Positions 1 to 64,000 of a stretch of 64,000 nt of DNA are shown here, in pieces. The translations under genes were made by a program, and so were the position numbers. Origin of the DNA: Halobellus clavatus (GTDB lineage Archaea > Halobacteriota > Halobacteria > Halobacteriales > Haloferacaceae); contig NZ_FNPB01000007.1 of assembly GCF_900107195.1 (NCBI RefSeq), forward strand, positions 62,001-126,000. Direction: 5' to 3'. Position 1 is the stretch's first letter. Each line of letters starts with the position of its first letter. The notes below the pieces were generated by a model. The model saw only the letters and a program-made list of their open reading frames with translations, did no database searches and was not told where the DNA came from.

Positions 1-1
1 T

Positions 2-1843
2 GGAGAGAGACTTGTCGCGATTGCCACGGACATAACGGATCAAAAACGACGGATTCGGCAGATTCAACAGGAGCGGAAGCGATTCGAGATCCTCTCGGAA
101 AGTCTCGAAGAATACGCCTTTGTACTTCTCGATGACGATGGACAGATCGACAGCTGGAACGATGGAGCAGCCGACATCTTTGGATATGACGAAGAAACTG
201 CAATTGGTATGCCAGCAGCAGAGTTACACCCTGAACAGGATCAAAAACGTGGGATTGCTGATCGGTTATTAAAACAGGCATCACTCGCAGGAGAAAGTAC
301 TCACGAAGGACAGCGAGTCCGTCAGGATGGATCGTCGTTCCCTGCAGAAGTCTCATACGTTCCCCTTCAAACTGAAGATGGAGTGTTCCTGGGATACGGG
401 ATGGTCATCAGAGATCTTACTAACCAGCGTCAACAGCGGCGTAGAACAGAGCGGTTCGTTGAGGAATCAGTCGACGTCGTGTCTATCTTAGATCGCGACG
501 GGTGTTTCACCTATCTTAGTGGCTCTGCTGAACAGGTTCTTGGATATGATCCAACTCAGCTAAATCAAGAGAGTGTCTTTGATTATATCCATCCAGAGGA
601 TCGGGAACGTGTAATGGAAGCGTTTTTCGCCGCCGTGGAGGATTCCGATTCAAGCGTTCAGCTAGAGTTCCAAGCAATGGATGCGGATGACGAGTGGATT
701 ACCGTAGAGGCACGTGGACGGAATCTCTTTGACGATGAAGCAATTGGTGGGTTTCTGTTATATATACGTGACATCAGTAATATAAGAGAACAAACGAAAA
801 AATTCGAATCCGTATTCAATCAAACGTTCCAATTGACGGGTCTGATGACCCAGAGTGGTGAAATCCTTGAGCTAAACGACCCCTTCATGGAGTTCGGCGG
901 CATACGTGTGGAGGAGAGCAGAGGCACACCGCTCTGGGAATGCCCTCTGTTCGCGCATTCGTCTGAAGTGCAAACTCAAATTAGACAGGCAGTTACTCAA
1001 GCATCTTCGGGTTCATTCGTTCGGTTCGACGTGGAAGCAGAAGGCGTTGATGGACTCGCCAGCTTCGACTTCTCGATCAAGCCGATCTCAAGCCAGCACG
1101 GGGAGCTTAGCTTCCTGGTATTCGAGGCACGAGATATTACAGCTCAGGAGCAGCGTCGGCAACACGTCCAGGTCTTACACCGGATTATGCGGCACAATAT
1201 CCGAAATGATCTGACGAAAGTGAGAGGGTATGTCGATCTGCTTGCGTCGGACACAGAGACAGACACTCGTGAACAGCGCGCTGCGACGATCCGAGACATT
1301 CTCGACAAGTGGGAAGGAATGGCAAACAAGACCCAAGAGCTCCAGAATATACTCACGAGCGAGAGCGCTCTCGCTTCCTACCAGAGTGCTCAGCAAATAG
1401 CTCAGGATATTCAAGCCAAAAAAGAAGACGAGCATGCTAATGCGAATATCACTATCACAGCCGACCACGATATAGAATCACAAATACCGAGTGACCTTGA
1501 GAAGGCGATTTCTGAGCTCGTTGAGAACGCCATCACAGCGAACGATACTGAGCATCCATCCGTACAGATCAGTGTCTCGCAAGCCGATGAACGGTGGGTA
1601 GAGATTTGTGTCTCCGATACTGGGCCTGGACTCCCAGACATGGAGAAAAATCTCCTCGAAACTGGCGAAGAAACACCGCTAAGTCACGGGCAGGGGCTCG
1701 GATTGTGGATGGTGCGGGCACTGGTGACTCGTGCTGGGGGATCGATTTCAGTCGACACCTCGGGCGATGGGAGTGAGATCAGACTGGAAGTCCCCACCCA
1801 ACCGGCTCGAGAGGACTCAGAAAAACCGGGCATCGTGTCGTAA
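2..1843 (+). CDS. PAS-domain sensor histidine kinase (5' end outside window)
   Basis: The frame is open from base 2, so the true start lies upstream; the first ATG at 209 is internal because the residues before it (GERLVAIATDITDQ...) read as the end of a PAS/PAC domain. Of 613 visible residues, PAS-like domains lie near 25-145, 150-265 and 265-385. A HisKA-type helix follows with MRHNIRND (candidate phospho-His 398), then an HATPase domain with N-box ELVENAI, DTGPGLP and GQGLGLWMV. No membrane segment is visible, so it is probably cytosolic. The next gene starts 3 nt after the stop and encodes a receiver protein, so the two very likely form a phosphorelay pair in one transcript. The signal sensed is unknown. 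Confidence 0.93.
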   Translation, partial: GERLVAIATDITDQKRRIRQIQQERKRFEILSESLEEYAFVLLDDDGQIDSWNDGAADIFGYDEETAIGMPAAELHPEQDQKRGIADRLLKQASLAGESTHEGQRVRQDGSSFPAEVSYVPLQTEDGVFLGYGMVIRDLTNQRQQRRRTERFVEESVDVVSILDRDGCFTYLSGSAEQVLGYDPTQLNQESVFDYIHPEDRERVMEAFFAAVEDSDSSVQLEFQAMDADDEWITVEARGRNLFDDEAIGGFLLYIRDISNIREQTKKFESVFNQTFQLTGLMTQSGEILELNDPFMEFGGIRVEESRGTPLWECPLFAHSSEVQTQIRQAVTQASSGSFVRFDVEAEGVDGLASFDFSIKPISSQHGELSFLVFEARDITAQEQRRQHVQVLHRIMRHNIRNDLTKVRGYVDLLASDTETDTREQRAATIRDILDKWEGMANKTQELQNILTSESALASYQSAQQIAQDIQAKKEDEHANANITITADHDIESQIPSDLEKAISELVENAITANDTEHPSVQISVSQADERWVEICVSDTGPGLPDMEKNLLETGEETPLSHGQGLGLWMVRALVTRAGGSISVDTSGDGSEIRLEVPTQPAREDSEKPGIVS

Positions 1844-1846
1844 ACT

Positions 1847-4222
1847 ATGACCCAAAACGGAAACACAAAAATCCTGGTCGTCGAGGATGACCAGAGTTTG
1901 GCTGAGCTGTATGCAGAGTGGCTCGCAGACCGCTATGTTGTCGAAACCGCGTACTCTGGCGAAGAAGCCTTAGAAGCGTTTGATGCGACTGTCGATATCG
2001 TCCTTCTGGATCGGATGATGCCTGGGTTATCCGGCGGAGAGGTTCTTACGCGACTCAGACAATATGAGTCGAACTGCCAGGTGGTTATCGTCTCTGCGGT
2101 GACACCGGACTTCGATATCGTCAAAATGGGATTCGATGCGTATCTCGAAAAGCCCGTTGAAGCTGACGACCTCGAAGACGTTATCTCCCAGATGCTCACT
2201 CGTGCCGAGTACAACGAGGATCTGCAAGAGCTGTTCTCGCTGATAGAACGCCAATCGACCTTGGAAGCCGTCATGGACGCAGATACCCTCGAAACGAGCC
2301 CGAAATACCAGGCACTCACGGACCAAATCACAGACCTCGAGGATAAAGTCGAACGGTACCTCCAGAACCTGCCAGACAGGGATTTTCGAGTGGCTATTGA
2401 GCGCCTGCAACGAACAGCAGCAGAGCGCAGGGAACAACAGCAGTACCAGTCCCTCACTGAAGACGTCCTGGACACATCAGAGGAAGGGATCGTTGTAATT
2501 GACCGTGATGGACAAGTGGTGTGGGCAAACGAAACTACCGAAGAATTACTTGGAGTTGATAGAGACGATATCCAAGGGTCTGACTACAGTCGAATTGCTT
2601 CTGAATCGTACCAGGAATATCCCTCAGGTGAGCAAACACTGTCTGACCTCGTAACTCATTCTCTAGAGAACATGAATTCCGAAGTCGAAGCCATCGTCCG
2701 TATCCCTGAGACGGCTTCGAAAGAGCAGCAGTGGTTGGAGTACTGGAGCGGACCGATTCAAACTGGTCTTTATGCAGGCGGGCGGATTGAACACTACCAC
2801 AATATTACAGAGAGGTACGCGTATGAACAACAGCTTGAGGATCTGCATGCGGTTTCCCGCGATCTAATGACAGCGGACTCGGAACGTAGCATCGGCGAGA
2901 CCGTGACAACTGCCGCAGTCGGGGAACTCGGATTCGAGTTTGCCGCGATATATACACGAGAAGAGAACACGGGACGCTTGGTCCCACTAGCACACGCATC
3001 CACGGAAGATGTTACTGAAATTGACCTTCCCACTATCTCTGAAGGAGACACACCAGTCTGGACGACCTATGTGACTCGAACGGAACAGTTGGCTCCTGAC
3101 GACGAAGACGTAGTAGATACTCGGTCGAGCCAGTGGTTGGCAGAGGAGTTCTCGTCGTGGCGACTCTACTCACTAGAATCAGAGGGGGTTCTGTTGGTGG
3201 GGATGACCACGACGCCAGAGATCTCCTCAAGAAAGAACAAATTGGCAAAGACGTTAGCAGCGAACGCAGCAAGCGCATTCGAACGAACAGCACAAGAGGC
3301 GGCCCTTCGGCAACGCGACCAGCGGTTAAACGAGCAAAACGAACGGCTGACACGACTGGATCGAATCAATACACTGATACGGTCGATAAGTGCCACGGTT
3401 ATCAGTGCAAATACACGAGAAGAACTGGAGCAAGAGGTCTGTAATGCTTTAGCTCATCTGGATCTGATTAGCGGGGCGTGGATCGGTAAAAAAGATATTA
3501 ATACGAATACGATCGAGGTCAGAGCCAAAACGGATTCGCTCCAATATCAAAAAGTGGGGGCGAACGACACTCCAGCAGATGACAATACCCAGCGGAGTAA
3601 CTCTACATTGCCACCTACTGAACGGGCATACAGGATTGAACGTTCGGTCGTGGAGAGCGACTTAATGACCGCTCGCTCCGAAACGGAGTGGGAACAAGAC
3701 GCACTGAAAAATGGCACCAACTCGATTGTGGCTGTACCACTACAGAGCGAGGCTTCGATCCTTGGCGTATTAGAAGTCCACTCCAAACTACCAAACGCCT
3801 TCGCTGAAGAAGAGGTGACAGCCCTCACAGAGCTCGGTCAAATAATAGGTCACGGGATATCAGCACTCCGGCAAAAGGCGGCGCTTCTATCTGGTGGGGG
3901 CACAATTCTCGAAATTCAGTTCGAGGACGATACTGGCCTTGCAACTCTTGTTTCGGATATGGAGACGGATCTCGAAGTGTTGAATGTAGTGACTGAGAGT
4001 CCAGATCACCTCCTGTTCGCGCGAGTGACCGGTGAAAACGTGACCCCCGAGGCGTTCGAAGCTGCTGGTTTCGATCCAGAGACGGTCATTTTGAGCGACT
4101 CTCGAAATGGTATCTACTGTAAAGTCCCGGTGCGGAACAGCAGCTTTTGCGAGAAACTGACCGATCAAGGAGTTGCGGTGAATTGCCTCGGGGTCAAGCC
4201 CCGAGGCTTCCTGCTTCGATGA
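1847..4222 (+). CDS. Receiver-HalX-PAS-GAF-Bat regulator, C-terminus cut off by IS1341-type insertion
   Basis: 791 residues. Receiver domain 8-115 has acidic EDD at 13-15, phospho-acceptor Asp55 in LLDRMMPG and Lys102. A HalX segment follows (about 115-190), then PAS (205-300), two GAF-like regions (335-480, 510-680) and a Bat-type pre-HTH domain (690-785). In this family a C-terminal HTH_10 DNA-binding domain comes next; here the frame runs into the right-end hairpin of the TnpB element, so the last dozen residues (CLGVKPRGFLLR) are element-encoded. No matching HTH is seen beyond the element at 5525-5680, so a deletion probably went with the insertion. The upstream kinase gene is intact as far as visible. 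The product may still accept phosphate but should not bind DNA through HTH_10. Confidence 0.88.
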   Translation: MTQNGNTKILVVEDDQSLAELYAEWLADRYVVETAYSGEEALEAFDATVDIVLLDRMMPGLSGGEVLTRLRQYESNCQVVIVSAVTPDFDIVKMGFDAYLEKPVEADDLEDVISQMLTRAEYNEDLQELFSLIERQSTLEAVMDADTLETSPKYQALTDQITDLEDKVERYLQNLPDRDFRVAIERLQRTAAERREQQQYQSLTEDVLDTSEEGIVVIDRDGQVVWANETTEELLGVDRDDIQGSDYSRIASESYQEYPSGEQTLSDLVTHSLENMNSEVEAIVRIPETASKEQQWLEYWSGPIQTGLYAGGRIEHYHNITERYAYEQQLEDLHAVSRDLMTADSERSIGETVTTAAVGELGFEFAAIYTREENTGRLVPLAHASTEDVTEIDLPTISEGDTPVWTTYVTRTEQLAPDDEDVVDTRSSQWLAEEFSSWRLYSLESEGVLLVGMTTTPEISSRKNKLAKTLAANAASAFERTAQEAALRQRDQRLNEQNERLTRLDRINTLIRSISATVISANTREELEQEVCNALAHLDLISGAWIGKKDINTNTIEVRAKTDSLQYQKVGANDTPADDNTQRSNSTLPPTERAYRIERSVVESDLMTARSETEWEQDALKNGTNSIVAVPLQSEASILGVLEVHSKLPNAFAEEEVTALTELGQIIGHGISALRQKAALLSGGGTILEIQFEDDTGLATLVSDMETDLEVLNVVTESPDHLLFARVTGENVTPEAFEAAGFDPETVILSDSRNGIYCKVPVRNSSFCEKLTDQGVAVNCLGVKPRGFLLR
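4185..4207. repeat. Right-end hairpin of the first TnpB element
   Basis: Perfect 9-bp stem gcctcgggg/ccccgaggc with loop tcaag. The TGA stop codon of tnpB (reverse strand, 4194-4196) lies in the loop, so the hairpin belongs to the element end and probably to the 3' part of its guide RNA (omega RNA); that last point is family knowledge, not seen directly. Confidence 0.8.
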
Positions 4223-5435
4223 CGCGCTTTGCAGACACCTCTCGAAAATCATCGGTATCCGTAGGGAGCGCAGTCTCCACAGGCGTAGATTCGGGCCATC
4301 CCAGCCCTAACTCAGCAAAGCCTCTCTGCAACACGTTCATCGCTGCGTTCGCATCTCTGTCCGTCTCAAATCCGCACGCCGGGCAAGAGTGTTCTCTGAC
4401 CCAGATGGGTTTCGCTGTCTCCACGCCACACCGAGCGCACTCTTTCGTCGTTCCTGCCGCTTCGACCTGCACAACGTGACAGCCATACAGGTCGGCTTTG
4501 TATTCGAGCAGCGTGATGAACTGTCGCCATGCCGCATCCTGCTTGTTCCGAGCGTTGTGCGATTGTTCGAGCATTCCCTTCACGTTCAAGTCCTCAACGA
4601 ACACGGCGTCGTACTCGCGGACAAGCCACGTCGTGATCTTGTGCTGGTAGTCCAGCACCTTCCGCCGAATGTGACGCTTTACCTTCGCCACTTCCCGGCG
4701 TTGCTTCTCGTAGTTGTTTGACCCCTTCTCTTTCCGCGACAACTTCCGTTGCTCGCGGCGGAGACGCTCGTATTCGTCTTCGAGGTCGAGCCAGTCCACA
4801 GTCTTCCCGTCAGACGTGTGGATGTAGTTCTGGATGCCGAGGTCGATCCCGACGCTGTTGCTCGCGTCAAGCGAGTCTACGTCGGACTTCTCGGGGAGGG
4901 TGGCGTCGTCCGTTTCGAGGCCGAAGGAGACGAACCACTCGCCTGTTGTCTCTTTCTTGAACGTGACTTCTTTGATTGTGGCGTGGTCGGGAATCTGGCG
5001 GTGATAACGGATTTTCACCAACCCAATCTTGCTGAAGCGGACGTATGCAAACCTGTCGCGATCCCTCTTTTCATCGAGGTCGAAACCAGACTGGTTGTAC
5101 GTCACGCTCCGATACTCGGGAGGTGATTGTCGCTTGAGCCGACCAACGTTGTATCCTTTCTCTTTCTTTTTGCGAAGGTTAGAGAGGTTGCGGTAGAAGC
5201 GTGCGACGGTGGCTTGTGCGGCTTTTGAGTGTAGTTCACCGAACACCGGCCATTTGCGCTTCCACTCGGGGAGTTTGTTGTTCTGGTCGTACTCGGATGG
5301 TTTGTCGTCCTCTGAGCTGTTCTCGTACTCCCAGCGGACGTGGTTGTAGAGTTGGCGATGAACATTCAGATGGTGTTCCAGTCGCTCCGCTACCTCTTGT
5401 GTCGGGTAGGCGTGGTAGCGGTGACTGTATTCCAT
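4194..5435 (-). CDS. tnpB: TnpB RNA-guided endonuclease (IS1341-type)
   Basis: 413 residues, full length for TnpB. RuvC-I Asp198 in GIDLGIQN, RuvC-II Glu281 in VFVEDLNVKGM, zinc-ribbon cysteines 333/336 and 351/354 (CARC...CPAC), and RuvC-III Asp361 in DRDANAA are all present, so the nuclease should be active. TnpB proteins cut DNA guided by an RNA transcribed from the element's right end and help retain the element after excision. It starts at MEYSHRYHAY, about 60 nt inside the left-end hairpin. Intact, unlike many neighbours, which suggests recent arrival or selection. Confidence 0.95.
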   Translation of the reverse strand: MEYSHRYHAYPTQEVAERLEHHLNVHRQLYNHVRWEYENSSEDDKPSEYDQNNKLPEWKRKWPVFGELHSKAAQATVARFYRNLSNLRKKKEKGYNVGRLKRQSPPEYRSVTYNQSGFDLDEKRDRDRFAYVRFSKIGLVKIRYHRQIPDHATIKEVTFKKETTGEWFVSFGLETDDATLPEKSDVDSLDASNSVGIDLGIQNYIHTSDGKTVDWLDLEDEYERLRREQRKLSRKEKGSNNYEKQRREVAKVKRHIRRKVLDYQHKITTWLVREYDAVFVEDLNVKGMLEQSHNARNKQDAAWRQFITLLEYKADLYGCHVVQVEAAGTTKECARCGVETAKPIWVREHSCPACGFETDRDANAAMNVLQRGFAELGLGWPESTPVETALPTDTDDFREVSAKRVIEAGSLGA

Positions 5436-5497
5436 CGCAGTCTGTTGATTAACAATGTGTTCATTTAATCGTTTGTGTTACGGGTTGTCGACTTCAT

Positions 5498-5518
5498 CCC
5501 CGGGGTCAAGCCCCGGGG
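5498..5518. repeat. Left-end hairpin of the first TnpB element
   Basis: Stem ccccgggg/ccccgggg with loop tcaag, a near copy of the 4185-4207 hairpin. It marks the element's left end, upstream of tnpB. Confidence 0.75.
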
Positions 5519-5675
5519 TATTCGCCTTGACAGCCGATAAACCGCTTCGAGACCTGATTGTGCCCGATTGAGTTCATTCTGCACTGATGAAATCCGGATT
5601 GTGCCTTCCGATATTTTTACTATGGTGTTTATATAAAAATCGGTCAAAGCAATAGACTTGTGCGTCGGATGAATT

Positions 5676-6233
5676 ATGCCGGGAGCTGAGGGACCACACA
5701 TATCGACCAACGACGGGGTGAACGCATCGTGGCGGTGGGCCACCGTGCTTGCCGTCCACCCCGTCATAACAGTCGGAGTACTGGCCGGCGCGCTCCTGTT
5801 TGGCCTCGCCGGCACCGCAACGACAGCGTTCGGCCTCCCGAAATTCATTCCGTTGGTTCCCGGAGGGCTGACTCTCGTTTTCCTCGGGATGGCCCATCTC
5901 TATACACCGATTTACGTTGCGGGACTAGCGCTGGACCGACGATGCGTGCGAGCGAGCGACGCGGCTTGGAGGCCGTCAAGATTGGTGCTGTTAGCTGGTG
6001 GTGCCCAGATCGTATACTTCGTCGTCCCGATCATACAGGCGTACGGGGGTGAGACGTTCGAGGAACTAGTGTTCGGGTCGGTTGAGTTCGCGGCACTCCT
6101 ATGTACTGGAGTCGTTACGATCCGGTATCTGACTGTCCGCGACGACAACCTCCCCGGCGCCCCGGCGTTGGTCTCACTGTGGTCCAGTGTGTGGTCTCGC
6201 CTCGCTGGGATGGCACGTTACTGGTTGAGTTGA
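5676..6233 (+). CDS. Haloarchaeal membrane protein of unknown function
   Basis: 185 residues with about four hydrophobic segments (near 22-48, 55-85, 100-125, 130-150) and a polar N-terminus; no family recognised. An AT-rich TATA-like stretch (tttatataaaa, about 5628-5638) lies upstream, consistent with a short-leader transcript from the start at 5676. First gene of a long run of membrane-protein genes after the TnpB element. Confidence 0.7.
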   Translation: MPGAEGPHISTNDGVNASWRWATVLAVHPVITVGVLAGALLFGLAGTATTAFGLPKFIPLVPGGLTLVFLGMAHLYTPIYVAGLALDRRCVRASDAAWRPSRLVLLAGGAQIVYFVVPIIQAYGGETFEELVFGSVEFAALLCTGVVTIRYLTVRDDNLPGAPALVSLWSSVWSRLAGMARYWLS

Positions 6234-6385
6234 CCGGAATCTGTGACAACTGCTGTGCGGGATCTGGAGGGCGTCGTCAGTATAGGGGCGAACCGTTCCC
6301 TCCCACCCCGAGTGAGTGCGGTTCAGCTACGAATATTCCGAATCAGTCGATGGAAACGCCTGCTATCTGTCCCGGTGCTGAGCCA

Positions 6386-6592
6386 CTACCGCACCAACGA
6401 AACGAGTAAACCGACCAGCAAGACCACCCCGACGACAATCAGTGCGCTCCCTGTCTGTGGTGAGTTATCAAGCAGAGTCACACCGACCGCCGTCATCACG
6501 ATCCCGATCACAAACAACAGAAGTTTCCAGACGACCGTGGGGACAAACTCGAGCACGATGTCAAAAACAAACGCAAAAATATCATCGATCAT
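6386..6592 (-). CDS. Small two-helix membrane protein
   Basis: 68 residues, almost wholly hydrophobic: two transmembrane segments (about 14-38 and 48-66) joined by the short polar turn LLDNSPQTGS. No enzymatic motif. Coding evidence is the clean hydrophobic pattern and an ATG preceded by AT-rich sequence. Function unknown. Confidence 0.6.
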   Translation of the reverse strand: MIDDIFAFVFDIVLEFVPTVVWKLLLFVIGIVMTAVGVTLLDNSPQTGSALIVVGVVLLVGLLVSLVR

Positions 6593-6769
6593 ACCGATAT
6601 CGATATGTTAATCACCCATTTCGTCCAATAAAAGTTGTTGTCTTGGCTATTCGGAGTCGCTACGGTTTTGTAAGGAGGCCAAACGACGGTATAGCGGTCG
6701 AACCGTCGTCACGGAGACCTGATGAGGCCGTCTTCAGAATCAAACGCCCCGTCAGACTCGATATAAACC

Positions 6770-6777
6770 GTTATATC
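6770..6777 (+). promoter_or_regulatory. TATA box of the 57-residue membrane protein gene
   Basis: ttatatcc centred about 26 nt before the ATG at 6800, the spacing expected for a leaderless haloarchaeal transcript. A second TATA-like motif (atataaacc) lies just upstream. Confidence 0.5.
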
Positions 6778-6799
6778 CGGTAGATCGTAGCATAGTACG

Positions 6800-6973
6800 A
6801 TGCCCTCCATACTCGAACGACCCGTGTTTCACTACGGAATCCCGCTCATCAACGCTGTGATCGTCGCGGTGGTCGGGTTTACCGTATTTACTGGGGTAGC
6901 GCGTCTGTTCGCACTCGCTCTCGCCGCTATTGAGGTCGTTGTAGTCCCACAGATACTGAAACGCGCGGCGTAG
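6800..6973 (+). CDS. Small membrane protein, 57 residues
   Basis: Begins MPSILERPVFHYGIPLIN and carries one or two hydrophobic segments (about 14-31 and 32-50) before a basic tail (QILKRAA) and a TAG stop. The TATA box at 6770-6777 predicts transcription starting at or next to the ATG. Function unknown; it belongs with the other tiny membrane proteins of this region. Confidence 0.6.
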   Translation: MPSILERPVFHYGIPLINAVIVAVVGFTVFTGVARLFALALAAIEVVVVPQILKRAA

Positions 6974-7103
6974 CCCAACCTCCTGACACCGAGGGATATC
7001 CACCACAGTAGAACCTCTGACGGCGCGTTTCACTCCCCGAACCGAATGAGGATACGAACACGGCCCGCTGGCTGTAGGGGCGTTCGGCGACGATGCTAAG
7101 CGT

Positions 7104-8363
7104 TCACCCCGCCGGCCGGTCGGGCCGACGATCGAACATCGCAAGCACGGTCTCGGGATCCTCCAAATGCGGGAGTCGGAGGGTGTCGTCGTCCAGCTCC
7201 ACGACGACGGTTTCGGTCCCGAGTCGGCCGTCGAGCCAGTCGTGCTCGACGCGCAGGCTCCGTTCGTCCCACGGCTCGACGCGCCAGAGCGGTTGTCGGA
7301 ACAGGCGGTCGTATGCGACGATCGCGTCGCCGTCGACGCGGTACTCGACGCCGGCGTACCGGAGCCAGTGATCGGCGGAACTCAACCCGAAGGGAACCAT
7401 CACGGCAGCGGCGGCGAGTGGGACAGCGACGGACCACACCCGGCCGGTGGCAAACAGCAGTGCGATCAGCCCGATGAACACGCCCACGACCGCCGCATTC
7501 GGGTGCCGAACGAGGCCGGTGATCCCGCCGAACAGCCGCCCGAGCAACGTCGGACGGACGCACGCTGCGTCCTCCGAGACGTTGTCGTCCACCTCTCGAT
7601 CGGTCGGGGGGTCGTACGCGACGCCGAGCGAGACGTTGGTCGCCTCGTCGTACGCTTCGAGCCGGTCGGCGTACTGATCTACGAGATCGAGCGCGGTCTT
7701 CAGTCCGACGATCCCGAGGAGCAGCGGAACCCCGACCGTGCCGGGATTGCGAATCGTACTTGACGCGCTTGCGTCAGCGGGGGCGGCGACGACAACCACA
7801 CAGATCCCGACGAGGAATAGTGCCCCACCACGGAACAGAACGCCCTGAAGTGCGGTCTGGGCGCTGTGCTCGCGGTATGCCCGTTGATAAAAATACTCGA
7901 ACCCGGTCCGCCCCGCCTCAGCGACGACGATCGTGAGGACAGCTAATCCGAGGAGCCACTCCGGCTGTTCGGGCTCGGCGACACCGACCACGCCGACGGT
8001 CACTCCGCTGACCGCGAACCACAGGAGCGCCAGAAGTGGGGTGGCGATCAGGAGTACGGGGACGCTGGAAATCCGAATCCCGATATCGGTTCGGGGCACG
8101 GTCACGTGTAGCGACCGGCGGGCCAACGCACCGAGAACCAGCGGATCGTCGTCGAGTTCGGACGGTCGTCCGGCGAACGTGGCTCGAGCCACTGCTGCTA
8201 GCAACACCACCGAAAACTCCACCCAGTACAGGAGAATCAGGGTCGTGGGCTGCCAGCCTAATGCACCCACGCCGACAAGAGGAACCGCGTTCGCCGCGAG
8301 GACACCGAACACCTCAAAACGGGGTAACCACTCCGGAGATTCGCCGACCAGCCCGGGGACCAT
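7104..8363 (-). CDS. DUF6498 family multi-pass membrane protein
   Basis: 419 residues, at least eight hydrophobic segments. The N-terminus (WQPTTLILLYWVEFSVVLL) is typical of haloarchaeal DUF6498 proteins; the C-terminal soluble part (about 330-419) contains YDRLFRQPLWRVEPW and a hydrophilic beta-rich tail. A shorter DUF6498 relative is at 26602, and a decayed copy of this C-terminal part lies at 16190-16280. Function unknown; no catalytic residues recognised. Confidence 0.85.
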   Translation of the reverse strand: MVPGLVGESPEWLPRFEVFGVLAANAVPLVGVGALGWQPTTLILLYWVEFSVVLLAAVARATFAGRPSELDDDPLVLGALARRSLHVTVPRTDIGIRISSVPVLLIATPLLALLWFAVSGVTVGVVGVAEPEQPEWLLGLAVLTIVVAEAGRTGFEYFYQRAYREHSAQTALQGVLFRGGALFLVGICVVVVAAPADASASSTIRNPGTVGVPLLLGIVGLKTALDLVDQYADRLEAYDEATNVSLGVAYDPPTDREVDDNVSEDAACVRPTLLGRLFGGITGLVRHPNAAVVGVFIGLIALLFATGRVWSVAVPLAAAAVMVPFGLSSADHWLRYAGVEYRVDGDAIVAYDRLFRQPLWRVEPWDERSLRVEHDWLDGRLGTETVVVELDDDTLRLPHLEDPETVLAMFDRRPDRPAG

Positions 8364-8557
8364 ACCGCGGTTTCACACTGGACGGTTGTAAACGCACCCG
8401 AATGCGACGCCGTCGACGGATGCCAGCGAGTCGGAGGCGGCGGAAGGCATCTTCGGGGAGAGCACGACGGACGCGGTGAGGCCTTCTTGCCCGGGGGCGC
8501 CGAGTACAACGACCCGGGCTAGCAACAACCATACTCATTTCAGGGGATTCACGAATA

Positions 8558-8629
8558 ATGGTTTCCGCAGACACGAGGCCCACCATCCCGTTCGTCGTAG
8601 TCTCGGCATTTGGCTGGTACGTTCGTTGA
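8558..8629 (+). pseudogene. Truncated copy of the small membrane protein at 16409
   Basis: The frame from ATG 8558 reads MVSADTRPTIPFVVV then AFGWYVR and stops after 23 residues. It matches the first 22 residues of the intact gene at 16409 (MVSTDTKITLPFVVV then LAWYVS), which runs to 57. It lies just upstream of, and divergent from, the intact DUF6498 gene, whereas at 16 kb the small gene is intact and the DUF6498 copy is decayed. The rest of 8364-8557 and 8630-8776 shows no convincing gene. Confidence 0.6.
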
Positions 8630-8776
8630 GGTTCTGTACTGTCAAATCGTTCCTGTGAGCAGATGTCTCGATTCGGCAACGTTCAATGGATAGGCATCAT
8701 AAGAAGGGACGGTGACTTCAGCGAATGAAGCTGGGCGACGACCCTGATGGGGATCCCACCCGTTTACCCGGGTGTG

Positions 8777-9685
8777 ATGCAATCGAACCGCTCGCTGCTC
8801 GCACGACTCAGCAACGAACATCCGGTCGTGATGTTCTCCGCACTAGCGATCGGACTCTCCTGGACGGTGTGGATGAGCACGTTTTCGATAACTACCCCGC
8901 GGTCGGGGCTGGGGATCCTCGGGATAGCACTCGGAGCCTTCGGCCCCGGCGCCGCGGGAGCGGTCGTGACGCGCCTCCGTGGTGAATCAGTCCGGGCTTG
9001 GCTCGTGACGACTTTCGAGTGGCGACGACCACTCCGCTGGTACGGAGTCGCAATCGCGGTCCCGGTGGTCGGTGCCCTCGGAGTCGCTGTCGTCGTGTTC
9101 TCACTCGTGGGGCTTCCCGACAGCGGTTCCCTCGGGCAGCTTGCCCCGTGGTTGCTATTTAATCTAGTGCTGGCGACGCTGTTTACCGGCGGGAACGAGG
9201 AGTTCGGGTGGCGGGGGTTCGCGCTCCCACACCTCCAGCGGCGGTTCAGTGCGCTCACCGCGAGTGTTCTCGTCGGTGGCGTCTGGGCACTCTGGCACGT
9301 CCCGATGTTTGTCTACGGCGTGTACCAGCTCTCACCGCTTCTATACGCCGTCAGCGTGGTCAGTTTCGCGGTCATTCTCACGTGGTACTACAACGCGTCC
9401 GACGGGAGTGTTCTCGGTGCCGTGCTGCTTCACGGAACGATTAACGCCGCGGTGAACGTCCCCGGACGGGCCGTCGGCGGGGCGGCAGCGGTGCCGGTCC
9501 CCTACGCTGCGATTCTGGTCGGTGTATTCGGGATCCTCGCTATCCTGTTCGTCATCCGCTACGGTCCCGAAACACTCTCACACAGGGAAGCCGTCCGGCC
9601 GCGCTGGACAGCAACACGGTCGGCCGACGGACCCGCGCCCGGTAACGCCTCAAACGGCCGACGTGCGACCGAACCGTCTGACTGA
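8777..9685 (+). CDS. CPBP family intramembrane glutamic protease (Abi/CAAX type)
   Basis: 302 residues from the ATG at 8777 (ten residues downstream of the longest frame; chosen because MQSNRS begins the family-like sequence). About eight transmembrane segments. Family motifs are in order: EEFGWRG (Glu141-Glu142, Arg146), WALWHVPMF (His174) and LLHGTINA (His219). CPBP proteases cleave within membranes; bacterial members act in prenyl-protein processing or bacteriocin self-immunity, the substrate here is unknown. The C-terminal 40 residues are polar and probably cytoplasmic. A second CPBP gene lies at 11777. Confidence 0.9.
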   Translation: MQSNRSLLARLSNEHPVVMFSALAIGLSWTVWMSTFSITTPRSGLGILGIALGAFGPGAAGAVVTRLRGESVRAWLVTTFEWRRPLRWYGVAIAVPVVGALGVAVVVFSLVGLPDSGSLGQLAPWLLFNLVLATLFTGGNEEFGWRGFALPHLQRRFSALTASVLVGGVWALWHVPMFVYGVYQLSPLLYAVSVVSFAVILTWYYNASDGSVLGAVLLHGTINAAVNVPGRAVGGAAAVPVPYAAILVGVFGILAILFVIRYGPETLSHREAVRPRWTATRSADGPAPGNASNGRRATEPSD

Positions 9686-9729
9686 CGGAGCGACCGAACC
9701 GCGTCGCGTTCGAGGTTCGACGGGTGGGA

Positions 9730-10047
9730 TCAGTCTCGCCGCGGGGTCCACAAGCCGTAGAGAATCAGTCCCAGACCAGCGAGTTCGAAGAACTGGTTGA
9801 CACCGTTGACGATGGGGCCGGGCACGTCCAGCAACAGAAACAGGACAACCGCTACAGCGCCCGGTACGAACAGCACCAGAACGAATCCGACCGCGATGTA
9901 CAGCATTGGACGGCTCTGATTCTGTCGGTATGCCGTGTAGGCGATATAACTGATCGCCAGCCCGAAGAGGATAATAATGACCTCGCTGAGCTGACGAACG
10001 GTTCGGAGCGTGTCGAGATCGACCGACTGGAGTGTTACATCGAGCAT
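9730..10047 (-). CDS. DUF7521-like small membrane protein
   Basis: 105 residues, three hydrophobic segments (about 22-40, 47-72, 83-99). Short haloarchaeal membrane proteins of this type (DUF7521-like) are usually encoded beside a winged-helix regulator. Here the regulator gene ends 1 nt upstream (TGA then T then ATG), so the two are co-transcribed and probably translationally coupled. Because the regulator carries an internal stop, the balance of this pair may be altered. Confidence 0.7.
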   Translation of the reverse strand: MLDVTLQSVDLDTLRTVRQLSEVIIILFGLAISYIAYTAYRQNQSRPMLYIAVGFVLVLFVPGAVAVVLFLLLDVPGPIVNGVNQFFELAGLGLILYGLWTPRRD

Positions 10048-10048
10048 A

Positions 10049-10471
10049 TCAGGTTCCCTCTACGAACTGTGTGAAGCGGTCGGCCATCCGTCCCCGACGT
10101 GAGACCGTAATCTCGAAGCCGTCCTCGCTGAGATCGAGTTCGATGCCGTCGAGTTCCGTCCGGTAGAGCTTGTAGTTCTTCCCGTCGGTGACTGGCTGGA
10201 TGTCCTCAGTGACCAGGTCGTACTCGCGGAGTCATTCGAGTCGCCGGTAGACCGTCGGTTCCGAAACCCCGGCGCGATTGCTGAGCTCTGCCGCCGAGCG
10301 AGGCTCCTTCTTCGCCTCGACGAGAATCGTGCGTGCACACTCATCTCCGAGCAAATCTGCGAGCGCTTCGGGATCACGCACGTCGGACAATTTGAGTGAT
10401 CCATCTGTTGTTTCGCCAATATAGGTTGTGCCGTTCTGTGCTTTCTGTCTGGCTTCAGTCAGAGAAGTCAT
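10049..10471 (-). pseudogene. Winged-helix regulator interrupted by an in-frame TGA
   Basis: The first 79 codons (from 10471) encode an ArsR-like helix-turn-helix: LADLLGDECARTILVEA, then SAAELSNRAGVSEPTVYRRLE. A TGA follows (10232-10234 on the forward strand), after which the same frame continues without interruption for about 60 codons (LREYDLVTED...), a normal wing and C-terminus ending directly before the DUF7521-like gene. The stop lies where CGA (Arg) would fit, so a single C-to-T change is the likely cause. Without readthrough only the HTH half would be made. Confidence 0.8.
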
Positions 10472-10513
10472 AAGAAACTACCATCCATATCCGCTCTCAC
10501 ATTTCGAGTACGG

Positions 10514-11437
10514 ATGTCGAACAGACAGACACGCTCACCGACAAGCGTACTCCTCCCGACAGTATCCTGGACTGACGCCTGCGATGAGGTCGCCGCACAG
10601 TTGGGGCCCGAAGACGAACTCCTCATCATCCACGACAGCGAGGACGACCCGGTTGCAGGCCGAAACTCGCTCCCGGAGAACGTCCAGTTGATTGCTGCCG
10701 GCGACCCTGTCGGGTGTTCTGGGAAAGCAAATGCTATCGCTGCTGGGATAGAGGCCGCCAGCCACGACCGGCTTGTCTGGACCGACGATGACTTTCATCA
10801 CCCTCCGGACTGGCTTGACCACCTCCGCGAGGATTACGCCGAACACGGCCCGACAACGGAGCTACCGGTATTCATCGGTCAAGATCCGCTTGCAGTCCTA
10901 TTAGAGCCGATTTATTTTCTTGGTGGCACGCTCGGAACATACATAGGTGACCACGCCTGGGGTGGAGCTGTCATATTTGATCGAGGTGATATTGACGAGG
11001 CACGATTCCTCTCGAAACTCCGTCAGACGGTCAGCGACGATGGTCTCCTCGGCGACCACACCGATGTGACTGCAGTTCGGCGCGTACGGAGGATCCCGAT
11101 GGGGGGAAGTCTTCGGCAAACACTCGAACGACACATCCGGTTTAATAAGATTTTCGCAACGTATGATCCAGTAGCGGCGAAACTCTCCTTTGGTGTGTTG
11201 GTTGCGGTTCTCATCGGCTGTGTTCTCTTCCCACCCCTGGCGGTGGGACTAACACTGCTGATAGCCGGTGGTAGCGCTAGCTTCGGGGTTCGACGGGGGT
11301 CACTACTGCTGACGGTGCCAGCACTTGTAGCCGCTGTCCCTCTGGGGCTGTATGCTTTCACCCGGGACACATTTGTTTGGGGCGGGCGACGGTACCGTTG
11401 GCACTCGAAGTATGCCGTTGAGATACTGACCGAGTAG
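10514..11437 (+). CDS. Family 2-like glycosyltransferase, membrane anchored
   Basis: 307 residues. N-terminal GT-A fold: PTVSWTDAC, ELLIIHDSEDD, SGKANAIAAGIEAAS and the metal-binding TDDDFHHP (Asp91-93). Two or three transmembrane segments near the C-terminus (about 215-280) anchor it. The arrangement resembles ceramide-glucosyltransferase-like GT2 proteins, which add sugars from nucleotide donors to lipid carriers; donor and acceptor cannot be told. It is divergent from the broken winged-helix gene across a 42-nt gap, so the two promoters overlap. Confidence 0.85.
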   Translation: MSNRQTRSPTSVLLPTVSWTDACDEVAAQLGPEDELLIIHDSEDDPVAGRNSLPENVQLIAAGDPVGCSGKANAIAAGIEAASHDRLVWTDDDFHHPPDWLDHLREDYAEHGPTTELPVFIGQDPLAVLLEPIYFLGGTLGTYIGDHAWGGAVIFDRGDIDEARFLSKLRQTVSDDGLLGDHTDVTAVRRVRRIPMGGSLRQTLERHIRFNKIFATYDPVAAKLSFGVLVAVLIGCVLFPPLAVGLTLLIAGGSASFGVRRGSLLLTVPALVAAVPLGLYAFTRDTFVWGGRRYRWHSKYAVEILTE

Positions 11438-11776
11438 TGTTCTCTAGGTCAGTTTGATATACAGTTGTGCCAGCCAACGTCACTTGATTCCCTAGCTGTT
11501 CGATGGGCGCCTTCTCATCGATAGAGTACAGCATACGCGCCCTGTATACAGCAGAACCTCCGCTATCTAACTGATTTCCATTGATCACGGAGTGATCGAT
11601 ACAGAGGGACGATGCCGGTTATTGAGTCCAACGGGTGGTGGGTCGCACGTCTCGCTGGATGCACTTCCGACAGATGAAGGAAGACTCTGTCAGTAGTTCG
11701 GCGCAGGAGACTCGATTCAGGGGTGCAAGCCATAGACGAGACCCGACTTGCGTGCAGTATGAACGTCCGAGAGCGG
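11438..11776. other. Intergenic stretch, no gene seen
   Basis: 339 bases between convergent genes. Short frames occur on both strands but none has a family signature, hydrophobic pattern or promoter. No strong hairpin was seen. Confidence 0.5.
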
Positions 11777-12742
11777 TCAAGAACTCTCGACGATGCGCCG
11801 GTAGGTGCCGTTGACCGACAGCCCCGTGCGTCCGGTGAGATGTGCGTACCACAGCACAAGTACAATGAGGAGAACCCCTGGAAGCAAAATCAATAGTGTA
11901 TCGATAGTCCCGGCTACCGTTCGCTCGACCGCGAAGAGCTTCGGGTACGGACTGCTAACCCTTCCGACGACCAGTATAACCCAAGCGTTCGACGCGAAGT
12001 GGATCCCGATCGGGAGCGCAAGGCTTCCCGTAGCCGCATATGCTGCCACAAAGTACGACACGGAGATAACTGCCTGTAGTGCGCCAAACGCCGGATTCGT
12101 GTACTCGGCTGCGACACCGAACGCGTGAGGAAGTCCGAATGCGAGCGCACTTAGTACAATTGCACCCCCCAATGCGCCTGTCGGTGAGACGCTCCGTGCA
12201 GCAAGTCCCTCTGCGGCATTTCGGATCAGTAAGCTCCGGAAAACGAACTCCTCCCATACTGCAGTAACCAATACCCCGAACAGGCTTACGCTAGCGACGA
12301 GAGCGAGTGACGAAGGTCCCGTCGAAACGCCTCTGACCGTCGTGTCCGTGACTGTGAGCCCGCCCGTTCCGGCCCAGATCACAGTGACAGCACACTGGAA
12401 TATCACTCCCATTCCAACGCCGGCAGCGAGGTCACGCAACCAGGCGACGTTGACACCGACCCCAACGCCCGACGCGGACCGATCACCCAGTCTGACTGCC
12501 ACCACGACGGCACCAGCAACTGCGGCGAGATATGGGAGTTTTAGCTCTGTAATGACAGGTGGAACTTCGGTGGCACTGAGAATCGTCTCCCCGAGTACAA
12601 CGAGTCCGACGAACACCGCCAATGAGGATAGAACCCGCCAAGTTGCCCGAAGTCGCGGGTCCGCTTCCCCATACAGGACCTGCTCAACGACCGTCCGTCG
12701 CTCTGTGGTTTCTGCTCCGTCCTCTCGGGTCGTCGATCGCAC
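11777..12742 (-). CDS. CPBP family intramembrane glutamic protease
   Basis: 321 residues with about eight transmembrane segments. Motifs: EEFVFRS (Glu164-Glu165, Arg169), FGLPHAFG (His206) and GIHFASNAW (His248), the full CPBP catalytic set. Only distantly similar to the CPBP protein at 8777. N-terminal 30 residues are polar. Substrate unknown. Coming after a glycosyltransferase and before tiny membrane proteins, it could process one of those, but this is speculation. Confidence 0.88.
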   Translation of the reverse strand: MRSTTREDGAETTERRTVVEQVLYGEADPRLRATWRVLSSLAVFVGLVVLGETILSATEVPPVITELKLPYLAAVAGAVVVAVRLGDRSASGVGVGVNVAWLRDLAAGVGMGVIFQCAVTVIWAGTGGLTVTDTTVRGVSTGPSSLALVASVSLFGVLVTAVWEEFVFRSLLIRNAAEGLAARSVSPTGALGGAIVLSALAFGLPHAFGVAAEYTNPAFGALQAVISVSYFVAAYAATGSLALPIGIHFASNAWVILVVGRVSSPYPKLFAVERTVAGTIDTLLILLPGVLLIVLVLWYAHLTGRTGLSVNGTYRRIVESS

Positions 12743-12989
12743 ATTTCCCCCTACTCGTTATAACTGAAAAAAGATACTCCAAGCAAACAGGTTGTCGGCG
12801 TGTCGGAGACAGGTCCTCAGTTGCTGAACGTTTTCGGAGACCGTGCGGAGTACAGAGTGTCTATACAGTACATCTAATTTGGATGAACTGGCGTACAACT
12901 GCGAAGCATAGAGGGGTCTACCCCTGTCTCGCTGTTACAGACGTATTCTCCCATTTCCGACGAGCGTGACGAGATAATGCCCAAAAAGC

Positions 12990-13070
12990 TATCATAAAAA
13001 AGTTGTTACAGTGTTTCTTTCACGATTTCACAGCCGAATCAGTTGTGAGAGTAGGCGTGCGGATTGAATA
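12990..13070. repeat. Dispersed repeat A, copy 1
   Basis: Matches 14551-14650 in the same orientation: tttcacgatttca, cgaatcagttgtga and a gcgtgcg(g/a)at block at matching spacing; an inverted related copy is at 30451-30541. Non-coding in all frames. The remaining gap (12743-13121) holds no convincing gene. Confidence 0.5.
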
Positions 13071-13121
13071 CCGACTGTGAGGGAGAAAACATATTTGTAC
13101 TGGTCTGATCAGTCTGTAAGT

Positions 13122-13391
13122 ATGAGCAAAGCCCTCCTCTATCACGGCTCAATGACTGTTTGCGGTGGTATTCTCGGATTCAGAGGTCTGAACAGTGTAA
13201 TTTCCGGGGAAGTGTCCCTCGTTCCAATACTCCTGTCAATTGGCGGAACTGGGATGGTATTCAGTGCAGTATATGAAGCCGTTCTCTCATCCGATTCGTC
13301 TGATTCAATTCCTGACGGCCGAATAGTGTGGTCTACGGTAATGCTGACTCTAATCGCAGTTATGGCTGGGATTTGGTCTGTGATTGCTTAG
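13122..13391 (+). CDS. Small membrane protein (paralogue of 15783)
   Basis: 89 residues from ATG 13122. Three hydrophobic segments (about 8-22, 30-52, 68-88). The central part SLVPILLSIGGTGMVFSAVY parallels SIPILLLTVGGGGMVSGAIY in the protein at 15783, and both have an acidic hinge before the last helix, so the two are paralogues of one uncharacterised family. Function unknown. Confidence 0.65.
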   Translation: MSKALLYHGSMTVCGGILGFRGLNSVISGEVSLVPILLSIGGTGMVFSAVYEAVLSSDSSDSIPDGRIVWSTVMLTLIAVMAGIWSVIA

Positions 13392-13504
13392 TACCGGGCG
13401 ATTAGTGGGTTCTCTCCACTGACCAGACAGTTCTGGACACAACTCAGACGAGGGCTGCTAGTTAAGATATACACTGTTCGGCTGCGTGTCTCTTGTTATA
13501 CATT

Positions 13505-13777
13505 TTAGTCCCAATGAAGCAAGTAAAGGAGATAGACGCTTGCACCCGTGATGAGTATACCGACCGCAGCATAGGCTAAAGCCCCCAGGCCGCTTGCGTA
13601 GAGTGCTATTTGAATTGCTTGGAGCCCCACGAGAACCGCGAACGCTGCCAGTATCGTCCAAAAGACAGTTGAGATAACTGACCATCCAGCTTTTGACACC
13701 TCCTCTCTCACAGTATGGCGAATTTCTGCTTCGGACAGGTTATCGGAGTCAGCCATATCTGATACTGTGTTGTCCAT
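13505..13777 (-). CDS. Small membrane protein with charged N-terminus
   Basis: 90 residues from the ATG at 13777 (MDNTVSDMAD). An acidic N-terminus with SEAEIRHTVREEVSKAG is followed by two transmembrane segments (about 34-56, 62-87). The longer frame to 13924 was not used because it would include the 20-bp repeat at 13832-13851, which is also found in non-coding DNA at 15348. No family recognised. Confidence 0.55.
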   Translation of the reverse strand: MDNTVSDMADSDNLSEAEIRHTVREEVSKAGWSVISTVFWTILAAFAVLVGLQAIQIALYASGLGALAYAAVGILITGASVYLLYLLHWD

Positions 13778-13831
13778 CAATTTATAATTGGCTTGTGTAG
13801 CGCGATGAGCGTACTGCTTGTACTGATCGAG

Positions 13832-13851
13832 ACGTGAGTTCCCTGTACTGA
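13832..13851 (+). repeat. 20-bp exact direct repeat, copy 1
   Basis: Identical to 15348-15367 (starts acgtgagttc, ends cctgtactga). Both copies lie outside likely coding sequence; perhaps the end of a decayed mobile element. Confidence 0.6.
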
Positions 13852-13913
13852 ACCATCCTTGGCAGTGGATATTCCACCGTGATTCAGCGAACAGCCCTTC
13901 GGATATTCCCTGT

Positions 13914-14108
13914 CTAAACGTCACCTGCTACCCTTGATGTGGACTCTGTATGAGAGAGGCCCAAATGCTGAACAAGACACGTCCCCACGACCAGGACGCC
14001 GATAGCTCCCATCAATACGCCCAGCACTGGAGCGATGAAGAACAGTAGTCCGGCGAATCCAAGATCGAGTAAGCCTATCGACACGGGATAGAGTGTCTGC
14101 TGCGTCAT
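13914..14108 (-). CDS. Small two-helix membrane protein
   Basis: 64 residues from the ATG at 14108 (MTQQTLYPVS). Two adjacent hydrophobic segments (about 8-27 and 28-46), then a polar tail. The upstream ATG at 14150 adds 14 residues that look unlike a protein start. Unknown family. Confidence 0.5.
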   Translation of the reverse strand: MTQQTLYPVSIGLLDLGFAGLLFFIAPVLGVLMGAIGVLVVGTCLVQHLGLSHTESTSRVAGDV

Positions 14109-14226
14109 CTTGTCTTCGTATAGACGTAGAAGGGTGAAAAAGTCGATCAAGGCTCAAAGAGACGCTATACATACTCACTGGGGTTTTCGCGCAATTTTAG
14201 CCGTGGACATTCACGTCTGTACGTAA

Positions 14227-14247
14227 TGTGTGGTAATTTACCACACA
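14227..14247. promoter_or_regulatory. Perfect palindrome, probable operator
   Basis: A 10-bp half site TGTGTGGTAA and its exact complement flank one central T. It lies immediately upstream of an AT-rich TATA-like stretch (about 14249-14256) and 30 nt before the ATG at 14277, where an archaeal regulator would act on TFB/TBP binding. The cognate regulator is unknown. Confidence 0.6.
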
Positions 14248-14276
14248 GATATTAATCGTCAAGATAATTTTAGCGT

Positions 14277-14411
14277 ATGAGGTATCAAGTGAAATGCGAT
14301 AACTGTGACCTCAGGGAGGAATTACACAAGCACGACGCCTACGGCCGAGCGAAGGAACACGAAAGTCAGCATACATCTCACATGGTTGCTGTCGTCCGAC
14401 CTCGTGAGTAA
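14277..14411 (+). CDS. 44-residue micro-protein with a possible zinc site
   Basis: Reads MRYQVKCDNCDLREELHKHD then a polar tail to VVRPRE and TAA. Cys7/Cys10 form a CxxC knuckle, and several histidines (17, 19, 28, 32, 35) could complete a C2H2-like zinc site. Many haloarchaeal micro-proteins are small zinc-finger proteins of this size. The TATA-like box and the palindrome at 14227-14247 indicate its own regulated, leaderless promoter. Confidence 0.6.
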   Translation: MRYQVKCDNCDLREELHKHDAYGRAKEHESQHTSHMVAVVRPRE

Positions 14412-14550
14412 TCCGGTTCTGTGCCGATTTGTTTTTCCAGGAGATCACTGGTGTATTGCTGATCAAATCAGACGTTCGAGTCTCGGGAATATTGAGTGGT
14501 CACAGGCGCGTAGATTTTCAGCTTGTGACTGTTTACTGAGGAGGCCTCAT

Positions 14551-14650
14551 AGGGTGTCATAGAAGAGTTGCCACGGTGTTTATCTCACGAGTTCAAAAAC
14601 GAATCAGTCGTGAAACTCTGCGTGCGAATCGAACAACGTTGTTTTGAAAG
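14551..14650. repeat. Dispersed repeat A, copy 2
   Basis: Starts agggtgtcatagaagagttg and contains cgaatcagtcgtgaaactct. Similar to 12990-13070 and, inverted, to 30451-30541. The gap 14412-14714 holds no other recognisable feature. It resembles the decayed end of an insertion sequence, but no open frame supports that. Confidence 0.5.
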
Positions 14651-14714
14651 AAGAATCAGCTGGAAATGATAACTAATCATCGGAATTATCTGGATGGGGC
14701 AAACTGGATGGTCT

Positions 14715-15308
14715 ATGGCGACTACGAATACGCCGACATCACACCGAGAAGAACTCGGGCTTATCGTCAACTTAGCCGATCGGCAATTCACGATTGCCGC
14801 CGTTCTCATTACCATCGGGGTCCCGATTCTTGCGTATCTATCGGGGATCACATCACTGATGTTCTACACCCACGTGGCGCTCGGAGCATTCTGGTTCGGC
14901 CTTGATTTCTTTTTTAAGTTTGTTCTCGGCCCATCTCTTGATGCGGCTCCCGATGACGCTGCAAGCGCTGTTAATCACCAACTGGTCCCGAAGATGATCA
15001 CCTTAGCTGAACCGCTCAGTATCGGTGTCATCGGTTCTGGAATCGGACTCGCTTCGGTATTGGGATACTGGGCGAACCCCACGATTTGGCTATGGGGGTC
15101 CCTCGGAATCGGTGTGCTGATGCTGATCGTCGGATTCGGTCCACTCCATATCGTCACGACGAAGATGGCGGTTGAACTCAACAAAGACAGTCCTGACGGT
15201 GAGCGAATCAATGCCTTGTTCGGCAAAGCCCAACAGTGGGGCCTGCTCCAGACTGTGTTTATGCTGGCGATCATCGTAATGATGGTTGGGCTCCGTGGCT
15301 TGCTCTAA
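14715..15308 (+). CDS. Four- or five-helix membrane protein of unknown function
   Basis: 197 residues from ATG 14715 (MATTNTPTSHREELGLIV). Hydrophobic segments near 25-45, 50-70, 100-122, 128-150 and 175-196. A histidine in the second helix (TSLMFYTHVALGAFWFG) and one in GFGPLHIV could bind a metal or heme, as in CopD/DUF2269-like proteins, but that is only a suggestion. Unknown function. Confidence 0.65.
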   Translation: MATTNTPTSHREELGLIVNLADRQFTIAAVLITIGVPILAYLSGITSLMFYTHVALGAFWFGLDFFFKFVLGPSLDAAPDDAASAVNHQLVPKMITLAEPLSIGVIGSGIGLASVLGYWANPTIWLWGSLGIGVLMLIVGFGPLHIVTTKMAVELNKDSPDGERINALFGKAQQWGLLQTVFMLAIIVMMVGLRGLL

Positions 15309-15347
15309 CGAACCCCGCTTCGATCCTTTCCCCGTGTACCGGGTAAT

Positions 15348-15367
15348 ACGTGAGTTCCCTGTACTGA
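15348..15367 (+). repeat. 20-bp exact direct repeat, copy 2
   Basis: Identical to 13832-13851. It lies 40 nt after the stop of the membrane protein gene at 14715-15308. Confidence 0.6.
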
Positions 15368-15502
15368 CCGAATCAAACTGCCCCCGGCCCCGATATTACG
15401 ACTGCCACGTTCGAACCGGATAATCAGCGGACCCGGAAAACCATTAGCGACTGAATATTTCAATAGAGTCTATGATGCCAGTCTTATGCAGTGTTATCGG
15501 TT

Positions 15503-15685
15503 TCAAACCCGGACCAATAAAAAGAACCAGTACAGGACGAAGAGAACGGAAACGCCAAGAAAATACCAAGCCGCGCTATCATCTCCCAATAATGGTGCCG
15601 CCACGACTGCAAATGGGATTGAAACGATAGCTGACTGAATGGATTTTATATACTGTTCTGAGATCCCACCGCCGATATCGGACAT
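15503..15685 (-). CDS. Small two-helix membrane protein
   Basis: 60 residues from the ATG at 15685 (MSDIGGGISEQYIKSIQSAI). Two hydrophobic segments (about 17-34, 38-58). It starts after a short polar helix, like several tiny membrane proteins nearby. No family recognised. Confidence 0.5.
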   Translation of the reverse strand: MSDIGGGISEQYIKSIQSAIVSIPFAVVAAPLLGDDSAAWYFLGVSVLFVLYWFFLLVRV

Positions 15686-15782
15686 ACTCCGTGGTTTTAG
15701 TATCACCTGCTATGCGTTCTGGAAGCGTTGTGTGTGCCAGCCATCACCGTAGGTATTTGTGTGAAAAGCGGTGGTGGCCGAT

Positions 15783-16046
15783 ATGAACCGGTTGTATATG
15801 TACAACAGCGCGATTGCGGTCATCGGACTATGTCTGTTCGTTCCAGCAGTAGTATCGATCGCTGCTGGTGAGTACAGCATCCCTATACTGCTTTTGACCG
15901 TCGGCGGAGGTGGAATGGTCTCCGGCGCGATCTACAGGTCACTTCGGGACGACCACGAAGAATTCAATATCTCTGTCGGATGGCTCCTATTGATGATCGG
16001 TCTTGCTTGCCTCAGCGTTTTTGGAACGGTTCTTTCCACACTCTGA
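15783..16046 (+). CDS. Small membrane protein (paralogue of 13122)
   Basis: 87 residues from the ATG at 15783. Three hydrophobic segments (about 8-28, 33-52, 65-86). The core SIPILLLTVGGGGMVSGAIY is clearly related to that of the protein at 13122, so the 13-16 kb region carries a tandem family. Function unknown. Confidence 0.65.
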   Translation: MNRLYMYNSAIAVIGLCLFVPAVVSIAAGEYSIPILLLTVGGGGMVSGAIYRSLRDDHEEFNISVGWLLLMIGLACLSVFGTVLSTL

Positions 16047-16189
16047 GCGGTCTTCAAACAGCACGGGGTGTTCCGATCTGCCGAGGGTGTACATCTACTA
16101 CATACGAAGCAGGTTGCTGGCTCGCTACGTGCGATGGGCATATCATAGAAAGAGTCGCGTTTGAAACCAATTGCAGACTGGTCGCGAGG

Positions 16190-16280
16190 AGGAATCCACG
16201 CCTCGACGCGCCAGAGCGGTTGTCGGAACAGGCGGTCGTGGGTGAGAACCGCGTCATCGGTGCGGTATTTGGTGCCGGCG
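16190..16280 (-). pseudogene. Relic of a DUF6498 C-terminal domain
   Basis: The reverse strand encodes YRTDDAVLTHDRLFRQPLW followed by RVEAW, matching residues of the intact DUF6498 protein at 7104 (YDRLFRQPLWRVEPW). Flanking sequence has lost the frame. It sits upstream of the intact small gene at 16409, in the same relative position as the 7104/8558 pair. The remainder of 16047-16408 holds no other gene. Confidence 0.65.
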
Positions 16281-16408
16281 AATCCAGAGTTCGGGCGGCG
16301 TTTCGCGGAGGTACAGCGAACGCAACAAACACCCTCCAGTCCGGGAGATCCCCGAGTATCATAGAACAACTCAGTGTCATTTATGCCCAACTAAGCTGAT
16401 CGGTAGAT

Positions 16409-16582
16409 ATGGTCTCCACAGACACCAAGATCACCCTCCCGTTCGTCGTGGTCGCGGTACTTGCCTGGTACGTTTCATTAGGGAGCATCGCTACGTGGGT
16501 CTCCTGGTTGATCCTTGTCGGGGTCGGTGTTGTTGTCCCGGTACTCATCACAGAACTACGGTCGAGGACGTCCGGACGATGA
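16409..16582 (+). CDS. Small membrane protein, 57 residues
   Basis: Begins MVSTDTKITLPFVVVAVLAW; two hydrophobic segments (about 9-25, 28-48), then a basic tail ELRSRTSGR. A truncated copy of its first 23 codons is at 8558. Its TGA overlaps the next start (ATGA), so the two small membrane proteins are translationally coupled. Function unknown, but duplication plus coupling argue that it is a real gene. Confidence 0.65.
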   Translation: MVSTDTKITLPFVVVAVLAWYVSLGSIATWVSWLILVGVGVVVPVLITELRSRTSGR

Positions 16583-16782
16583 CGCATCTCCGGCGACTGA
16601 TTACCCATTGGATAGACGGTCTCTCACGGGCCGAATACGCTGTCCTCACTGGTGGATTCGTGGCAGGGTTCTTGTTGCTCGTCGGTGTCCTTCGTCGCGA
16701 TTCGCTCATCGTCGAAGCGTTAGCTATGGGGGTGTCGATGACAGTATTCTTCTACTGGTTCGGCCTCGGCGACGAACCGTAG
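16579..16782 (+). CDS. Small membrane protein, 67 residues
   Basis: Starts at the ATG overlapping the previous stop by 4 nt: MTHLRRLITHWIDGLSRAEY, then two transmembrane segments (about 20-38, 45-63). A longer frame begins at 16495 but would run through the coding sequence of the gene before. Forms a two-gene unit with 16409. Unknown family. Confidence 0.6.
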   Translation: MTHLRRLITHWIDGLSRAEYAVLTGGFVAGFLLLVGVLRRDSLIVEALAMGVSMTVFFYWFGLGDEP

Positions 16783-16950
16783 CCAGGAACAAGAGCGACA
16801 CACAGGGTAGGCTCGCTGCGGGAGGCACACTCAGCGACGGAGCAACCACGTCTCATTATAAGAATTGCAGATAGAGCCTCTGAAAATAGTTAAATATGGT
16901 TTTGATACTCCAGTTGATCTAATATGAGACACCAGTAAATCAGAGATACG

Positions 16951-17760
16951 ATGGTCCTGGTTTCCGCGTTTAAAGATGGATCCGCCGCTCTCCGAGCGAA
17001 TCCGATCCTGCTCGTTGCCGGCCTCCTCGTTGGGGCCGGAGGCCAACTGCAGTACCTCGATCAGGTCGTTGACTCACCACTAGTGTCAGCAGGCGCCTCG
17101 CTCGGATGGCTAATCGCGTTCCCGTTCGTTCTCGGTGGGTTCATCGAAACGGCCCGCGCTGCGATCGAAGGAACGGACACCTCGATTCACCAGTTCGTCA
17201 CCACGGCGCGGACACATTACGTCCGACTGCTATCCGCTACAGTGGCGTTCCTACTGATCATCCTCGGAACTGCCGTCGGGGTCGGGATCGTTGGCCTCGT
17301 CTTCGGTATCGGATCAATGGCGCTCGCTGCGATCAACGAGATGGCCGCCTTCGTCGGAGGCGTCGTCTCCTTAGTCGTCTGGCTGGTGTCGCTCCTCGTC
17401 GTCATTATGTTCGTACAGTTCTACGACGCCGCGATCGTTATTGAGGAACAGAGCGTTACTGATTCGTTCCGGAGAAGTGTCGCGATCGTCCGCTCGAACC
17501 TCACAAGCGTTGTTGGCTTCTCGCTCGTGTGGACCCTTCTGGTCAACCTCTTCTTGGTTCCCGAGTATCTCGTCCAGTTGACGGTGACTGACGCCGCGCC
17601 TGCTGAGGTATTACCGGTTGACCTCGGGATTCCGACCACGGTCCTGCTCCCGATCGGGATCGGTCTGTCAGCGGTCGGCTTCGCATACTTCTATACGGTA
17701 TATACGGCGTACTACCTGCGGTTGATCAGTGACGCACCGCTCCCCGCGGATGCGGAATAA
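16951..17760 (+). CDS. DUF7847-like six-helix membrane protein
   Basis: 269 residues, about six transmembrane segments. The N-terminus (AFKDGSAALRANPILLVAGL) and the internal DSFRRSVAIVRSNLTSVVGF are typical of this haloarchaeal family, in which an amphipathic helix precedes each membrane pair. Relatives in the window are at 18296 and 20081. A winged-helix regulator gene follows after 86 nt in the same direction. Function unknown; no catalytic residues visible. Confidence 0.8.
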   Translation: MVLVSAFKDGSAALRANPILLVAGLLVGAGGQLQYLDQVVDSPLVSAGASLGWLIAFPFVLGGFIETARAAIEGTDTSIHQFVTTARTHYVRLLSATVAFLLIILGTAVGVGIVGLVFGIGSMALAAINEMAAFVGGVVSLVVWLVSLLVVIMFVQFYDAAIVIEEQSVTDSFRRSVAIVRSNLTSVVGFSLVWTLLVNLFLVPEYLVQLTVTDAAPAEVLPVDLGIPTTVLLPIGIGLSAVGFAYFYTVYTAYYLRLISDAPLPADAE

Positions 17761-17846
17761 CCACACACCAACAACTACAAACGACGGCTTCGAACACCTA
17801 CTGACCGGAATTACTACCGACATACACCAAGCCCTCCACTGTAAGT

Positions 17847-18299
17847 ATGCCACGACTTCTGCCCACACGAACGGACGCCGCTGTCGAACGAAGCGATAAC
17901 CCTGCCGTCCTGAGTCTCGATGACGACGAAACACGAGACGTGATCGAAGCGTTGTCCTCCGAGACGGCCTACGAGATCTTCCATCTGCTCAACGAGACGC
18001 CGGCGACGCCGGCACGGATCGCTGAGCAACTCGACCAGAGTATCCAGAACGTACACTATCATCTGACGAACCTCAAGTCGGCCGGCGTGATCGAAGTCAC
18101 CGACACGTGCTATTCGGAGAAGGGACGTGAGATGAACGTGTTCGTCGTCTCTGAAGACCCGACGCTGCTCTTCCTCGGCACCGAGGACGACCGGCCGAGC
18201 CTCAAACGCGCGTTCAAGTCCTTCGCGTCGCTGCTCGGCCCGCCATCGATCCTCCTTGCCGCCGGCGAATCCATCTCGGAGTTCGTCACTGGCGAATGA
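17847..18299 (+). CDS. ArsR-like winged-helix transcriptional regulator
   Basis: 150 residues. Winged helix at about 28-105: DVIEALSSETAYEIFHLL, TPARIAEQLDQSIQNVHYHL then NLKSAGVIEV and a wing ending in KGREMNVFVV. The C-terminal 40 residues are hydrophobic-amphipathic (FKSFASLLGPPSILLAAG). Its last four bases overlap the start of the membrane protein at 18296, so the two are made from one transcript. It most likely regulates this operon; the ligand is unknown. Confidence 0.88.
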   Translation: MPRLLPTRTDAAVERSDNPAVLSLDDDETRDVIEALSSETAYEIFHLLNETPATPARIAEQLDQSIQNVHYHLTNLKSAGVIEVTDTCYSEKGREMNVFVVSEDPTLLFLGTEDDRPSLKRAFKSFASLLGPPSILLAAGESISEFVTGE

Positions 18300-19201
18300 G
18301 CGAACACACCGATGCAGCAACCCAAAACACTGCCACCGTCGACGGCACGTTGACGTCCGACGTGGCCCCGACGATCAGGGCCCGAGATGACACCAACGGG
18401 TGTGGCTGTCTCGAATGTCGAAACATCGAGACCACGACCACGAATCGGACCGTCCTTGACGCGCTCGTGTGGTCTGTTCGCCTGTTTCGATCCTATCCAT
18501 CGATCGTCGCCTTCGCTGGTGTGATCATCCTCACGAGGCGGCTCCTCGAAGCGGATGCCATCGCCGTACTCCCGACGCCCGCAGTGGGTGTCGTCGAAGG
18601 TGTGGTTACGTTCGCGTTCATCATCTCGATTCGTGCCTACGTGGGAACGATCGTGGCCGGAGAACTGACCGATACTCCCGTCACGATACGCGAGGGGCTA
18701 CATCGAAGCATCGCTCGAACGCCAGCGGTAGTTGGTGTCGTCCTGGTCGTCGTGTTTTCCGTGATGGTGATTCCGTCACTCGTATCTCTGCCACTCTTCG
18801 TTGTGGTCGGATTCACTTTGGGCAATCCAGTCGAAATACTTGGTTTTCCCATTGTGGCGGCGGTCGGTGGGGTCGTCTTCGCCGTGCCGTTTCTCTTTTT
18901 CCTCTTCAAGTTTTGGTTCGCACCGGAAGCCTGTGTCATCGGGCAGTACGGCCCCATCGAATCACTAATGGTTAGCTGGCGTATCACGACGAACTACCGT
19001 GGAAAGTTCGTGCTCATTGCCGTGATCGCGGTTGGAAGTGCGATCAGCATCTATCTGCCAACAGTTCTACCCGAATTAGGTATGGGCCCGACTCTTGTAT
19101 CACCCATCTTGGATGCGATCTCATCGAGTGCCGGTGAATTGCTTTCGGTCGTTTGGGCAAGCGCGTACGCACACACGTACATCCAAGGCATCGTGTCGTG
19201 A
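18296..19201 (+). CDS. DUF7847-like membrane protein with Cys-rich N-terminus
   Basis: 301 residues. A polar N-terminal 50 residues contains GCGCLECRN, a possible metal or thiol site absent from the two relatives at 16951 and 20081. About six transmembrane segments follow; IESLMVSWRITTNYRGKFVL matches the repeated amphipathic-helix motif of the family. Coupled by a 4-nt overlap to the winged-helix regulator upstream. Unknown function. Confidence 0.78.
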   Translation: MSEHTDAATQNTATVDGTLTSDVAPTIRARDDTNGCGCLECRNIETTTTNRTVLDALVWSVRLFRSYPSIVAFAGVIILTRRLLEADAIAVLPTPAVGVVEGVVTFAFIISIRAYVGTIVAGELTDTPVTIREGLHRSIARTPAVVGVVLVVVFSVMVIPSLVSLPLFVVVGFTLGNPVEILGFPIVAAVGGVVFAVPFLFFLFKFWFAPEACVIGQYGPIESLMVSWRITTNYRGKFVLIAVIAVGSAISIYLPTVLPELGMGPTLVSPILDAISSSAGELLSVVWASAYAHTYIQGIVS

Positions 19202-19278
19202 ACAGAGCCTGTGCTGAGGACTCATACGGATCGTTGTGACAAATTGCCGGCACCGCACGTACGGGTCAACGATGACCG

Positions 19279-19820
19279 TTGACATCCTCCCCGCGTTGAA
19301 GGGCGAGGATTCCAACGTGGGACAGCGAGCCGGTCCCACGTCCCCGTTGGCAACTTCTCGCCTGCCGAACGGGGTCCGGCGAGGCGATACCGGGTTCGTG
19401 CGCGATACGTCGGCCCCGCGAGGGGTGTGGCGTATTCGGCGTCCGTTCGGACGCGGTATCCGCTTGCACCGTGTATCCCGTTCGTCTCGGAGAGACGGCG
19501 GGGATGCCCACGGTCGCAGGTTTCCCCGCGTCCGGGCACGGGCCGTGCCATCGGCCTGCCTGCCCTTCGTGCCACCGTGGGCAGGCACAATCGAGCGAGG
19601 GTCGTTTTTTGCCTGCCGTGTCGCCACGGCCTCGGAGACGCCCTTGCGGGAACGGTGTGGTGGCCTTCGTCGTCCGGGCGGACCCCAATCCAACCGCCAG
19701 TTTTTGCCCGTTGTGCTTGCCCACGAATACGCTGTTAGGGGGCTTAATACCGGCGGTTGTGGCGGAGTTATCGGATTCATCCCGCCCTGAAGGGCGAGGC
19801 TTTCTCCTCGATTTTCCGTA
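19279..19820. mobile_element. PATE-like element: palindrome-bounded, no tnpB
   Basis: The left end (ttgacatcctccc then a gaagggcgaggattcc hairpin) matches the right end of the second TnpB element at 34379. The right end has the palindrome cgccct-ga-agggcg (19783-19796) followed by gaggctttctcctcg. The 540 bp between are GC-rich with overlapping frames on both strands but no protein signature. Palindrome-associated transposable elements (PATEs) described in Haloquadratum are non-autonomous relatives of IS200/IS605 elements and fit this. Remaining sequence to 20080 shows no gene. Confidence 0.6.
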
Positions 19821-20080
19821 ACCCCTCAGATGCACCAACAAACGAGGATCTCACTGCCGGGATCGAAAATCCAAGTGACAGGAAACGCCGTGGGGTACCC
19901 ACTACTGGGCTCAACAGCCCGACATAGCTCCGATTTGAGTGCCAGCAGCATCGGAGGGAAGAGGACGGCGATAGGACGCCGGGGCGGCCACAGGCGTCCG
20001 GTGATCCCTGATCAGAATTCCGTTCTTCGTGCAACAGTGTGTACTCGGCGTCGTCTACCGACGTGTCGCAGCCCGGGAGG

Positions 20081-20842
20081 TCACGCGGCCGATGCGCCAG
20101 TTCGGGGCTCGGATCGTTCCTGCGCGGTCCGGAGCTGCGTGAACGCCTCGGCGAGGATGCCGAGCAGAAGCAGCGAGAACGGCAGCGTGAGCGTCCCGGA
20201 TGCGAGCGTCGCGAGCGCCGGCCCCAGCGTCGTGGTGAAGACGGCACTCGTGAGCGCCGACAACACGCCCGGAACGATGGTGATGCCGAGGAAGACGACC
20301 ACCAGCAGGCCGAACAGTCGGAGCCAGTTCCCCCGTGTCACGTTCCAGCTACTGCGGAACGCTGCGATGAAGCTCTGGTCTTCGGCCGCGATGTAGAGCA
20401 GCGTGAAAATGAACGCAACGTAAGCAATGATCCCCGGCACAACGAACAGGATCGAGCCGACGAAGATGGCGAGGCCGAACGCGAGCGAACCGATGATCGA
20501 GTTGACGAGCACGTACGGGATATTGCGGGTGTAGAACTCCGCCGGAATCGTCCGTGTGTGGCCGCCGACGAACGTCCGGATCGCGACGATCGTGAGATAC
20601 TGCAACAGCACCAACGCGACCACCGCTCCGCCGGCCGACACGACAAGCGGGAGATCGACAGTTGGGAGCGCGGATGCGCCGCCCTGGGCGGCGGACTGCC
20701 CAACTGCCGCCACAACTGCACTGTACAACAGGACCTGCCAGGCCGCACCGACGAACACGTACGCCAGCGCTAACAGCAGGCCGTTTCGGTTGAGACACCG
20801 ACCGATACCGCCGGTCAGCGACGATCGTATCTGGAGGGACAT
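20081..20842 (-). CDS. DUF7847-like membrane protein
   Basis: 253 residues, six or seven transmembrane segments, with the motif FIAAFRSSWNVTRGNWLRLF before the last helices, as in the two proteins at 16951 and 18296. Opposite orientation and separated from them by the PATE-like element. The start at 20842 is supported by AT-rich sequence upstream (tatatttcc on the reverse strand). Function unknown. Confidence 0.75.
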   Translation of the reverse strand: MSLQIRSSLTGGIGRCLNRNGLLLALAYVFVGAAWQVLLYSAVVAAVGQSAAQGGASALPTVDLPLVVSAGGAVVALVLLQYLTIVAIRTFVGGHTRTIPAEFYTRNIPYVLVNSIIGSLAFGLAIFVGSILFVVPGIIAYVAFIFTLLYIAAEDQSFIAAFRSSWNVTRGNWLRLFGLLVVVFLGITIVPGVLSALTSAVFTTTLGPALATLASGTLTLPFSLLLLGILAEAFTQLRTAQERSEPRTGASAA

Positions 20843-21147
20843 TTCGTCTCAGTTCCGTCTTACACGGGTGGAAATATAGGTACGCTGGATGATTCAAACC
20901 GGATTTTACCCTTCGGTGCGGCTTCGGTTCCCGTTCGGTTAACATCCGCTGAACTGCCGCGTTGATGTCGAACGAGGGTCGCTCAGAGTCAGACTTGGCA
21001 GCGTTCGCTGTGCTCCTTCAGCTCCCCCGGAGGGCCGCTCCAGAGTATCACGGCCGAGAGACCACCCACGCGAGGCCTCTAGGGAAGACTGATATCGGCG
21101 TGTGAGTCTCCGGTAGTATCTCAACCCCACGGCACGCGGGGTCGTAC
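20843..21147. other. Intergenic stretch, nothing recognised
   Basis: 305 bases between divergent genes, with promoter-like AT-rich sequence near 20870-20880. No gene, repeat or hairpin that can be supported. Confidence 0.4.
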
Positions 21148-21441
21148 GTGATCTCCAGAATACGGAATGCCCTGTTCCGTGAGCCGTCCGGGCGACCACA
21201 GACGCTCGTGATGTTCAGCGGGGCGGTCGGCCTCTCCGGCCTCGCCGGCTACGGATACGTGGTCGGTGGGACCACGTTGATCGGGTCGCTGACAATGGCG
21301 GTCGGGTTCGCGCTTTCCGGCGTCGCCGAAGCGTTGCCTGCGGGACGGCGACGGACGGCGGGTGGGCTACGGATCGCCGCGATCGTCCTGATGCTGAGCC
21401 TGATCGGCGGGGTGGCTTTCGCACCCGAGTACATCGTCTGA
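21148..21441 (+). CDS. Small membrane protein, 97 residues
   Basis: Basic N-terminus (MISRIRNALFREPSGRPQTL) then three hydrophobic segments (about 20-42, 45-62, 72-90). No family recognised. The next gene starts 19 nt downstream in the same direction, so the two probably share a transcript. Confidence 0.55.
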   Translation: MISRIRNALFREPSGRPQTLVMFSGAVGLSGLAGYGYVVGGTTLIGSLTMAVGFALSGVAEALPAGRRRTAGGLRIAAIVLMLSLIGGVAFAPEYIV

Positions 21442-21460
21442 CAATGGATATCATAACGTA

Positions 21461-21844
21461 ATGTCGAGATCATCGTGGTGGTTCGGTGTCGTTCTCTTTC
21501 CGGTGGTGCCGGTATTGTCGCTTCTCTCCGGGGCTGCGTCCCGGACGTTCATTGCGGCATCAGCGTCGGAAGCCGACCTGAACGTCGGAGTCGGTGTCGC
21601 GTCGTTCATTCTGGGGGTCATCTCGTTTTGGGGTGGGATACTCGTCGGGGTGATCGTCCTCGTCTGTTTGCTCGGAGACGTCCGGGCCCTCAGGCGGGCG
21701 CCGGAGTGGTCCCCCAGCATCGCCTGGCCACTGGTCGGGATCGTACACCTCGCCGGCGTCGTCCTTCCGGCGGCGTTCGCGCTCTCGGTCCCGCTCCTCT
21801 CGTACTACCTGTACAGACAGCGCGAGCGCATCTCGACAGGCTGA
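21461..21844 (+). CDS. Four-helix membrane protein
   Basis: 127 residues with hydrophobic segments near 7-28, 42-72 and 88-115 and a basic end (YYLYRQRERISTG). Same direction as the gene at 21148. Unknown function. Confidence 0.55.
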   Translation: MSRSSWWFGVVLFPVVPVLSLLSGAASRTFIAASASEADLNVGVGVASFILGVISFWGGILVGVIVLVCLLGDVRALRRAPEWSPSIAWPLVGIVHLAGVVLPAAFALSVPLLSYYLYRQRERISTG

Positions 21845-21924
21845 GACGGGTGGGCACTCGCTCGCTACGTGCCGCGGTCAGTCGGTATCACAACGAGCGT
21901 GGGGTGCGTCCAATAGTTGACCCG

Positions 21925-22239
21925 TCACCCGGTCGCGTCCCCGCGCCCATCCGGATCGTCGCTCCGTCGCCATCGTATAGCGGCGACGATACCGATCGGA
22001 ACGCACCCAACGGCGAGCGCGACGACGGCGACCTCCGCAGCTCCGGCGAGGGCAGTCGAGATCTGCAGGAGGCCGTAGGCAACCCAGAAGACCCCTACAC
22101 AGATCGTCTGGTAGAAGCGACGCCGGGAGCGGGAGCCAGTACGGTACTCGTAGATAGCCGCGACGAGGACGACCGCCCACGCGACACCAATGAGGGTGCC
22201 GAGTCCCCAGTCCGGGACGTCGTGGATCGACTGGAGCAC
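21925..22239 (-). CDS. Three-helix membrane protein
   Basis: 104 residues: three hydrophobic segments (about 12-30, 45-60, 62-86) and a charged tail (RWRRSDDPDGRGDATG). Convergent with the gene before. The frame is the only one here with membrane periodicity. Unknown family. Confidence 0.5.
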   Translation of the reverse strand: MLQSIHDVPDWGLGTLIGVAWAVVLVAAIYEYRTGSRSRRRFYQTICVGVFWVAYGLLQISTALAGAAEVAVVALAVGCVPIGIVAAIRWRRSDDPDGRGDATG

Positions 22240-22430
22240 TCCCCAATGGGTGATCCGAACACATAATAAGATGCTGTAGGGTCACATCGTTGTTTCACCG
22301 ACTGCGATGCTACATCCCGGTTGCTGGCGCGGTGAGAATCAGTTCAGCGGGTTGATATTCGTTAGATGAAGGTACTATTTACTAGAATATACTCACTTCG
22401 GTGCTACAGTCCCGCGCGACGCGTCTTGGA

Positions 22431-22490
22431 CGCCGCTACTGACATAATTCCGGCATATCGTGGTCCTGCCGCTGAATGCAGAGCGCATAT
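22431..22490. repeat. Dispersed repeat B, copy 1
   Basis: cgccgctactgacat, 25 nt of unrelated sequence, then gctgaatgcagagcgc. The same two blocks with identical spacing occur at 29402-29462; a degenerate inverted copy is at 30401-30457. The flanking gap 22240-22538 holds no gene. Confidence 0.6.
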
Positions 22491-22538
22491 GCAACACACG
22501 TTGCCACTCTTGCTCAGTAAAAAGCACGGGTACTATAT

Positions 22539-22868
22539 TTACCCGAGAAGTAACACTCCGGTAGCGATAACTACACATCCCGTGAGCAATGTAAGGATCA
22601 ACAACCCGACCCGTCCATACTCACCGTCTTCTTTCCACCCATTATAGAATGCAGGCCTACTTCGTACGAGATTGATCCCGATCGAAACAAGCAGTCCCCC
22701 TCCCGATCCAATCAGAAACGTCATCACTCCGTCTATGGCGACCAGCGAGATCATCATTTGACTGGCTCCAACAAGCAGCGCAATCACTCCGCCAAATTGT
22801 GCTTGCGTCAGACGCTGCATACCCAGAACGGGAACCGATAGGCGCGGGGACTCAGCATCAACGCTCAT
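22539..22868 (-). CDS. Three-helix membrane protein
   Basis: 109 residues. Polar N-terminus, then hydrophobic segments near 25-42, 44-67 and 88-108, with the basic loop NLVRSRPAFYNGWKEDGEYG between. No family recognised. The AT-rich stretch at 22885-22905 would serve as a promoter on the reverse strand. Confidence 0.55.
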   Translation of the reverse strand: MSVDAESPRLSVPVLGMQRLTQAQFGGVIALLVGASQMMISLVAIDGVMTFLIGSGGGLLVSIGINLVRSRPAFYNGWKEDGEYGRVGLLILTLLTGCVVIATGVLLLG

Positions 22869-23006
22869 ATAGACAGAATTGTGGGAACTCAGATTAATAT
22901 GTTGGTCAGATAGAAAATGTATTCAGCCGAAAGCGGAGTTTGAGAATGAAACAATCATTTGACTTTCACCTGAACTTCTTAGTCGCAGGAGTGTATATTC
23001 TGAGTG

Positions 23007-23408
23007 ATGGCATCAGTAATGGCGATATCCGTTCCGTTACAGAGTGGTGGTGGTGGAAATGTCGAACTGTTCGTTACGTTGGCGCTTACTGCCGTGATTT
23101 TCGCCGGGTTCTGGAAAACGTTTGAGAAGGCCGGTGAACCGGGATGGGCCGGAATCATCCCGATATACAATCTCTACGTCTTGGTCAGAATAAGCGGAAA
23201 CGCTTGGTGGTGGTTTGTTCTGTTTTTCATTCCGGTGATTAACTTCCTCGCCACAGTGAAGATCAGCATAGACGTTGCTGGCAAGTTCAATAGGGGCATC
23301 CTGTTCGGCCTCGGACTCACGTTTATTTCGTTCGTTTTCTATCCGCTTCTCGGATTCGGTGACTATCAGTATCAAGACACTGCACATTCAGCTGAGGGTG
23401 CTGTTTAG
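23007..23408 (+). CDS. DUF5684-like membrane protein
   Basis: 133 residues from the ATG at 23007. Three to four membrane segments. The motif EKAGEPGWAGIIPIYNLYVL followed by RISGNAWWWF and a PVIN turn is characteristic of DUF5684-like proteins, found widely in bacteria and haloarchaea and often mistaken for signal-peptidase fragments. Function unknown. A TATA-like tgtatattc lies at 22991-22999. Confidence 0.8.
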   Translation: MASVMAISVPLQSGGGGNVELFVTLALTAVIFAGFWKTFEKAGEPGWAGIIPIYNLYVLVRISGNAWWWFVLFFIPVINFLATVKISIDVAGKFNRGILFGLGLTFISFVFYPLLGFGDYQYQDTAHSAEGAV

Positions 23409-23524
23409 TGTTCGGTGGCATATTACACATCGAAAATTGGTTCCACAGAGGTCTCGGTGACCCCGCTGTCGGGACGGGGTAGAATTCCGTAGTGTACTTA
23501 TCTGTAAGATCTGTTGCTCAATGT

Positions 23525-23857
23525 ATGCGCCCCGCCCTCCGGTACAGTATCTCATTAGGCGTCGGACTCGTCGTTGCCCTCCCCGTCGCCTTGTTCGCCA
23601 CAACTGATCACCTGATCACAATGTCGCTTGTTCCGCTCTACGGCGTCGTTACGTCGCTCGTTTTGGCACACAAGCAGCAGTATCTTTCGCCCTCTCGCAA
23701 CAGCCGTTCAGCACGGAAACGAGCGGGCATCGTTGCCGGCGTCGGAGCATTCACTGGGTCGCTGCTCCTTCAGGCATCAGTCCCCGCTGGGATTGCTGGC
23801 TTCGGGTTGATGCTCCTCGGTATGTCAGGAACTATGGCTGACGTTGCTGCACGATGA
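23525..23857 (+). CDS. Four-helix membrane protein, 110 residues
   Basis: From the ATG at 23525 (MRPALRYSIS). Two hydrophobic hairpins (about 8-48 and 70-104) separated by a basic loop (SPSRNSRSARKRAG). The longer frame from 23492 adds no plausible protein sequence. Unknown function. Confidence 0.55.
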   Translation: MRPALRYSISLGVGLVVALPVALFATTDHLITMSLVPLYGVVTSLVLAHKQQYLSPSRNSRSARKRAGIVAGVGAFTGSLLLQASVPAGIAGFGLMLLGMSGTMADVAAR

Positions 23858-24072
23858 GTGATCAAATGAACCGATCCGGTTTACTGAGATGTGGGCGGCT
23901 GGCCTTGTACCACGCTGACCGTGATGAGTGTCAATGACAGGAACTTCACCTCAGCACGAGTCAGCTTCGGGATTCAGCGTCAGTACACGAAGTGGCTCTG
24001 CGCGCTGGTTCAACTTGGAACTTCATCCTCCAGAGGTTATAAACAGTTCTCGTGAGGATGGTCATACACCGT

Positions 24073-24488
24073 ATGCCCTCCGCCCTCCGAAACCGCAGCG
24101 TTCCGCAGCTGTGGCTGATCACGATCCTCGGAGCGGCCGCGTCGGTCCCTGCCGGCGTTGTGATAAATCAGTTCCCGAACTCCGAAGCGACCGTCGGCGG
24201 TGCGGTGATGATCATCGGCGCCACGACCGCGGGCTCGATCGCCGCTACCCGCACGGTGAGTCCGGGTGGAGTCGGGCTCCGCGCGGGGTCCTCGGCGGCG
24301 TCATCGCGATCCTCGTGTCGGTCCCATCGGTGGCGACGATGGCAGCCTGACCAGCATCCAGGTTCGTGGTCTTCGTTTTTCCCGGTAGAGCAGGAGTGTG
24401 TATCGCTTCGGCCTTCGGGTGGGTTTTCGGTCACATCGCGGGGTATATTGCAGGCGCTGTCACCGCGCGTCGACCCATTTCGGAGTGA
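24073..24488 (+). pseudogene. Frameshifted DUF5518-like membrane protein
   Basis: From ATG 24073 the frame reads two good membrane segments (LWLITILGAAASVPAGVV, GGAVMIIGATTAGSIAA). It then loses hydrophobicity near 24280, while the +1 frame continues GVLGGVIAILVSVPSVATMA. A second shift later gives GWVFGHIAGYIAGAVTARRP and a TGA at 24488. The pieces together make a plausible four-helix protein resembling DUF5518, so at least two frameshifts are inferred. Confidence 0.5.
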
Positions 24489-24624
24489 CTGGGTTCACAT
24501 AGAACGATACTGTGGCGGTCGCGATCCGGGCACTCTATCTCTTCGCGGCGCCAGTCGAGGAGATCCTGCATCGAGATATCGTCCAGGGTCGGCGATGACC
24601 GGTAATTGACTACAACGGTCCGTA

Positions 24625-26460
24625 TCAGGTCTCGGTGAACCGATCGAGCGGACGATCCCCCTGCCAGCGGGCGTACGCGTACGAGGCCGCCAGGAGGAGA
24701 CTCCCGAGGACGAGAAACGAGATCGTTCGGGCGATCGTATCGAGCCCCTGGGTGTCGAACAGGAATACTTTCGCCGTCGTCACGCCGAACACGGTAACAC
24801 CCTGAAGTCGGAACAGACGCGTCTCCGTCCGGAGTCCAGCCCCGAAGAGCACTGCGCCGAACGTCGCCCACGCGACCGACAGGCCGAAGCCGGACAGTTC
24901 GAGTCCGAGCCCGACGACGGTGAGCGCAGTCGCCGTCAGGAGATACGGAACAGCCAGTCGGATGCTGTCGTCCCGGCGTGGAAGCGTGAGCACATCACCT
25001 CGGAACCACCGCGCGAGCCCGTAGAACACCGCGATCACAAGGAGGAAGGCGGCCGGTCGCCCGGTCGCGGTTGCAAGCGGGTCCGCGAGGGAGAGTCCGG
25101 ACAACGCTCTCGCGTCGATGGCGAGAAGTTTGCCCACGGTCCCGACTGCGACGAGGTGTGCGCCCCACCGAGGTGCGTCACCATCACCATACCGTGTGAC
25201 TGCGACCGCACCGCAAGTGATCGCGAGTAATCCGACAGTGGCAGCGAACGTCTCAAGTGCCAGCACCACGCTCACACCCAGGAACACGACGGCAGCCGCT
25301 CCCGCAACATCGTCCCGAGAGACGGACTGGTGACTTGTCGTCGCGTAGACCCCGCCGAGTGCGAGCGCAATCACCGCGACGGCGACTCCCTCAACCGGCA
25401 GCTCCGGACGCCATTCTCGAGCGGTCCACTCCAACAGCGCCGCGGCGACCCCAGCGTTGAGCGGCGTCAGCGCCTGTAGCAGACGGCGGTGCCACGCGTC
25501 AGTCCGGCTGCTCCGTCTAAGTACGACGCTCCCGGCGACGTAGCTGGCGAAGACGGCGACGGTGACGCCGGCCACAACCCCCCAGCCGGGGTCGAAGTCG
25601 GCCACCCACGCGATGACGAGTCCATACGTCAGGGGGACGCTGGCGGTCACGTGCCGACTCCACGGGCGGATCGTCGCGATGACGACCAGCCCGAGGGTAA
25701 GCAGGAGTGCGTACGCGGGTGTCACGACGAAGCTCCCGGCGTCAAGTCCGAGGTACGCCGTCGCATAGCCCAGCAGGAACGCCTCGCCGGCCACCAGCGG
25801 ATCGCCGTCAAACACGGATACGACGACGGTGGTTCCGATGAGGATGGTTAGTGCTACGAGAACGGCCCACAGCGGGGTCCCGATCGCAGTCCGGTACGAC
25901 TGGAACCCGTAGGCCGCGTAGACGCTGAAAAAGGCGATCGCGAGCCCGGTCCCGGCGGTGATCCGTCCCCACCGCCGGTATCCTCGGCGGCGTGCGGCGT
26001 ACCGTCCCCCGGCGAGTAATGCGGTTCCAGCGACGGTACCCGCGACGACGCGGCCGAGCGGCCCAAGGATGCCGGCTTCGATCGCCACCCGAATGAAGAA
26101 GACGATCCCGAGGACGAGCGCGACGCTACCGACACGACCCAGCCACTTGGTTCCGATGTCCCGCTCCCAGTTCTGGCGGTCGTCGTCCGTCTCGCGTACA
26201 TTGCCCGCGTCGGAACTCGCGTCTGCGGAAGCGTGATCGCTCCTACGTGTCTCCTGGGACGGGGTTGACGACGGCGCGGGATCACTACCCTGTTGCTCCC
26301 GAGTGTGCGTTCGGTCGGACTCACCTTCCTGTGTGCGCTGCTCTTCGGGCAGCGTGTCGCCGTCCAGTATCGATTCGAGGCGGCCGAGACGATGCTGGAG
26401 GGCATCGACCTCCGAACGGAGCTCTCGAACCTCCGCTCTGAGGTCGTCATCGTCGGTCAT
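24625..26460 (-). CDS. DUF2339 family multi-pass membrane protein
   Basis: 611 residues. An N-terminal coiled coil (about 3-35, LRAEVRELRSEVDALQHRLG) and acidic, low-complexity linker lead to RDIGTKWLGRVGSVALVLGI, the DUF2339 signature, then some 18-20 transmembrane segments. DUF2339 proteins are large integral membrane proteins of unknown function in bacteria and haloarchaea. The gene is GC-rich and intact. It is separated from its neighbours by about 140 bases on each side. Confidence 0.88.
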   Translation of the reverse strand: MTDDDDLRAEVRELRSEVDALQHRLGRLESILDGDTLPEEQRTQEGESDRTHTREQQGSDPAPSSTPSQETRRSDHASADASSDAGNVRETDDDRQNWERDIGTKWLGRVGSVALVLGIVFFIRVAIEAGILGPLGRVVAGTVAGTALLAGGRYAARRRGYRRWGRITAGTGLAIAFFSVYAAYGFQSYRTAIGTPLWAVLVALTILIGTTVVVSVFDGDPLVAGEAFLLGYATAYLGLDAGSFVVTPAYALLLTLGLVVIATIRPWSRHVTASVPLTYGLVIAWVADFDPGWGVVAGVTVAVFASYVAGSVVLRRSSRTDAWHRRLLQALTPLNAGVAAALLEWTAREWRPELPVEGVAVAVIALALGGVYATTSHQSVSRDDVAGAAAVVFLGVSVVLALETFAATVGLLAITCGAVAVTRYGDGDAPRWGAHLVAVGTVGKLLAIDARALSGLSLADPLATATGRPAAFLLVIAVFYGLARWFRGDVLTLPRRDDSIRLAVPYLLTATALTVVGLGLELSGFGLSVAWATFGAVLFGAGLRTETRLFRLQGVTVFGVTTAKVFLFDTQGLDTIARTISFLVLGSLLLAASYAYARWQGDRPLDRFTET

Positions 26461-26601
26461 ATACCGGCCATCGAGCTAATTCATCAAAAAGACATAGTTA
26501 GGTACAATCCATATTTCGGATAGTAGTTGAACATTCATCAACTGAAGATGGTCAATAACCGTCGAACGGCATAAACAACGACCAAACGAGCAGATGAGTA
26601 T

Positions 26602-27330
26602 ATGAGGAGGCACAGCCCGAAATGGGTTGTTGAAAGGGTACCTGGGGTACTCAGAGAGTCCCGTGACTTCGTCTCGGGAATCGTCCTGAATCTTGGGCTC
26701 ATCATCGGAGTGGTTGTATTTCGGTGGAGCCTCGTTGAAATCGCACTCATCTACCTCATTGAGGTGGCGATCATCAATCTCCTGTTCTTTTCGGTTGCGT
26801 TGTTCACGCCACAGCCCGTCGCGGATCTCGATGGAGACGCGTGGGACACGGAACCGACTCCACTACAGCCGATTGGTCTGCTCCCACCGGTGTACTGGCG
26901 GAATCTCAAATTCGTCGCGGGCAAAACGGTCGGTAGCGGTGTGTTCATCGGGGCAGTACTGCTCCCGGTGGCGTCCAGAGCTGGGCTGGCTTCGAACCCT
27001 CCCCTGTCGCTGGGGCTCGCGATCGCCGGCATCGTTTTGTTTCAACTGACGCGGATCTGGCGGTACTTTGTCACCGACAGGTCGTATCAAGACAAGTCAC
27101 CGGCAGACGCGATGGAGTTCGCGTTTACACCGGTTATCGAGTTGTACCTGATATTTATGTATGTGATCGCTCCTGTCACTCTCGCACTTGCGGGTATCGC
27201 ATTCACAACGGATGTCAATCTGGATGCCTGGCCCGTCTTATTGCTCTATTTGATTCCAATCGGAGCAATTCGGGCGTGGATCGGGTGCTTGGATCCACAG
27301 ACAGACGATCTTGAAATCAGTTTCAGTTGA
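26602..27330 (+). CDS. DUF6498-like membrane protein
   Basis: 242 residues, about six membrane segments. The N-terminal SLVEIALIYLIEVAIINLLF parallels the corresponding helix of the DUF6498 protein at 7104, but the C-terminal soluble extension is missing; this is the common short form. Divergent from the DUF2339 gene. Function unknown. Confidence 0.75.
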   Translation: MRRHSPKWVVERVPGVLRESRDFVSGIVLNLGLIIGVVVFRWSLVEIALIYLIEVAIINLLFFSVALFTPQPVADLDGDAWDTEPTPLQPIGLLPPVYWRNLKFVAGKTVGSGVFIGAVLLPVASRAGLASNPPLSLGLAIAGIVLFQLTRIWRYFVTDRSYQDKSPADAMEFAFTPVIELYLIFMYVIAPVTLALAGIAFTTDVNLDAWPVLLLYLIPIGAIRAWIGCLDPQTDDLEISFS

Positions 27331-27400
27331 TGATCCGGGGCTGCCTTATCGCTGGCATCCGGATGCTCAGCCTCACACTCCGCTCGCACACAGCACGTAA

Positions 27401-28045
27401 CTATCGGTGGTTGCGCACCTGACGAACTGGACGGAGTATACGGTGTGGTAACCAAGCGCCGAACCGCACGACAGGTGTCAGTCGGCCCCAAGTCTGCGGT
27501 ACCGCCCTGTACTCCCCCTCAGTCCTGCTGACCTGGCCTCGCTGTTCTAAGTACTCGAGGGCGGATCTGACCCGCGACTCTGTCAGGTCACAGGCTTCCG
27601 CGAGCTCCCCAGGGGTATGCGGCTGGTCGCTTTCGCGAAGCGCCCGGTGCACCGTGTGCAGAATCTGCATCCGGAGCATTGCCTCGGATTCCGCTCCCGA
27701 GACGAACTCGTGTGGCGTCCGGGCGGACCCGTACCGGATCGTGACCGCGCCGTCGAAGACAAACCAGAAGCCAGCGAGCAGTGCCACGCCTCCGATCCAA
27801 GCCGTGTAGCTGAGCATCAGGAACACCCCCACAGCCACCAGTCCAAGACCGTAGACCAGCCAGTTTGTTCCGCTTGGGAGGTCGTACGCCTCGTCCATCG
27901 CGCTGTACGTCAACATTCCGGCAGAGAGGATCAGAACGGGTGCTAACGATCGGACCGTATGTTCAGTGAACACCACGAGAGCAGCGAACACGCCTACTGC
28001 ACCGACGAACGTCCGAAGGGTATCGTCTGGGACGCGGAGGTTCAT
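27401..28045 (-). CDS. Membrane-bound winged-helix protein
   Basis: 214 residues. Four transmembrane segments in the first 105 residues are followed by a cytoplasmic winged helix: MLRMQILHTVHRALRES, TPGELAEACDLTESRVRSAL then EYLEQRGQVSR and a wing. A membrane-anchored DNA-binding domain suggests a one-component regulator responding to membrane state or a small membrane ligand. It lies in a region full of small membrane proteins, possible regulators or targets. Confidence 0.8.
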   Translation of the reverse strand: MNLRVPDDTLRTFVGAVGVFAALVVFTEHTVRSLAPVLILSAGMLTYSAMDEAYDLPSGTNWLVYGLGLVAVGVFLMLSYTAWIGGVALLAGFWFVFDGAVTIRYGSARTPHEFVSGAESEAMLRMQILHTVHRALRESDQPHTPGELAEACDLTESRVRSALEYLEQRGQVSRTEGEYRAVPQTWGRLTPVVRFGAWLPHRILRPVRQVRNHR

Positions 28046-28235
28046 ACTACCAGGGCACCAGTATCAAACGTGTTCAGGTCACTTTTCGATTACTGTCCAG
28101 CGGAGAGATGATGGAAACGCCTCGCCGACTACCGTCCGAGATCTTCCACGCCAAACAAGAACGACGCAATGTAGGAATCATACTGACCGATCGAGAATGT
28201 GGAATACGTTTGTTAGGATCGGATTATGACACCGT

Positions 28236-28388
28236 TCATCGTGCTTTTTTTATCAAGTAAATAATGATATTCACAAATAGTACAAGAATAACGGTTAGGA
28301 CTATTCCGACGAGATCGCTCGCTCCAGTTCGGAGGGGCCAAACAGGCGGGTAACCGGTCAAGCTGAGTCCCAGCATCAACAATAACAT
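28236..28388 (-). CDS. Small membrane protein, 50 residues
   Basis: From the ATG at 28388: MLLLMLGLSLTGYPPVWPL, a polar turn RTGASDL, then a strong membrane segment (about 26-46) and a basic end (KKAR). The pattern of two helices and a positive tail is protein-like. No family recognised. Confidence 0.45.
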   Translation of the reverse strand: MLLLMLGLSLTGYPPVWPLRTGASDLVGIVLTVILVLFVNIIIYLIKKAR

Positions 28389-29133
28389 ACTACAGTCGGT
28401 TTAAAATCGTTGGCAGTTCGTAGTTCAGCACTAGCCTCAAACGATTAATCAATACGTGGATACGTTTTATCGGCCGACTCAAGTATTCGCGGGAGAAATA
28501 ACGTAGGCTCTTTGCTGCCTACATCCTCTGATACTGATTACTTTCGCTGTTTCCCGCCGAGCGCCACCCCCGTTGACTGTCTTCGGCAGAATAACTGCCG
28601 GATTGTCAGTCCAAATTGACTTCAACTTCGGTCAATATACCCGAGACACTGCCTTTGACCAGCGCTGCGTACGTTAACCGGAGAAACCGGCCGAACCCCG
28701 TGATACACCGGTTCACTTCAAGGCAACTGACCTACCTCAGATACCCAACGCTCTTTTGTGGGAGATTGTTGATGCAGCTGTCACTAGCTGAGCGGGAACG
28801 GTGATCGAGCTTCTGAGCTTCTCTACTGTGGACTCAAGATTCAATTCACGCAACCACAAATCGCAAGACGTCAGTCCATCAACAATATGCTACACAAGAG
28901 CGTACCCCAAAATGTTTGATCAACTCCACCAGTCATCTAGCGGTTGTATTTACCGCCCCCCGGTGAGCCGGAATCAGTTTGATTGTTGAACTCACCCTCT
29001 GTGTGTCGCACGCGGCTTATAACAGAAACTGAAGAGATCCCAGAGGCGTTGCTGGATACAGCGCGCCTGTCTCCTATGGAACCCTTTTAACAAAAACGAT
29101 AGAGAGATTTGGTCAGTAGAACGAACCGACGGC
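28389..29133. other. Long non-coding stretch
   Basis: 745 bases of lower GC with several short frames (28616-28804, 28801-28989) that show neither hydrophobic nor domain patterns. ctgcctacatcctctg near 28510-28530 recurs, slightly changed, near 29375-29395, suggesting repeated relics. No RNA gene recognised. Confidence 0.4.
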
Positions 29134-29238
29134 TCAAGGGCCACCGGCACCTCTCAGCAAGCGAATGAGCAAGCCGAGAGTCAGCGTCATTGCAACAACG
29201 ACTGTAAGTCCAATAATAAGCGTCCCTATCCCGACCAT
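29134..29238 (-). CDS. Single-helix membrane peptide, 34 residues
   Basis: From ATG 29238: MVGIGTLIIGLTVVVAMTLT, continuing through LGLLIRLLRGAGGP to a TGA. One long transmembrane segment with basic residues at the C-terminal end. Such single-helix micro-proteins are plausible but easily arise by chance, so confidence is modest. Confidence 0.35.
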   Translation of the reverse strand: MVGIGTLIIGLTVVVAMTLTLGLLIRLLRGAGGP

Positions 29239-29401
29239 ACATAATCTCGCGAAGTCTCTTGATAAGAAAGCCACGACCTGATACCTATCAGTCCTCGGCA
29301 GACTAAATTAGTAAGTTCACTTATATATTAGCAGAGGGTACACCAGACAGTAGACGAAAGAAACGAAGTCATCTTCCTGACTACATCCTCTGCATCAGTC
29401 A

Positions 29402-29462
29402 CGCCGCTACTGACATCCAGTGAGTAGGTCGAAACGACGTTGCTGAATGCACAGCGCGAATG
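29402..29462. repeat. Dispersed repeat B, copy 2
   Basis: Same two blocks as 22431-22490 (cgccgctactgacat and gctgaatgcacagcgc) with the same 25-nt spacer length. The gap 29239-29763 holds no supported gene; a TATA-like region lies near 29740. Confidence 0.6.
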
Positions 29463-29763
29463 TGGCGCGAGTTGAGCCCGATCTACGGGAGAGAGTGATC
29501 GCTCAGTACAGACGAACGCTGTACTATATCGGACCGTCACCTACTCAAAATCTGTCAGGAGCTGTCTGGTGAATATAGAGGTTGTATATATCACTCTGTG
29601 AAGCTGTATGACGATCTGGATATTGAACCAGCCCGGGAGCGGGTGAAGGAGACAGACGACTTCCCGCCGCTGTCGCTGGTGGCCCAACCTCCCCGTGGAT
29701 TAGTGCATTGTGCAGTGAGAAACCACCGAAACCGGTATTTAGTATCCCTAAATAATCACAGAT

Positions 29764-30225
29764 ATGTCAAAGCTGTCTCTGATAAGTATAACACTGGGGG
29801 TTATACTGCTCGGAGCTGCTGGATATATGGCATACTCCCAACAGCAAAGCCTCTCATCCGGAGTACAGATTGAAGCCACCGTAGAGAGCAAAGATATCAC
29901 CTATTCCTCAGACAACGGAGGTAGGTACACACCCCACGTAACGTACAGCTACACATACAACGGAACCCAGTACACTTCTGAGAACATCAGACCGGGGATA
30001 GGAACAAAAACGTCCAACACAAGGACTGCCGCCGAAAACAGAATCGACCAGTATACTGTCGGGGAGACAACCGCGGCCTATGTTGTGCGAGGCTCGCCCT
30101 CGAAATCGTATCTTAAAAAGACGAGTAACCCGCTGCCAGTTATGACTAACCCTCTGCCCGCTATAATCGGCGTTTTAGGCTTGGCCTTTGTCGGATTACC
30201 AGTCTACAAATCCGCGGCTTCTTAA
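29764..30225 (+). CDS. DUF3592-like membrane protein
   Basis: 153 residues. N-terminal membrane segment (about 5-25), an extracellular beta domain (VQIEATVESKDITYSS, YTPHVTYSYTYNGTQYTSE, TAAYVVRGSPSKSYL) and a second membrane segment near 130-148. This two-helix plus beta-barrel layout is that of DUF3592, a widespread family of unknown role. Codon use is AT-richer than its neighbours, suggesting transfer. Confidence 0.75.
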   Translation: MSKLSLISITLGVILLGAAGYMAYSQQQSLSSGVQIEATVESKDITYSSDNGGRYTPHVTYSYTYNGTQYTSENIRPGIGTKTSNTRTAAENRIDQYTVGETTAAYVVRGSPSKSYLKKTSNPLPVMTNPLPAIIGVLGLAFVGLPVYKSAAS

Positions 30226-30400
30226 TTGCGAACTGCTCTGTTGAGGTGACACCCATCCACTCGGATACTGAATCTCTGCTCTACGTCTCAAATGTGATTC
30301 GGAACAACGTTATCACATCTTGAGGTCGGGCTCACATATGAGTGGCACGTATCGACCCATTTGAGCGGCACTGACTCCCACACCTTACGATGGCTGATGC

Positions 30401-30541
30401 GCGCTCTGTATTCAGCAAGTTATTATGAACATCAACGTAATCTGTTAGAAATGTCAGCTGTCATTCGCAGGCAGAGTCCTGGGGTTGATTCGGCTGTGAA
30501 GTCGTGAAATAATCCCCTGACAAGTCTTCTATGGCACCCTG
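30401..30541 (-). repeat. Dispersed repeats B and A, inverted copies
   Basis: On the reverse strand a block like repeat A (gccatagaagacttgtc, cacgacttcacagccgaatca, 30451-30541) is followed by a block like repeat B (gctgaatacagagcgc, 30401-30416). Their adjacency suggests that A and B are two parts of one decayed element. Confidence 0.5.
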
Positions 30542-31348
30542 TTAGTGCGACCGATTCGATCTTACCCACGGTGGTTTCTCAAGGGCGGCGTCGCCTGATT
30601 CAAACTCAAACGTGATCCGGTACGTCGTCGGTTCATCGCTGAACGACCGGACCAGCAGGTACTCCGCGTACGTTCCCGCAGGTTCTGTCGTGTCCCAGGA
30701 GACGTTCGCCGATGTGACGACGTGCGTGTTCGCGTCAGTCCGTACCTCACCCGAGGCATCTGTAATTCGGTACGGCTCTCGACCGTTGTACCAGCCTGAC
30801 CGTGGCACATAGACAGTCTCGTCCGACGAATCAGTCTCTTCGGCCTCGTATCCGGCGACGACTAAACTGTTGACGAATACCGATGCCGTGCCTGACACCG
30901 GTTGCGTGACACCGGTGCCGTTCTCTTTGACGATGACTGTCGCGTTGGTACCGTCTTGGCCTTCACCGAGGAGTACGCGGTTCTCATCCTCGGCAATCAG
31001 TTCTCGTTGCTGCTCGACGTTGTCACTCCCCGCAATCGTTCGCTTACGGTAGACCGGGCCAGTTGCGTCGGGCTGGTATGCCGCTGACACAACGCCGCCA
31101 TCGACAACCCGCTGGTACCAGGCGCCATCAGCAGTAACGACACCGTCGAATGCCAGTCTCACCTGTCCGTCCACGACGAGACTCCCCGTCGCGCTGAACG
31201 CGTCTGTCTCACTAACGGTGAATCGCCCGCTCGGAGCGTTCGCTGCGTGTGGTTCCGTCATCGTGAACGGATACACAGCAGAGAGGACAAGACCGAAACA
31301 CACCACTGCAAGCACACCGATCAAGACACCGGCAGTCCGACGCTTCAT
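30542..31348 (-). CDS. Membrane-anchored extracellular protein
   Basis: 268 residues. Basic start MKRRTAGVLIG and a hydrophobic segment (about 7-28) form a signal anchor; the rest is polar, beta-rich and acidic, with repeated patterns such as GSLVVDGQVRLAFDGVV and TYAEYLLVRSFSDEPTTYRI. Likely located outside the membrane, as with many haloarchaeal surface proteins. No domain recognised. Confidence 0.65.
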   Translation of the reverse strand: MKRRTAGVLIGVLAVVCFGLVLSAVYPFTMTEPHAANAPSGRFTVSETDAFSATGSLVVDGQVRLAFDGVVTADGAWYQRVVDGGVVSAAYQPDATGPVYRKRTIAGSDNVEQQRELIAEDENRVLLGEGQDGTNATVIVKENGTGVTQPVSGTASVFVNSLVVAGYEAEETDSSDETVYVPRSGWYNGREPYRITDASGEVRTDANTHVVTSANVSWDTTEPAGTYAEYLLVRSFSDEPTTYRITFEFESGDAALEKPPWVRSNRSH

Positions 31349-32044
31349 ATACGTCCGCAGAAATCAGTAGGGTATCTCTGTCAACCCATCGGAAACTGAA
31401 ATGGGGATCTTATCGACGCTGTGCGTGGTCGTGGGAGTGCTCGCAGCGGAGACGTAGGGATTTCCCGAAGATACTGACCGTCATTTCAGCGTGCTATTCA
31501 GGCGACTCACCTATTGATCAGTAGAGGTGCTGGGTAGCCCCACAAAGCATTTTATTACCTCTGAAACTACCACAACCGTGTCCCCCAACATCAGCAAGCG
31601 ACTAGTGATCGGATCACTATGTGTGATGATGGGACCGAACGAACAGGGACCACGCGATTCTCCGCTGGGAACCGCCCGCAGACCACGATTCGGACGCGCG
31701 CACTGTTCCGGTCCCGCTGCATAACGAGGTCGATATGGGACGTTGCGGAGCATCGCCGAGCAGGCCGGCGCGAAGGATTTCGAAGAATTCTGTGCGTGGG
31801 TCGAGCGTAATAGTTAGCTCATACTGGTCTGACGTGGTCCAGCGATGACTGACTGCTGAATAGACGCTCTGTATCTCGCACTCCGATCCTATCAGGCACT
31901 AAGGATGTCAACAGAGCCATCTAGTTCAATAATCTCGCCGGCGAGCAGAGCGTCTACCTCCCGCCGGCGTAACTTCGCGACCTGTTTTTCGTGTCCCCCA
32001 GAGAGGGCGAGGGCTCCTTCGAAAGCTCTCAGAGGTGACTTCCA
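31349..32044. other. Gap with possible gene remnants
   Basis: 696 bases between the membrane-protein region and the plasmid-like block. A forward fragment ending at about 31816 reads YGTLRSIAEQAGAKDFEEF then CAWVERNS and stop; a reverse fragment near 31892-32000 reads KQVAKLRRREVDALLAGEII. Both look protein-like but lack starts and relatives I can name; they may be ends of genes truncated at an integration boundary. Confidence 0.35.
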
Positions 32045-32392
32045 GTGAGTCAACAACAGCGTCCCGACAACGTCTCGATCGACGACATCCCGGTCGATAT
32101 CGCAAACACCCAATCAGCGGAGATCGATCCCGCCGACGTCCCCGACGAAATCGAGTCCATCACCCGTGGGCTCGCCGGTGAGCAGCCGCCGACGAATCCG
32201 CTGGTCGTGTTGAAAGCGGCCCGATGGTGGTACATTCATGGCAAGGGCGGCACGGATCCCGCCTTCCAGTGGGCCATCGAGTGGGCACGTCACCTTGCGA
32301 CCGACACGCCTAGCGACGTCGACCGGTTCGACGAGTTCCTCGAGTACCTCGTCACGGTCGGCTTCGCGGACGAACGCCACGAGCTCCGCTGA
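32045..32392 (+). CDS. Hypothetical acidic protein of plasmid-like block
   Basis: 115 residues from a GTG start. No transmembrane segment; acidic N-terminal half, then NPLVVLKAARWWYIHGKGGT and an acidic helical C-terminus. It precedes an ArdC-M78 gene in the same direction. Small acidic proteins of this kind are frequent on haloarchaeal plasmids. Unknown function. Confidence 0.6.
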   Translation: MSQQQRPDNVSIDDIPVDIANTQSAEIDPADVPDEIESITRGLAGEQPPTNPLVVLKAARWWYIHGKGGTDPAFQWAIEWARHLATDTPSDVDRFDEFLEYLVTVGFADERHELR

Positions 32393-32479
32393 CCGACAGA
32401 GCGGTTTTTTGAACGCCCCTGAGGGGTGCGGCGCGGTCTGAGCAGACGCAGTTGCCGTGAACTTGATTCGGTGAACACA

Positions 32480-33412
32480 ATGGCTACGACTAGTGACTCG
32501 TCGGTCTCCTTCGACCAGACCGACACGCGATCCGACGAGATGAACAGTACGATCGAACAGTGGATCGACGACCTCGTCGCCGGCGTCGACGACGCGCAGG
32601 CCAGCGCAGAGTTCCAGAAGTGGCTGGACGTCCAGAGTCGCTTCCACGACTACTCGTATCGGAACACGCTGCTGATCAAGCGCCAATGTCCCGAGGCGAC
32701 TCGGGTGGCGGGCTACCGAACGTGGCAGGAGGAGTTCGACAGGCACGTCCAAGAGGGCGAATCGGCCATCTGGATCTGGGCGCCGATCATCACCAACCAG
32801 TGCCCGGAGTGCGAGAACTCGCCGAGCTACCATGAGGACAGCGACTGTGAGTACGACGAGACGCCGTCCGAGGAGTGGTCCGAGGGCCTCGTCGGATTCA
32901 AGCCCGCGCCGGTGTTCGACGTCTCCCAGACCGAGGGCGAGCCGCTTCCCGACCTAGACACGGAAGCAACCGGCGACGCCGGTGACCTCGTCGAACAGTT
33001 GACTGCCGCCGCTGACGACCTCGGCGTGACAGTGCGAATCGTTCCCAAAGAGGAGTGGACCCACGGCGAGGCGAAGGGCATCTGCGAGCAGCTGAGTCTC
33101 GTCGACGTCCAGCCGCTCGTCGAGGTACGTGATCGGGAGAATGAGGCCGACCTTGCGCGGACACTAATTCACGAGTACGCACACGCCCTGCTCCACTTCG
33201 ACGTCGACGACGACACCGAGCGGGCGAAACGCGAAGTCGAGGCCGAAGCCGTTGCGTACGTCGTCGGGCGCTACTGCGGGCTCGACACGAGCGGGTCAGC
33301 GTTCTACCTCGCTGCGTGGGAGTCGGACGATCCCGAGATCGTTCGCGACCGTCTCGACCGGATCAGTTCCACAGCAGAAGAGCTCATCGACGTGCTCGAA
33401 GACGGCGCTTGA
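32480..33412 (+). CDS. ArdC-like N-domain with M78 zinc metallopeptidase
   Basis: 310 residues from ATG 32480. Residues 25-105 match the ArdC-type ssDNA-binding fold (SRFHDYSYRNTLLIKRQ, GYRTWQEEFDRHV, GESAIWIWAPI). An insert has a Cys pair (CPEC, 108-111). The peptidase part has the zinc motif HEYAH (231-235) and a later Glu-rich helix (EVEAEAVAYVVGRY). ArdC-type proteins are carried by conjugative elements, where some protect incoming DNA from restriction. The family supports the view that 31.8-38.4 kb came from a plasmid or integrative element. Confidence 0.88.
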   Translation: MATTSDSSVSFDQTDTRSDEMNSTIEQWIDDLVAGVDDAQASAEFQKWLDVQSRFHDYSYRNTLLIKRQCPEATRVAGYRTWQEEFDRHVQEGESAIWIWAPIITNQCPECENSPSYHEDSDCEYDETPSEEWSEGLVGFKPAPVFDVSQTEGEPLPDLDTEATGDAGDLVEQLTAAADDLGVTVRIVPKEEWTHGEAKGICEQLSLVDVQPLVEVRDRENEADLARTLIHEYAHALLHFDVDDDTERAKREVEAEAVAYVVGRYCGLDTSGSAFYLAAWESDDPEIVRDRLDRISSTAEELIDVLEDGA

Positions 33413-33536
33413 ATTCTTAACCAACGCACGGTTCCACACCCCGATCCTGTTGGTTAAGTCTGCTCATCTCCGCCGTCCGCGGCAGTCGCAAGGCTAAAGC
33501 AGGCCCGTGTCTATACTTTATGTAAGAAACGCAGGT

Positions 33537-34367
33537 ATGGGTTCCATAGAACAAACGCAAAATATACGCCAGGGTCTCTCGACTCGAGAAAGTCGACTCC
33601 TTGCACGACTCGCTGGCGCGGGTCACCAAATCATCTCCGTCGACGACATCGAGACGACGCTGGAGGTCCCCCCAAACACCGCCCGCGAGATCGCCTCCCG
33701 GCTCACCGAGAAGGGCTGGCTCGACCGGCTCTTCCCGGGCACGTATCTCATCATTCCACTCACTGCCGGCGAGGAGGCCGTGTACACGACCCACGAGTAC
33801 CTCATCGCCGCCCACGTCGCCGAGCCGATGTACATCGGCTACTACAGCGCCCTCAGCCACCACGGGCTGACCGAACAGGTCCCCCGGACGGTGTATGTCG
33901 TCACGCCGACCCGAGCGCAAAGCCGGGAGATCCACGGCGCCCCGTACCGCGTCACGACAGTCACCGAGCGGAAATTCTTCGGCTGTGAGCCGACATCCAT
34001 CGAGGGTACGACCGTTCAGGTCAGCGACCTGGAGAAGACGCTGGTCGACTGTGCGGACCACCCCGAGTTCTGTGGTGGTCTTCGGAAACTTGCGACCGCG
34101 ATGCGCACCGCCGACGAACGGGGTTGCGACTGGGACACGGTCGGCGAGTACCTCGAACGCCTCGACAACGGCGCGGCGACCAAGCGAATCATCTACCTCG
34201 CCGACCAGCTCGGCATCGACCTCCCCGCCCGCGAAGAACTCGTCGCGTCGTTCACGAGTGGGTACTCCCTGTTGGACCCCACGCGGCCCGACACCGGATC
34301 GACCGACAGTACGTATCGCCTCCGAATCAACGTCGAGCCAGCCATGCTGGAGCCGACGGAGTCCTGA
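33537..34367 (+). CDS. abiEi: AbiEi-family antitoxin (type IV toxin-antitoxin)
   Basis: 276 residues from the ATG at 33537 (a GTG at 33507 is possible but a TATA-like ctatacttta sits there). N-terminal winged helix (ESRLLARLAGAGHQIISVDD, NTAREIASRLTEKGWLDRL), then the AbiEi domain (MYIGYYSALSHHGLTEQVPR, SDLEKTLVDCADHPEFCGG). AbiEi binds its own promoter and counters the AbiEii nucleotidyltransferase. The toxin gene should begin at 34373 (ATGATC), but the second TnpB element lies there after six bases, and only the end of a likely toxin remains at 35937-36092. Confidence 0.85.
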   Translation: MGSIEQTQNIRQGLSTRESRLLARLAGAGHQIISVDDIETTLEVPPNTAREIASRLTEKGWLDRLFPGTYLIIPLTAGEEAVYTTHEYLIAAHVAEPMYIGYYSALSHHGLTEQVPRTVYVVTPTRAQSREIHGAPYRVTTVTERKFFGCEPTSIEGTTVQVSDLEKTLVDCADHPEFCGGLRKLATAMRTADERGCDWDTVGEYLERLDNGAATKRIIYLADQLGIDLPAREELVASFTSGYSLLDPTRPDTGSTDSTYRLRINVEPAMLEPTES

Positions 34368-34430
34368 TCGCGATGATCATTGACATCCTCCCACGGCTGA
34401 AGCCGTAGGATTCCTCCGGTAGGATGGTAG

Positions 34431-35747
34431 CTATGCCGTCCCCACGGAGGCAAGTTTCCCGTCACCGGTACTCCGGTTTGTACGCTCCTCGTTGGGACTT
34501 GCCCTCTCGGGAGAGCGTGATAACTCCGACCAGTTGTGGTCGTCCCACGTGAGGCGTACGGGCCGTGCCATCGACCCGACTTCCAGATTCACGCCAGCAT
34601 GTCTTTCTAAGAATGTTCGCGAAGCCCCAAGGTCGGCATGTCTCTCATAGCCACACGAACACCGAAACACGTCGCCGTTCCGGACTGTATCGTCGCGCTC
34701 GCCACACACCGGGCACTCCGCTGTTGTGTAGGCTTCTGACTCGACTTCAACCGTGATGCCGTACTCCTTGGCTGTCGTCGCCAGTCGGTCGATAAACGAG
34801 CGATACGCCCAGAACTGGTGCATTTTTTCGTTCACCTCTGCCGACCAGTGTGCCGACAGCACGTCCGTGAGGTCGCCCACGTACACGGTGGCAACGCCCT
34901 CGTCGTACAGTCGTTCCATCAAGTCACGTACGAGCGTGTCCTGTGCGTGGTCGCGTCGTCGTGTTCGCTTGCGGTAGAGGCGTCGAATCCGTCGGCTACT
35001 GTACCGCCCCTCGCGGAGTTTGGACTGCAAGCGGGCAATCTCCTCGGTGGTTTTACGGAAGCGGGCGAACAGGTCGCGTCCCTCGTAGAGGAACTGCTGG
35101 CCGGTCGTAGTCGTACAGGCGACGAGATTGTTCGCACCCACGTCCAGCGCAGCCGATTCATCGGCTAGTGGTGAATCCCGTCGAGAATCGGGGACAGTGA
35201 CGGGTTGAAAGGCCCGGAACGTGTCGTCCACCTCGTCGGAGTAGAGTTCCAACCGACCCTGTTCGCCCTCCCACTTCGGGTCGCCAGCGACTTCGAGGCG
35301 AAGTCGGTCGTGGTAGCCAAGCCCGTACTCCTCTTTGAGGTCTTGGCCAACCGGGATTTCCAGCCGCGACCGCTCGCCGGTTTCGAGGGTGTACTGGTCG
35401 TTGCGGATGTACGTCCGCAACTCTCGCCCCTCATCCTCGTTGCCCCAGTAGCCGGGCGGGGCGGTGTCCTCGCCGTCCTCTTGGGCAGCGAAGAACGACC
35501 GCCACGCTTCGCTGTTTTTGCGAATGACCTGTTGGGCGGTGGCGGAGCCGAGGACGCCGACGTACTGTTTCCGGTAGTCGGCGGTATCCCACACCGACTC
35601 GCCGTCGAAGAACTGCTGACGGCGCTCGTAGGTGAGTTCGTTCCACAGGCTGGCTGAGGCATCCAACAACTCGCGGAGCAGTTGCTCGTCCTGATCGGAG
35701 AGCGGGCGCACCGCGAACGTGTTGGTTCGCCTCACGACAATAGACAT
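34431..35747 (-). CDS. tnpB: TnpB-family protein lacking the usual RuvC-II glutamate
   Basis: 438 residues. RuvC-I Asp202 (AALDVGANN), zinc-ribbon cysteines 345/348 and 363/365 (CPVC...CSC) and RuvC-III Asp372 (HADLGAS) are present. At the RuvC-II position, where the first TnpB has VFVEDLN, this one has VYVGDLT: Gly291-Asp292 instead of Glu-Asp. Either the enzyme is nuclease-dead, as in TldR regulators, or its Glu has moved (for example Glu304 or Glu307), as in rearranged TnpB/Fanzor groups. The C-terminal 60 residues are polar and unrelated to the first TnpB. The protein is only distantly related to the TnpB at 4194. Confidence 0.92.
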
Positions 35748-35771
35748 TTATGCTTTTTCGTCTAAATGTCT
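35742..35771. promoter_or_regulatory. Inverted repeat between tnpB and the divergent small gene
   Basis: agacattta and taaatgtct, exact complements separated by 12 nt. The tnpB start codon lies inside the left arm and the small gene starts 15 nt to the right. It may be the left-end hairpin, an operator for the RHH-like protein, or both. Confidence 0.55.
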
Positions 35772-35785
35772 TTTGGACACGAGCG

Positions 35786-35929
35786 ATGCGACCGAATATC
35801 AACATCACCCACACGCTGAACGGGCGAGTGAAAGACTACGCCGAACAGGAAAACAAGAGTCTCGAAGAAGCCTATCGGGAGATTATCGAAGCGGGGTTGG
35901 AAGCGGTAGAACATCCAAACGAGTCGTAG
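35786..35929 (+). CDS. 47-residue ribbon-helix-helix-like protein paired with tnpB
   Basis: MRPNINITHTLNGRVKDYAE then SLEEAYREIIEAGLEAVEHP: a short strand (NINITHTL) and two helices, as in CopG/Arc-type DNA-binding proteins. Divergent from tnpB across the inverted repeat at 35742-35771, so it could repress tnpB and itself. Small genes of this type are found beside some haloarchaeal tnpB genes; the role is unproven. Confidence 0.65.
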   Translation: MRPNINITHTLNGRVKDYAEQENKSLEEAYREIIEAGLEAVEHPNES

Positions 35930-35936
35930 CGCGTGG

Positions 35937-36092
35937 ATTGATGGGCTCACCGTTGATCTGAACGACGGACTCCCGGACGAACAACAAGAAACGATCCGCC
36001 ACCAGTGGGAGACCACGCTGCCGGATCTGACCGGTGATCCGCCGGCGTTCGAAATGGTCTGGGAACAGTTGGACACGGTGATCTCCCAATAG
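35937..36092 (+). pseudogene. Remnant of AbiEii-type toxin C-terminus
   Basis: An open frame without start (IDGLTVDLNDGLPDEQQETI, then WETTLPDLTGDPPAFEMVW) resumes at the element boundary and ends at TAG 36090-36092. The pattern (W..LPDL..P.F..VW..L) fits the C-terminus of AbiEii/AbiGii nucleotidyltransferases, and the position downstream of AbiEi supports this. Catalytic GS-DxD motifs are gone, so no active toxin can be made from this locus. Confidence 0.55.
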
Positions 36093-36252
36093 GGATCGCC
36101 GTAGGCAACGGCCGATGACGGTGTCGATGACCGATGAGTGTCGCATTCGGAGCTCTGAGATTAACCAACAATTCGGGATATCTGGCTGGTGCGTTGGTTA
36201 AGTTTTTGAGCGCCCGCCGAGGGGTGGAGGCGCATTCCAGCCTCACCGAATT

Positions 36253-37071
36253 ATGACAGAGCGACATCTCAGAGCCGTTCTGGCAGAAGCGGAGCGAGTC
36301 GCAGAGCAATACGACCAGATCGCCCAAACCACGAACTCCCCTACACACGAGTATTTCCGGTACGCTGTACTCCGACTCCTCGAAGGCGATGCCAACGCGA
36401 TCCCCGAGGAGGTCCCGCAGGTCGATGGAGTGACGGTCGGATACGGTCGAGATCAAGCGATGTACGACAGTTGGGAGTCCGACGTCGAGTGGTGGGACAC
36501 AGTACCGCCACAGGACGACTGTACGCGCTTTCGAGTGTTCTACCCTGAGGACCAAACACCTATTCCCCGGGTCATCCTCACTGTTATGGCCGCGCTGGGG
36601 GCATGGCGAGTCTGGGAAGGGAATGCCGCTGCCTGTGGCTCCTACGACCATCGAGAGCGACGAGAAGTCCACTTTCTCTGGCCGGAGGGGAACCTTTCGG
36701 AAGCACTCTTGGAAAACCGGATTCAGGAGACTGACGACGCTGTCGCTCCAGACGGCGGACAGGCAGGAGACGTCCGCGACCGAATGCTCGTATCGAATGG
36801 CTCCACCTCGGCCGATGATCTCGAGCCACGAACGAAACGCGCTGTCGAGGAAGCGATGACCGTCTCCCTACTCGCCAAGGGTGGTCGCTACGAAGTCGAA
36901 GCGGCGTCCGGAAATCGATACGAAGTCGATATTATCGGGCAATCCTGTACCTGTCCCGATTGGCAGCAGCGCGCTCCAGACGGGGGCTGCAAACATATGC
37001 GTCGCGTCGATCACGAAATCAAACAGGGGCAGGTCCCACGTCCAGATGGGCAGCTGCCACCACAGGCGTAA
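36253..37071 (+). CDS. SWIM zinc-finger protein
   Basis: 272 residues. The C-terminal SWIM motif is SCTCPDWQQRAPDGGCKHM, with Cys232, Cys234, Cys246 and His248 (CxC...CxH), preceded by the typical strand pair GRYEVEAASGNRYEVDIIG. The N-terminal 190 residues are soluble and unrecognised (a DUF6735-like acidic region is possible). SWIM domains bind DNA or proteins. Such genes are common on haloarchaeal plasmids. The GC-rich gene is intact. Confidence 0.85.
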   Translation: MTERHLRAVLAEAERVAEQYDQIAQTTNSPTHEYFRYAVLRLLEGDANAIPEEVPQVDGVTVGYGRDQAMYDSWESDVEWWDTVPPQDDCTRFRVFYPEDQTPIPRVILTVMAALGAWRVWEGNAAACGSYDHRERREVHFLWPEGNLSEALLENRIQETDDAVAPDGGQAGDVRDRMLVSNGSTSADDLEPRTKRAVEEAMTVSLLAKGGRYEVEAASGNRYEVDIIGQSCTCPDWQQRAPDGGCKHMRRVDHEIKQGQVPRPDGQLPPQA

Positions 37072-37104
37072 GCTCCTGTCTTGCTTCTCAGTCGCTTCTG
37101 CGTG

Positions 37105-37128
37105 GTAGTTTACTCTGTGGTAAACTAC
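37105..37128. promoter_or_regulatory. Inverted repeat, probable operator of the winged-helix gene
   Basis: gtagttta and its exact complement taaactac separated by 8 nt, 28 nt before the ATG at 37156. gtggta also repeats in tandem (37102-37107 and 37117-37122). Position and symmetry suit autoregulation by the following HTH protein. Confidence 0.55.
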
Positions 37129-37155
37129 TTTGGCGTACCGATTGAACACACCAAT

Positions 37156-37422
37156 ATGGACGGTGGCCTTGGGAACGGTGAGAACACGGCACCACGGGAA
37201 CTCATCCATTTCGTCACTCAGCAGACGCGGTTTACCCTGATCAACAACATCCTCCAGCACCCCGAGCAGCTTCCTTCGATGTACGAACTCGAGGAGCTCA
37301 ACCCCAGCGTGAGTGACGCCACTGTCTACAAGCACATCCAGAAGCTGATCGGTGAGGGCATCGTGAAGGAGGTCGCCCTGGACGACGACCAGCGCCGACA
37401 GGGTTACCCCTGGAATCAGTGA
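37156..37422 (+). CDS. Winged-helix regulator, C-terminally truncated
   Basis: 88 residues from ATG 37156: a full winged helix (LIHFVTQQTRFTLINNILQH, MYELEELNPSVSDATVYKHI, IVKEVALDDDQRRQGYPW). Haloarchaeal relatives continue after the GYPW motif with another 50-60 residues (WKFYGLTEEG...); here the frame ends two residues later. A perfect hairpin starts 7 nt after the stop, so the loss may come from a rearrangement at that structure. DNA binding should survive; dimer or ligand functions of the missing part would not. Confidence 0.75.
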   Translation: MDGGLGNGENTAPRELIHFVTQQTRFTLINNILQHPEQLPSMYELEELNPSVSDATVYKHIQKLIGEGIVKEVALDDDQRRQGYPWNQ

Positions 37423-37428
37423 AGGACT

Positions 37429-37460
37429 GCGGCCTCGGGCGAACGCACGCCCGAGGCCGC
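37429..37460. terminator. Perfect 13-bp GC-rich hairpin
   Basis: gcggcctcgggcg pairs with its exact complement around a 6-nt loop (aacgca). It follows the stop of the truncated winged-helix gene. It could end transcription, although no T-run follows and archaeal termination usually depends on T-tracts. The rest of 37461-37787 contains no gene; tctatgacaccct (about 37598-37610) echoes repeat A. Confidence 0.5.
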
Positions 37461-37787
37461 GTCCACGCACGAGCGCAGGTGTTTCTTGCCCTGTGCCTTC
37501 GTCTCGTTTGCCCTGTGCCTTCGTCTCGTCGTCGCTATCACCAACTACGAACGCGGAGACAATCCGGGGAGCACGATCATCACGGTGTGAGAAGAGTTCT
37601 ATGACACCCTCTGTGAAACATCAACGACAGGGCCGAGGCTGAATTGTCTCCCATTCGCATCCGTACACTCAGCGGTAGTTCCGCAGCGGTGAAATCACCA
37701 GATCAGGGGACTAGCAGCATCCCACTGCTGTTTCTTCTGATAGTCATCTTTACTTTCATTGTCGAGCGAGATTGGTGACAGTATCAG

Positions 37788-38408
37788 CTACATCTCCTCA
37801 TCTGGTTCACAGTTACAGCCACCCCGATCGAACAATTCCATAATCGAATAACTGGCTCCGCATTCTTCACACAGAATCTGGATATCGAGTAATATGTTAA
37901 ACTCCCCGAGCGTGATCCGCTGTTGATCTCGATGCTGTTCGAGAGTATTTTCAATTACCGCTATTAACCGATTTCTGAGTTTTTGAATCGTATTCTGCGC
38001 CTGTTCACGAGGATCAAGTGGTGATTTCTCCTTAGAGACTCCTCTGAATTTGGTCAAATACGTGTGAATTGCTTGGTGTGAGACGAATTCACGTTTGAGT
38101 TGTTCCGGATCGATACCGTTGTCCTCTAATGTCGCTTCCGCTTCGACACGGGACCCAGCAGTCACGTTGTCTGACGAAAGTAGTCGATAAATATTGGATA
38201 CTTCACCATCTAATAGTGTCATTCCATTCTCTTCCAGTTTTGTTCGGAGCAGACGTTTATTGAACCAGTCAGCCAGAGTCCGGAGGCTCTGAGTGTCGTG
38301 TTCGTTTCCCAGCCACCGATCCTCCAATTCTTGACCAACATCCGACATATCATACTGATCAATGAGTCCGCCAACTTTAGATCGCGTTGAGTCAGGCGTA
38401 TCTGGCAT
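37788..38408 (-). CDS. rdfA: RdfA family rod-determining factor
   Basis: 206 residues. The family start SKVGGLIDQYDMSDVGQEL, then LRTLADWFNKRLL, VSNIYRLLSSDNVTAGSRVE and SHQAIHTYLTKFRG are all characteristic. The C-terminal CEEC...CNC could bind zinc. In Haloferax volcanii RdfA is needed for rod shape. Many haloarchaeal mobile elements carry RdfA paralogues, and this one lies between a plasmid-like block and transposase relics, so it is probably such an accessory copy. Confidence 0.85.
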   Translation of the reverse strand: MPDTPDSTRSKVGGLIDQYDMSDVGQELEDRWLGNEHDTQSLRTLADWFNKRLLRTKLEENGMTLLDGEVSNIYRLLSSDNVTAGSRVEAEATLEDNGIDPEQLKREFVSHQAIHTYLTKFRGVSKEKSPLDPREQAQNTIQKLRNRLIAVIENTLEQHRDQQRITLGEFNILLDIQILCEECGASYSIMELFDRGGCNCEPDEEM

Positions 38409-38521
38409 ATCTGATATAATAGTTTCTGCACTAAATTAGCAACGCAATACAGTAACCGAGGGCTGCTTTGTCGGTGAGTGGTTAGAGACTTTCATATACA
38501 AATTAAATCATAATTAGATGG

Positions 38522-38626
38522 GGTAGTGTTCAGATAAGCTGATTCCATATGAAACTGAACGATCTGATCCAGTCATCGGCAGTCTCTGCTTCGGCGGTGC
38601 TGAAACAGTTTGAGAAACAGAATTTT
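38522..38626 (-). pseudogene. C-terminal remnant of a DDE transposase (IS6-like)
   Basis: The reverse strand reads CFSNCFSTAEAETADDWIRS then FSFIWNQLI and stop, the usual end of a common haloarchaeal DDE transposase. The outer end gggtagtgttcagataagc matches that at 63478 (gggtagtgtttcagataagc), probably the terminal inverted repeat. The upstream part of the gene is gone. Confidence 0.75.
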
Positions 38627-38639
38627 TATTAATTATCTT

Positions 38640-39110
38640 ATAAATTATAGTATTAGTCAAATAATGTATACTTCTGGGATAGAAAGTTGGTCGAGAGCGG
38701 TATCGATCGCTGTTGTTAACTTGCCGAGCGAGTCAAAGAAGCGGTTGATAAGAGCCTTTTGCAGCTGTCTCCAGTATGCTTCGACCGGATTCAACTCTGG
38801 TGAATACGGGGGGTAACGTCACGAAGGCAAGGTCGTCACGGGCCGCCAGGTCCGTGACGGCCGAGGCCTGAAAATACGGGGCTCCGTCCAACACGATGAT
38901 CAACTCATCTTCGAATTCTTTACATAATTCTAAAATGAAATTTTTTTTGCGTGTTCGGCCGTGAAGTACTCTTCGAATCGGGAGAAGAAGCGATCACCGG
39001 CCTCGGTAATCGCGCCCAACAGACACGTCCAGTCATATTGCCTTGAGAGTTCGACGGAGGGCCGCGTGCCGCGTGGTTCGCCGGCGCGGAGGGGATCACA
39101 CGTGCCACCC
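38640..39110 (-). pseudogene. IS630-type transposase, C-terminal half, frameshifted
   Basis: On the reverse strand SRQYDWTCLLGAITEAGDRF, then ELIIVLDGAPYFQAS (catalytic Asp) and SPELNPVEAYWRQLQKALIN (catalytic Glu) are in different frames, with poly-A/T runs at the break points (for example aaattttttttgcg near 38938-38950). The N-terminal half and one inverted end are missing. Its upstream end fuses to the FAD dehydrogenase fragment, which it cuts. Confidence 0.8.
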
Positions 39111-39539
39111 CCTTGCTGTGGAAGCCGCCCTTGATGAGTCGGTGTTGACGTAGGTGACGAGTTCTTCGACCTCATCAGGCGTGAGGAGTTCCGCCTCCTC
39201 GCCGAAGGCCTTCGCGGAGCCGACCCGCCGCTTCAGTTCCTTCATCCCCTCTTCGGTCCGGGCAACCTCGATCCCCCCGGAGTTCGTGAAGGCCCCGAAG
39301 TCGCGGTAGATGTCTCGACTCACGGAGGTAATCTGCGTCATATCCTTGCTGTGTTCGACTGATAAGATGAAATTCGAGGCGTGGCCCGTCGAGCCACCGG
39401 GATCCGACAATGGGCCCTTGTCGATCAAGAAAATGTCATCGCATCCGCGTTCGGCTAACTCTCCGGTGAGAGAACTGCCGACGATCCCGGACCCGATGAT
39501 GACGGTACCTACGCTGGATGGAAAGTCGCTATCGCTCAT
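39111..39539 (-). pseudogene. FAD-dependent dehydrogenase (dimethylglycine/sarcosine type), N-terminal fragment
   Basis: The first ~135 residues are intact: VGTVIIGSGIVGSSLTGELA (FAD-binding GxGxxG), DKGPLSDPGGSTGHASNF (equivalent of the GGSTxH flavin site) and LTPDEVEELVTYVNTD. After that a 1-nt shift near 39132-39138 moves the frame; the other frame continues IKGGFHSKG, the expected next motif. Then the IS630-type sequence begins. These oxidoreductases demethylate N-methylglycines to glycine; in this cluster the role would fit sarcosine oxidation. The gene is certainly inactive here. Confidence 0.8.
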
Positions 39540-39643
39540 TGGGGATACATTCCGTCGAGTAGTTTGTCTGTAAGAACCGGTGTCATCTCTGCGAAATCGT
39601 CATCGCTAACCGGGGAGCGGCCATCGAGTGCATTGAATGTCAT
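39536..39643 (-). CDS. 35-residue leader protein coupled to the FAD dehydrogenase
   Basis: From the ATG at 39643: MTFNALDGRSPVSDDDFAEM, ending LDGMYPQ; its TGA overlaps the next ATG (ATGA). AT-rich promoter sequence (39650-39680 on the reverse strand) places the transcript start at or near this ATG. A small acidic protein without known relatives; the overlap implies coupled translation. Confidence 0.5.
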   Translation of the reverse strand: MTFNALDGRSPVSDDDFAEMTPVLTDKLLDGMYPQ

Positions 39644-40366
39644 ACATTAATTATTATTGATTTTATTTGTAACTACCATCACTCTCAATACTGAGCGGAT
39701 TTATAAATCAGTCGCGGAAAAAAAGCGTTTGCCACAGAGGCTACGTCCGTCATACGACATCGCGTAATCGAGTAAGGGAAGACTCGCAAACGCTTCGATA
39801 CTAATAGTGGCCGAATTGGTACTCCGATGGGGTTAATGAATTTGAACCCGCCTCGAACCGTGTTTCCATATTACAAACTCTATTTAATTCCCACGTGAGG
39901 GAGTTGCGAAGATGAAGAGGATAAATCCGTTTCAGTCCTGTGCCGCCACTGCAATTACAATTTTAGGATTGTAATATCAATTCTGTCAAATCGTACTGAG
40001 TCGAGACGGAAGCCGAGAAAATCAGTCGTCTCTCTCAATGGTCCCGCGATTCGGACCGTCGGACATACTGTTCGACTATTCCAAACGTAGACAAGTGAAA
40101 GACTACCTCGACTGAACTGCGAAGGATTCGGATCAACAGACACACGAGGGCAAAAGTGCCGAAAAGGGGAGTTGCCGATTCGACGGACTGGAGTGAAAGC
40201 AATCGAATCTTACTGTCTTTGTATTATGAACGGATTCAACTGCTCGTATTTGCTCTGTGGGTCCGGGGTTAGTAGTCAAAGTAATTAGATGTTACCAAAT
40301 ACAGCGAACAATGCATTTGTATCACACCATAAATTTAAGTAAGGTTAGGAAGTAACAACCTCCTGT
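39644..40366. other. Regulatory gap before hyuB with two inverted repeats
   Basis: 723 bases without a convincing gene. aagcgtttgc (39723-39732) is repeated inverted at 39786-39795, and attacaat/attgtaat forms an 8-bp stem with 6-nt loop at 39954-39975. A 25-codon frame at 40038 is not supported. The TATA-like aaatttaag near 40331-40339 precedes hyuB by about 30 nt. Confidence 0.5.
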
Positions 40367-42148
40367 ATGACAATGGATGCCGAAGAAGTAATTCAGGAGC
40401 GAAAAATTGACCCGGTGACTCTACAGGTCATCGGTGGTGAGCTCGATACGATCGCCCAAGAAATGGGACACAAACTGATTCGATCAGCGTACTCGTCGAT
40501 CATTCGCGAAAGCGAGGACATTGGATCTGGTATCCTGACCGCCGAAGGGAAACAGATCGCAGAAGGTGATTTCACCCCGATGCAGGTGGGAACGCTCATC
40601 GCGTCCGTCGAGGGAATGTTCGAAACCTTCGAGGAGCGCGGGCAGAACCCCGACGAGGTCATCAACGAGGGCGACGTATTCATTCACAATCATCCGCATT
40701 ACGGTGCGGCCCATTCGCCCGACATTGCGGTCATCACGCCGGTATTCTACGAAGGAGAACACATTGCGTGGACGGCCACGAACGCACATCACCTCGATAT
40801 CGGTGCGGCGACACCCGGTCTGGCCGTCGATCTTGAGGACGTCTACGCGGAGGGGACGTTATTCAAGGCGACAAAGGTCTACGACCAAGGGGAGCGAGTC
40901 GACGAAATCTGGAATCTGATCGAGGAGAACGTACGGACACCGCGCGTGGTTTTAGGTGACCTTCAGGCACAGATTTCCTCGTGTGAGGTCGGCAAAGAGC
41001 GGTTCCTCGGTCTGGTGGAAGATGAGGGCTACGACCAGATCCTCCAAGCCAGCGAGGACCTGATGCACTACGGCGAATCCTTGATGCGGAAAGAAATTGA
41101 GAAGGTTCCCGACGGGACGTACCACGAGACGGGGTACCTCGACGACGACGGTCGAAACCGTGACGAACGTCTGAAGGTGGATGTAGAGCTCACGGTCGAC
41201 GGCGGTGACCTCACGATAGATCTCAGCGGATCCAACGATGAGGTGATGACCGGATACAACGTTCCGTTCAGAGGATCAGCCGAACCAGCATCGTACTTCA
41301 TCGTTCGAGCGATTCTGACTGATACCGCCACTCACGACGAGTACATCCCCCAGAACTCGGGAACGTTCGAACCGATAAACGTGGAGGCGAGAGAGGGGAG
41401 TCTGTTCAACCCGAGTATGCCCCGGTCAGCGTTCGCGCGAATCAATCAGGTGGACCTCTTAGGCGACCTCATCCTGAAAGCGTTCAGCAACGCGATTCCG
41501 GAGAAGACCTCCGCCGGGTCGGGGCCGCACTGTTACTTCATCAGTTACTCCGGCGTGGACGAAAACGACGAATACTGGGTATACATCGAGGTCAACGAGA
41601 GCGCATACGGTGGACGTCCCGAATCCGACGGACTCGATGCAGTCGACGCACTGGTACACAACACCCAAAATCGGCCAGTCGAAGACATAGAGCTCTCACA
41701 CCCGCTCCGAATCGAGCATTACCGCCTCCGCGAGGAAACGGCGGGCGCCGGCGAACATCGCGGCGGTCACGGTCACGAGCGAATGGTGAAGTTCCTGAGT
41801 GACTCGACGATCACTATCGAAGGAGACGGAAACAAGTACGGATCGTGGGGGTACGACGGCGGCAAGAGAGCGCCGTCCGGAGAACTCAAACACATCAAAC
41901 CCGACGGAGAAGAAATCACGCTACCGTCGAAGGTGTCGGGATACAAGTTCGAGTCCGGAGACAAATTCTCGATCAAGAGCATCAGCGGCGGCGGTTACGG
42001 CGATCCGCACGATCGGCCGGAGCAGAAGGTCTACGATGACTACCGTGACGGATACATCACCAAAGAGACTGCCCGTGAGGAATACGGTGTCGTCATCGAA
42101 GACGGCGGGGTAGACACTGAAGCGACGCAACGCCTGCGAAATAGCTGA
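40367..42148 (+). CDS. hyuB: Hydantoinase B / oxoprolinase subunit (HyuB)
   Basis: 593 residues, full length for HyuB. Typical stretches: VTLQVIGGELDTIAQEMGHK, SIIRESEDIGSGILT, INEGDVFIHNHPHYGAAHSP (metal-binding histidines), ATNAHHLDIG, and C-terminal ETAGAGEHRGGHGHERMVKF and SGGGYGDP. With HyuA it forms the ATP-dependent enzyme that opens hydantoin or 5-oxoproline-like rings. Here HyuB comes before HyuA and is separated from it by two genes. The start follows a TATA-like box by about 30 nt. Confidence 0.93.
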   Translation: MTMDAEEVIQERKIDPVTLQVIGGELDTIAQEMGHKLIRSAYSSIIRESEDIGSGILTAEGKQIAEGDFTPMQVGTLIASVEGMFETFEERGQNPDEVINEGDVFIHNHPHYGAAHSPDIAVITPVFYEGEHIAWTATNAHHLDIGAATPGLAVDLEDVYAEGTLFKATKVYDQGERVDEIWNLIEENVRTPRVVLGDLQAQISSCEVGKERFLGLVEDEGYDQILQASEDLMHYGESLMRKEIEKVPDGTYHETGYLDDDGRNRDERLKVDVELTVDGGDLTIDLSGSNDEVMTGYNVPFRGSAEPASYFIVRAILTDTATHDEYIPQNSGTFEPINVEAREGSLFNPSMPRSAFARINQVDLLGDLILKAFSNAIPEKTSAGSGPHCYFISYSGVDENDEYWVYIEVNESAYGGRPESDGLDAVDALVHNTQNRPVEDIELSHPLRIEHYRLREETAGAGEHRGGHGHERMVKFLSDSTITIEGDGNKYGSWGYDGGKRAPSGELKHIKPDGEEITLPSKVSGYKFESGDKFSIKSISGGGYGDPHDRPEQKVYDDYRDGYITKETAREEYGVVIEDGGVDTEATQRLRNS

Positions 42149-42338
42149 GGATCAGAGTCATTCCGAGGGCTTTGTCGAATTCGTTTCTGCGTCCGATAGG
42201 GTAATGAAAGTCTCCAGCGACCAACGAGTGAAATCGTGATCCACAAGCGACTCGGTTTTCCTATCGCCGAGAGCTGTAGCCGTTGACGGCTTCCACGAAA
42301 TCTGAGGTCGGATGTACCTCGCCGACTTCAGCGAAAAA

Positions 42339-42350
42339 TTAATATAATTA
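42339..42350 (+). promoter_or_regulatory. TATA box of the amidohydrolase unit
   Basis: ttaatataatta centred 27 nt before the ATG at 42371. It points to a transcript starting at the short leader frame, not at the amidohydrolase start 68 nt further on. Confidence 0.6.
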
Positions 42351-42370
42351 GTCGAGGTATGTGATAGGGT

Positions 42371-42439
42371 ATGCCAGTGTATAGCTGCGTATGCGGAACA
42401 GCCAGTGCTAGTGAGATGACAATTGAGGGAGCAGAATAA
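42371..42439 (+). CDS. 22-codon leader frame with a CxC motif
   Basis: MPVYSCVCGTASASEMTIEG, then AE and TAA; the stop overlaps the amidohydrolase start (TAATG). It begins exactly where the TATA box predicts the transcript start, so ribosomes should load here and re-initiate on the amidohydrolase. The SCVCG motif could bind a metal. Either a coupling leader or the remnant of a zinc-finger micro-protein. Confidence 0.5.
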   Translation: MPVYSCVCGTASASEMTIEGAE

Positions 42440-43611
42440 TGAGCGAATACGAACTGTTACTACACGGAGATGTATGGGACGCAAAGCGTGGACGACAACA
42501 GGAAAAGTGGGTCGCTGTCGAAGACGACACCATCGAAGGAGTGTACGACGACAAGCCCGGATCTGCTGAGACCGTCAAAGAGGTCGAACTTCTCACGCCC
42601 GGACTGATCGACCTCCACGTCCACCTCGTGTGGGACGGTACTGGCGATCCGGTCGAAACCCTCAGGCGACAGTCCGAACAGGAACAGACGATCCACGCCG
42701 TCGCGATGGCCCGCGAACAGGTCGAAGGCGGCGTGACGACCGTCAGAGATATCGGAAGCACACACGACATCGCCATCAGCGTCGCCGACGCCTCCCGTCG
42801 TGGAGACATCACGGGGCCGAGGATCTACGCGAGCGGCCAGACGATCATTATCAGCGGCGGTCACGATCCGTTCTGGGGGATGGAAAGCGACGGAGTCGAC
42901 GCCGTACGCTCCAGCGTTCGAAAGCAGCGCGACAAGGGTGCGCGCGTGATCAAAATCAGTGCAACCGGTGGCGTGTACGGGCAGGCCGTGGGGGAGGATC
43001 CCGGGATGTCGGAACTCTCCCGCGAGGAGGTCATCGCTGCCGTCGAGGAAGCCCACCGGTTCGATATCCCCGTGGCCGTTCACGCCGTCGGGACCGAGGG
43101 GATCGAAAACTCCATCGAGGCGGGCGTAGACACCCTCGAACACGGAAACCTGATGACGAGCGAGAGCCTGGAGCGGATGGTAGAGAAGGATATCGCGTAC
43201 GAACCGACGCTCTACATCTACAAGACCGTGGCCGAAGGGGAGGGAGACATTCCACAGTACGCCTACGAGAACGCACAGCGGGTGTCGGAACGTCACTGGG
43301 AGGTCTTCGAGGAAGCGATCGAAAGCGACGTTCGTATTCTGGCGGGAAGTGACGCCGGATCGCCCAACATTCCGCACCCGGCACTGCACCACGAACTGCG
43401 ATGTCTGGTGGACGGTGGGATGACTGAAAAGCAGGCACTCACCGCCGCAACGAGTACACCTGCAGAAGAGATCGACCGCCCCGAATTGGGCGTCCTAGAG
43501 GAGGGGACTCCGGCGGACATCGTCGGCTTCTCCGACGACCCGTTCGAGGATATCGACGTCACCGGCTCGCCCTCGGTGGTCGTCGCAGACGGAGACGTGG
43601 TGACGGAATAG
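42439..43611 (+). CDS. Metal-dependent amidohydrolase (imidazolonepropionase/prolidase-like)
   Basis: 390 residues, complete. Binuclear metal site residues are visible: His60/His62 (HVH), Lys172 (VIKISATGG, normally carboxylated), His215 (AVHAVG), His235 (LEHGN) and Asp305 (GSDAG). Relatives cleave cyclic amides, N-acyl amino acids or Xaa-Pro/Xaa-Arg dipeptides. Placed between HyuB and HyuA, it probably acts on the same substrate, for example opening or deaminating a ring before or after the ATP-dependent step. The substrate is not fixed by sequence. Confidence 0.9.
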   Translation: MSEYELLLHGDVWDAKRGRQQEKWVAVEDDTIEGVYDDKPGSAETVKEVELLTPGLIDLHVHLVWDGTGDPVETLRRQSEQEQTIHAVAMAREQVEGGVTTVRDIGSTHDIAISVADASRRGDITGPRIYASGQTIIISGGHDPFWGMESDGVDAVRSSVRKQRDKGARVIKISATGGVYGQAVGEDPGMSELSREEVIAAVEEAHRFDIPVAVHAVGTEGIENSIEAGVDTLEHGNLMTSESLERMVEKDIAYEPTLYIYKTVAEGEGDIPQYAYENAQRVSERHWEVFEEAIESDVRILAGSDAGSPNIPHPALHHELRCLVDGGMTEKQALTAATSTPAEEIDRPELGVLEEGTPADIVGFSDDPFEDIDVTGSPSVVVADGDVVTE

Positions 43612-43780
43612 GGAAACCGAGCCTCTCTCGGACTCGGTATCGCCACGTACGTCCGTATCGTCCCGGTAACTTGGATCGGACAATTCGGCGGAAGCGGGTG
43701 GTCGCCGAAACTGATTTTCCGATAGCACCGTTGGCTTGAGCCATAGATTTATTAACCTTGATGTGCCTTGTCATCACAAG

Positions 43781-44644
43781 ATGGCGAGTGCATCCTACAC
43801 AGAGACAGTCAGTGATTGGTCCATAGGTGGGGCCCTACGGTACGGCTACGGAAAATTTTCGTCAGTGACGTCGTTACGTGCTGTTCTCATCGCCTACGCG
43901 ATACTGATTGCCGTGTATATCTACACTCCTATCATCTCGCTCATCGCCTTCTCGTTCAACGAAGGAGGTCTGACTTTCCCGTTTGTCGCTGTCACGACCT
44001 CGTGGTACGCCGAACTGTTCGCAAACGAGGCAGTGATGGCCGCGATCGTGCGATCGCTCAAAGTGGCGCTCGTAGTGACTGTGCTAACGACCGTACTGAG
44101 TACTGCAACGGCGCTCGCGTACCGCTACGAGTTCAGGGGACGGAAGACAATTCTCTACGTGCTTCTGTTGGGAATCATCACACCCGGTATCACGTACGGG
44201 GTCGGCGCGACTTTGTTCTTCAACGAATTACTGGGGTTGGACAAGAGTCTGTGGCTAGCGATTCCGGTTCACGTGGTCTGGGCGCTCCCGTTCGCCGTCA
44301 TCGTACTCCTTGCGGGTATCCCGCCGCATCTAGCCCGTAACGAGCAGGCGGCTCGGGTGATGGGGGCGTCGAACTGGACGGTGTTCCGGGAGGTGATCCT
44401 TCCGCAGATCGGGCCTACTGTACTCGGAGCGGCCGTCTTCGCGTTCACGCTTTCGTATAACGAGGCCACCCGGAGTCTCCTCGTCGTCGGACAGTCAAAC
44501 ACGATGCCCATCCAGATCTTCAGTATCGCGGCTTCGAAGAGAGCGACCCCGGAACTGTTCGCACTCGGCAGTTTCACGACCGTTATGTCGACGCTGTTGC
44601 TCATCGGAGCGAGCCTCTTAATCTTCTATGGCGGTCGTAATTGA
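43781..44644 (+). CDS. ABC importer permease (PotC-like)
   Basis: 287 residues from the ATG at 43781; a TATA-like atttattaac lies about 29 nt upstream, so the longer frame from 43736 is not used. Six transmembrane segments. The cytoplasmic loop has EQAARVMGASNWTVFREVIL then PQIG, the EAA motif that contacts the ATPases. It matches the PotC/YdcV type of the spermidine/putrescine-like family. Its partner permease, binding protein and ATPases are at 49026-53838, so the transporter genes are split by hyuA and the chaperonin. Confidence 0.9.
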   Translation: MASASYTETVSDWSIGGALRYGYGKFSSVTSLRAVLIAYAILIAVYIYTPIISLIAFSFNEGGLTFPFVAVTTSWYAELFANEAVMAAIVRSLKVALVVTVLTTVLSTATALAYRYEFRGRKTILYVLLLGIITPGITYGVGATLFFNELLGLDKSLWLAIPVHVVWALPFAVIVLLAGIPPHLARNEQAARVMGASNWTVFREVILPQIGPTVLGAAVFAFTLSYNEATRSLLVVGQSNTMPIQIFSIAASKRATPELFALGSFTTVMSTLLLIGASLLIFYGGRN

Positions 44645-44766
44645 TCGCCTCTGCGGATCAGCGTAATCCCGTCAGTGCCGTCCATAATTGATCCGCTCGA
44701 CACGACATCCGAAAAATTTATTATGTAGGTACCTGTGGCATAGACTGTCGAACATATTGAGACACT

Positions 44767-46848
44767 ATGACAGAGAGTACTATTCGCATTGGCGCAGACG
44801 TCGGTGGAACGAACACCGACATCATCCTCGTCGACGGCACTGAAGAGCATACATACAAACTCCCCACGACTGATGACCCCTCGAAATCTACGGCGGACGG
44901 GGTCCTCGAGGTATGTGAACGTGCTGGTATCGCCCCCGAGAAGGTCGACAGCGTCCTGCACGGGACCACGGTGGGGACGAACGCTGTGATAGAGCACGAG
45001 GGTGCGAAAACCGGTATGATAACCACGGAGGGGTTCCGAGACACGATCCATATCGGACGGCACCGGAAGTCCCACACGTTCTCGGTACAGCACGAGATCA
45101 AACATCAATCGGACCCGCTCGTGGACCGTCGCTACCGCAAGACGGTCAACGAACGGATCTATCCGCCGGGGAAAGTCGTCGAGCCGCTAGACGAGTCGGA
45201 GGTTCGTGAAGCGGCCGCGGAACTGGTCGACGAGGGCGTCGAATCCATCGCCGTCTGCTACCTCCACTCGTACCTGAATACGGCACACGAAGACCGTACG
45301 AAGGAGATCATCCAAGAGGAATTCCCGGACGTCTTCGTCTCGACATCCAACGAGGTCGTGGCTCAGTTCCGCGAATACGAGCGCTTCTCGACGACAGCCA
45401 TCAACGCGCGTATTGCTCCGGTGATGTCGAGTTACCTGGACCGGTTACAGGAGCGACTCGACGACTACGGGTTCGAGGGCGCAGACGTACTCATCATGCA
45501 GTCCAACGGCGGAGTAGCGAGTATCAGAGAGGCCAGTCAGCGGCCGGTGACGACGCTCCTCTCGGGGCCCGCAGCGGGTGTGCTTTCCGGACAGTACACC
45601 GGCAAATCGAGCGACGAGGAGAAAATCATCACGTTCGATATGGGCGGCACGAGTGCGGATATTTCCGTCTTGCCCGGACGCCTCCTGGAGCGCGATCCGC
45701 GTGATAGCGAAATCGGCGAGTATCCGGCCATCACCCCGATGCTGGACATCGAGGCCATCGGTAGTGGTGGTGGCTCTATCGCCTGGTTCGATGGGGCACA
45801 GGGCTTCAACGTCGGACCGAAGAGCGCCGGTGCAAACCCCGGTCCCGCGTGTTACGGGCGGGGGAACGACGAACCGACGATTGCCGACGCCCAGGTCGTG
45901 CTCGGACGCATTGATCCGGAAACGTTCCTCGGGGGCGAACTCGACATCGATCCCAACCTCTCCGAGCAGGCGATTCAAGACAAACTCGTCGATGCAGTCG
46001 ATCAAGAGAGATTCAGTACCGTCGAGAAAGCAGCACTTTCCGTACTCGACGTCGCAAACAGCAATATGTACCAGTCGGTTCGCGAGCAGACGATGCAACG
46101 AGGGTATGACCCTCGCGAATACTCGCTCGTCGGATTCGGTGGTGCAGGGCCGATGCACACGGTCGACCTCGCCGAAGAACTCGATATCTCCAAGGTGCTG
46201 ATTCCACCGTCGCCCGGGATCGGCTCCGCACGGGGACTTATGACAGGCGACATTCAGTACGACAACCAGGTTACGCTGAGCAAGCGTCTAGAGAACGTCG
46301 ACGGGGATGAACTCGAAGACCGTATCGAATCGTTGACCCAGCGCGGTGCCGAGCAGCTACGCTCTGACGGAATCGACGTCGAAGAGGACGCGATCTTCCG
46401 GAAGTCAATCGACTGCCTGTACGAAGGACAGGGGTACGAGCTCAACATCGAATACACGGGAACCGACGGCGACTGGCGGTCGCGGATCCGAGACCAGTTC
46501 GAGGAGAAGCACAAACAAGAGTACGGGCACTACTTCGAGAACGACCCCGTCGAAGTCTTGAACCTCCGTGTCGCGGCGTCGGCCAACAGCGTGGAGTACG
46601 ACCCCGTCGAGATCGAAAGCGGATCCGAAGATCCATCTCACGCCGAGACGAAGTCCCATCCGGTCTCCTTCGGAACGTCGCTCGAACCCGAAGAGTACGA
46701 AACACCGAGATACGACCGTGAGGACCTTCGAGCGGGTAACCGAATCGAGGGGCCTGCCATCGTCGACGAATTCGACAGCACTGTAGTCATCAATCCGGAG
46801 TGGGAGGCCGAAGTCCTCCCGAGCGGAGCGCTCCGGATAACCCGTTGA
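44767..46848 (+). CDS. hyuA: Hydantoinase A / oxoprolinase subunit (HyuA)
   Basis: 693 residues, full length. ASKHA-type nucleotide-binding motifs: GADVGGTNTDIILVDG, HGTTVGTNAVIE, FDMGGTSADISVL and IGSGGGSIAW; also PKSAGANPGPACYGRG and GFGGAGPMH. The usual GGTFTD is GGTNTD here. HyuA activates the ring amide with ATP while HyuB completes the site; known reactions are 5-oxoproline, N-methylhydantoin and acetone/acetophenone-type carboxylation. A TATA-like aaatttatta (about 44714-44723) gives a leader of roughly 20 nt. Confidence 0.93.
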   Translation: MTESTIRIGADVGGTNTDIILVDGTEEHTYKLPTTDDPSKSTADGVLEVCERAGIAPEKVDSVLHGTTVGTNAVIEHEGAKTGMITTEGFRDTIHIGRHRKSHTFSVQHEIKHQSDPLVDRRYRKTVNERIYPPGKVVEPLDESEVREAAAELVDEGVESIAVCYLHSYLNTAHEDRTKEIIQEEFPDVFVSTSNEVVAQFREYERFSTTAINARIAPVMSSYLDRLQERLDDYGFEGADVLIMQSNGGVASIREASQRPVTTLLSGPAAGVLSGQYTGKSSDEEKIITFDMGGTSADISVLPGRLLERDPRDSEIGEYPAITPMLDIEAIGSGGGSIAWFDGAQGFNVGPKSAGANPGPACYGRGNDEPTIADAQVVLGRIDPETFLGGELDIDPNLSEQAIQDKLVDAVDQERFSTVEKAALSVLDVANSNMYQSVREQTMQRGYDPREYSLVGFGGAGPMHTVDLAEELDISKVLIPPSPGIGSARGLMTGDIQYDNQVTLSKRLENVDGDELEDRIESLTQRGAEQLRSDGIDVEEDAIFRKSIDCLYEGQGYELNIEYTGTDGDWRSRIRDQFEEKHKQEYGHYFENDPVEVLNLRVAASANSVEYDPVEIESGSEDPSHAETKSHPVSFGTSLEPEEYETPRYDREDLRAGNRIEGPAIVDEFDSTVVINPEWEAEVLPSGALRITR

Positions 46849-46946
46849 GGTGCGCGTTGCCTCTGGGACCGAGGCCCTCGTCCGTCGTTGTGAGACCGTG
46901 CCTGCTGCCAAGATTGGGATAACCCGGTGACACTCAGACCGTTCGT

Positions 46947-47132
46947 ATGCCCCGATATCCCGAAGACGAATCAGGGTACACATTCCGGTGTGAAGACTGT
47001 GGCACGATTATCCCGCCATTTCAGGGCTTGTATTGGATCTGTGATCGTCGCGAGCGAGACGGAGAGATGATCGATCTTCCGCGTTGTCCTGAATGTGGCG
47101 CCCACGAAATCTGTGCGGTCCGGGATTCCTGA
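46947..47132 (+). CDS. Small zinc-ribbon protein, 61 residues
   Basis: Two CxxC pairs: CEDCG (near 15-19) and CPECG (near 47-51), spaced as in a zinc ribbon, with a Cys-Asp-Arg-Arg stretch between. MPRYPEDESGYTFRCEDCGT begins the protein. It lies 98 nt after hyuA and 86 nt before the chaperonin, in the same direction, so it may serve one of these as a small partner or be a regulator. No paralogue in the window. Confidence 0.7.
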   Translation: MPRYPEDESGYTFRCEDCGTIIPPFQGLYWICDRRERDGEMIDLPRCPECGAHEICAVRDS

Positions 47133-47218
47133 CGCTCTTTTGCTTCGGCGGAGGACCCATCGTCCGTTTGGCCAGCCAAAGATTTATTCCTCTGTACCGA
47201 GGGGTACCACTCGTGTAG

Positions 47219-48973
47219 ATGGAGTCGAACCCCACAGTCCAGTCAGGAGGCCGTCCCGACGATGCCGAACACTCGATCACGTTCCCCCACGCGAATATCA
47301 CGGCCATCGACGCGATATCGGGGGTGTTCAGATCGACAGTCGGCCCACAGTCTATGGACGTACTGCTGCTCGATACACCTTCGACGGGGACCGGCGGCGA
47401 CACGGAATTGGAAGTCGACGACTACGCTGTAACCGGGGATGGTGCACACCTCCTGCAGTCGCTTTCGATACAACATCCGGTCGGTGAGCTACTAGAGCGC
47501 TCTATCGGACCGTACCGACCGGGTGATACAGACATCGATGGGAAGGACATCTTTGACGGCGTCAGCTCGAAGGTCCTCTTTGCGAACGCGCTGCTCACGA
47601 ATTCCATCGATCTACTGGAACAGGGAGTGCACCCCCAAGAAATCGTCAGTGGCTTCAAATCAAGTCTGAAAGTCGCAGAGGATACGCTTCGTTCGTCCTG
47701 CATCACCCCTGAAGGGAACCAGGGAGGTACTGCCGCTGACGCGGCCCGGACAGCACTCACGGGGAACGATTTCGGAAAGATGCGGGACGAGATCGCGGAT
47801 CTCGCTGCTGCTGCCGCCGAAGAGATCGGTGAGCCGAACGAGCGAACGTTCGACGTCACGACGGTGAGACACGGATCGATACGCGACAGTCGGTTGATCG
47901 AAGGGACCGTCCTGGACCGGAATACTGTGGTTCGTCAGGATATGCCTCGACGTGTCGATGATGCGAGTGTACTGTTGCTGGGGGGACACGATCAGGGTGG
48001 GTTACAGGATCCGGACATCGTGGACGACTTCGAGGTCGAACTGGAGTCGCCGGAAACGATCGGCACCTTCGAACGAATGGCAGCAAACCAGCGACGGGAC
48101 CTCGTCGATCAGATTGTCCAGGCCGGTACCGACGTCGTAGTCACGCAGATGGGGATAAACAGTCACTATCAGCAGTTGTTGGCTGATCACGGGATTATGG
48201 CGATTCGGCGCGTCCATCCTCGCAATCTACAGCGACTGTCTTTGTCGACTGGAGCGAATGTCGTGAAAGCCAACCACGACGTCGACTCGAAACATCTCGG
48301 CCGCTGCGACACCGTCGTGGAGCGGGAAATCGAACAGCGAAAGCACCGTCGAAAGCACAGGCGCATCGTCATTTTCGAGGGTTGTACCGATCCCGATTCA
48401 GTCACGATGCTCTTGTGTGGGACGTTCGGACCGCTCGAATCGCAAGTGCCGCGCCAAGTCCGAAAAGCGGTGCTGGCGGCCGCACAATCGACGAGAGACG
48501 GGCCTTCGGAAGGCGTCGTTCCAGGCGGCGGAGCCACAGAAATGGCGATCGCACGCCGAATTAAACGTGAGGCAAAGACGCACGACTCGAAAAGCCAGCT
48601 CGCGATGAACGAGTACGCCTCAGCTCTCGAAAGTCTAGTAGAGTCGCTCGTCGCCAACGCCGGGATGGATCCGCTTGCCACTGTCGCAGATCTCCGAAGA
48701 GCGAATCGAACGGACTCGAACGTCGGCGTCGTTCTTCCCGAGGGGGACATCACCGATACGCTTGAAGCCGGGGTCGTCGATACGATTCCGACGAAAAAGA
48801 ACGTCTACAGGAGTGGTACCGACCTAGCGGCGTTAGTACTTCGTGTCGATGATGCCATAGATGCCACGTTCGAGGGGAACACGGTGGATACGGGCGACGC
48901 AATCTACCAGGAGCCGGCGGAGCAACATCAGGAACACGTCGAAGAAACCGGTTCCCCGACTGTCTGGGAATGA
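47219..48973 (+). CDS. Highly divergent group II chaperonin (thermosome/TCP-1 paralogue)
   Basis: 584 residues, length and order of a thermosome subunit: ITAIDAISGVFRSTVGPQSM at the N-terminus, VTGDGAHLL (71-79, usual NDGATIL), GVHPQEIVSGF, VPGGGATEMAIARR (434-447), NAGMDPL and EAGVVDT...LRVDDAI at the end. ATPase residues are changed: GDGTTT is FDGVSS (112-117), and the catalytic Asp of the helix before the VPGGGA loop is Lys416 (RKAV). It may bind but hardly hydrolyse ATP, or act inside mixed rings with the normal thermosome. Its place between hyuA and the transporter suggests a dedicated folding factor. TATA at 47182-47188. Confidence 0.88.
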   Translation: MESNPTVQSGGRPDDAEHSITFPHANITAIDAISGVFRSTVGPQSMDVLLLDTPSTGTGGDTELEVDDYAVTGDGAHLLQSLSIQHPVGELLERSIGPYRPGDTDIDGKDIFDGVSSKVLFANALLTNSIDLLEQGVHPQEIVSGFKSSLKVAEDTLRSSCITPEGNQGGTAADAARTALTGNDFGKMRDEIADLAAAAAEEIGEPNERTFDVTTVRHGSIRDSRLIEGTVLDRNTVVRQDMPRRVDDASVLLLGGHDQGGLQDPDIVDDFEVELESPETIGTFERMAANQRRDLVDQIVQAGTDVVVTQMGINSHYQQLLADHGIMAIRRVHPRNLQRLSLSTGANVVKANHDVDSKHLGRCDTVVEREIEQRKHRRKHRRIVIFEGCTDPDSVTMLLCGTFGPLESQVPRQVRKAVLAAAQSTRDGPSEGVVPGGGATEMAIARRIKREAKTHDSKSQLAMNEYASALESLVESLVANAGMDPLATVADLRRANRTDSNVGVVLPEGDITDTLEAGVVDTIPTKKNVYRSGTDLAALVLRVDDAIDATFEGNTVDTGDAIYQEPAEQHQEHVEETGSPTVWE

Positions 48974-49025
48974 TCCCGAAGGAATCGAGTCTGTTCTGAC
49001 GGGAATTCGAAGAAGTACTGAACCG

Positions 49026-49898
49026 CTAGCCACGGGCAAGTTCTGTAATATCCACTCTGCGAAGAGAGAGATAGACGATCCCGAATATGACGATCAGCAG
49101 CATAAGCGAGAGCGCAGATGCGGCGGGATAGTCGAGTCCTTGGTTCACTGTCGTATAAATTAGCGTAGAAACCGTGCTGCTCCCGCCACTGAGGAACTGC
49201 GGAACAGCGAAATTGCCGATCGAAAGGACAAACACGAAGATCGCTCCGATCACGACGCCCGGGAGGCTGAGTGGCCAAGTCACGTTTTTGAACGTCGCTA
49301 TCGGACTGCCTCGCAGCGTTTCCGAAGCATCCAGTAATCCCTCATCCACCTGTGTGAGAGCGATGTAGATCGGAGCAGCCATAAAAACCACGTAGTTCTG
49401 TAAGTATCCCAGAATCTGGGAGACAGGTGAGAAGAGTAGCCAAGAGAGCGGTTGGTCGATTAAACCTGCCAGTAATAGCAGCTGATTGATCACGCCCTCC
49501 TTTCCGAGAACCGGAATCCACCCCAGGGTTCGAATAACCCCCGACGTCCAAAACGGGATGATGAGGAACAGTAACAGAATGATTCCGCCATTCTGACTGG
49601 TATGGAACCGAAGGTAGTACGCCAGCGGATACCCGAAGACGAGAGTGATGAGCGTCACAACCGCTCCGGTGAATAGCGTCTCGACGAGTACTTGACGGAT
49701 CGTATCAGACGTGATGACGCTGATCCAGGGCTTAAGCGTGAAGGTATGCTCTATCGAGAACGAACTGTAGGTGAGGAAACTGTAGTAACTGATGACTCCG
49801 AGCGGGATAAGGAGGAATACGCCGAACCAGAGCACCGAGGGCCCAGCCAGGAGGTACGATTCGTGGATCGATATGGAATCACGTGATATCTTTTTCAT
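49026..49898 (-). CDS. ABC importer permease (PotB-like)
   Basis: 290 residues, six transmembrane segments. N-terminal SYLLAGPSVLWFGVFLLIPL and the loop ETLRGSPIATFKNVTWPLSL (EAA motif) place it with PotB-type permeases. It follows the binding-protein gene in the same direction (40-nt gap), forming one transcript divergent from the ATPases. With the PotC-like protein at 43781 it should form the heterodimeric channel. Confidence 0.9.
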   Translation of the reverse strand: MKKISRDSISIHESYLLAGPSVLWFGVFLLIPLGVISYYSFLTYSSFSIEHTFTLKPWISVITSDTIRQVLVETLFTGAVVTLITLVFGYPLAYYLRFHTSQNGGIILLLFLIIPFWTSGVIRTLGWIPVLGKEGVINQLLLLAGLIDQPLSWLLFSPVSQILGYLQNYVVFMAAPIYIALTQVDEGLLDASETLRGSPIATFKNVTWPLSLPGVVIGAIFVFVLSIGNFAVPQFLSGGSSTVSTLIYTTVNQGLDYPAASALSLMLLIVIFGIVYLSLRRVDITELARG

Positions 49899-49937
49899 AG
49901 TATCCAGTAGGTGGTCTCTGTTTGTTGATATCGCTTC

Positions 49938-51311
49938 TTACGCACTCTGGAAGTCCCGCCAGCGGTCCAGCATATATTCCGCATTATCGGGCCAGATCTG
50001 GAAGAACCCGATACGGTCGATTCGCTCCTCGATCGAACCGCAGTCCCTCTTTTGACCGTCGGATGCGGGCGTGCCCTCTTCAGATGACCAGTCGTACGAT
50101 TGGGGGTCGAACAGCGCCGGGTCATCGATCGATTCGTAGGTCCGTTTGCCTTCGTAGGCCCAGTCATAGTATTCGGGACCCATCCCCTCTCCGCTGCTGT
50201 CGGACCCGTCACGAACCAGTTCCTTGTTCGGGTAGTGCGGGACTGAGTATCCCCAGTTTTGTATGTATCCTGGGAACCACGCGCCGAGGTGGACATCGTT
50301 GTACAGAGAGTGGACGCCCTCGAGATTATTCCGATCGGACGCCCCCGGTTTGAGCGGTGCCATCCCAACGTACCAGAACCGATAGCCCTGTGTCCCTTCG
50401 CTCATCGTCGCGTACTCACACGGCGTACCAGAACGGCGGACGTCGAGGGCTGCCGGCTGCCAAAGGTCACCGAGGACTGCCTCCTCGCCGGCCATCAAAT
50501 TGACCGAGTTACCGTAGGCGGTCCACGTCGATCTGAACTGTCCGTTCGACTTCTGTTCGACCAGATAATCGATAACCGTGTCGAGTTGGTCCTCCGTGGG
50601 GTTGTTTAGCTTGCCGACTGATCCGTCGATCTGATCGTTGTCGAGGAGGTGCATCATCGTCTGCGGAATCTGGATGGGGGCAGCACCGTTGACGAGCACC
50701 TCACCCTCGTATTGGTCGTCGAACAATGCGCTCCACTTCGATACGTCGTCGACATACTTCGGGTTGTAGCCAATCGCGTCGAAGTTATACGCGTACGGCG
50801 GGAGCCGAAGGGTGCCCTCTGACTTGCTCTCCCACACCTCCTGATCGATCGTCTCCGTCTGTTCTTCCAACTGCGGAATCCGCTCGCTGGGGTTCAAAAA
50901 GAGATCCGAGATGGCGCTTTCCGACCAGTTATCCAGATCGGCCGTGTCTAACTCGTGGCTGGCATCGTTATCCACAGTAAGAGCCGATGCGGTCGAGGTG
51001 TCCAACGAGAACACGTCCATCGATTCCCGCCCTCCACTCAGGACCTGTTGCTGAACAGTCGCTCCGGTAGCCGTGGTCAATTCTATTTCGTTCCCGGTCA
51101 CCTCTGTGTACTTTTCACCCTGACCGTCTCTGACCCCGTAGGCGGGGCCAATCCATTGGAGTGATGAGCCGCTACTACTGGTCCCCCCTTGATCACCCTC
51201 ACTGTCGGTACTGTCCTGGCCATCGCCACCAAAACAACCGCTCAGTCCAGCTGTGGCTGCAGCCGCGCTACTGTACTTGACAAAGTTTCGCCTGCTGAGT
51301 GCTTCTCGCAT
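49938..51311 (-). CDS. TAT-exported lipoprotein substrate-binding protein (PotD-like)
   Basis: 457 residues from the ATG at 51311. The signal has twin arginines (LSRRNFVKYSSAAAATAGLS) ending in a lipobox SGCFGG, then a Gly/Ser/Asp-rich linker, as in haloarchaeal TAT lipoproteins. The body matches periplasmic binding proteins of the spermidine/putrescine-ABC group. The TATA box at 51340-51351 puts the transcript start near 51318, downstream of the alternative ATG at 51326, which decides the start. It captures the substrate outside the membrane; ligand unknown. Confidence 0.9.
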   Translation of the reverse strand: MREALSRRNFVKYSSAAAATAGLSGCFGGDGQDSTDSEGDQGGTSSSGSSLQWIGPAYGVRDGQGEKYTEVTGNEIELTTATGATVQQQVLSGGRESMDVFSLDTSTASALTVDNDASHELDTADLDNWSESAISDLFLNPSERIPQLEEQTETIDQEVWESKSEGTLRLPPYAYNFDAIGYNPKYVDDVSKWSALFDDQYEGEVLVNGAAPIQIPQTMMHLLDNDQIDGSVGKLNNPTEDQLDTVIDYLVEQKSNGQFRSTWTAYGNSVNLMAGEEAVLGDLWQPAALDVRRSGTPCEYATMSEGTQGYRFWYVGMAPLKPGASDRNNLEGVHSLYNDVHLGAWFPGYIQNWGYSVPHYPNKELVRDGSDSSGEGMGPEYYDWAYEGKRTYESIDDPALFDPQSYDWSSEEGTPASDGQKRDCGSIEERIDRIGFFQIWPDNAEYMLDRWRDFQSA

Positions 51312-51339
51312 GGCTTCCCCTAACACATTTCATTCGAGG

Positions 51340-51351
51340 CATATAAATGCA
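51340..51351 (-). promoter_or_regulatory. TATA box of the binding-protein/permease operon
   Basis: catataaatgc (read on the forward strand), centred about 27 nt from the predicted transcript start near 51318. Confidence 0.6.
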
Positions 51352-51475
51352 CCGGATGATTTCATATGATACCCTTGTACTCATAGAGAAAATATAAACC
51401 GAGGACAGGTGAGGCCTGGTTGGGATAGGTTTACCACCCTCTTCGAAATCATATTTTGTATTATACTAATGAGGG

Positions 51476-51488
51476 ACTATTATATATT
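51476..51488 (+). promoter_or_regulatory. TATA box of the ATPase operon
   Basis: actattatatatt centred 26-27 nt before the ATG at 51509; leaderless transcript predicted. The 180-nt divergent region between the two transporter operons probably holds the IclR operator. Confidence 0.6.
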
Positions 51489-51508
51489 GGAACAACGAAC
51501 GTGAGGCT

Positions 51509-52651
51509 ATGGCGGATCAATCAGTGATCAGCATAGATTCGTTGCGTAAGCAGTTCGCCGACGAACTCGTCTTGGATCGCATCGATCTCTCGATTAACGA
51601 CGGGGAGTTCTGCGTAGTAATCGGGCCCAGCGGCTGTGGAAAGAGCACCTTGTTGAAATGCATCGCCGGGGTTACAGATCCGGATTCGGGAGAGATACAT
51701 CTCCGTGGGAAGAATGCTGAAGCCACACCCGCCAGAAACCGAAATATCGGTCTCGTGTTTCAGGAGTTCGAGGAAACCCTGTTCCCACACAAAACCGTCG
51801 AGGAGAACATCGCCTTCGGTCTCAAACAGAAGGCAGAACCGCCATCGGAAGACCAGATCGGAGACCAAATCGACGAAATGCTCGACCTACTCGCGATTTC
51901 GCACACCAAGTCGAGTTATCCAGACGAGCTAAGTGGCGGGCAACAACAGCGCGTCGAGTTGGCCCGTCAACTCGTTCGCGACTGTGATATCACGTTGTTT
52001 GACGATCCACTAGCGGATCTGGACTACAAACTCCAGAAACGGATGGAGATCGAAATGCGGAGACTGCACAAAGAGCTGGAGAGCACGTTTTTATACGTGA
52101 CGCACAACCAGGATCAGGCACTGAAACTCGCGGACAGACTGATCGTGATGAACGACGGTGTCATAGAACAGATCGGGACGCCCGAGGAAGTGTACACGAA
52201 TCCAGCGAACGCGTTTGTCGGCCGATTTGTGGGGGATTCCAATCTTCTGACGGGCAACGTGGTACAGAGGGCCGATTCAGAAATACGGGTCGAAACGCCA
52301 GTTGGCGAACTCGGCGTCTCGAACGACGGAGACCAGCCAGCGATGGATTCCGAGGGGGTCGTACTAATTCGACCGGAAGATATCGGTATCGGAGACGGCG
52401 CTGCGAGATATCGAAACGAGGTGGACGTCGTCCTCGAAGGAAAGACGTACACTGGAGAGATCACCGAGTATTCGGTCTCGGCATCCGGACACAGAGACGA
52501 ACTACAAGTCGTAAAGCCCGGCAAACCGGACAAGATAGGCGATAAGAAGGAGACGAAGATTGGCTTCGATCCAGACGCGGCCCAGTTCTTCGAAGAGATA
52601 AGCGTCACCGGAGAGATGCAAGTCAGTGATCTGTTAGAGGCAGAACAATGA
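51509..52651 (+). CDS. ABC importer ATPase 1 (PotA-like, Walker B Glu replaced by Asp)
   Basis: 380 residues. Walker A GPSGCGKST (39-47), Q-loop Gln85, signature LSGGQ (141-145), H-loop His199 and a C-terminal TOBE-like domain. The Walker B end reads LFDDPLADLD: Asp165-Asp166 where the catalytic Glu is normally second. Its partner at 52648 has the Glu but an altered signature. The two genes overlap by 4 nt (ATGA), so equal amounts are expected, and they should form a heterodimer under the two permeases. Confidence 0.92.
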   Translation: MADQSVISIDSLRKQFADELVLDRIDLSINDGEFCVVIGPSGCGKSTLLKCIAGVTDPDSGEIHLRGKNAEATPARNRNIGLVFQEFEETLFPHKTVEENIAFGLKQKAEPPSEDQIGDQIDEMLDLLAISHTKSSYPDELSGGQQQRVELARQLVRDCDITLFDDPLADLDYKLQKRMEIEMRRLHKELESTFLYVTHNQDQALKLADRLIVMNDGVIEQIGTPEEVYTNPANAFVGRFVGDSNLLTGNVVQRADSEIRVETPVGELGVSNDGDQPAMDSEGVVLIRPEDIGIGDGAARYRNEVDVVLEGKTYTGEITEYSVSASGHRDELQVVKPGKPDKIGDKKETKIGFDPDAAQFFEEISVTGEMQVSDLLEAEQ

Positions 52652-53838
52652 ACGAAACAAGCGACCTGTCGACCCAGTCCGAACAACCAGAACAAACCGA
52701 GTCCAGAGGAACCATGCTCGACGTTTCCGGACTCACCAAAATATACCCCGACGGGACACTCGCAGTCGATGGTATCGACTTCACTGTCGACGCCGGCGAC
52801 TTTTGTGTCATTATCGGCCCGAGCGGCTGTGGGAAATCGACGACGCTTCACTCACTCGTCGGCAACCTCGACGTGACGTCTGGGACAATAAGTCTCGACG
52901 GGACTGACATCACCGACCAGCCCACACATACTCGGGACATCGGCCTCGTCTTCCAAGATTTCCAGCTCTTTCCGCACCTTACTGTCGCAGAGAACATCGT
53001 GTACGGCCTGGAGCAAATGGGCCTCGACGACCAAGAGAAACGCCGACGGACGGAACGCCTCTTGGAGATGATGCAGTTGGAGGAACTCGCTGATCGCGAT
53101 CCGGAGGAACTCTCAGCGGGTCAAAAACAGCGGGTAGCGCTTGCACGGAGTCTCGTCCTCGAGCCCAAACTACTGCTGTTGGACGAGCCGCTGGGAGATA
53201 TGGATTACAAACTACAAAAGCGAATGGAACGGGAATTACTTCGCATCCACAGAGAGTTCGATACGACCTTTATATATGTCACACACGACCAGACGCAGGC
53301 GATGAGGCTCGCTGATCAAATTATCGTAATGAACGACGGGCAGGTGGAACAATCCGGTTCGGTTGCGGAGATCTATAATTCACCGAATACCGCTTTCGTC
53401 TCGGCGTTTGTGGGGGATTCGAATACGTTCACCGGAACGCTTGAGAAGGAAACCACCGACAGCAGCGTAACCATCAATACCGAACTCGGCTCGTTCACAG
53501 CCTCACCTGATAATCTCCATTCGCCCATCAGTGAGGTTATTGAATCTGAAATGTCTTTTTTGGTTCGACCGCAGCATCTGGAACTCTCCGATGAACACGA
53601 AAATACGCTCGAATGCGCGGTACAAGACGTGATTTGGAACCCTGGGTCGAGTACGCAGGTGTTGTTGGATGTACGAAGGGACGATGCCAGCAAGGAACTT
53701 CGTCTGAAGTCGTGGGAGTTGTCCACCGTTCCGGAGGGAGATGTACGAGTGAGTTGGAAGCCGGAACACACGATCCTCCTCGAGCAGACGAGCGTGGTAG
53801 AGGGAATCGATCTGGAGAAGGACATACTGGGTAGTTAA
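52648..53838 (+). CDS. ABC importer ATPase 2 (PotA-like, altered signature LSAGQ)
   Basis: 396 residues. Walker A GPSGCGKST (57-65), Q-loop in VFQDFQLFPH, Walker B LLLLDEPLGD with catalytic Glu180, H-loop VTHDQ, and a C-terminal regulatory domain. The signature is LSAGQ (155-159) instead of LSGGQ. Combined with the first ATPase, one composite site (this Walker B plus LSGGQ) is canonical and the other (Asp166 plus LSAGQ) is degenerate. The N-terminal 20 residues are polar and lack homology. Confidence 0.92.
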   Translation: MNETSDLSTQSEQPEQTESRGTMLDVSGLTKIYPDGTLAVDGIDFTVDAGDFCVIIGPSGCGKSTTLHSLVGNLDVTSGTISLDGTDITDQPTHTRDIGLVFQDFQLFPHLTVAENIVYGLEQMGLDDQEKRRRTERLLEMMQLEELADRDPEELSAGQKQRVALARSLVLEPKLLLLDEPLGDMDYKLQKRMERELLRIHREFDTTFIYVTHDQTQAMRLADQIIVMNDGQVEQSGSVAEIYNSPNTAFVSAFVGDSNTFTGTLEKETTDSSVTINTELGSFTASPDNLHSPISEVIESEMSFLVRPQHLELSDEHENTLECAVQDVIWNPGSSTQVLLDVRRDDASKELRLKSWELSTVPEGDVRVSWKPEHTILLEQTSVVEGIDLEKDILGS

Positions 53839-53878
53839 TGGCGTACGACAGCATTCAAAAGTAGCAGATCTATGCTTT

Positions 53879-54688
53879 TTAGTAGTTGATCTGTTCGTTT
53901 TTCATCGTCTGAATGTTGACTTCGATGACGTTCGCAGCGCTGGTGACGAGAGCAGGGACTCTCTCGTGAAATTCGTCCCCTTGCAGCCTGCTCGTCGGTT
54001 TAGTGAGACTTATGGCTCCGATTACAGTCTCGTTTTCATCCAAAATTGGAGCGCCCACCGCCCGAGTACCAAATATTTCCTCTTCATCGTTCTGTGCGTA
54101 CCCCTGTTCTCGGATCGTTTCTAATTCGTCGAAGAGCTTGTTTCTGGAAGTTATTGTTTTTTCAGTTCGCTGTGGGAGTCCCGATTTCTCAATGATCTCT
54201 TCTACACGAGCCTCCGGAAGATATGCTAGCATAGCCTTTCCGTACGCCGAACTGTGTAAATACCCCGTTTGCTCCAGTTTTTTTTCGAAATACTCTTTAC
54301 CCACAGCATTCTGCCCACGAACCTCGTGCAGGTAAATGAGTTCTCCGTGTTCCTCGGTGACCAGATGAACGTATTCGTCGGTTTCTTCAGCCAACCGCTC
54401 GACTTCGGATCGCCCTGCTTTGAAGAGGACGTTGTTTCGTTTCACGAACTCCCCGAGACTCAGAAAGTGAAGTCCTAGATGGTATTTTTCGTCCTGTTTG
54501 ACCACGTACTTTTGCTCCACCAGCGTAGCAAGGTGGGTGTAGACCGTTCCTTTTGGCATATCGAGGTGGTTCGCTAACTCTGTAACGCCCGCTCCCTGCA
54601 GCTTTTCCAGCGTGTGAATTATCTCCCAGCTGGTCGCAACGGTTTTCATCGTCCGTGGTGAGGATGGTTTCGTCATTTGCAAACGCAT
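53879..54688 (-). CDS. IclR family transcriptional regulator
   Basis: 269 residues. N-terminal winged helix (SWEIIHTLEKLQGAGVTELA, MPKGTVYTHLATLVEQKYVV) and the IclR effector domain (SAYGKAMLAYLPEARVEEII, RTEKTITSRNKLFDELETIR, GAPILDENETVIGAISL). An AT-rich box (about 54708-54718) predicts a transcript start at 54688, supporting this ATG over the one at 54676. Convergent with the ATPase genes, it most likely controls the transporter/hydantoinase genes. A second IclR gene lies at 56499. Confidence 0.9.
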   Translation of the reverse strand: MRLQMTKPSSPRTMKTVATSWEIIHTLEKLQGAGVTELANHLDMPKGTVYTHLATLVEQKYVVKQDEKYHLGLHFLSLGEFVKRNNVLFKAGRSEVERLAEETDEYVHLVTEEHGELIYLHEVRGQNAVGKEYFEKKLEQTGYLHSSAYGKAMLAYLPEARVEEIIEKSGLPQRTEKTITSRNKLFDELETIREQGYAQNDEEEIFGTRAVGAPILDENETVIGAISLTKPTSRLQGDEFHERVPALVTSAANVIEVNIQTMKNEQINY

Positions 54689-55079
54689 ACCACACGAAGA
54701 AGTTTAAAACTATTTATTTAATCAGGCACCAGGGGTGGAAATATCCAGTCTACTGAACTTATTCTTGTATTCGTCCATAATATCGTTTCCCGTCCCTATT
54801 TTTTAGCTAAGATGCCTTCTCTGTGTGGACAGTTTGTGTGCTTATACCAAACAAATACCTTCGAATAGTATCGATCATAGTAAAACACAGGGCCTCTCCG
54901 TTGATCGTACCAGAATGAAGCGGCAGATAGTGGATATGACCGATATGATTCGCGCTGGGAGGAGCAGCTATTACAAATCTATGTTTGTAATTTTAGCTGC
55001 TCTTTGTGAGGCATCTGATCTTCTGACCCAGATATTGTTTTATTATTCCAAACACCTACAAGGCCCCGGACGCTAGCAA
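54689..55079. other. Gap, no gene supported
   Basis: 391 bases of low GC after the IclR start. A frame at 54825-55076 lacks any protein-like signature or promoter and is not accepted. No hairpin of note. Confidence 0.4.
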
Positions 55080-55568
55080 TTCGGACTCCAGTAGCGACCG
55101 CCCAGAAAGTACCGAGTTACGAAGATCAACCCGTCTACCGTATCGAATTCACCCCCGATACATTGTTACATGGGTCTACCGTCACGGAGGAAAACGGATT
55201 TGCGTTGAACGCCTTCCGACAGAGCGAGGGCTGGATCGAACGATGGCAGCTTCCCGATCACGAGTCTCCTCGGGAAACTCTGGGACTTCGCGGACGAACA
55301 GTCGTTTATGTTCGAGATTCGCAAAATTCATCAGGTGTCTAACTACGTGAATGGCGAGAATAGCGGACTCATCAAAAAACAGCAGGAACTACTGGCTATC
55401 GCCTATTCAAACGGGTACTTTGACAAACCACGCGAGATGACGCTCCAAGAGATCGCCGAGGAACTCGACATATCGACGTCTGCTGCAAGCGGTCGCCTTC
55501 GGAGGGGCGTAAAAAAGCTCATTGACCTTTCGGATGTCGATACGGCGATCGAACCGGTCGTCGAATAA
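55080..55568 (+). pseudogene. Bat-type HTH_10 regulator, frameshifted and N-truncated
   Basis: The upstream frame carries PVYRIEFTPDTLLHGSTVTE and ALNAFRQSEGWIERWQLPDH; near 55270 it must shift by one base into LGKLWDFADEQSFMFEIRKI, which then runs through the HTH_10 domain (LIKKQQELLAIAYSNGYFDK, EIAEELDISTSAASGRLRRG) to a stop at 55568. The N-terminus before about 55090 is absent. A remnant of a regulator, perhaps once of the neighbouring genes. Confidence 0.7.
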
Positions 55569-55739
55569 CGAGTTTGTGACGTCCACGGGTGCGGCTCACG
55601 GGGTGTGCGTCTCCATTCACTCGATCGAGACGTCGCGCGATCAGGCTCCGGACCGCTCTGGTTTCCCGCCGGACGGTCGATGCGTCCACGATTGGAATAG
55701 TCGATGAGCCAACCGTAGCGTTGAATAGAGTCAGTATCG

Positions 55740-56423
55740 ATGCAATACCCATCAGTGCAAGAAATCGTGAAGAGCGTCCTGACGGACCCGTTTGCGGGGA
55801 TGAACACGATCGGACTGGTCGCGTTCGCCTTCGTCGGGTCCGTAAAGGCGATACGCGAACAGTTTGACCTGTTTGGAGTAGCCGTCGTCGGTCTCGCGAC
55901 TGCCTTTGTTGGCGGGACGACCCGCGACGTTCTCGTCAACCGAGTTCCGCTGTCGTTGAGCTCACTCGGCGAGATAAGCCTCGGAATACTTGGCGTGGTT
56001 CTCGCGGTCGGATTGAACATCGTCCTCAACTCCCCGGACGATCATCCGGTGACGATGCTCGCAGACGCCGTCGGACTTGGTGCCTTCGCGACCGCGGGCG
56101 CGATCGTGTCGACGCAGGCCGGTCTCTCGAGTTTCGGAGTGGTCGCGATCGCCACGATCAACGCAGCCGGCGGTGGGGCGTTCGCGGATCTTCTGTTGGA
56201 TCGATCTCCGTTTATTCTCGTGACAGACTTCTACGCCAGTTGTGCGGTGCTGGGCAGTTGCACCTACTGGGTCGTTACGACTGCGCTTACAACTGACGGC
56301 ATCGCTGCGGCACTCTGTGCGGCAGTTACCGTCGGGACGCGATTGGCCGCGGTCAACCGCGGCTGGGAACTCCCGACTGCCCAATCACTGGAGGAACTAC
56401 TGCTCAGATTCGACGGCGATTGA
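55740..56423 (+). CDS. UPF0126 membrane protein (glycine-transporter family)
   Basis: 227 residues, seven membrane segments made of two repeated UPF0126 units: GLVAFAFVGSVKAIREQFDL with GGTTRDVLVNRVP, and GLGAFATAGAIVSTQ with AAGGGAFADLLLDRSP. Databases label the family trimeric intracellular cation channel-like; some bacterial members have been assigned glycine uptake from mutant phenotypes (PF03458). Located next to an IclR gene and the glycine cleavage operon, a glycine-transport role is attractive here. Confidence 0.85.
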   Translation: MQYPSVQEIVKSVLTDPFAGMNTIGLVAFAFVGSVKAIREQFDLFGVAVVGLATAFVGGTTRDVLVNRVPLSLSSLGEISLGILGVVLAVGLNIVLNSPDDHPVTMLADAVGLGAFATAGAIVSTQAGLSSFGVVAIATINAAGGGAFADLLLDRSPFILVTDFYASCAVLGSCTYWVVTTALTTDGIAAALCAAVTVGTRLAAVNRGWELPTAQSLEELLLRFDGD

Positions 56424-56498
56424 TGATTCTGTATCACTAACGGGAGGGACAACCGTCGAAAGGTCACGAAAGAACAGTATGGATGCGCCGTCGGGCGT

Positions 56499-57245
56499 TC
56501 ACCGGGACTCGATTTCTCGTTCGATCTGAGTGACTGTCTCGCTCAACTCCGGGACGATCTGCTCCTCGGAGAGGCGATACGGCGGTCCCGACACGTCGAG
56601 CGAGCCCAGCACACTCCCGTCAGGGTTCGTGATAGCCATTCCGACCGCCATCAGTCCTTCGAGGGCCTCCTGGCGGTTGAGCGAGTACCCCCGGTCGCGG
56701 GTCCGCTCCAGTTCCTCGTAGAGTTCCTCTGTACTTTGGATCGTGTTCTCAGTCTCCGCTGGGAGGCCCCACCGATCCAGTACCTCATCGACGCGCTCGC
56801 GGGACCACTCCGCGAGCATCGCCTTGCCGCTCGCAGAGTTGTGCATATGGAAGTACCGTCCCACTTGGAAGCCCTCCTTCGCGGGGTCGTTGTTCTCGTC
56901 GAAGATGATGACCGACCGACCGTGCTCGGTGATTGCGAACGCGACCTCTTCGTTGAGTCGATTGCTCAGTTCGTGGGCGTGCCGTCGTACGATCTCGTAC
57001 TCCGGCTTCCGGTGTCTGGCTTGCTCGCCGAGGTGGAAGAACTTGATCCCCAGATGGAATTCGTTCCCCTCCTTCATAACGAGTTCTCGGTTGGCAAGCG
57101 TCGTCAGGTGCGCGTGAACTGTGCTGTTGGCCAGATCCAGTTCTGCGGCGATCTCACTCATCCGGGCTCCCTCCAGTTGATTGATCACGTCGACGATCCG
57201 GAGCGAGGTGGCTGTCGTCGTCAGTTCGCGTCCGTGTTCGGGCAT
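56499..57245 (-). CDS. IclR family transcriptional regulator
   Basis: 248 residues. Winged helix (VDVINQLEGARMSEIAAELD, NSTVHAHLTTLANRELVMKE) and effector domain (SASGKAMLAEWSRERVDEVL, ENTIQSTEELYEELERTRDR). Similar in layout to the IclR protein at 53879 but clearly different. Divergent from gcvT across 456 bases and convergent with the UPF0126 gene, so it is the best candidate regulator of the glycine genes. Confidence 0.9.
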   Translation of the reverse strand: MPEHGRELTTTATSLRIVDVINQLEGARMSEIAAELDLANSTVHAHLTTLANRELVMKEGNEFHLGIKFFHLGEQARHRKPEYEIVRRHAHELSNRLNEEVAFAITEHGRSVIIFDENNDPAKEGFQVGRYFHMHNSASGKAMLAEWSRERVDEVLDRWGLPAETENTIQSTEELYEELERTRDRGYSLNRQEALEGLMAVGMAITNPDGSVLGSLDVSGPPYRLSEEQIVPELSETVTQIEREIESR

Positions 57246-57701
57246 AGTCGAGTGTTTGCGAGGAGGATTTATAAATATTCACGAGAGGCGAATTTTAACC
57301 GCGCTTCGGAGCCTGATTCCGGGAAACGGTGGGCCTCCACGTACCAGAGAATTGTATTCTCATCGCCAGCCGTTCGATAAATTCCCGATTGGATTGCTAC
57401 TCGGGAATTAGACCGGAATGTACGCATTCTCGATTTCGCAGAAGCGAAATCCGTCTCGGGAGCAACGAACCGGAGGCAAACGACCGGGGGGCGCTCGAAC
57501 CGCTATCTGAGTCAAATATACCTCCAAACGCGCTGAAAGCGCGTATCTGGTGCAGTCGCCGAACCTAGTCGTTCGATACTGGCGCAGGCGGGGGCTATCT
57601 CTCTGCGACTGGCATTCACACATAGCGAAATAGTGCGAAACAGAATAAAACGTTCAGGTAATTATCTGAGTAAAAAACGCATAAATACTTGCAGTTGTAT
57701 A
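57246..57701. other. Divergent regulatory region iclR/gcvT
   Basis: 456 bases. Short frames (57329-57568, 57408-57623) look random. AT-rich boxes at 57262-57275 (for iclR) and 57668-57688 (for gcvT) are the likely promoters. No recognised glycine riboswitch fold; hairpins such as cgctgaaagcg (57530-57540) are short. Confidence 0.45.
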
Positions 57702-58808
57702 ATGAAGGTTGTGTCATCCAAACGAACACCGCTGTATGAATCTCACTCTCGGGCGGGAGCAGACTTCACTGACTTCGGCGGGTGGGAGATGCCGGTCTCG
57801 TTCGACTCCATCCAGGAGGAACACCGGGCCGTTCGAGACGACGTCGGGCTGTTCGACGTGAGTCATATGGGACAGATCGCTGTCGACGGGGGCGAAGCAC
57901 AGACGTTGTTGCAGCAGCTCACCCCGAGTGACATACGAAGTCTCGATCCAGGCGAGGCACTATACTCGTGTTTTCTCCAGGCTGACGGCATCATACTCGA
58001 CGACATCGTCGTATACGATCACCCGGAGGCCAGCGAGTACGTCGTCGTTCCGAACGCCGGACACGACGAGGAGCTGGATGATCAACTGCGCGAGTACGCC
58101 GACGGCTGGGACCTCGACGTCTCCCTCGAGAACCGAACGACGGAGACCGGAATGATCGCGGTACAGGGGCCCGAAGCCGTAGACCGGGTTGCCGAAGCGG
58201 CAGATAAACGGATCGAAGAGTTGGATCCGTTCACCGTGACGGAGACATCGCTCGGCGACGTCGAGTGTCTCGTGGCCCGCACGGGATACACCGGTGAGGA
58301 CGGCGTCGAGATCCTGTTTTCCGGAAGCGATGCCGAAGAGATCGATCGGCTGTTCGACGACGTTCAGCGCTGTGGGCTCGGAGCCAGGGACACGCTCCGA
58401 CTCGAAGCTGGACTGTTGCTCTCCGGACAGGACTTCGACCCGGAGGGCGAACCGCACGACCCCTTCGAGGCCGGTATCGGATTCGTCGTCGATTTCGACG
58501 ACGGAGACTTCGTCGGCCGGTCGGCCCTGGAACAAGTCCGAGACGACGGGGTCGACGAACGGATCGTCGGACTGCGCCTCGAGGAGCGAGCGATTGCCCG
58601 CCACGGATACGATATGCTCTCCGACGGCGCCCCTATCGGTCGGGTGACGAGCGGGACGATGAGTCCCACGCTCGGAATCCCGATCGCCCTCGGATACGTC
58701 GACGCCGAGTACGCCGATCCCGGCACCGAAATCGCCGTGTCGGTCCGCAACCGGTCCGTCGACGCGACCGTCGTCGACACGCCGTTCCTCGAGTCGTGTG
58801 GCGAGTGA
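57702..58808 (+). CDS. gcvT: Glycine cleavage T-protein (aminomethyltransferase)
   Basis: 368 residues from the ATG at 57702, which follows an AT-rich promoter; the frame to 57633 adds 23 unlikely residues. MKVVSSKRTPLYESHSRAGA, FDVSHMGQIAV, LARTGYTGEDGVEILF-type folate-binding motif and the C-terminal VTSGTMSPTLG are diagnostic. It transfers the methylene group from aminomethyl-lipoyl H-protein to tetrahydrofolate, releasing ammonia. First gene of a five-gene operon. Confidence 0.95.
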   Translation: MKVVSSKRTPLYESHSRAGADFTDFGGWEMPVSFDSIQEEHRAVRDDVGLFDVSHMGQIAVDGGEAQTLLQQLTPSDIRSLDPGEALYSCFLQADGIILDDIVVYDHPEASEYVVVPNAGHDEELDDQLREYADGWDLDVSLENRTTETGMIAVQGPEAVDRVAEAADKRIEELDPFTVTETSLGDVECLVARTGYTGEDGVEILFSGSDAEEIDRLFDDVQRCGLGARDTLRLEAGLLLSGQDFDPEGEPHDPFEAGIGFVVDFDDGDFVGRSALEQVRDDGVDERIVGLRLEERAIARHGYDMLSDGAPIGRVTSGTMSPTLGIPIALGYVDAEYADPGTEIAVSVRNRSVDATVVDTPFLESCGE

Positions 58809-58866
58809 CACACACTGAACCGACAGCGACGATGACGAACGACGCACACAGCAAACCCAAGAACCG

Positions 58867-59241
58867 ATGACGTACGAGACACCCGACGACTTACAGTACA
58901 CCGACTCACACGAATGGATCGACGACAGAGAGGACGTCCTGCGGGTCGGGATCACCGACTTCGCACAGGACGAACTCGGTGATGTCGTCTTCGTCGAACT
59001 ACCGGACGTGGGCGAGGCCCTCGACCGCGATGCGGCCTGCGCCGTCGTCGAGAGCATCAAAGCGGTCTCGGACATCTACTCCCCAGTCTCGGGGACGGTG
59101 ACCGCGACCAACGACGCCGTTGTCGACCGGCCGGAACTGCTCAACACCGATCCGTACGGCGAGGGCTGGCTCTTCGAGATCGACGGAGCGGTACCGGACG
59201 ACGCGCTAGACGCGGACGAATATCGCGAGCAGATCGAATAA
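58867..59241 (+). CDS. gcvH: Glycine cleavage H-protein
   Basis: 124 residues. Lipoylated Lys65 lies in [10 protein letters not shown]; start YTDSHEWID is typical. H-protein carries the aminomethyl group between P, T and L proteins. A 12-codon frame (58832-58870, [12 protein letters not shown]) ends over its start as ATGA and may couple translation. 5 nt before gcvPA. Confidence 0.95.
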
Positions 59242-59246
59242 CGACA

Positions 59247-60614
59247 ATGCAACGAATACAACACGACGAGACGGACCAGTCAGACGAACTGAACGAATCG
59301 AGTCCCTTCGCCCCCCAGACGCCACAAGAGGTGGATACGATGCTCTCGGCGATCGGCGCCGACAGCGTCGAAGAACTGTTCGACGTCCCGGAGGCGGTCA
59401 CGTTCGACGGCGACTTCGATATCGAGGCGAAATCGGAGTTCGAGGTCAGACGCGACATCGAAAATCTGCTCGGACAGAACGCCGATGGGACCGAGTTCCT
59501 CGGTCGCGGCCACTACGACCACTACGTGCCGTCGGTCGTCGACTACCTCTCGCTGCGGTCGGAGTTTCTGACCTCTTACACGCAGTACCAACCGGAGACC
59601 ACGCAGGGATTCCTCCAGGCGCTTTTCGAGTTCCAGTCGATGATCGTCGAGCTGACGGGGCTCCCGGTCGCCAATTGCTCAATGTACGACGTCGCGACCG
59701 CACTCGGCGAGGCGGCCCTGCTCTCCGCGCGCGTCCGAGAGACCAGCGGATCGCGCATACTAGTGCCCGAAACCATCCGCTCGGAGCGACACAGCGTGTT
59801 GGAAAACTACGCCGACGGTGCGGAGTTGACGACGGAGACGTACCCGCTCGACGAGGGGAACACCGACCTCGACGCTCTTTCGGACCTGATCGACGAAGAC
59901 GTCGTGATGGTGTACGCCGAGTCACCGACGACCCGCGGCGCGATCGAAGAGCGGTTGCCGGAGGTCGCGTCCCTCGCGGACGACCACGACGCGGCCTTCT
60001 GTCTCGGATCAGATCCCGTCGCGTTGGCGCTCCTGAAGGAACCGGCCACAGTTGGTGCGGACATCGTCATCGGTGATGCAAGCGTCCTCGGTCTCTCAGC
60101 CAGCCACGGGATGGGACTGGGTCTGTTCGCCGTCAAGCAGGCGTATCTCCGACAGGTCCCCGGACGGCTGGTGGGGGCGAGTGAAACCGCCAACGGACGG
60201 CGTGCCTACACGCTAACGCTGCAGACCAGAGAACAGCACATCCGAAAGGAGCGAGCCACCTCGAACATCTGTACGAATCAGGCGTGGGTTGCGCTCCGAA
60301 CGGCGATTCACATCGCCACGCTCGGTGCGTCGGGACTGGCGGATCTCGCAGAGGACTGTGTGACGACGGCGTCGGAAGCCGCTGCTCGACTCGACGATGT
60401 CAACGGTGTCTCGGCTCCGGTCGACGACCGTCACCACTTCCGTGAGTTTGTCGCGCGCACGGAGCGTCCCGCCGCCGACGTGGTCTCCGAACTGGCGGAT
60501 CGAGGCTTCCTCGTCCACGAGGCGGGCGACTTCGAGATCCAAGTCTGCGTGACAGAAACCAACAACGACGAGGTGGACGACCTGGTCGCGGCCGTCCGGG
60601 AGGTGCTCGAATGA
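59247..60614 (+). CDS. gcvPA: Glycine dehydrogenase subunit 1 (P-protein alpha)
   Basis: 455 residues. Split P-protein of the archaeal type: [49 protein letters not shown] and [17 protein letters not shown]. With subunit 2 it decarboxylates glycine and loads the aminomethyl group on lipoyl-H. Its last 4 bases overlap gcvPB. Confidence 0.95.
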
Positions 60615-62056
60615 ACTACCGACAGGCCACCTGGGAGCGGGAAACCGACAGCGGCGAACCGGTCAACGAACCGCTCCTGTCCGAGAAGCGAACGGGGACA
60701 GTCTCCCACGATGACGTCGACCTCCCCGACGAGCTGGTCCGCGAGGAACTGACTCTCCCCGAACCGGCCGAACCTGAGGTCGCGAGCCACTACACCCGGC
60801 TCTCGCAGATGAACTACTCGGTCGAACACGGCCCCTATCCGCTGGGAAGCTGTACGATGAAGTACAACCCGAAGTTCACCGAGGACGTCGCCGGGCTGGA
60901 CGACGGCGCGATCCATCCCGACCGCCCCGACGAGTACGCCCAAGGGACTCTCGCGGTGCTCCACGGACTCCAGGAGTATCTGGCGGAGATCGGGGGAATG
61001 GAGACAGTGACTCTGCAACCGCCCGCCGGGGCGGCAGGGGAGTTCACCGGCCTGCTCGTGGCGCGCGCCTATCACCGGTCGAACGACGAGGACGAAAAGC
61101 GGCGGGAAGTGATCGTGCCCGCGTCGGCGCACGGCACGAACTTCGCGAGCGCGGCGATGGCCGGCTACGACGTCGTGGAACTTCCGAGCAACGATGACGG
61201 GCGGGTACCACTCGAAGCGCTCGAAGAGGCCGTGGGCGATTCGACGGCGGCACTGATGCTCACGAATCCGAACACGCTCGGGCTCTTCGAACGCAACATC
61301 GCCGACATCGCCGACGTGGTGCACGACGCGGGCGGGCTGCTCTACTACGACGGGGCGAACCTCAACGCGCTGCTTGGACGGGCCCGACCCGGCGATATGG
61401 GCTTCGACATTATGCATTACAACGTCCACAAGACGTTCGCGTCGCCGCACGGCGGCGGCGGCCCGGGCGCCGGACCGATCGGCGTCGTCGAGGAACTCAC
61501 GGAGTTCCTCCCCGACCCGCACGTCCGCGAGGCCGAAGACGGGTCCTTCGAGTTCTACGAGCCCGAAGAGAGTATCGGGAAGGTTCACGGCTTCCACGGC
61601 AACTGGCTGGTGCTCCTGAAGACCTACGCGTACATCTCTCGGCTCGGCGACGGCGGTCTGAAAGACACCTCGGCGATGGCCGTCCTGAACGCGAACTATC
61701 TCGCCTCCCAGGTCGATCTCGACATCCCGTACGGACCGTTCCACCACGAATTCGTCGCCAGTGCCGGTGACGTCGACGCGGCGGAGTTCGCGAAAGGAAT
61801 GCTCGACGAGGGGGTGCATCCCCCGACGACTAAATGGCCGGAAATCGTCGATGAGGCACTGATGACCGAGCCCACGGAAGCGTTGAGCAAGGAACAGCTC
61901 GACGTGCTTGCGGCGGCGTTTACCGAGACGGACCGAAAGACGTCCGAAGAGCTCTCAGAGGCGCCCACGACGACCGCTGCGGCGCGAATCGATCAGGCGA
62001 GTGCTGCCCGGAACCCCCAGCTCTCCTGGCGAGACGTGGAGGGACACGATGAGTGA
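60611..62056 (+). CDS. gcvPB: Glycine dehydrogenase subunit 2 (P-protein beta)
   Basis: 481 residues. PLP-binding Lys274 in [18 protein letters not shown], plus [13 protein letters not shown] and [17 protein letters not shown]. It overlaps gcvPA by 4 nt and lpd by 8 nt. GC-rich and acidic like the rest of the operon, with no sign of decay. Confidence 0.95.
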
Positions 62057-63458
62057 GCAGTTCGACACGGACGTCCTCGTCGTGGGCGGGGGTCCGGCGG
62101 GGTACGTCGCCGCGATTCGAGCGGCACAGTACGACCTCGACGTGACACTCGTCGAGATGGACGCCCTCGGCGGGACCTGTCTCAACCGCGGCTGTATCCC
62201 CTCGAAAGCGCTGATCTCGGCGGCGAACGTCGCTCACAACGCTCGGACGTGGTCTGAGATGGGGATCACGGCCGAGGTCGACGTCGATTTCCAGCAGATG
62301 GTCGAATGGAAGGACGATGTCGTCGGAAATATGAACCGGAGCGTCGAGAAACTCTGCAAGGCCAACCGCGTCTCGCTCGTGGACGGACGAGCGACGTTCG
62401 AGGACGAGCACACGGTTCGTGTCGAGCGGTCCGACGACAATTCGGAGCGACTCACTTTCGAGTATGCCGTGTTAGCGACGGGAAGCCGTCCGATCGAACT
62501 CCCCGGCTTCGAGTTTCATCGATCGGGCGTGCACGATGCCAAGGAAGCGCTCCAATTCGACGAACTGCCGGACAGCCTCGTGGTCGTCGGGGCGGGGTAC
62601 ATCGGAATAGAACTCTCGATGCTGTTCGCGAAACTCGGCGTCGACATAACCGTCGTGGAGGCCCTCGATTCGATGATGCCCGCGTTCCCGTCGGACCTGG
62701 TCGCCCCAGTTTCGTCGGCCGCTTCAGCGCTCGGGATCGAGACGAACTACGGCGAACTCGCCGCGGAGTGTCGCTCTACTGACCGGGGTGTTTCGGTCAG
62801 CACCGAAGACGCTGAGAGCGGCGAGAGGCGAGCGTACGAGGCTGATGGAGTGCTCGTCGCTGTGGGTCGGACACCGGTGACCGAGACGATGGATCTCTAC
62901 CGAATCGGCCTCGAACCCAACGAGGACGGGTTCGTTCCGACGGACCGATACGGGCGCACGGACGTCGATCACGTGTTCGCTGTCGGTGACGTGGCGGGCG
63001 AACCGATGCTCGCACACGCCGGCTCGAAGGAGGGCGAGATCGCCGCTACCGAGATTGCCGGTCGAGATCCTCCGTCCGGCGACCGGGCTGTCCCCGCTGT
63101 CGCCTTCACCTCGCCGCAAATCGCGACCGTCGGTATGACCGAAGCAGAGGCCGAAGAGACCGAACACACCGTATCGACCGGGGAATTCCCGATGCGCGCC
63201 AGCGGTCGGGCGCTCACGACAGGGCATACTGACGGATTCGTCCGTCTTGTGAGCAGTGACGACGGCGTCGTGCTCGGCGGGCAAATCGTCGGGCCGGAGG
63301 CTTCCGAATTAATCTCCGAAATTACTCTCGCTGTCGAAAAGGGTCTGTCCACTGAGGAGCTTGCCGAAGTTATACACCCTCACCCGACGCTCTCAGAGGC
63401 AATCCAGGAGTCTGCAGCTAACGACCAAGCCCTCGCAATCCACACACTCAACCGCTGA
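62049..63458 (+). CDS. lpdA: Dihydrolipoyl dehydrogenase (L-protein)
   Basis: 469 residues from ATG 62049 (overlap with gcvPB). FAD motif VLVVGGGPAGYVAA, redox cysteines Cys44/Cys49 in GGTCLNRGCIPSKA, NAD motif VVVGAGYIGIELSM, and the C-terminal His-Glu pair in HPHPTLSEAI. It reoxidises lipoyl-H with NAD. Having its own lpd within the operon makes the cleavage system self-contained apart from lipoylation. Confidence 0.95.
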   Translation: MSEQFDTDVLVVGGGPAGYVAAIRAAQYDLDVTLVEMDALGGTCLNRGCIPSKALISAANVAHNARTWSEMGITAEVDVDFQQMVEWKDDVVGNMNRSVEKLCKANRVSLVDGRATFEDEHTVRVERSDDNSERLTFEYAVLATGSRPIELPGFEFHRSGVHDAKEALQFDELPDSLVVVGAGYIGIELSMLFAKLGVDITVVEALDSMMPAFPSDLVAPVSSAASALGIETNYGELAAECRSTDRGVSVSTEDAESGERRAYEADGVLVAVGRTPVTETMDLYRIGLEPNEDGFVPTDRYGRTDVDHVFAVGDVAGEPMLAHAGSKEGEIAATEIAGRDPPSGDRAVPAVAFTSPQIATVGMTEAEAEETEHTVSTGEFPMRASGRALTTGHTDGFVRLVSSDDGVVLGGQIVGPEASELISEITLAVEKGLSTEELAEVIHPHPTLSEAIQESAANDQALAIHTLNR

Positions 63459-63479
63459 AGCACTCCTGCCCGGTGGGTA

Positions 63480-63775
63480 GTGTTTCAGATAAGCGGATTC
63501 CATACGAAGAATCTGAGCCAGTCATCAGCTGTTTCTGGATCGATGTGGGAAAAATGGTTTGTAAACGAATCAGTTCTTAATTTCACGAAAGATATGTTCG
63601 ATGCTATTGCGGTTTCCGTGGTGTTCGTATCTGAAATCGGGACCGTATCGGTGGCTGGCCTCTTTCAGCGGAATCGGCTCAGCAACGAGAAACACAGCGT
63701 CGTCGACGTAGTGTTTCCTGCGGTTCCCGAAGGAATATTTCTGCAAAAGCGTTAGTTCTCATCGGTTCAACTTTT
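63480..63775 (-). pseudogene. Degenerate DDE transposase (IS6-like), C-terminal part
   Basis: The reverse strand reads KVEPMRTNAFAEIFLREPQE, then in another frame YEHHGNRNSIEHIFREIK and, after a stop, HIDPETADDWLRFFVWNPLI ending in TGA. The outer end gggtagtgtttcagataagc matches 38521. At least one frameshift and one internal stop. Same orientation as the remnant at 38522, so direct repeats of the element flank the catabolic island. Confidence 0.8.
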
Positions 63776-63808
63776 GAAGGTTGAGACGGTAGTTGTACTT
63801 CCACAAGT

Positions 63809-64000
63809 ATGCCAATCATCGCAAAAGTGTACTTTTCACATCCAGAGATGGCGCTGGCAGGTGTTATCGGATCACTACCAGATATAACTATCCGCGTTCT
63901 ACAAGAAGTAAGCACTGACCCAGTTAGTGACAAATCGTTTTTCATTATGGAGACTGACCAGTGTGAGGTCCTTGAGCGCGAACTAGCGACCGATCATACT
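63809..64000 (+). CDS. Bat-type HTH regulator, 5' part (runs off the window)
   Basis: 64 codons: MPIIAKVYFSHPEMALAGVI then SLPDITIRVLQEVSTDPVSD. The N-terminus of haloarchaeal HTH_10 (bacterio-opsin activator-like) regulators has this form; the HTH would lie beyond position 64000. It starts 34 nt beyond the transposase relic. Confidence 0.6.
   Translation, partial: MPIIAKVYFSHPEMALAGVIGSLPDITIRVLQEVSTDPVSDKSFFIMETDQCEVLERELATDHT

Follow-up and report, generated by a model that had tools for sequence, protein, structure and literature searches.

A divergent, importer-linked group II chaperonin in Halobellus clavatus and other haloarchaea

Introduction

Chaperonins are usually regarded as generalist housekeeping machines. 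In vertebrates, BBS6/MKKS, BBS10 and BBS12 are divergent, group II-like chaperonins in which the residues for hydrolysis are degraded and the Gly-Pro motif is retained (PMC2846930), and they are needed together with CCT/TRiC to assemble a single membrane-trafficking complex, the BBSome (PMC7018513). MimG, a chaperonin-like protein, is required for active expression of the mycobacterial monooxygenase MimABCD, according to work cited in PMC7570240. Extra group II chaperonins are also known from archaea, Methanosarcina acetivorans having five such genes (PMC5220055). In the open-access literature we found no account of haloarchaeal chaperonins linked to importers, hydantoinases or formamidases, an absence that is not in itself proof of novelty.

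Here we describe a chaperonin encoded in a 64,000-nucleotide stretch of the Halobellus clavatus genome (contig NZ_FNPB01000007.1, positions 62,001 to 126,000; hereafter the window), and the clade to which it belongs. The window chaperonin shares with the archaeal thermosomes (MmCpn, haloarchaeal CCT1-3) the chaperonin fold, an unbroken alignment, the Gly-Pro motif and two pocket Asp residues, but it has lost the hydrolytic Asp and the sensing Lys, has insertions specific to its clade, scores below the NCBIfam cut-offs and is linked to an importer. The combination of lost hydrolysis residues and a kept Gly-Pro appears from alignment to be common to this clade and BBS6, BBS10 and BBS12; the latter are eukaryotic and have an established client, the BBSome, whereas the client of the window clade is one that we infer from linkage. 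Like MimG, the clade represents a chaperonin tied to one partner, although MimG is GroEL-like (group I) rather than group II and its partner is an enzyme. The extra genes of M. acetivorans are comparable as an expansion of archaeal group II chaperonins.

Results

A full-length chaperonin with an altered nucleotide pocket

The chaperonin gene of the window is an intact open reading frame with an ATG start that encodes 584 residues, and the genome has two ordinary thermosome genes besides it. The Pfam domain Cpn60_TCP1 spans the protein with 330.8 bits (profile positions 1-488 of 490), bearing out the initial annotation of a full-length thermosome-like protein. The NCBIfam thermosome models give 317, 314 and 311 bits against curated cut-offs of 450, 400 and 671, respectively, so that none of the cut-offs (400-671) expected of a functional thermosome is reached. 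Alignment with solved chaperonins, which had been proposed as a check, is unbroken over residues 26-550 and runs through the apical region of 9rwp and 3j1e, indicating at the sequence level a built-in lid that needs no GroES. An AF2 model made from a 21-sequence alignment has a pLDDT of 71 and a pTM of 0.57, with low confidence in its N-terminal part (pLDDT below 50 at residues 1-20, 40-86 and 98-111); its Foldseek matches are chaperonins, the best in the PDB being MmCpn 5w79 (TM 0.63/0.70). We therefore class the protein, by its sequence, as a full-length divergent group II chaperonin.

The pocket residues were numbered on an MmCpn sequence of 543 residues, equal in length to the PDB chains, in which D386 and K161 fall as expected. 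Both of the altered ATPase sites that the initial annotation had pointed out are present: residues 112-117 read FDGVSS, with V115 aligned to MmCpn T93, and Lys416 takes the place of the hydrolytic Asp (MmCpn D386). A third change, which it had not listed, is Asn183 at the position of MmCpn K161, which we take to be the nucleotide-sensing (gamma-phosphate-sensing) Lys. The protein keeps the equivalents of MmCpn D60 and D91 and the nucleotide-loop Gly-Pro. With both the hydrolytic Asp and the gamma-phosphate-sensing Lys gone, normal ATP hydrolysis is probably impossible; nucleotide binding is probably still present, since the Gly-Pro loop and the two acidic residues are kept. How the nucleotide-sensing loop takes part in recognising the gamma-phosphate is set out in PMC8346469, which gives no K161 by name.

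The gene had been placed between hyuA and the transporter (Table 1). hyuA does lie upstream, separated from the chaperonin by a small zinc-ribbon-like reading frame that occurs at Halobellus-type loci only, but the transporter genes flank the chaperonin on both sides, with potC upstream of hyuA and potB and the gene for the substrate-binding protein (SBP) downstream. The conserved TATA-like element upstream of the chaperonin suggests that it is transcribed from its own promoter. Elsewhere in the window, a gene for an FAD-dependent oxidoreductase (DAO; 39096-39539, minus strand) has only residues 1-134 of the 381 left, and the full 381-residue gene is found at the corresponding place in L036 and in the G118 locus. 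Two IS605 OrfB/TnpB-like genes (4197-5435 and 34434-35747, both minus strand) encode a Cas12f1-like domain. A gcvT-like gene, followed by genes for GcvH and two GcvP-type glycine-cleavage proteins (57633-62056, plus strand), lies near a gene with a 'Glycine transporter' (PF03458) domain (55740-56423).

Table 1. Features of the chaperonin cluster in the window, with the survey loci of two further kinds of accessory chaperonin
Feature	Position or loci	Strand	Basis and remarks
HyuB (hydantoinase B/oxoprolinase family)	40367..42148	+	Pfam, NCBIfam
Amidohydrolase	42439..43611	+	Closest NCBIfam model Xaa-Pro dipeptidase, below cut-off
PotC-like ABC importer permease	43736..44644	+	Pfam, NCBIfam; in 22/22 loci
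HyuA (hydantoinase/oxoprolinase)	44767..46848	+	Best NCBIfam model caprolactamase alpha, below cut-off
CxxC zinc-ribbon-like ORF, 61 aa	46947..47132	+	TFIIB zinc-binding model, sub-threshold
TATA-like element AAA-G/C-ATTTATT	47165..47190 (approximate)	+	Conserved at four orthologous loci
Divergent group II chaperonin, 584 aa, predicted hydrolysis-defective	47219..48973	+	Pfam, alignments
PotB-like ABC importer permease	49026..49898	-	Pfam, NCBIfam; in 22/22 loci
Tat-signal substrate-binding protein (SBP) of importer	49938..51326	-	Pfam, NCBIfam
Importer ATPase 1, PotA-like	51509..52651	+	Pfam, NCBIfam
Importer ATPase 2, PotA-like	52648..53838	+	Similarity to ATPase 1 and matching gene at other loci
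IclR-family regulator, ends cluster	53879..54688	-	Pfam, NCBIfam
Formamidase-linked chaperonin loci	L138, L139, L141-L147, L149-L152, L211-L214		
Oppositely oriented chaperonin pairs beside sugar-type ABC importers	L133, L161, L162, L165-L167, L169-L172		

The importer is the constant partner of the clade

The window chaperonin and its relatives, which are 39-79% identical to it, form one clade of 22 sequences with a support of 1.0, and ordinary thermosomes stand apart at ~33%. The clade was found only in haloarchaea: 19 of 391 genomes from the class, in 9 genera, carry it, and it is also present at eleven named genome-collection loci and on several plasmids. A profile search of a phylum-wide sample of 295 genomes found it nowhere except in the window's own genome.

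We mapped the neighbourhoods of 22 window-clade loci, the fetched flanks being 10 kb on each side for Halorussus and ~7 and 10 kb for Haladaptatus. At all 22, genes for PotC, PotB, the SBP and one or more ABC ATPases lie within ~22 kb of the chaperonin; there are two ATPase genes per locus, except in the divergent member G064, where one was detected and where the importer is only 37-51% identical. The chaperonin sits directly between potC and potB at nine loci. Which gene is nearest to the chaperonin differs between clades: it is a permease gene in most loci of the window clade, the SBP gene in the sugar-type loci described below and an ATPase gene in L158 and L160. The window SBP and the chaperonin occur in an identical set of genomes (19/391), and the same linkage is seen on annotated haloarchaeal plasmids. 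This identical distribution, together with the presence of importer genes at every locus, makes the importer the partner that does not vary; HyuAB is a frequent companion. It is the SBP family of the window that has such a chaperonin; not every importer does.

The initial annotation had proposed a factor for the assembly of HyuAB, a large enzyme, and the neighbourhood search that was to accompany it, carried out across haloarchaea, did find HyuAB to be frequent: it is within the fetched DNA at 17 of the 22 loci, and hyuA is just upstream of the chaperonin both at Halobellus-type loci and in G064, where this arrangement holds despite a very different HyuAB (35%/26%). What it did not find was constancy. 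HyuAB is not in the fetched DNA at five loci (G325, G345, G348, Halorussus and Haladaptatus); in G345 there is a HyuA on the same contig, ~24 kb from the chaperonin. The Haloarcula litorea annotation has no hyuAB closer than 15 kb to the chaperonin; at ~17 kb there is a HyuA of a generic kind (43% identity). The occurrence of the clade apart from hyuAB, which had been named beforehand as a refutation, is thus partly observed. HyuA itself is found in 368 of the 391 genomes, and among the matches listed, HyuA of at least 47% identity, related to the subclades linked with the chaperonin, occurs in 22 genomes, 18 with the chaperonin and four without it (G234, G370, G397 and G314). The HyuA of the chaperonin-free G234 is, at 68%, the closest outside the genus among the matches listed; the reverse is seen in G348, which has the chaperonin and a best HyuA of only 42%. 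The exceptions therefore run in both directions, and the chaperonin's own promoter element speaks against simple read-through from hyuA. The part of the proposal that stands is that of a specialised, non-housekeeping paralogue: a dedicated chaperonin is likely. The phyletic profile and the neighbourhoods rule out HyuAB as a constant partner and do not support it as the specific client, and a factor dedicated to HyuAB is, in our estimate, unlikely.

Other accessory chaperonins have genomic partners of their own

We surveyed 35 haloarchaeal genomes, chosen mostly for their extra chaperonins, taking as chaperonins the best matches listed and covering the ~8 kb that flank each gene on either side, for accessory and ordinary chaperonins alike. 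Among the matches listed, and with the window and formamidase-linked clades set aside, ABC-importer genes of any kind lie near 22 of 25 accessory loci vs 3 of 38 thermosome loci (Fisher p 8e-11), and permease or SBP genes alone lie near 20 of 25 vs 0 of 38 (p 4e-12), both comparisons using loci that are uncorrected for relatedness and not phylogenetically independent, and clades delimited with the data already in view. The thermosome controls rule out proximity to importers as a general trait of chaperonins.

Two chaperonin genes in opposite orientation stand beside sugar-type ABC importers (Table 1). In the sampled set, the catalytic residue is S, A or R in the subunit that usually adjoins the SBP and D in the other, except in L133 (N). 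At the same position, Q, N or A is found in the remaining importer-linked clades, with D retained in L154 and L156. L136 and L137, near the start and the end of contig 3 of G388, hold the same pair with the same scores and are perhaps an assembly overlap.

A further clade of 17 chaperonins has an acetamidase/formamidase gene within ~3 kb at all 17 loci, and such a gene is near none of the 63 other loci of the survey, in both cases among the matches listed. These loci mostly have no importer match, which favours the idea that the window chaperonin serves the cytoplasmic catabolic enzymes of its module and that the importer is a co-inherited passenger. The enzymes of the window clade vary between loci, however, while the importer is constant, and at the sugar-type loci the SBP and permease are kept in 11 of 12, compared with 9 of 12 for the best-kept gene that is neither chaperonin nor importer. 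We hold this explanation to be improbable, to the same degree as the one centred on HyuAB.

The pocket is altered and conserved

Position 416 is K in 20 and Q in 2 of the 22 clade members and D in 36 of 36 ordinary thermosomes, and position 183 is N in all 22 and K in all 36. Changes fixed across a clade in this way are not due to chance. At fifty positions, at least 90% of the members agree on a residue other than that of the thermosome majority; these positions take in a clade-specific insertion at 97-104 (P98, R100, P101, G102, T104), which immediately precedes the DGV motif. Because of these kept positions, the insertion included, the nucleotide pocket of the clade looks to have been altered and then conserved, rather than merely to have decayed.

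Apical and equatorial divergence stand in a ratio of 0.97 in the window clade, as opposed to 1.48 in CCT1, 2.04 in CCT2 and 1.71 in CCT3, and constraint on the ATPase domain has therefore loosened in comparison with the apical domain, which binds the client. By this measure, selection has moved away from the former and toward the latter. A protein that no longer folds anything, and in which the chaperonin fold serves as a nucleotide- or metabolite-responsive scaffold or regulator, would fit the loss of the hydrolysis and sensing residues and the new conserved insertion beside the pocket motif. An apical client-binding domain conserved as well as the equatorial domain, and the unbroken alignment to solved chaperonins, argue against it, and we consider it quite unlikely.

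Between the window and its congeners, the dN/dS of the chaperonin is 0.15-0.18, which denotes purifying selection. The clade's reading frames are intact at every locus except one, L041 (G027), where frameshifts split the genes for the chaperonin, the amidohydrolase, the importer ATPase and PotB, owing to sequencing error or to a dying locus. That the gene is a thermosome copy decaying in a mobile island is very improbable, even though several loci are on plasmids and the dN/dS is the highest of the six cluster genes compared (hyuA and hyuB, 0.02-0.05), for it is contradicted by a dN/dS far below 1 and by the clade-fixed residues, as well as by the intact frames and the fifty kept positions.

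Discussion

The reading that we lean toward, as somewhat the better bet, is that of a hydrolysis-defective, client-dedicated chaperonin that is accessory to one ABC importer module, made up of the SBP, the PotB- and PotC-like permeases and the PotA-like ATPases. It adds a putative chaperone activity, nucleotide binding and a putative client to what was computed, namely the linkage, the clade, the residue losses, the insertion and the purifying selection. The chaperonin would bind nucleotide without normal hydrolysis and would act as a holdase or assembly chaperonin dedicated to a component of the importer or to the import-plus-catabolism module as a whole. It could do so in rings of its own, but joint action with active thermosome subunits, which would provide hydrolysis, is more likely; mixed rings with the housekeeping thermosome, which the initial annotation had also considered, are possible. 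In the sugar-type pairs, the partner that keeps its Asp may supply the ATPase cycle. Because HyuAB is also frequent at the chaperonin loci, the client may be among the catabolic enzymes, and the co-occurrence of chaperonin and importer would equally be expected from a linked accessory island whose products have no physical contact.

The nearest functional parallel of the window clade would be BBS6, BBS10 and BBS12; by analogy it may work as they do, and it is no member of that family. On a wider scale, it is an even call whether a set of partner-dedicated group II chaperonins has arisen within the haloarchaea, comprising at least five importer-linked clades and one formamidase-linked clade, several of them Asp-less and some made up of pairs in which one subunit lacks the Asp and the other keeps it. 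These would be a prokaryotic counterpart of the BBS proteins, with thermosome-like rings tuned by specialised subunits to single membrane importers or enzymes.

Genes of this kind are now labelled as thermosome subunits or left unexplained, an annotation that is corrected here. If the reading is true, a set of natural Asp-less subunits, each with a single importer or enzyme as its partner, would reveal how a folding ring turns client-specific. They would also provide archaeal models of the BBS-type arrangement that are simple and amenable to genetics, the partner of each clade being suggested by the genome itself.
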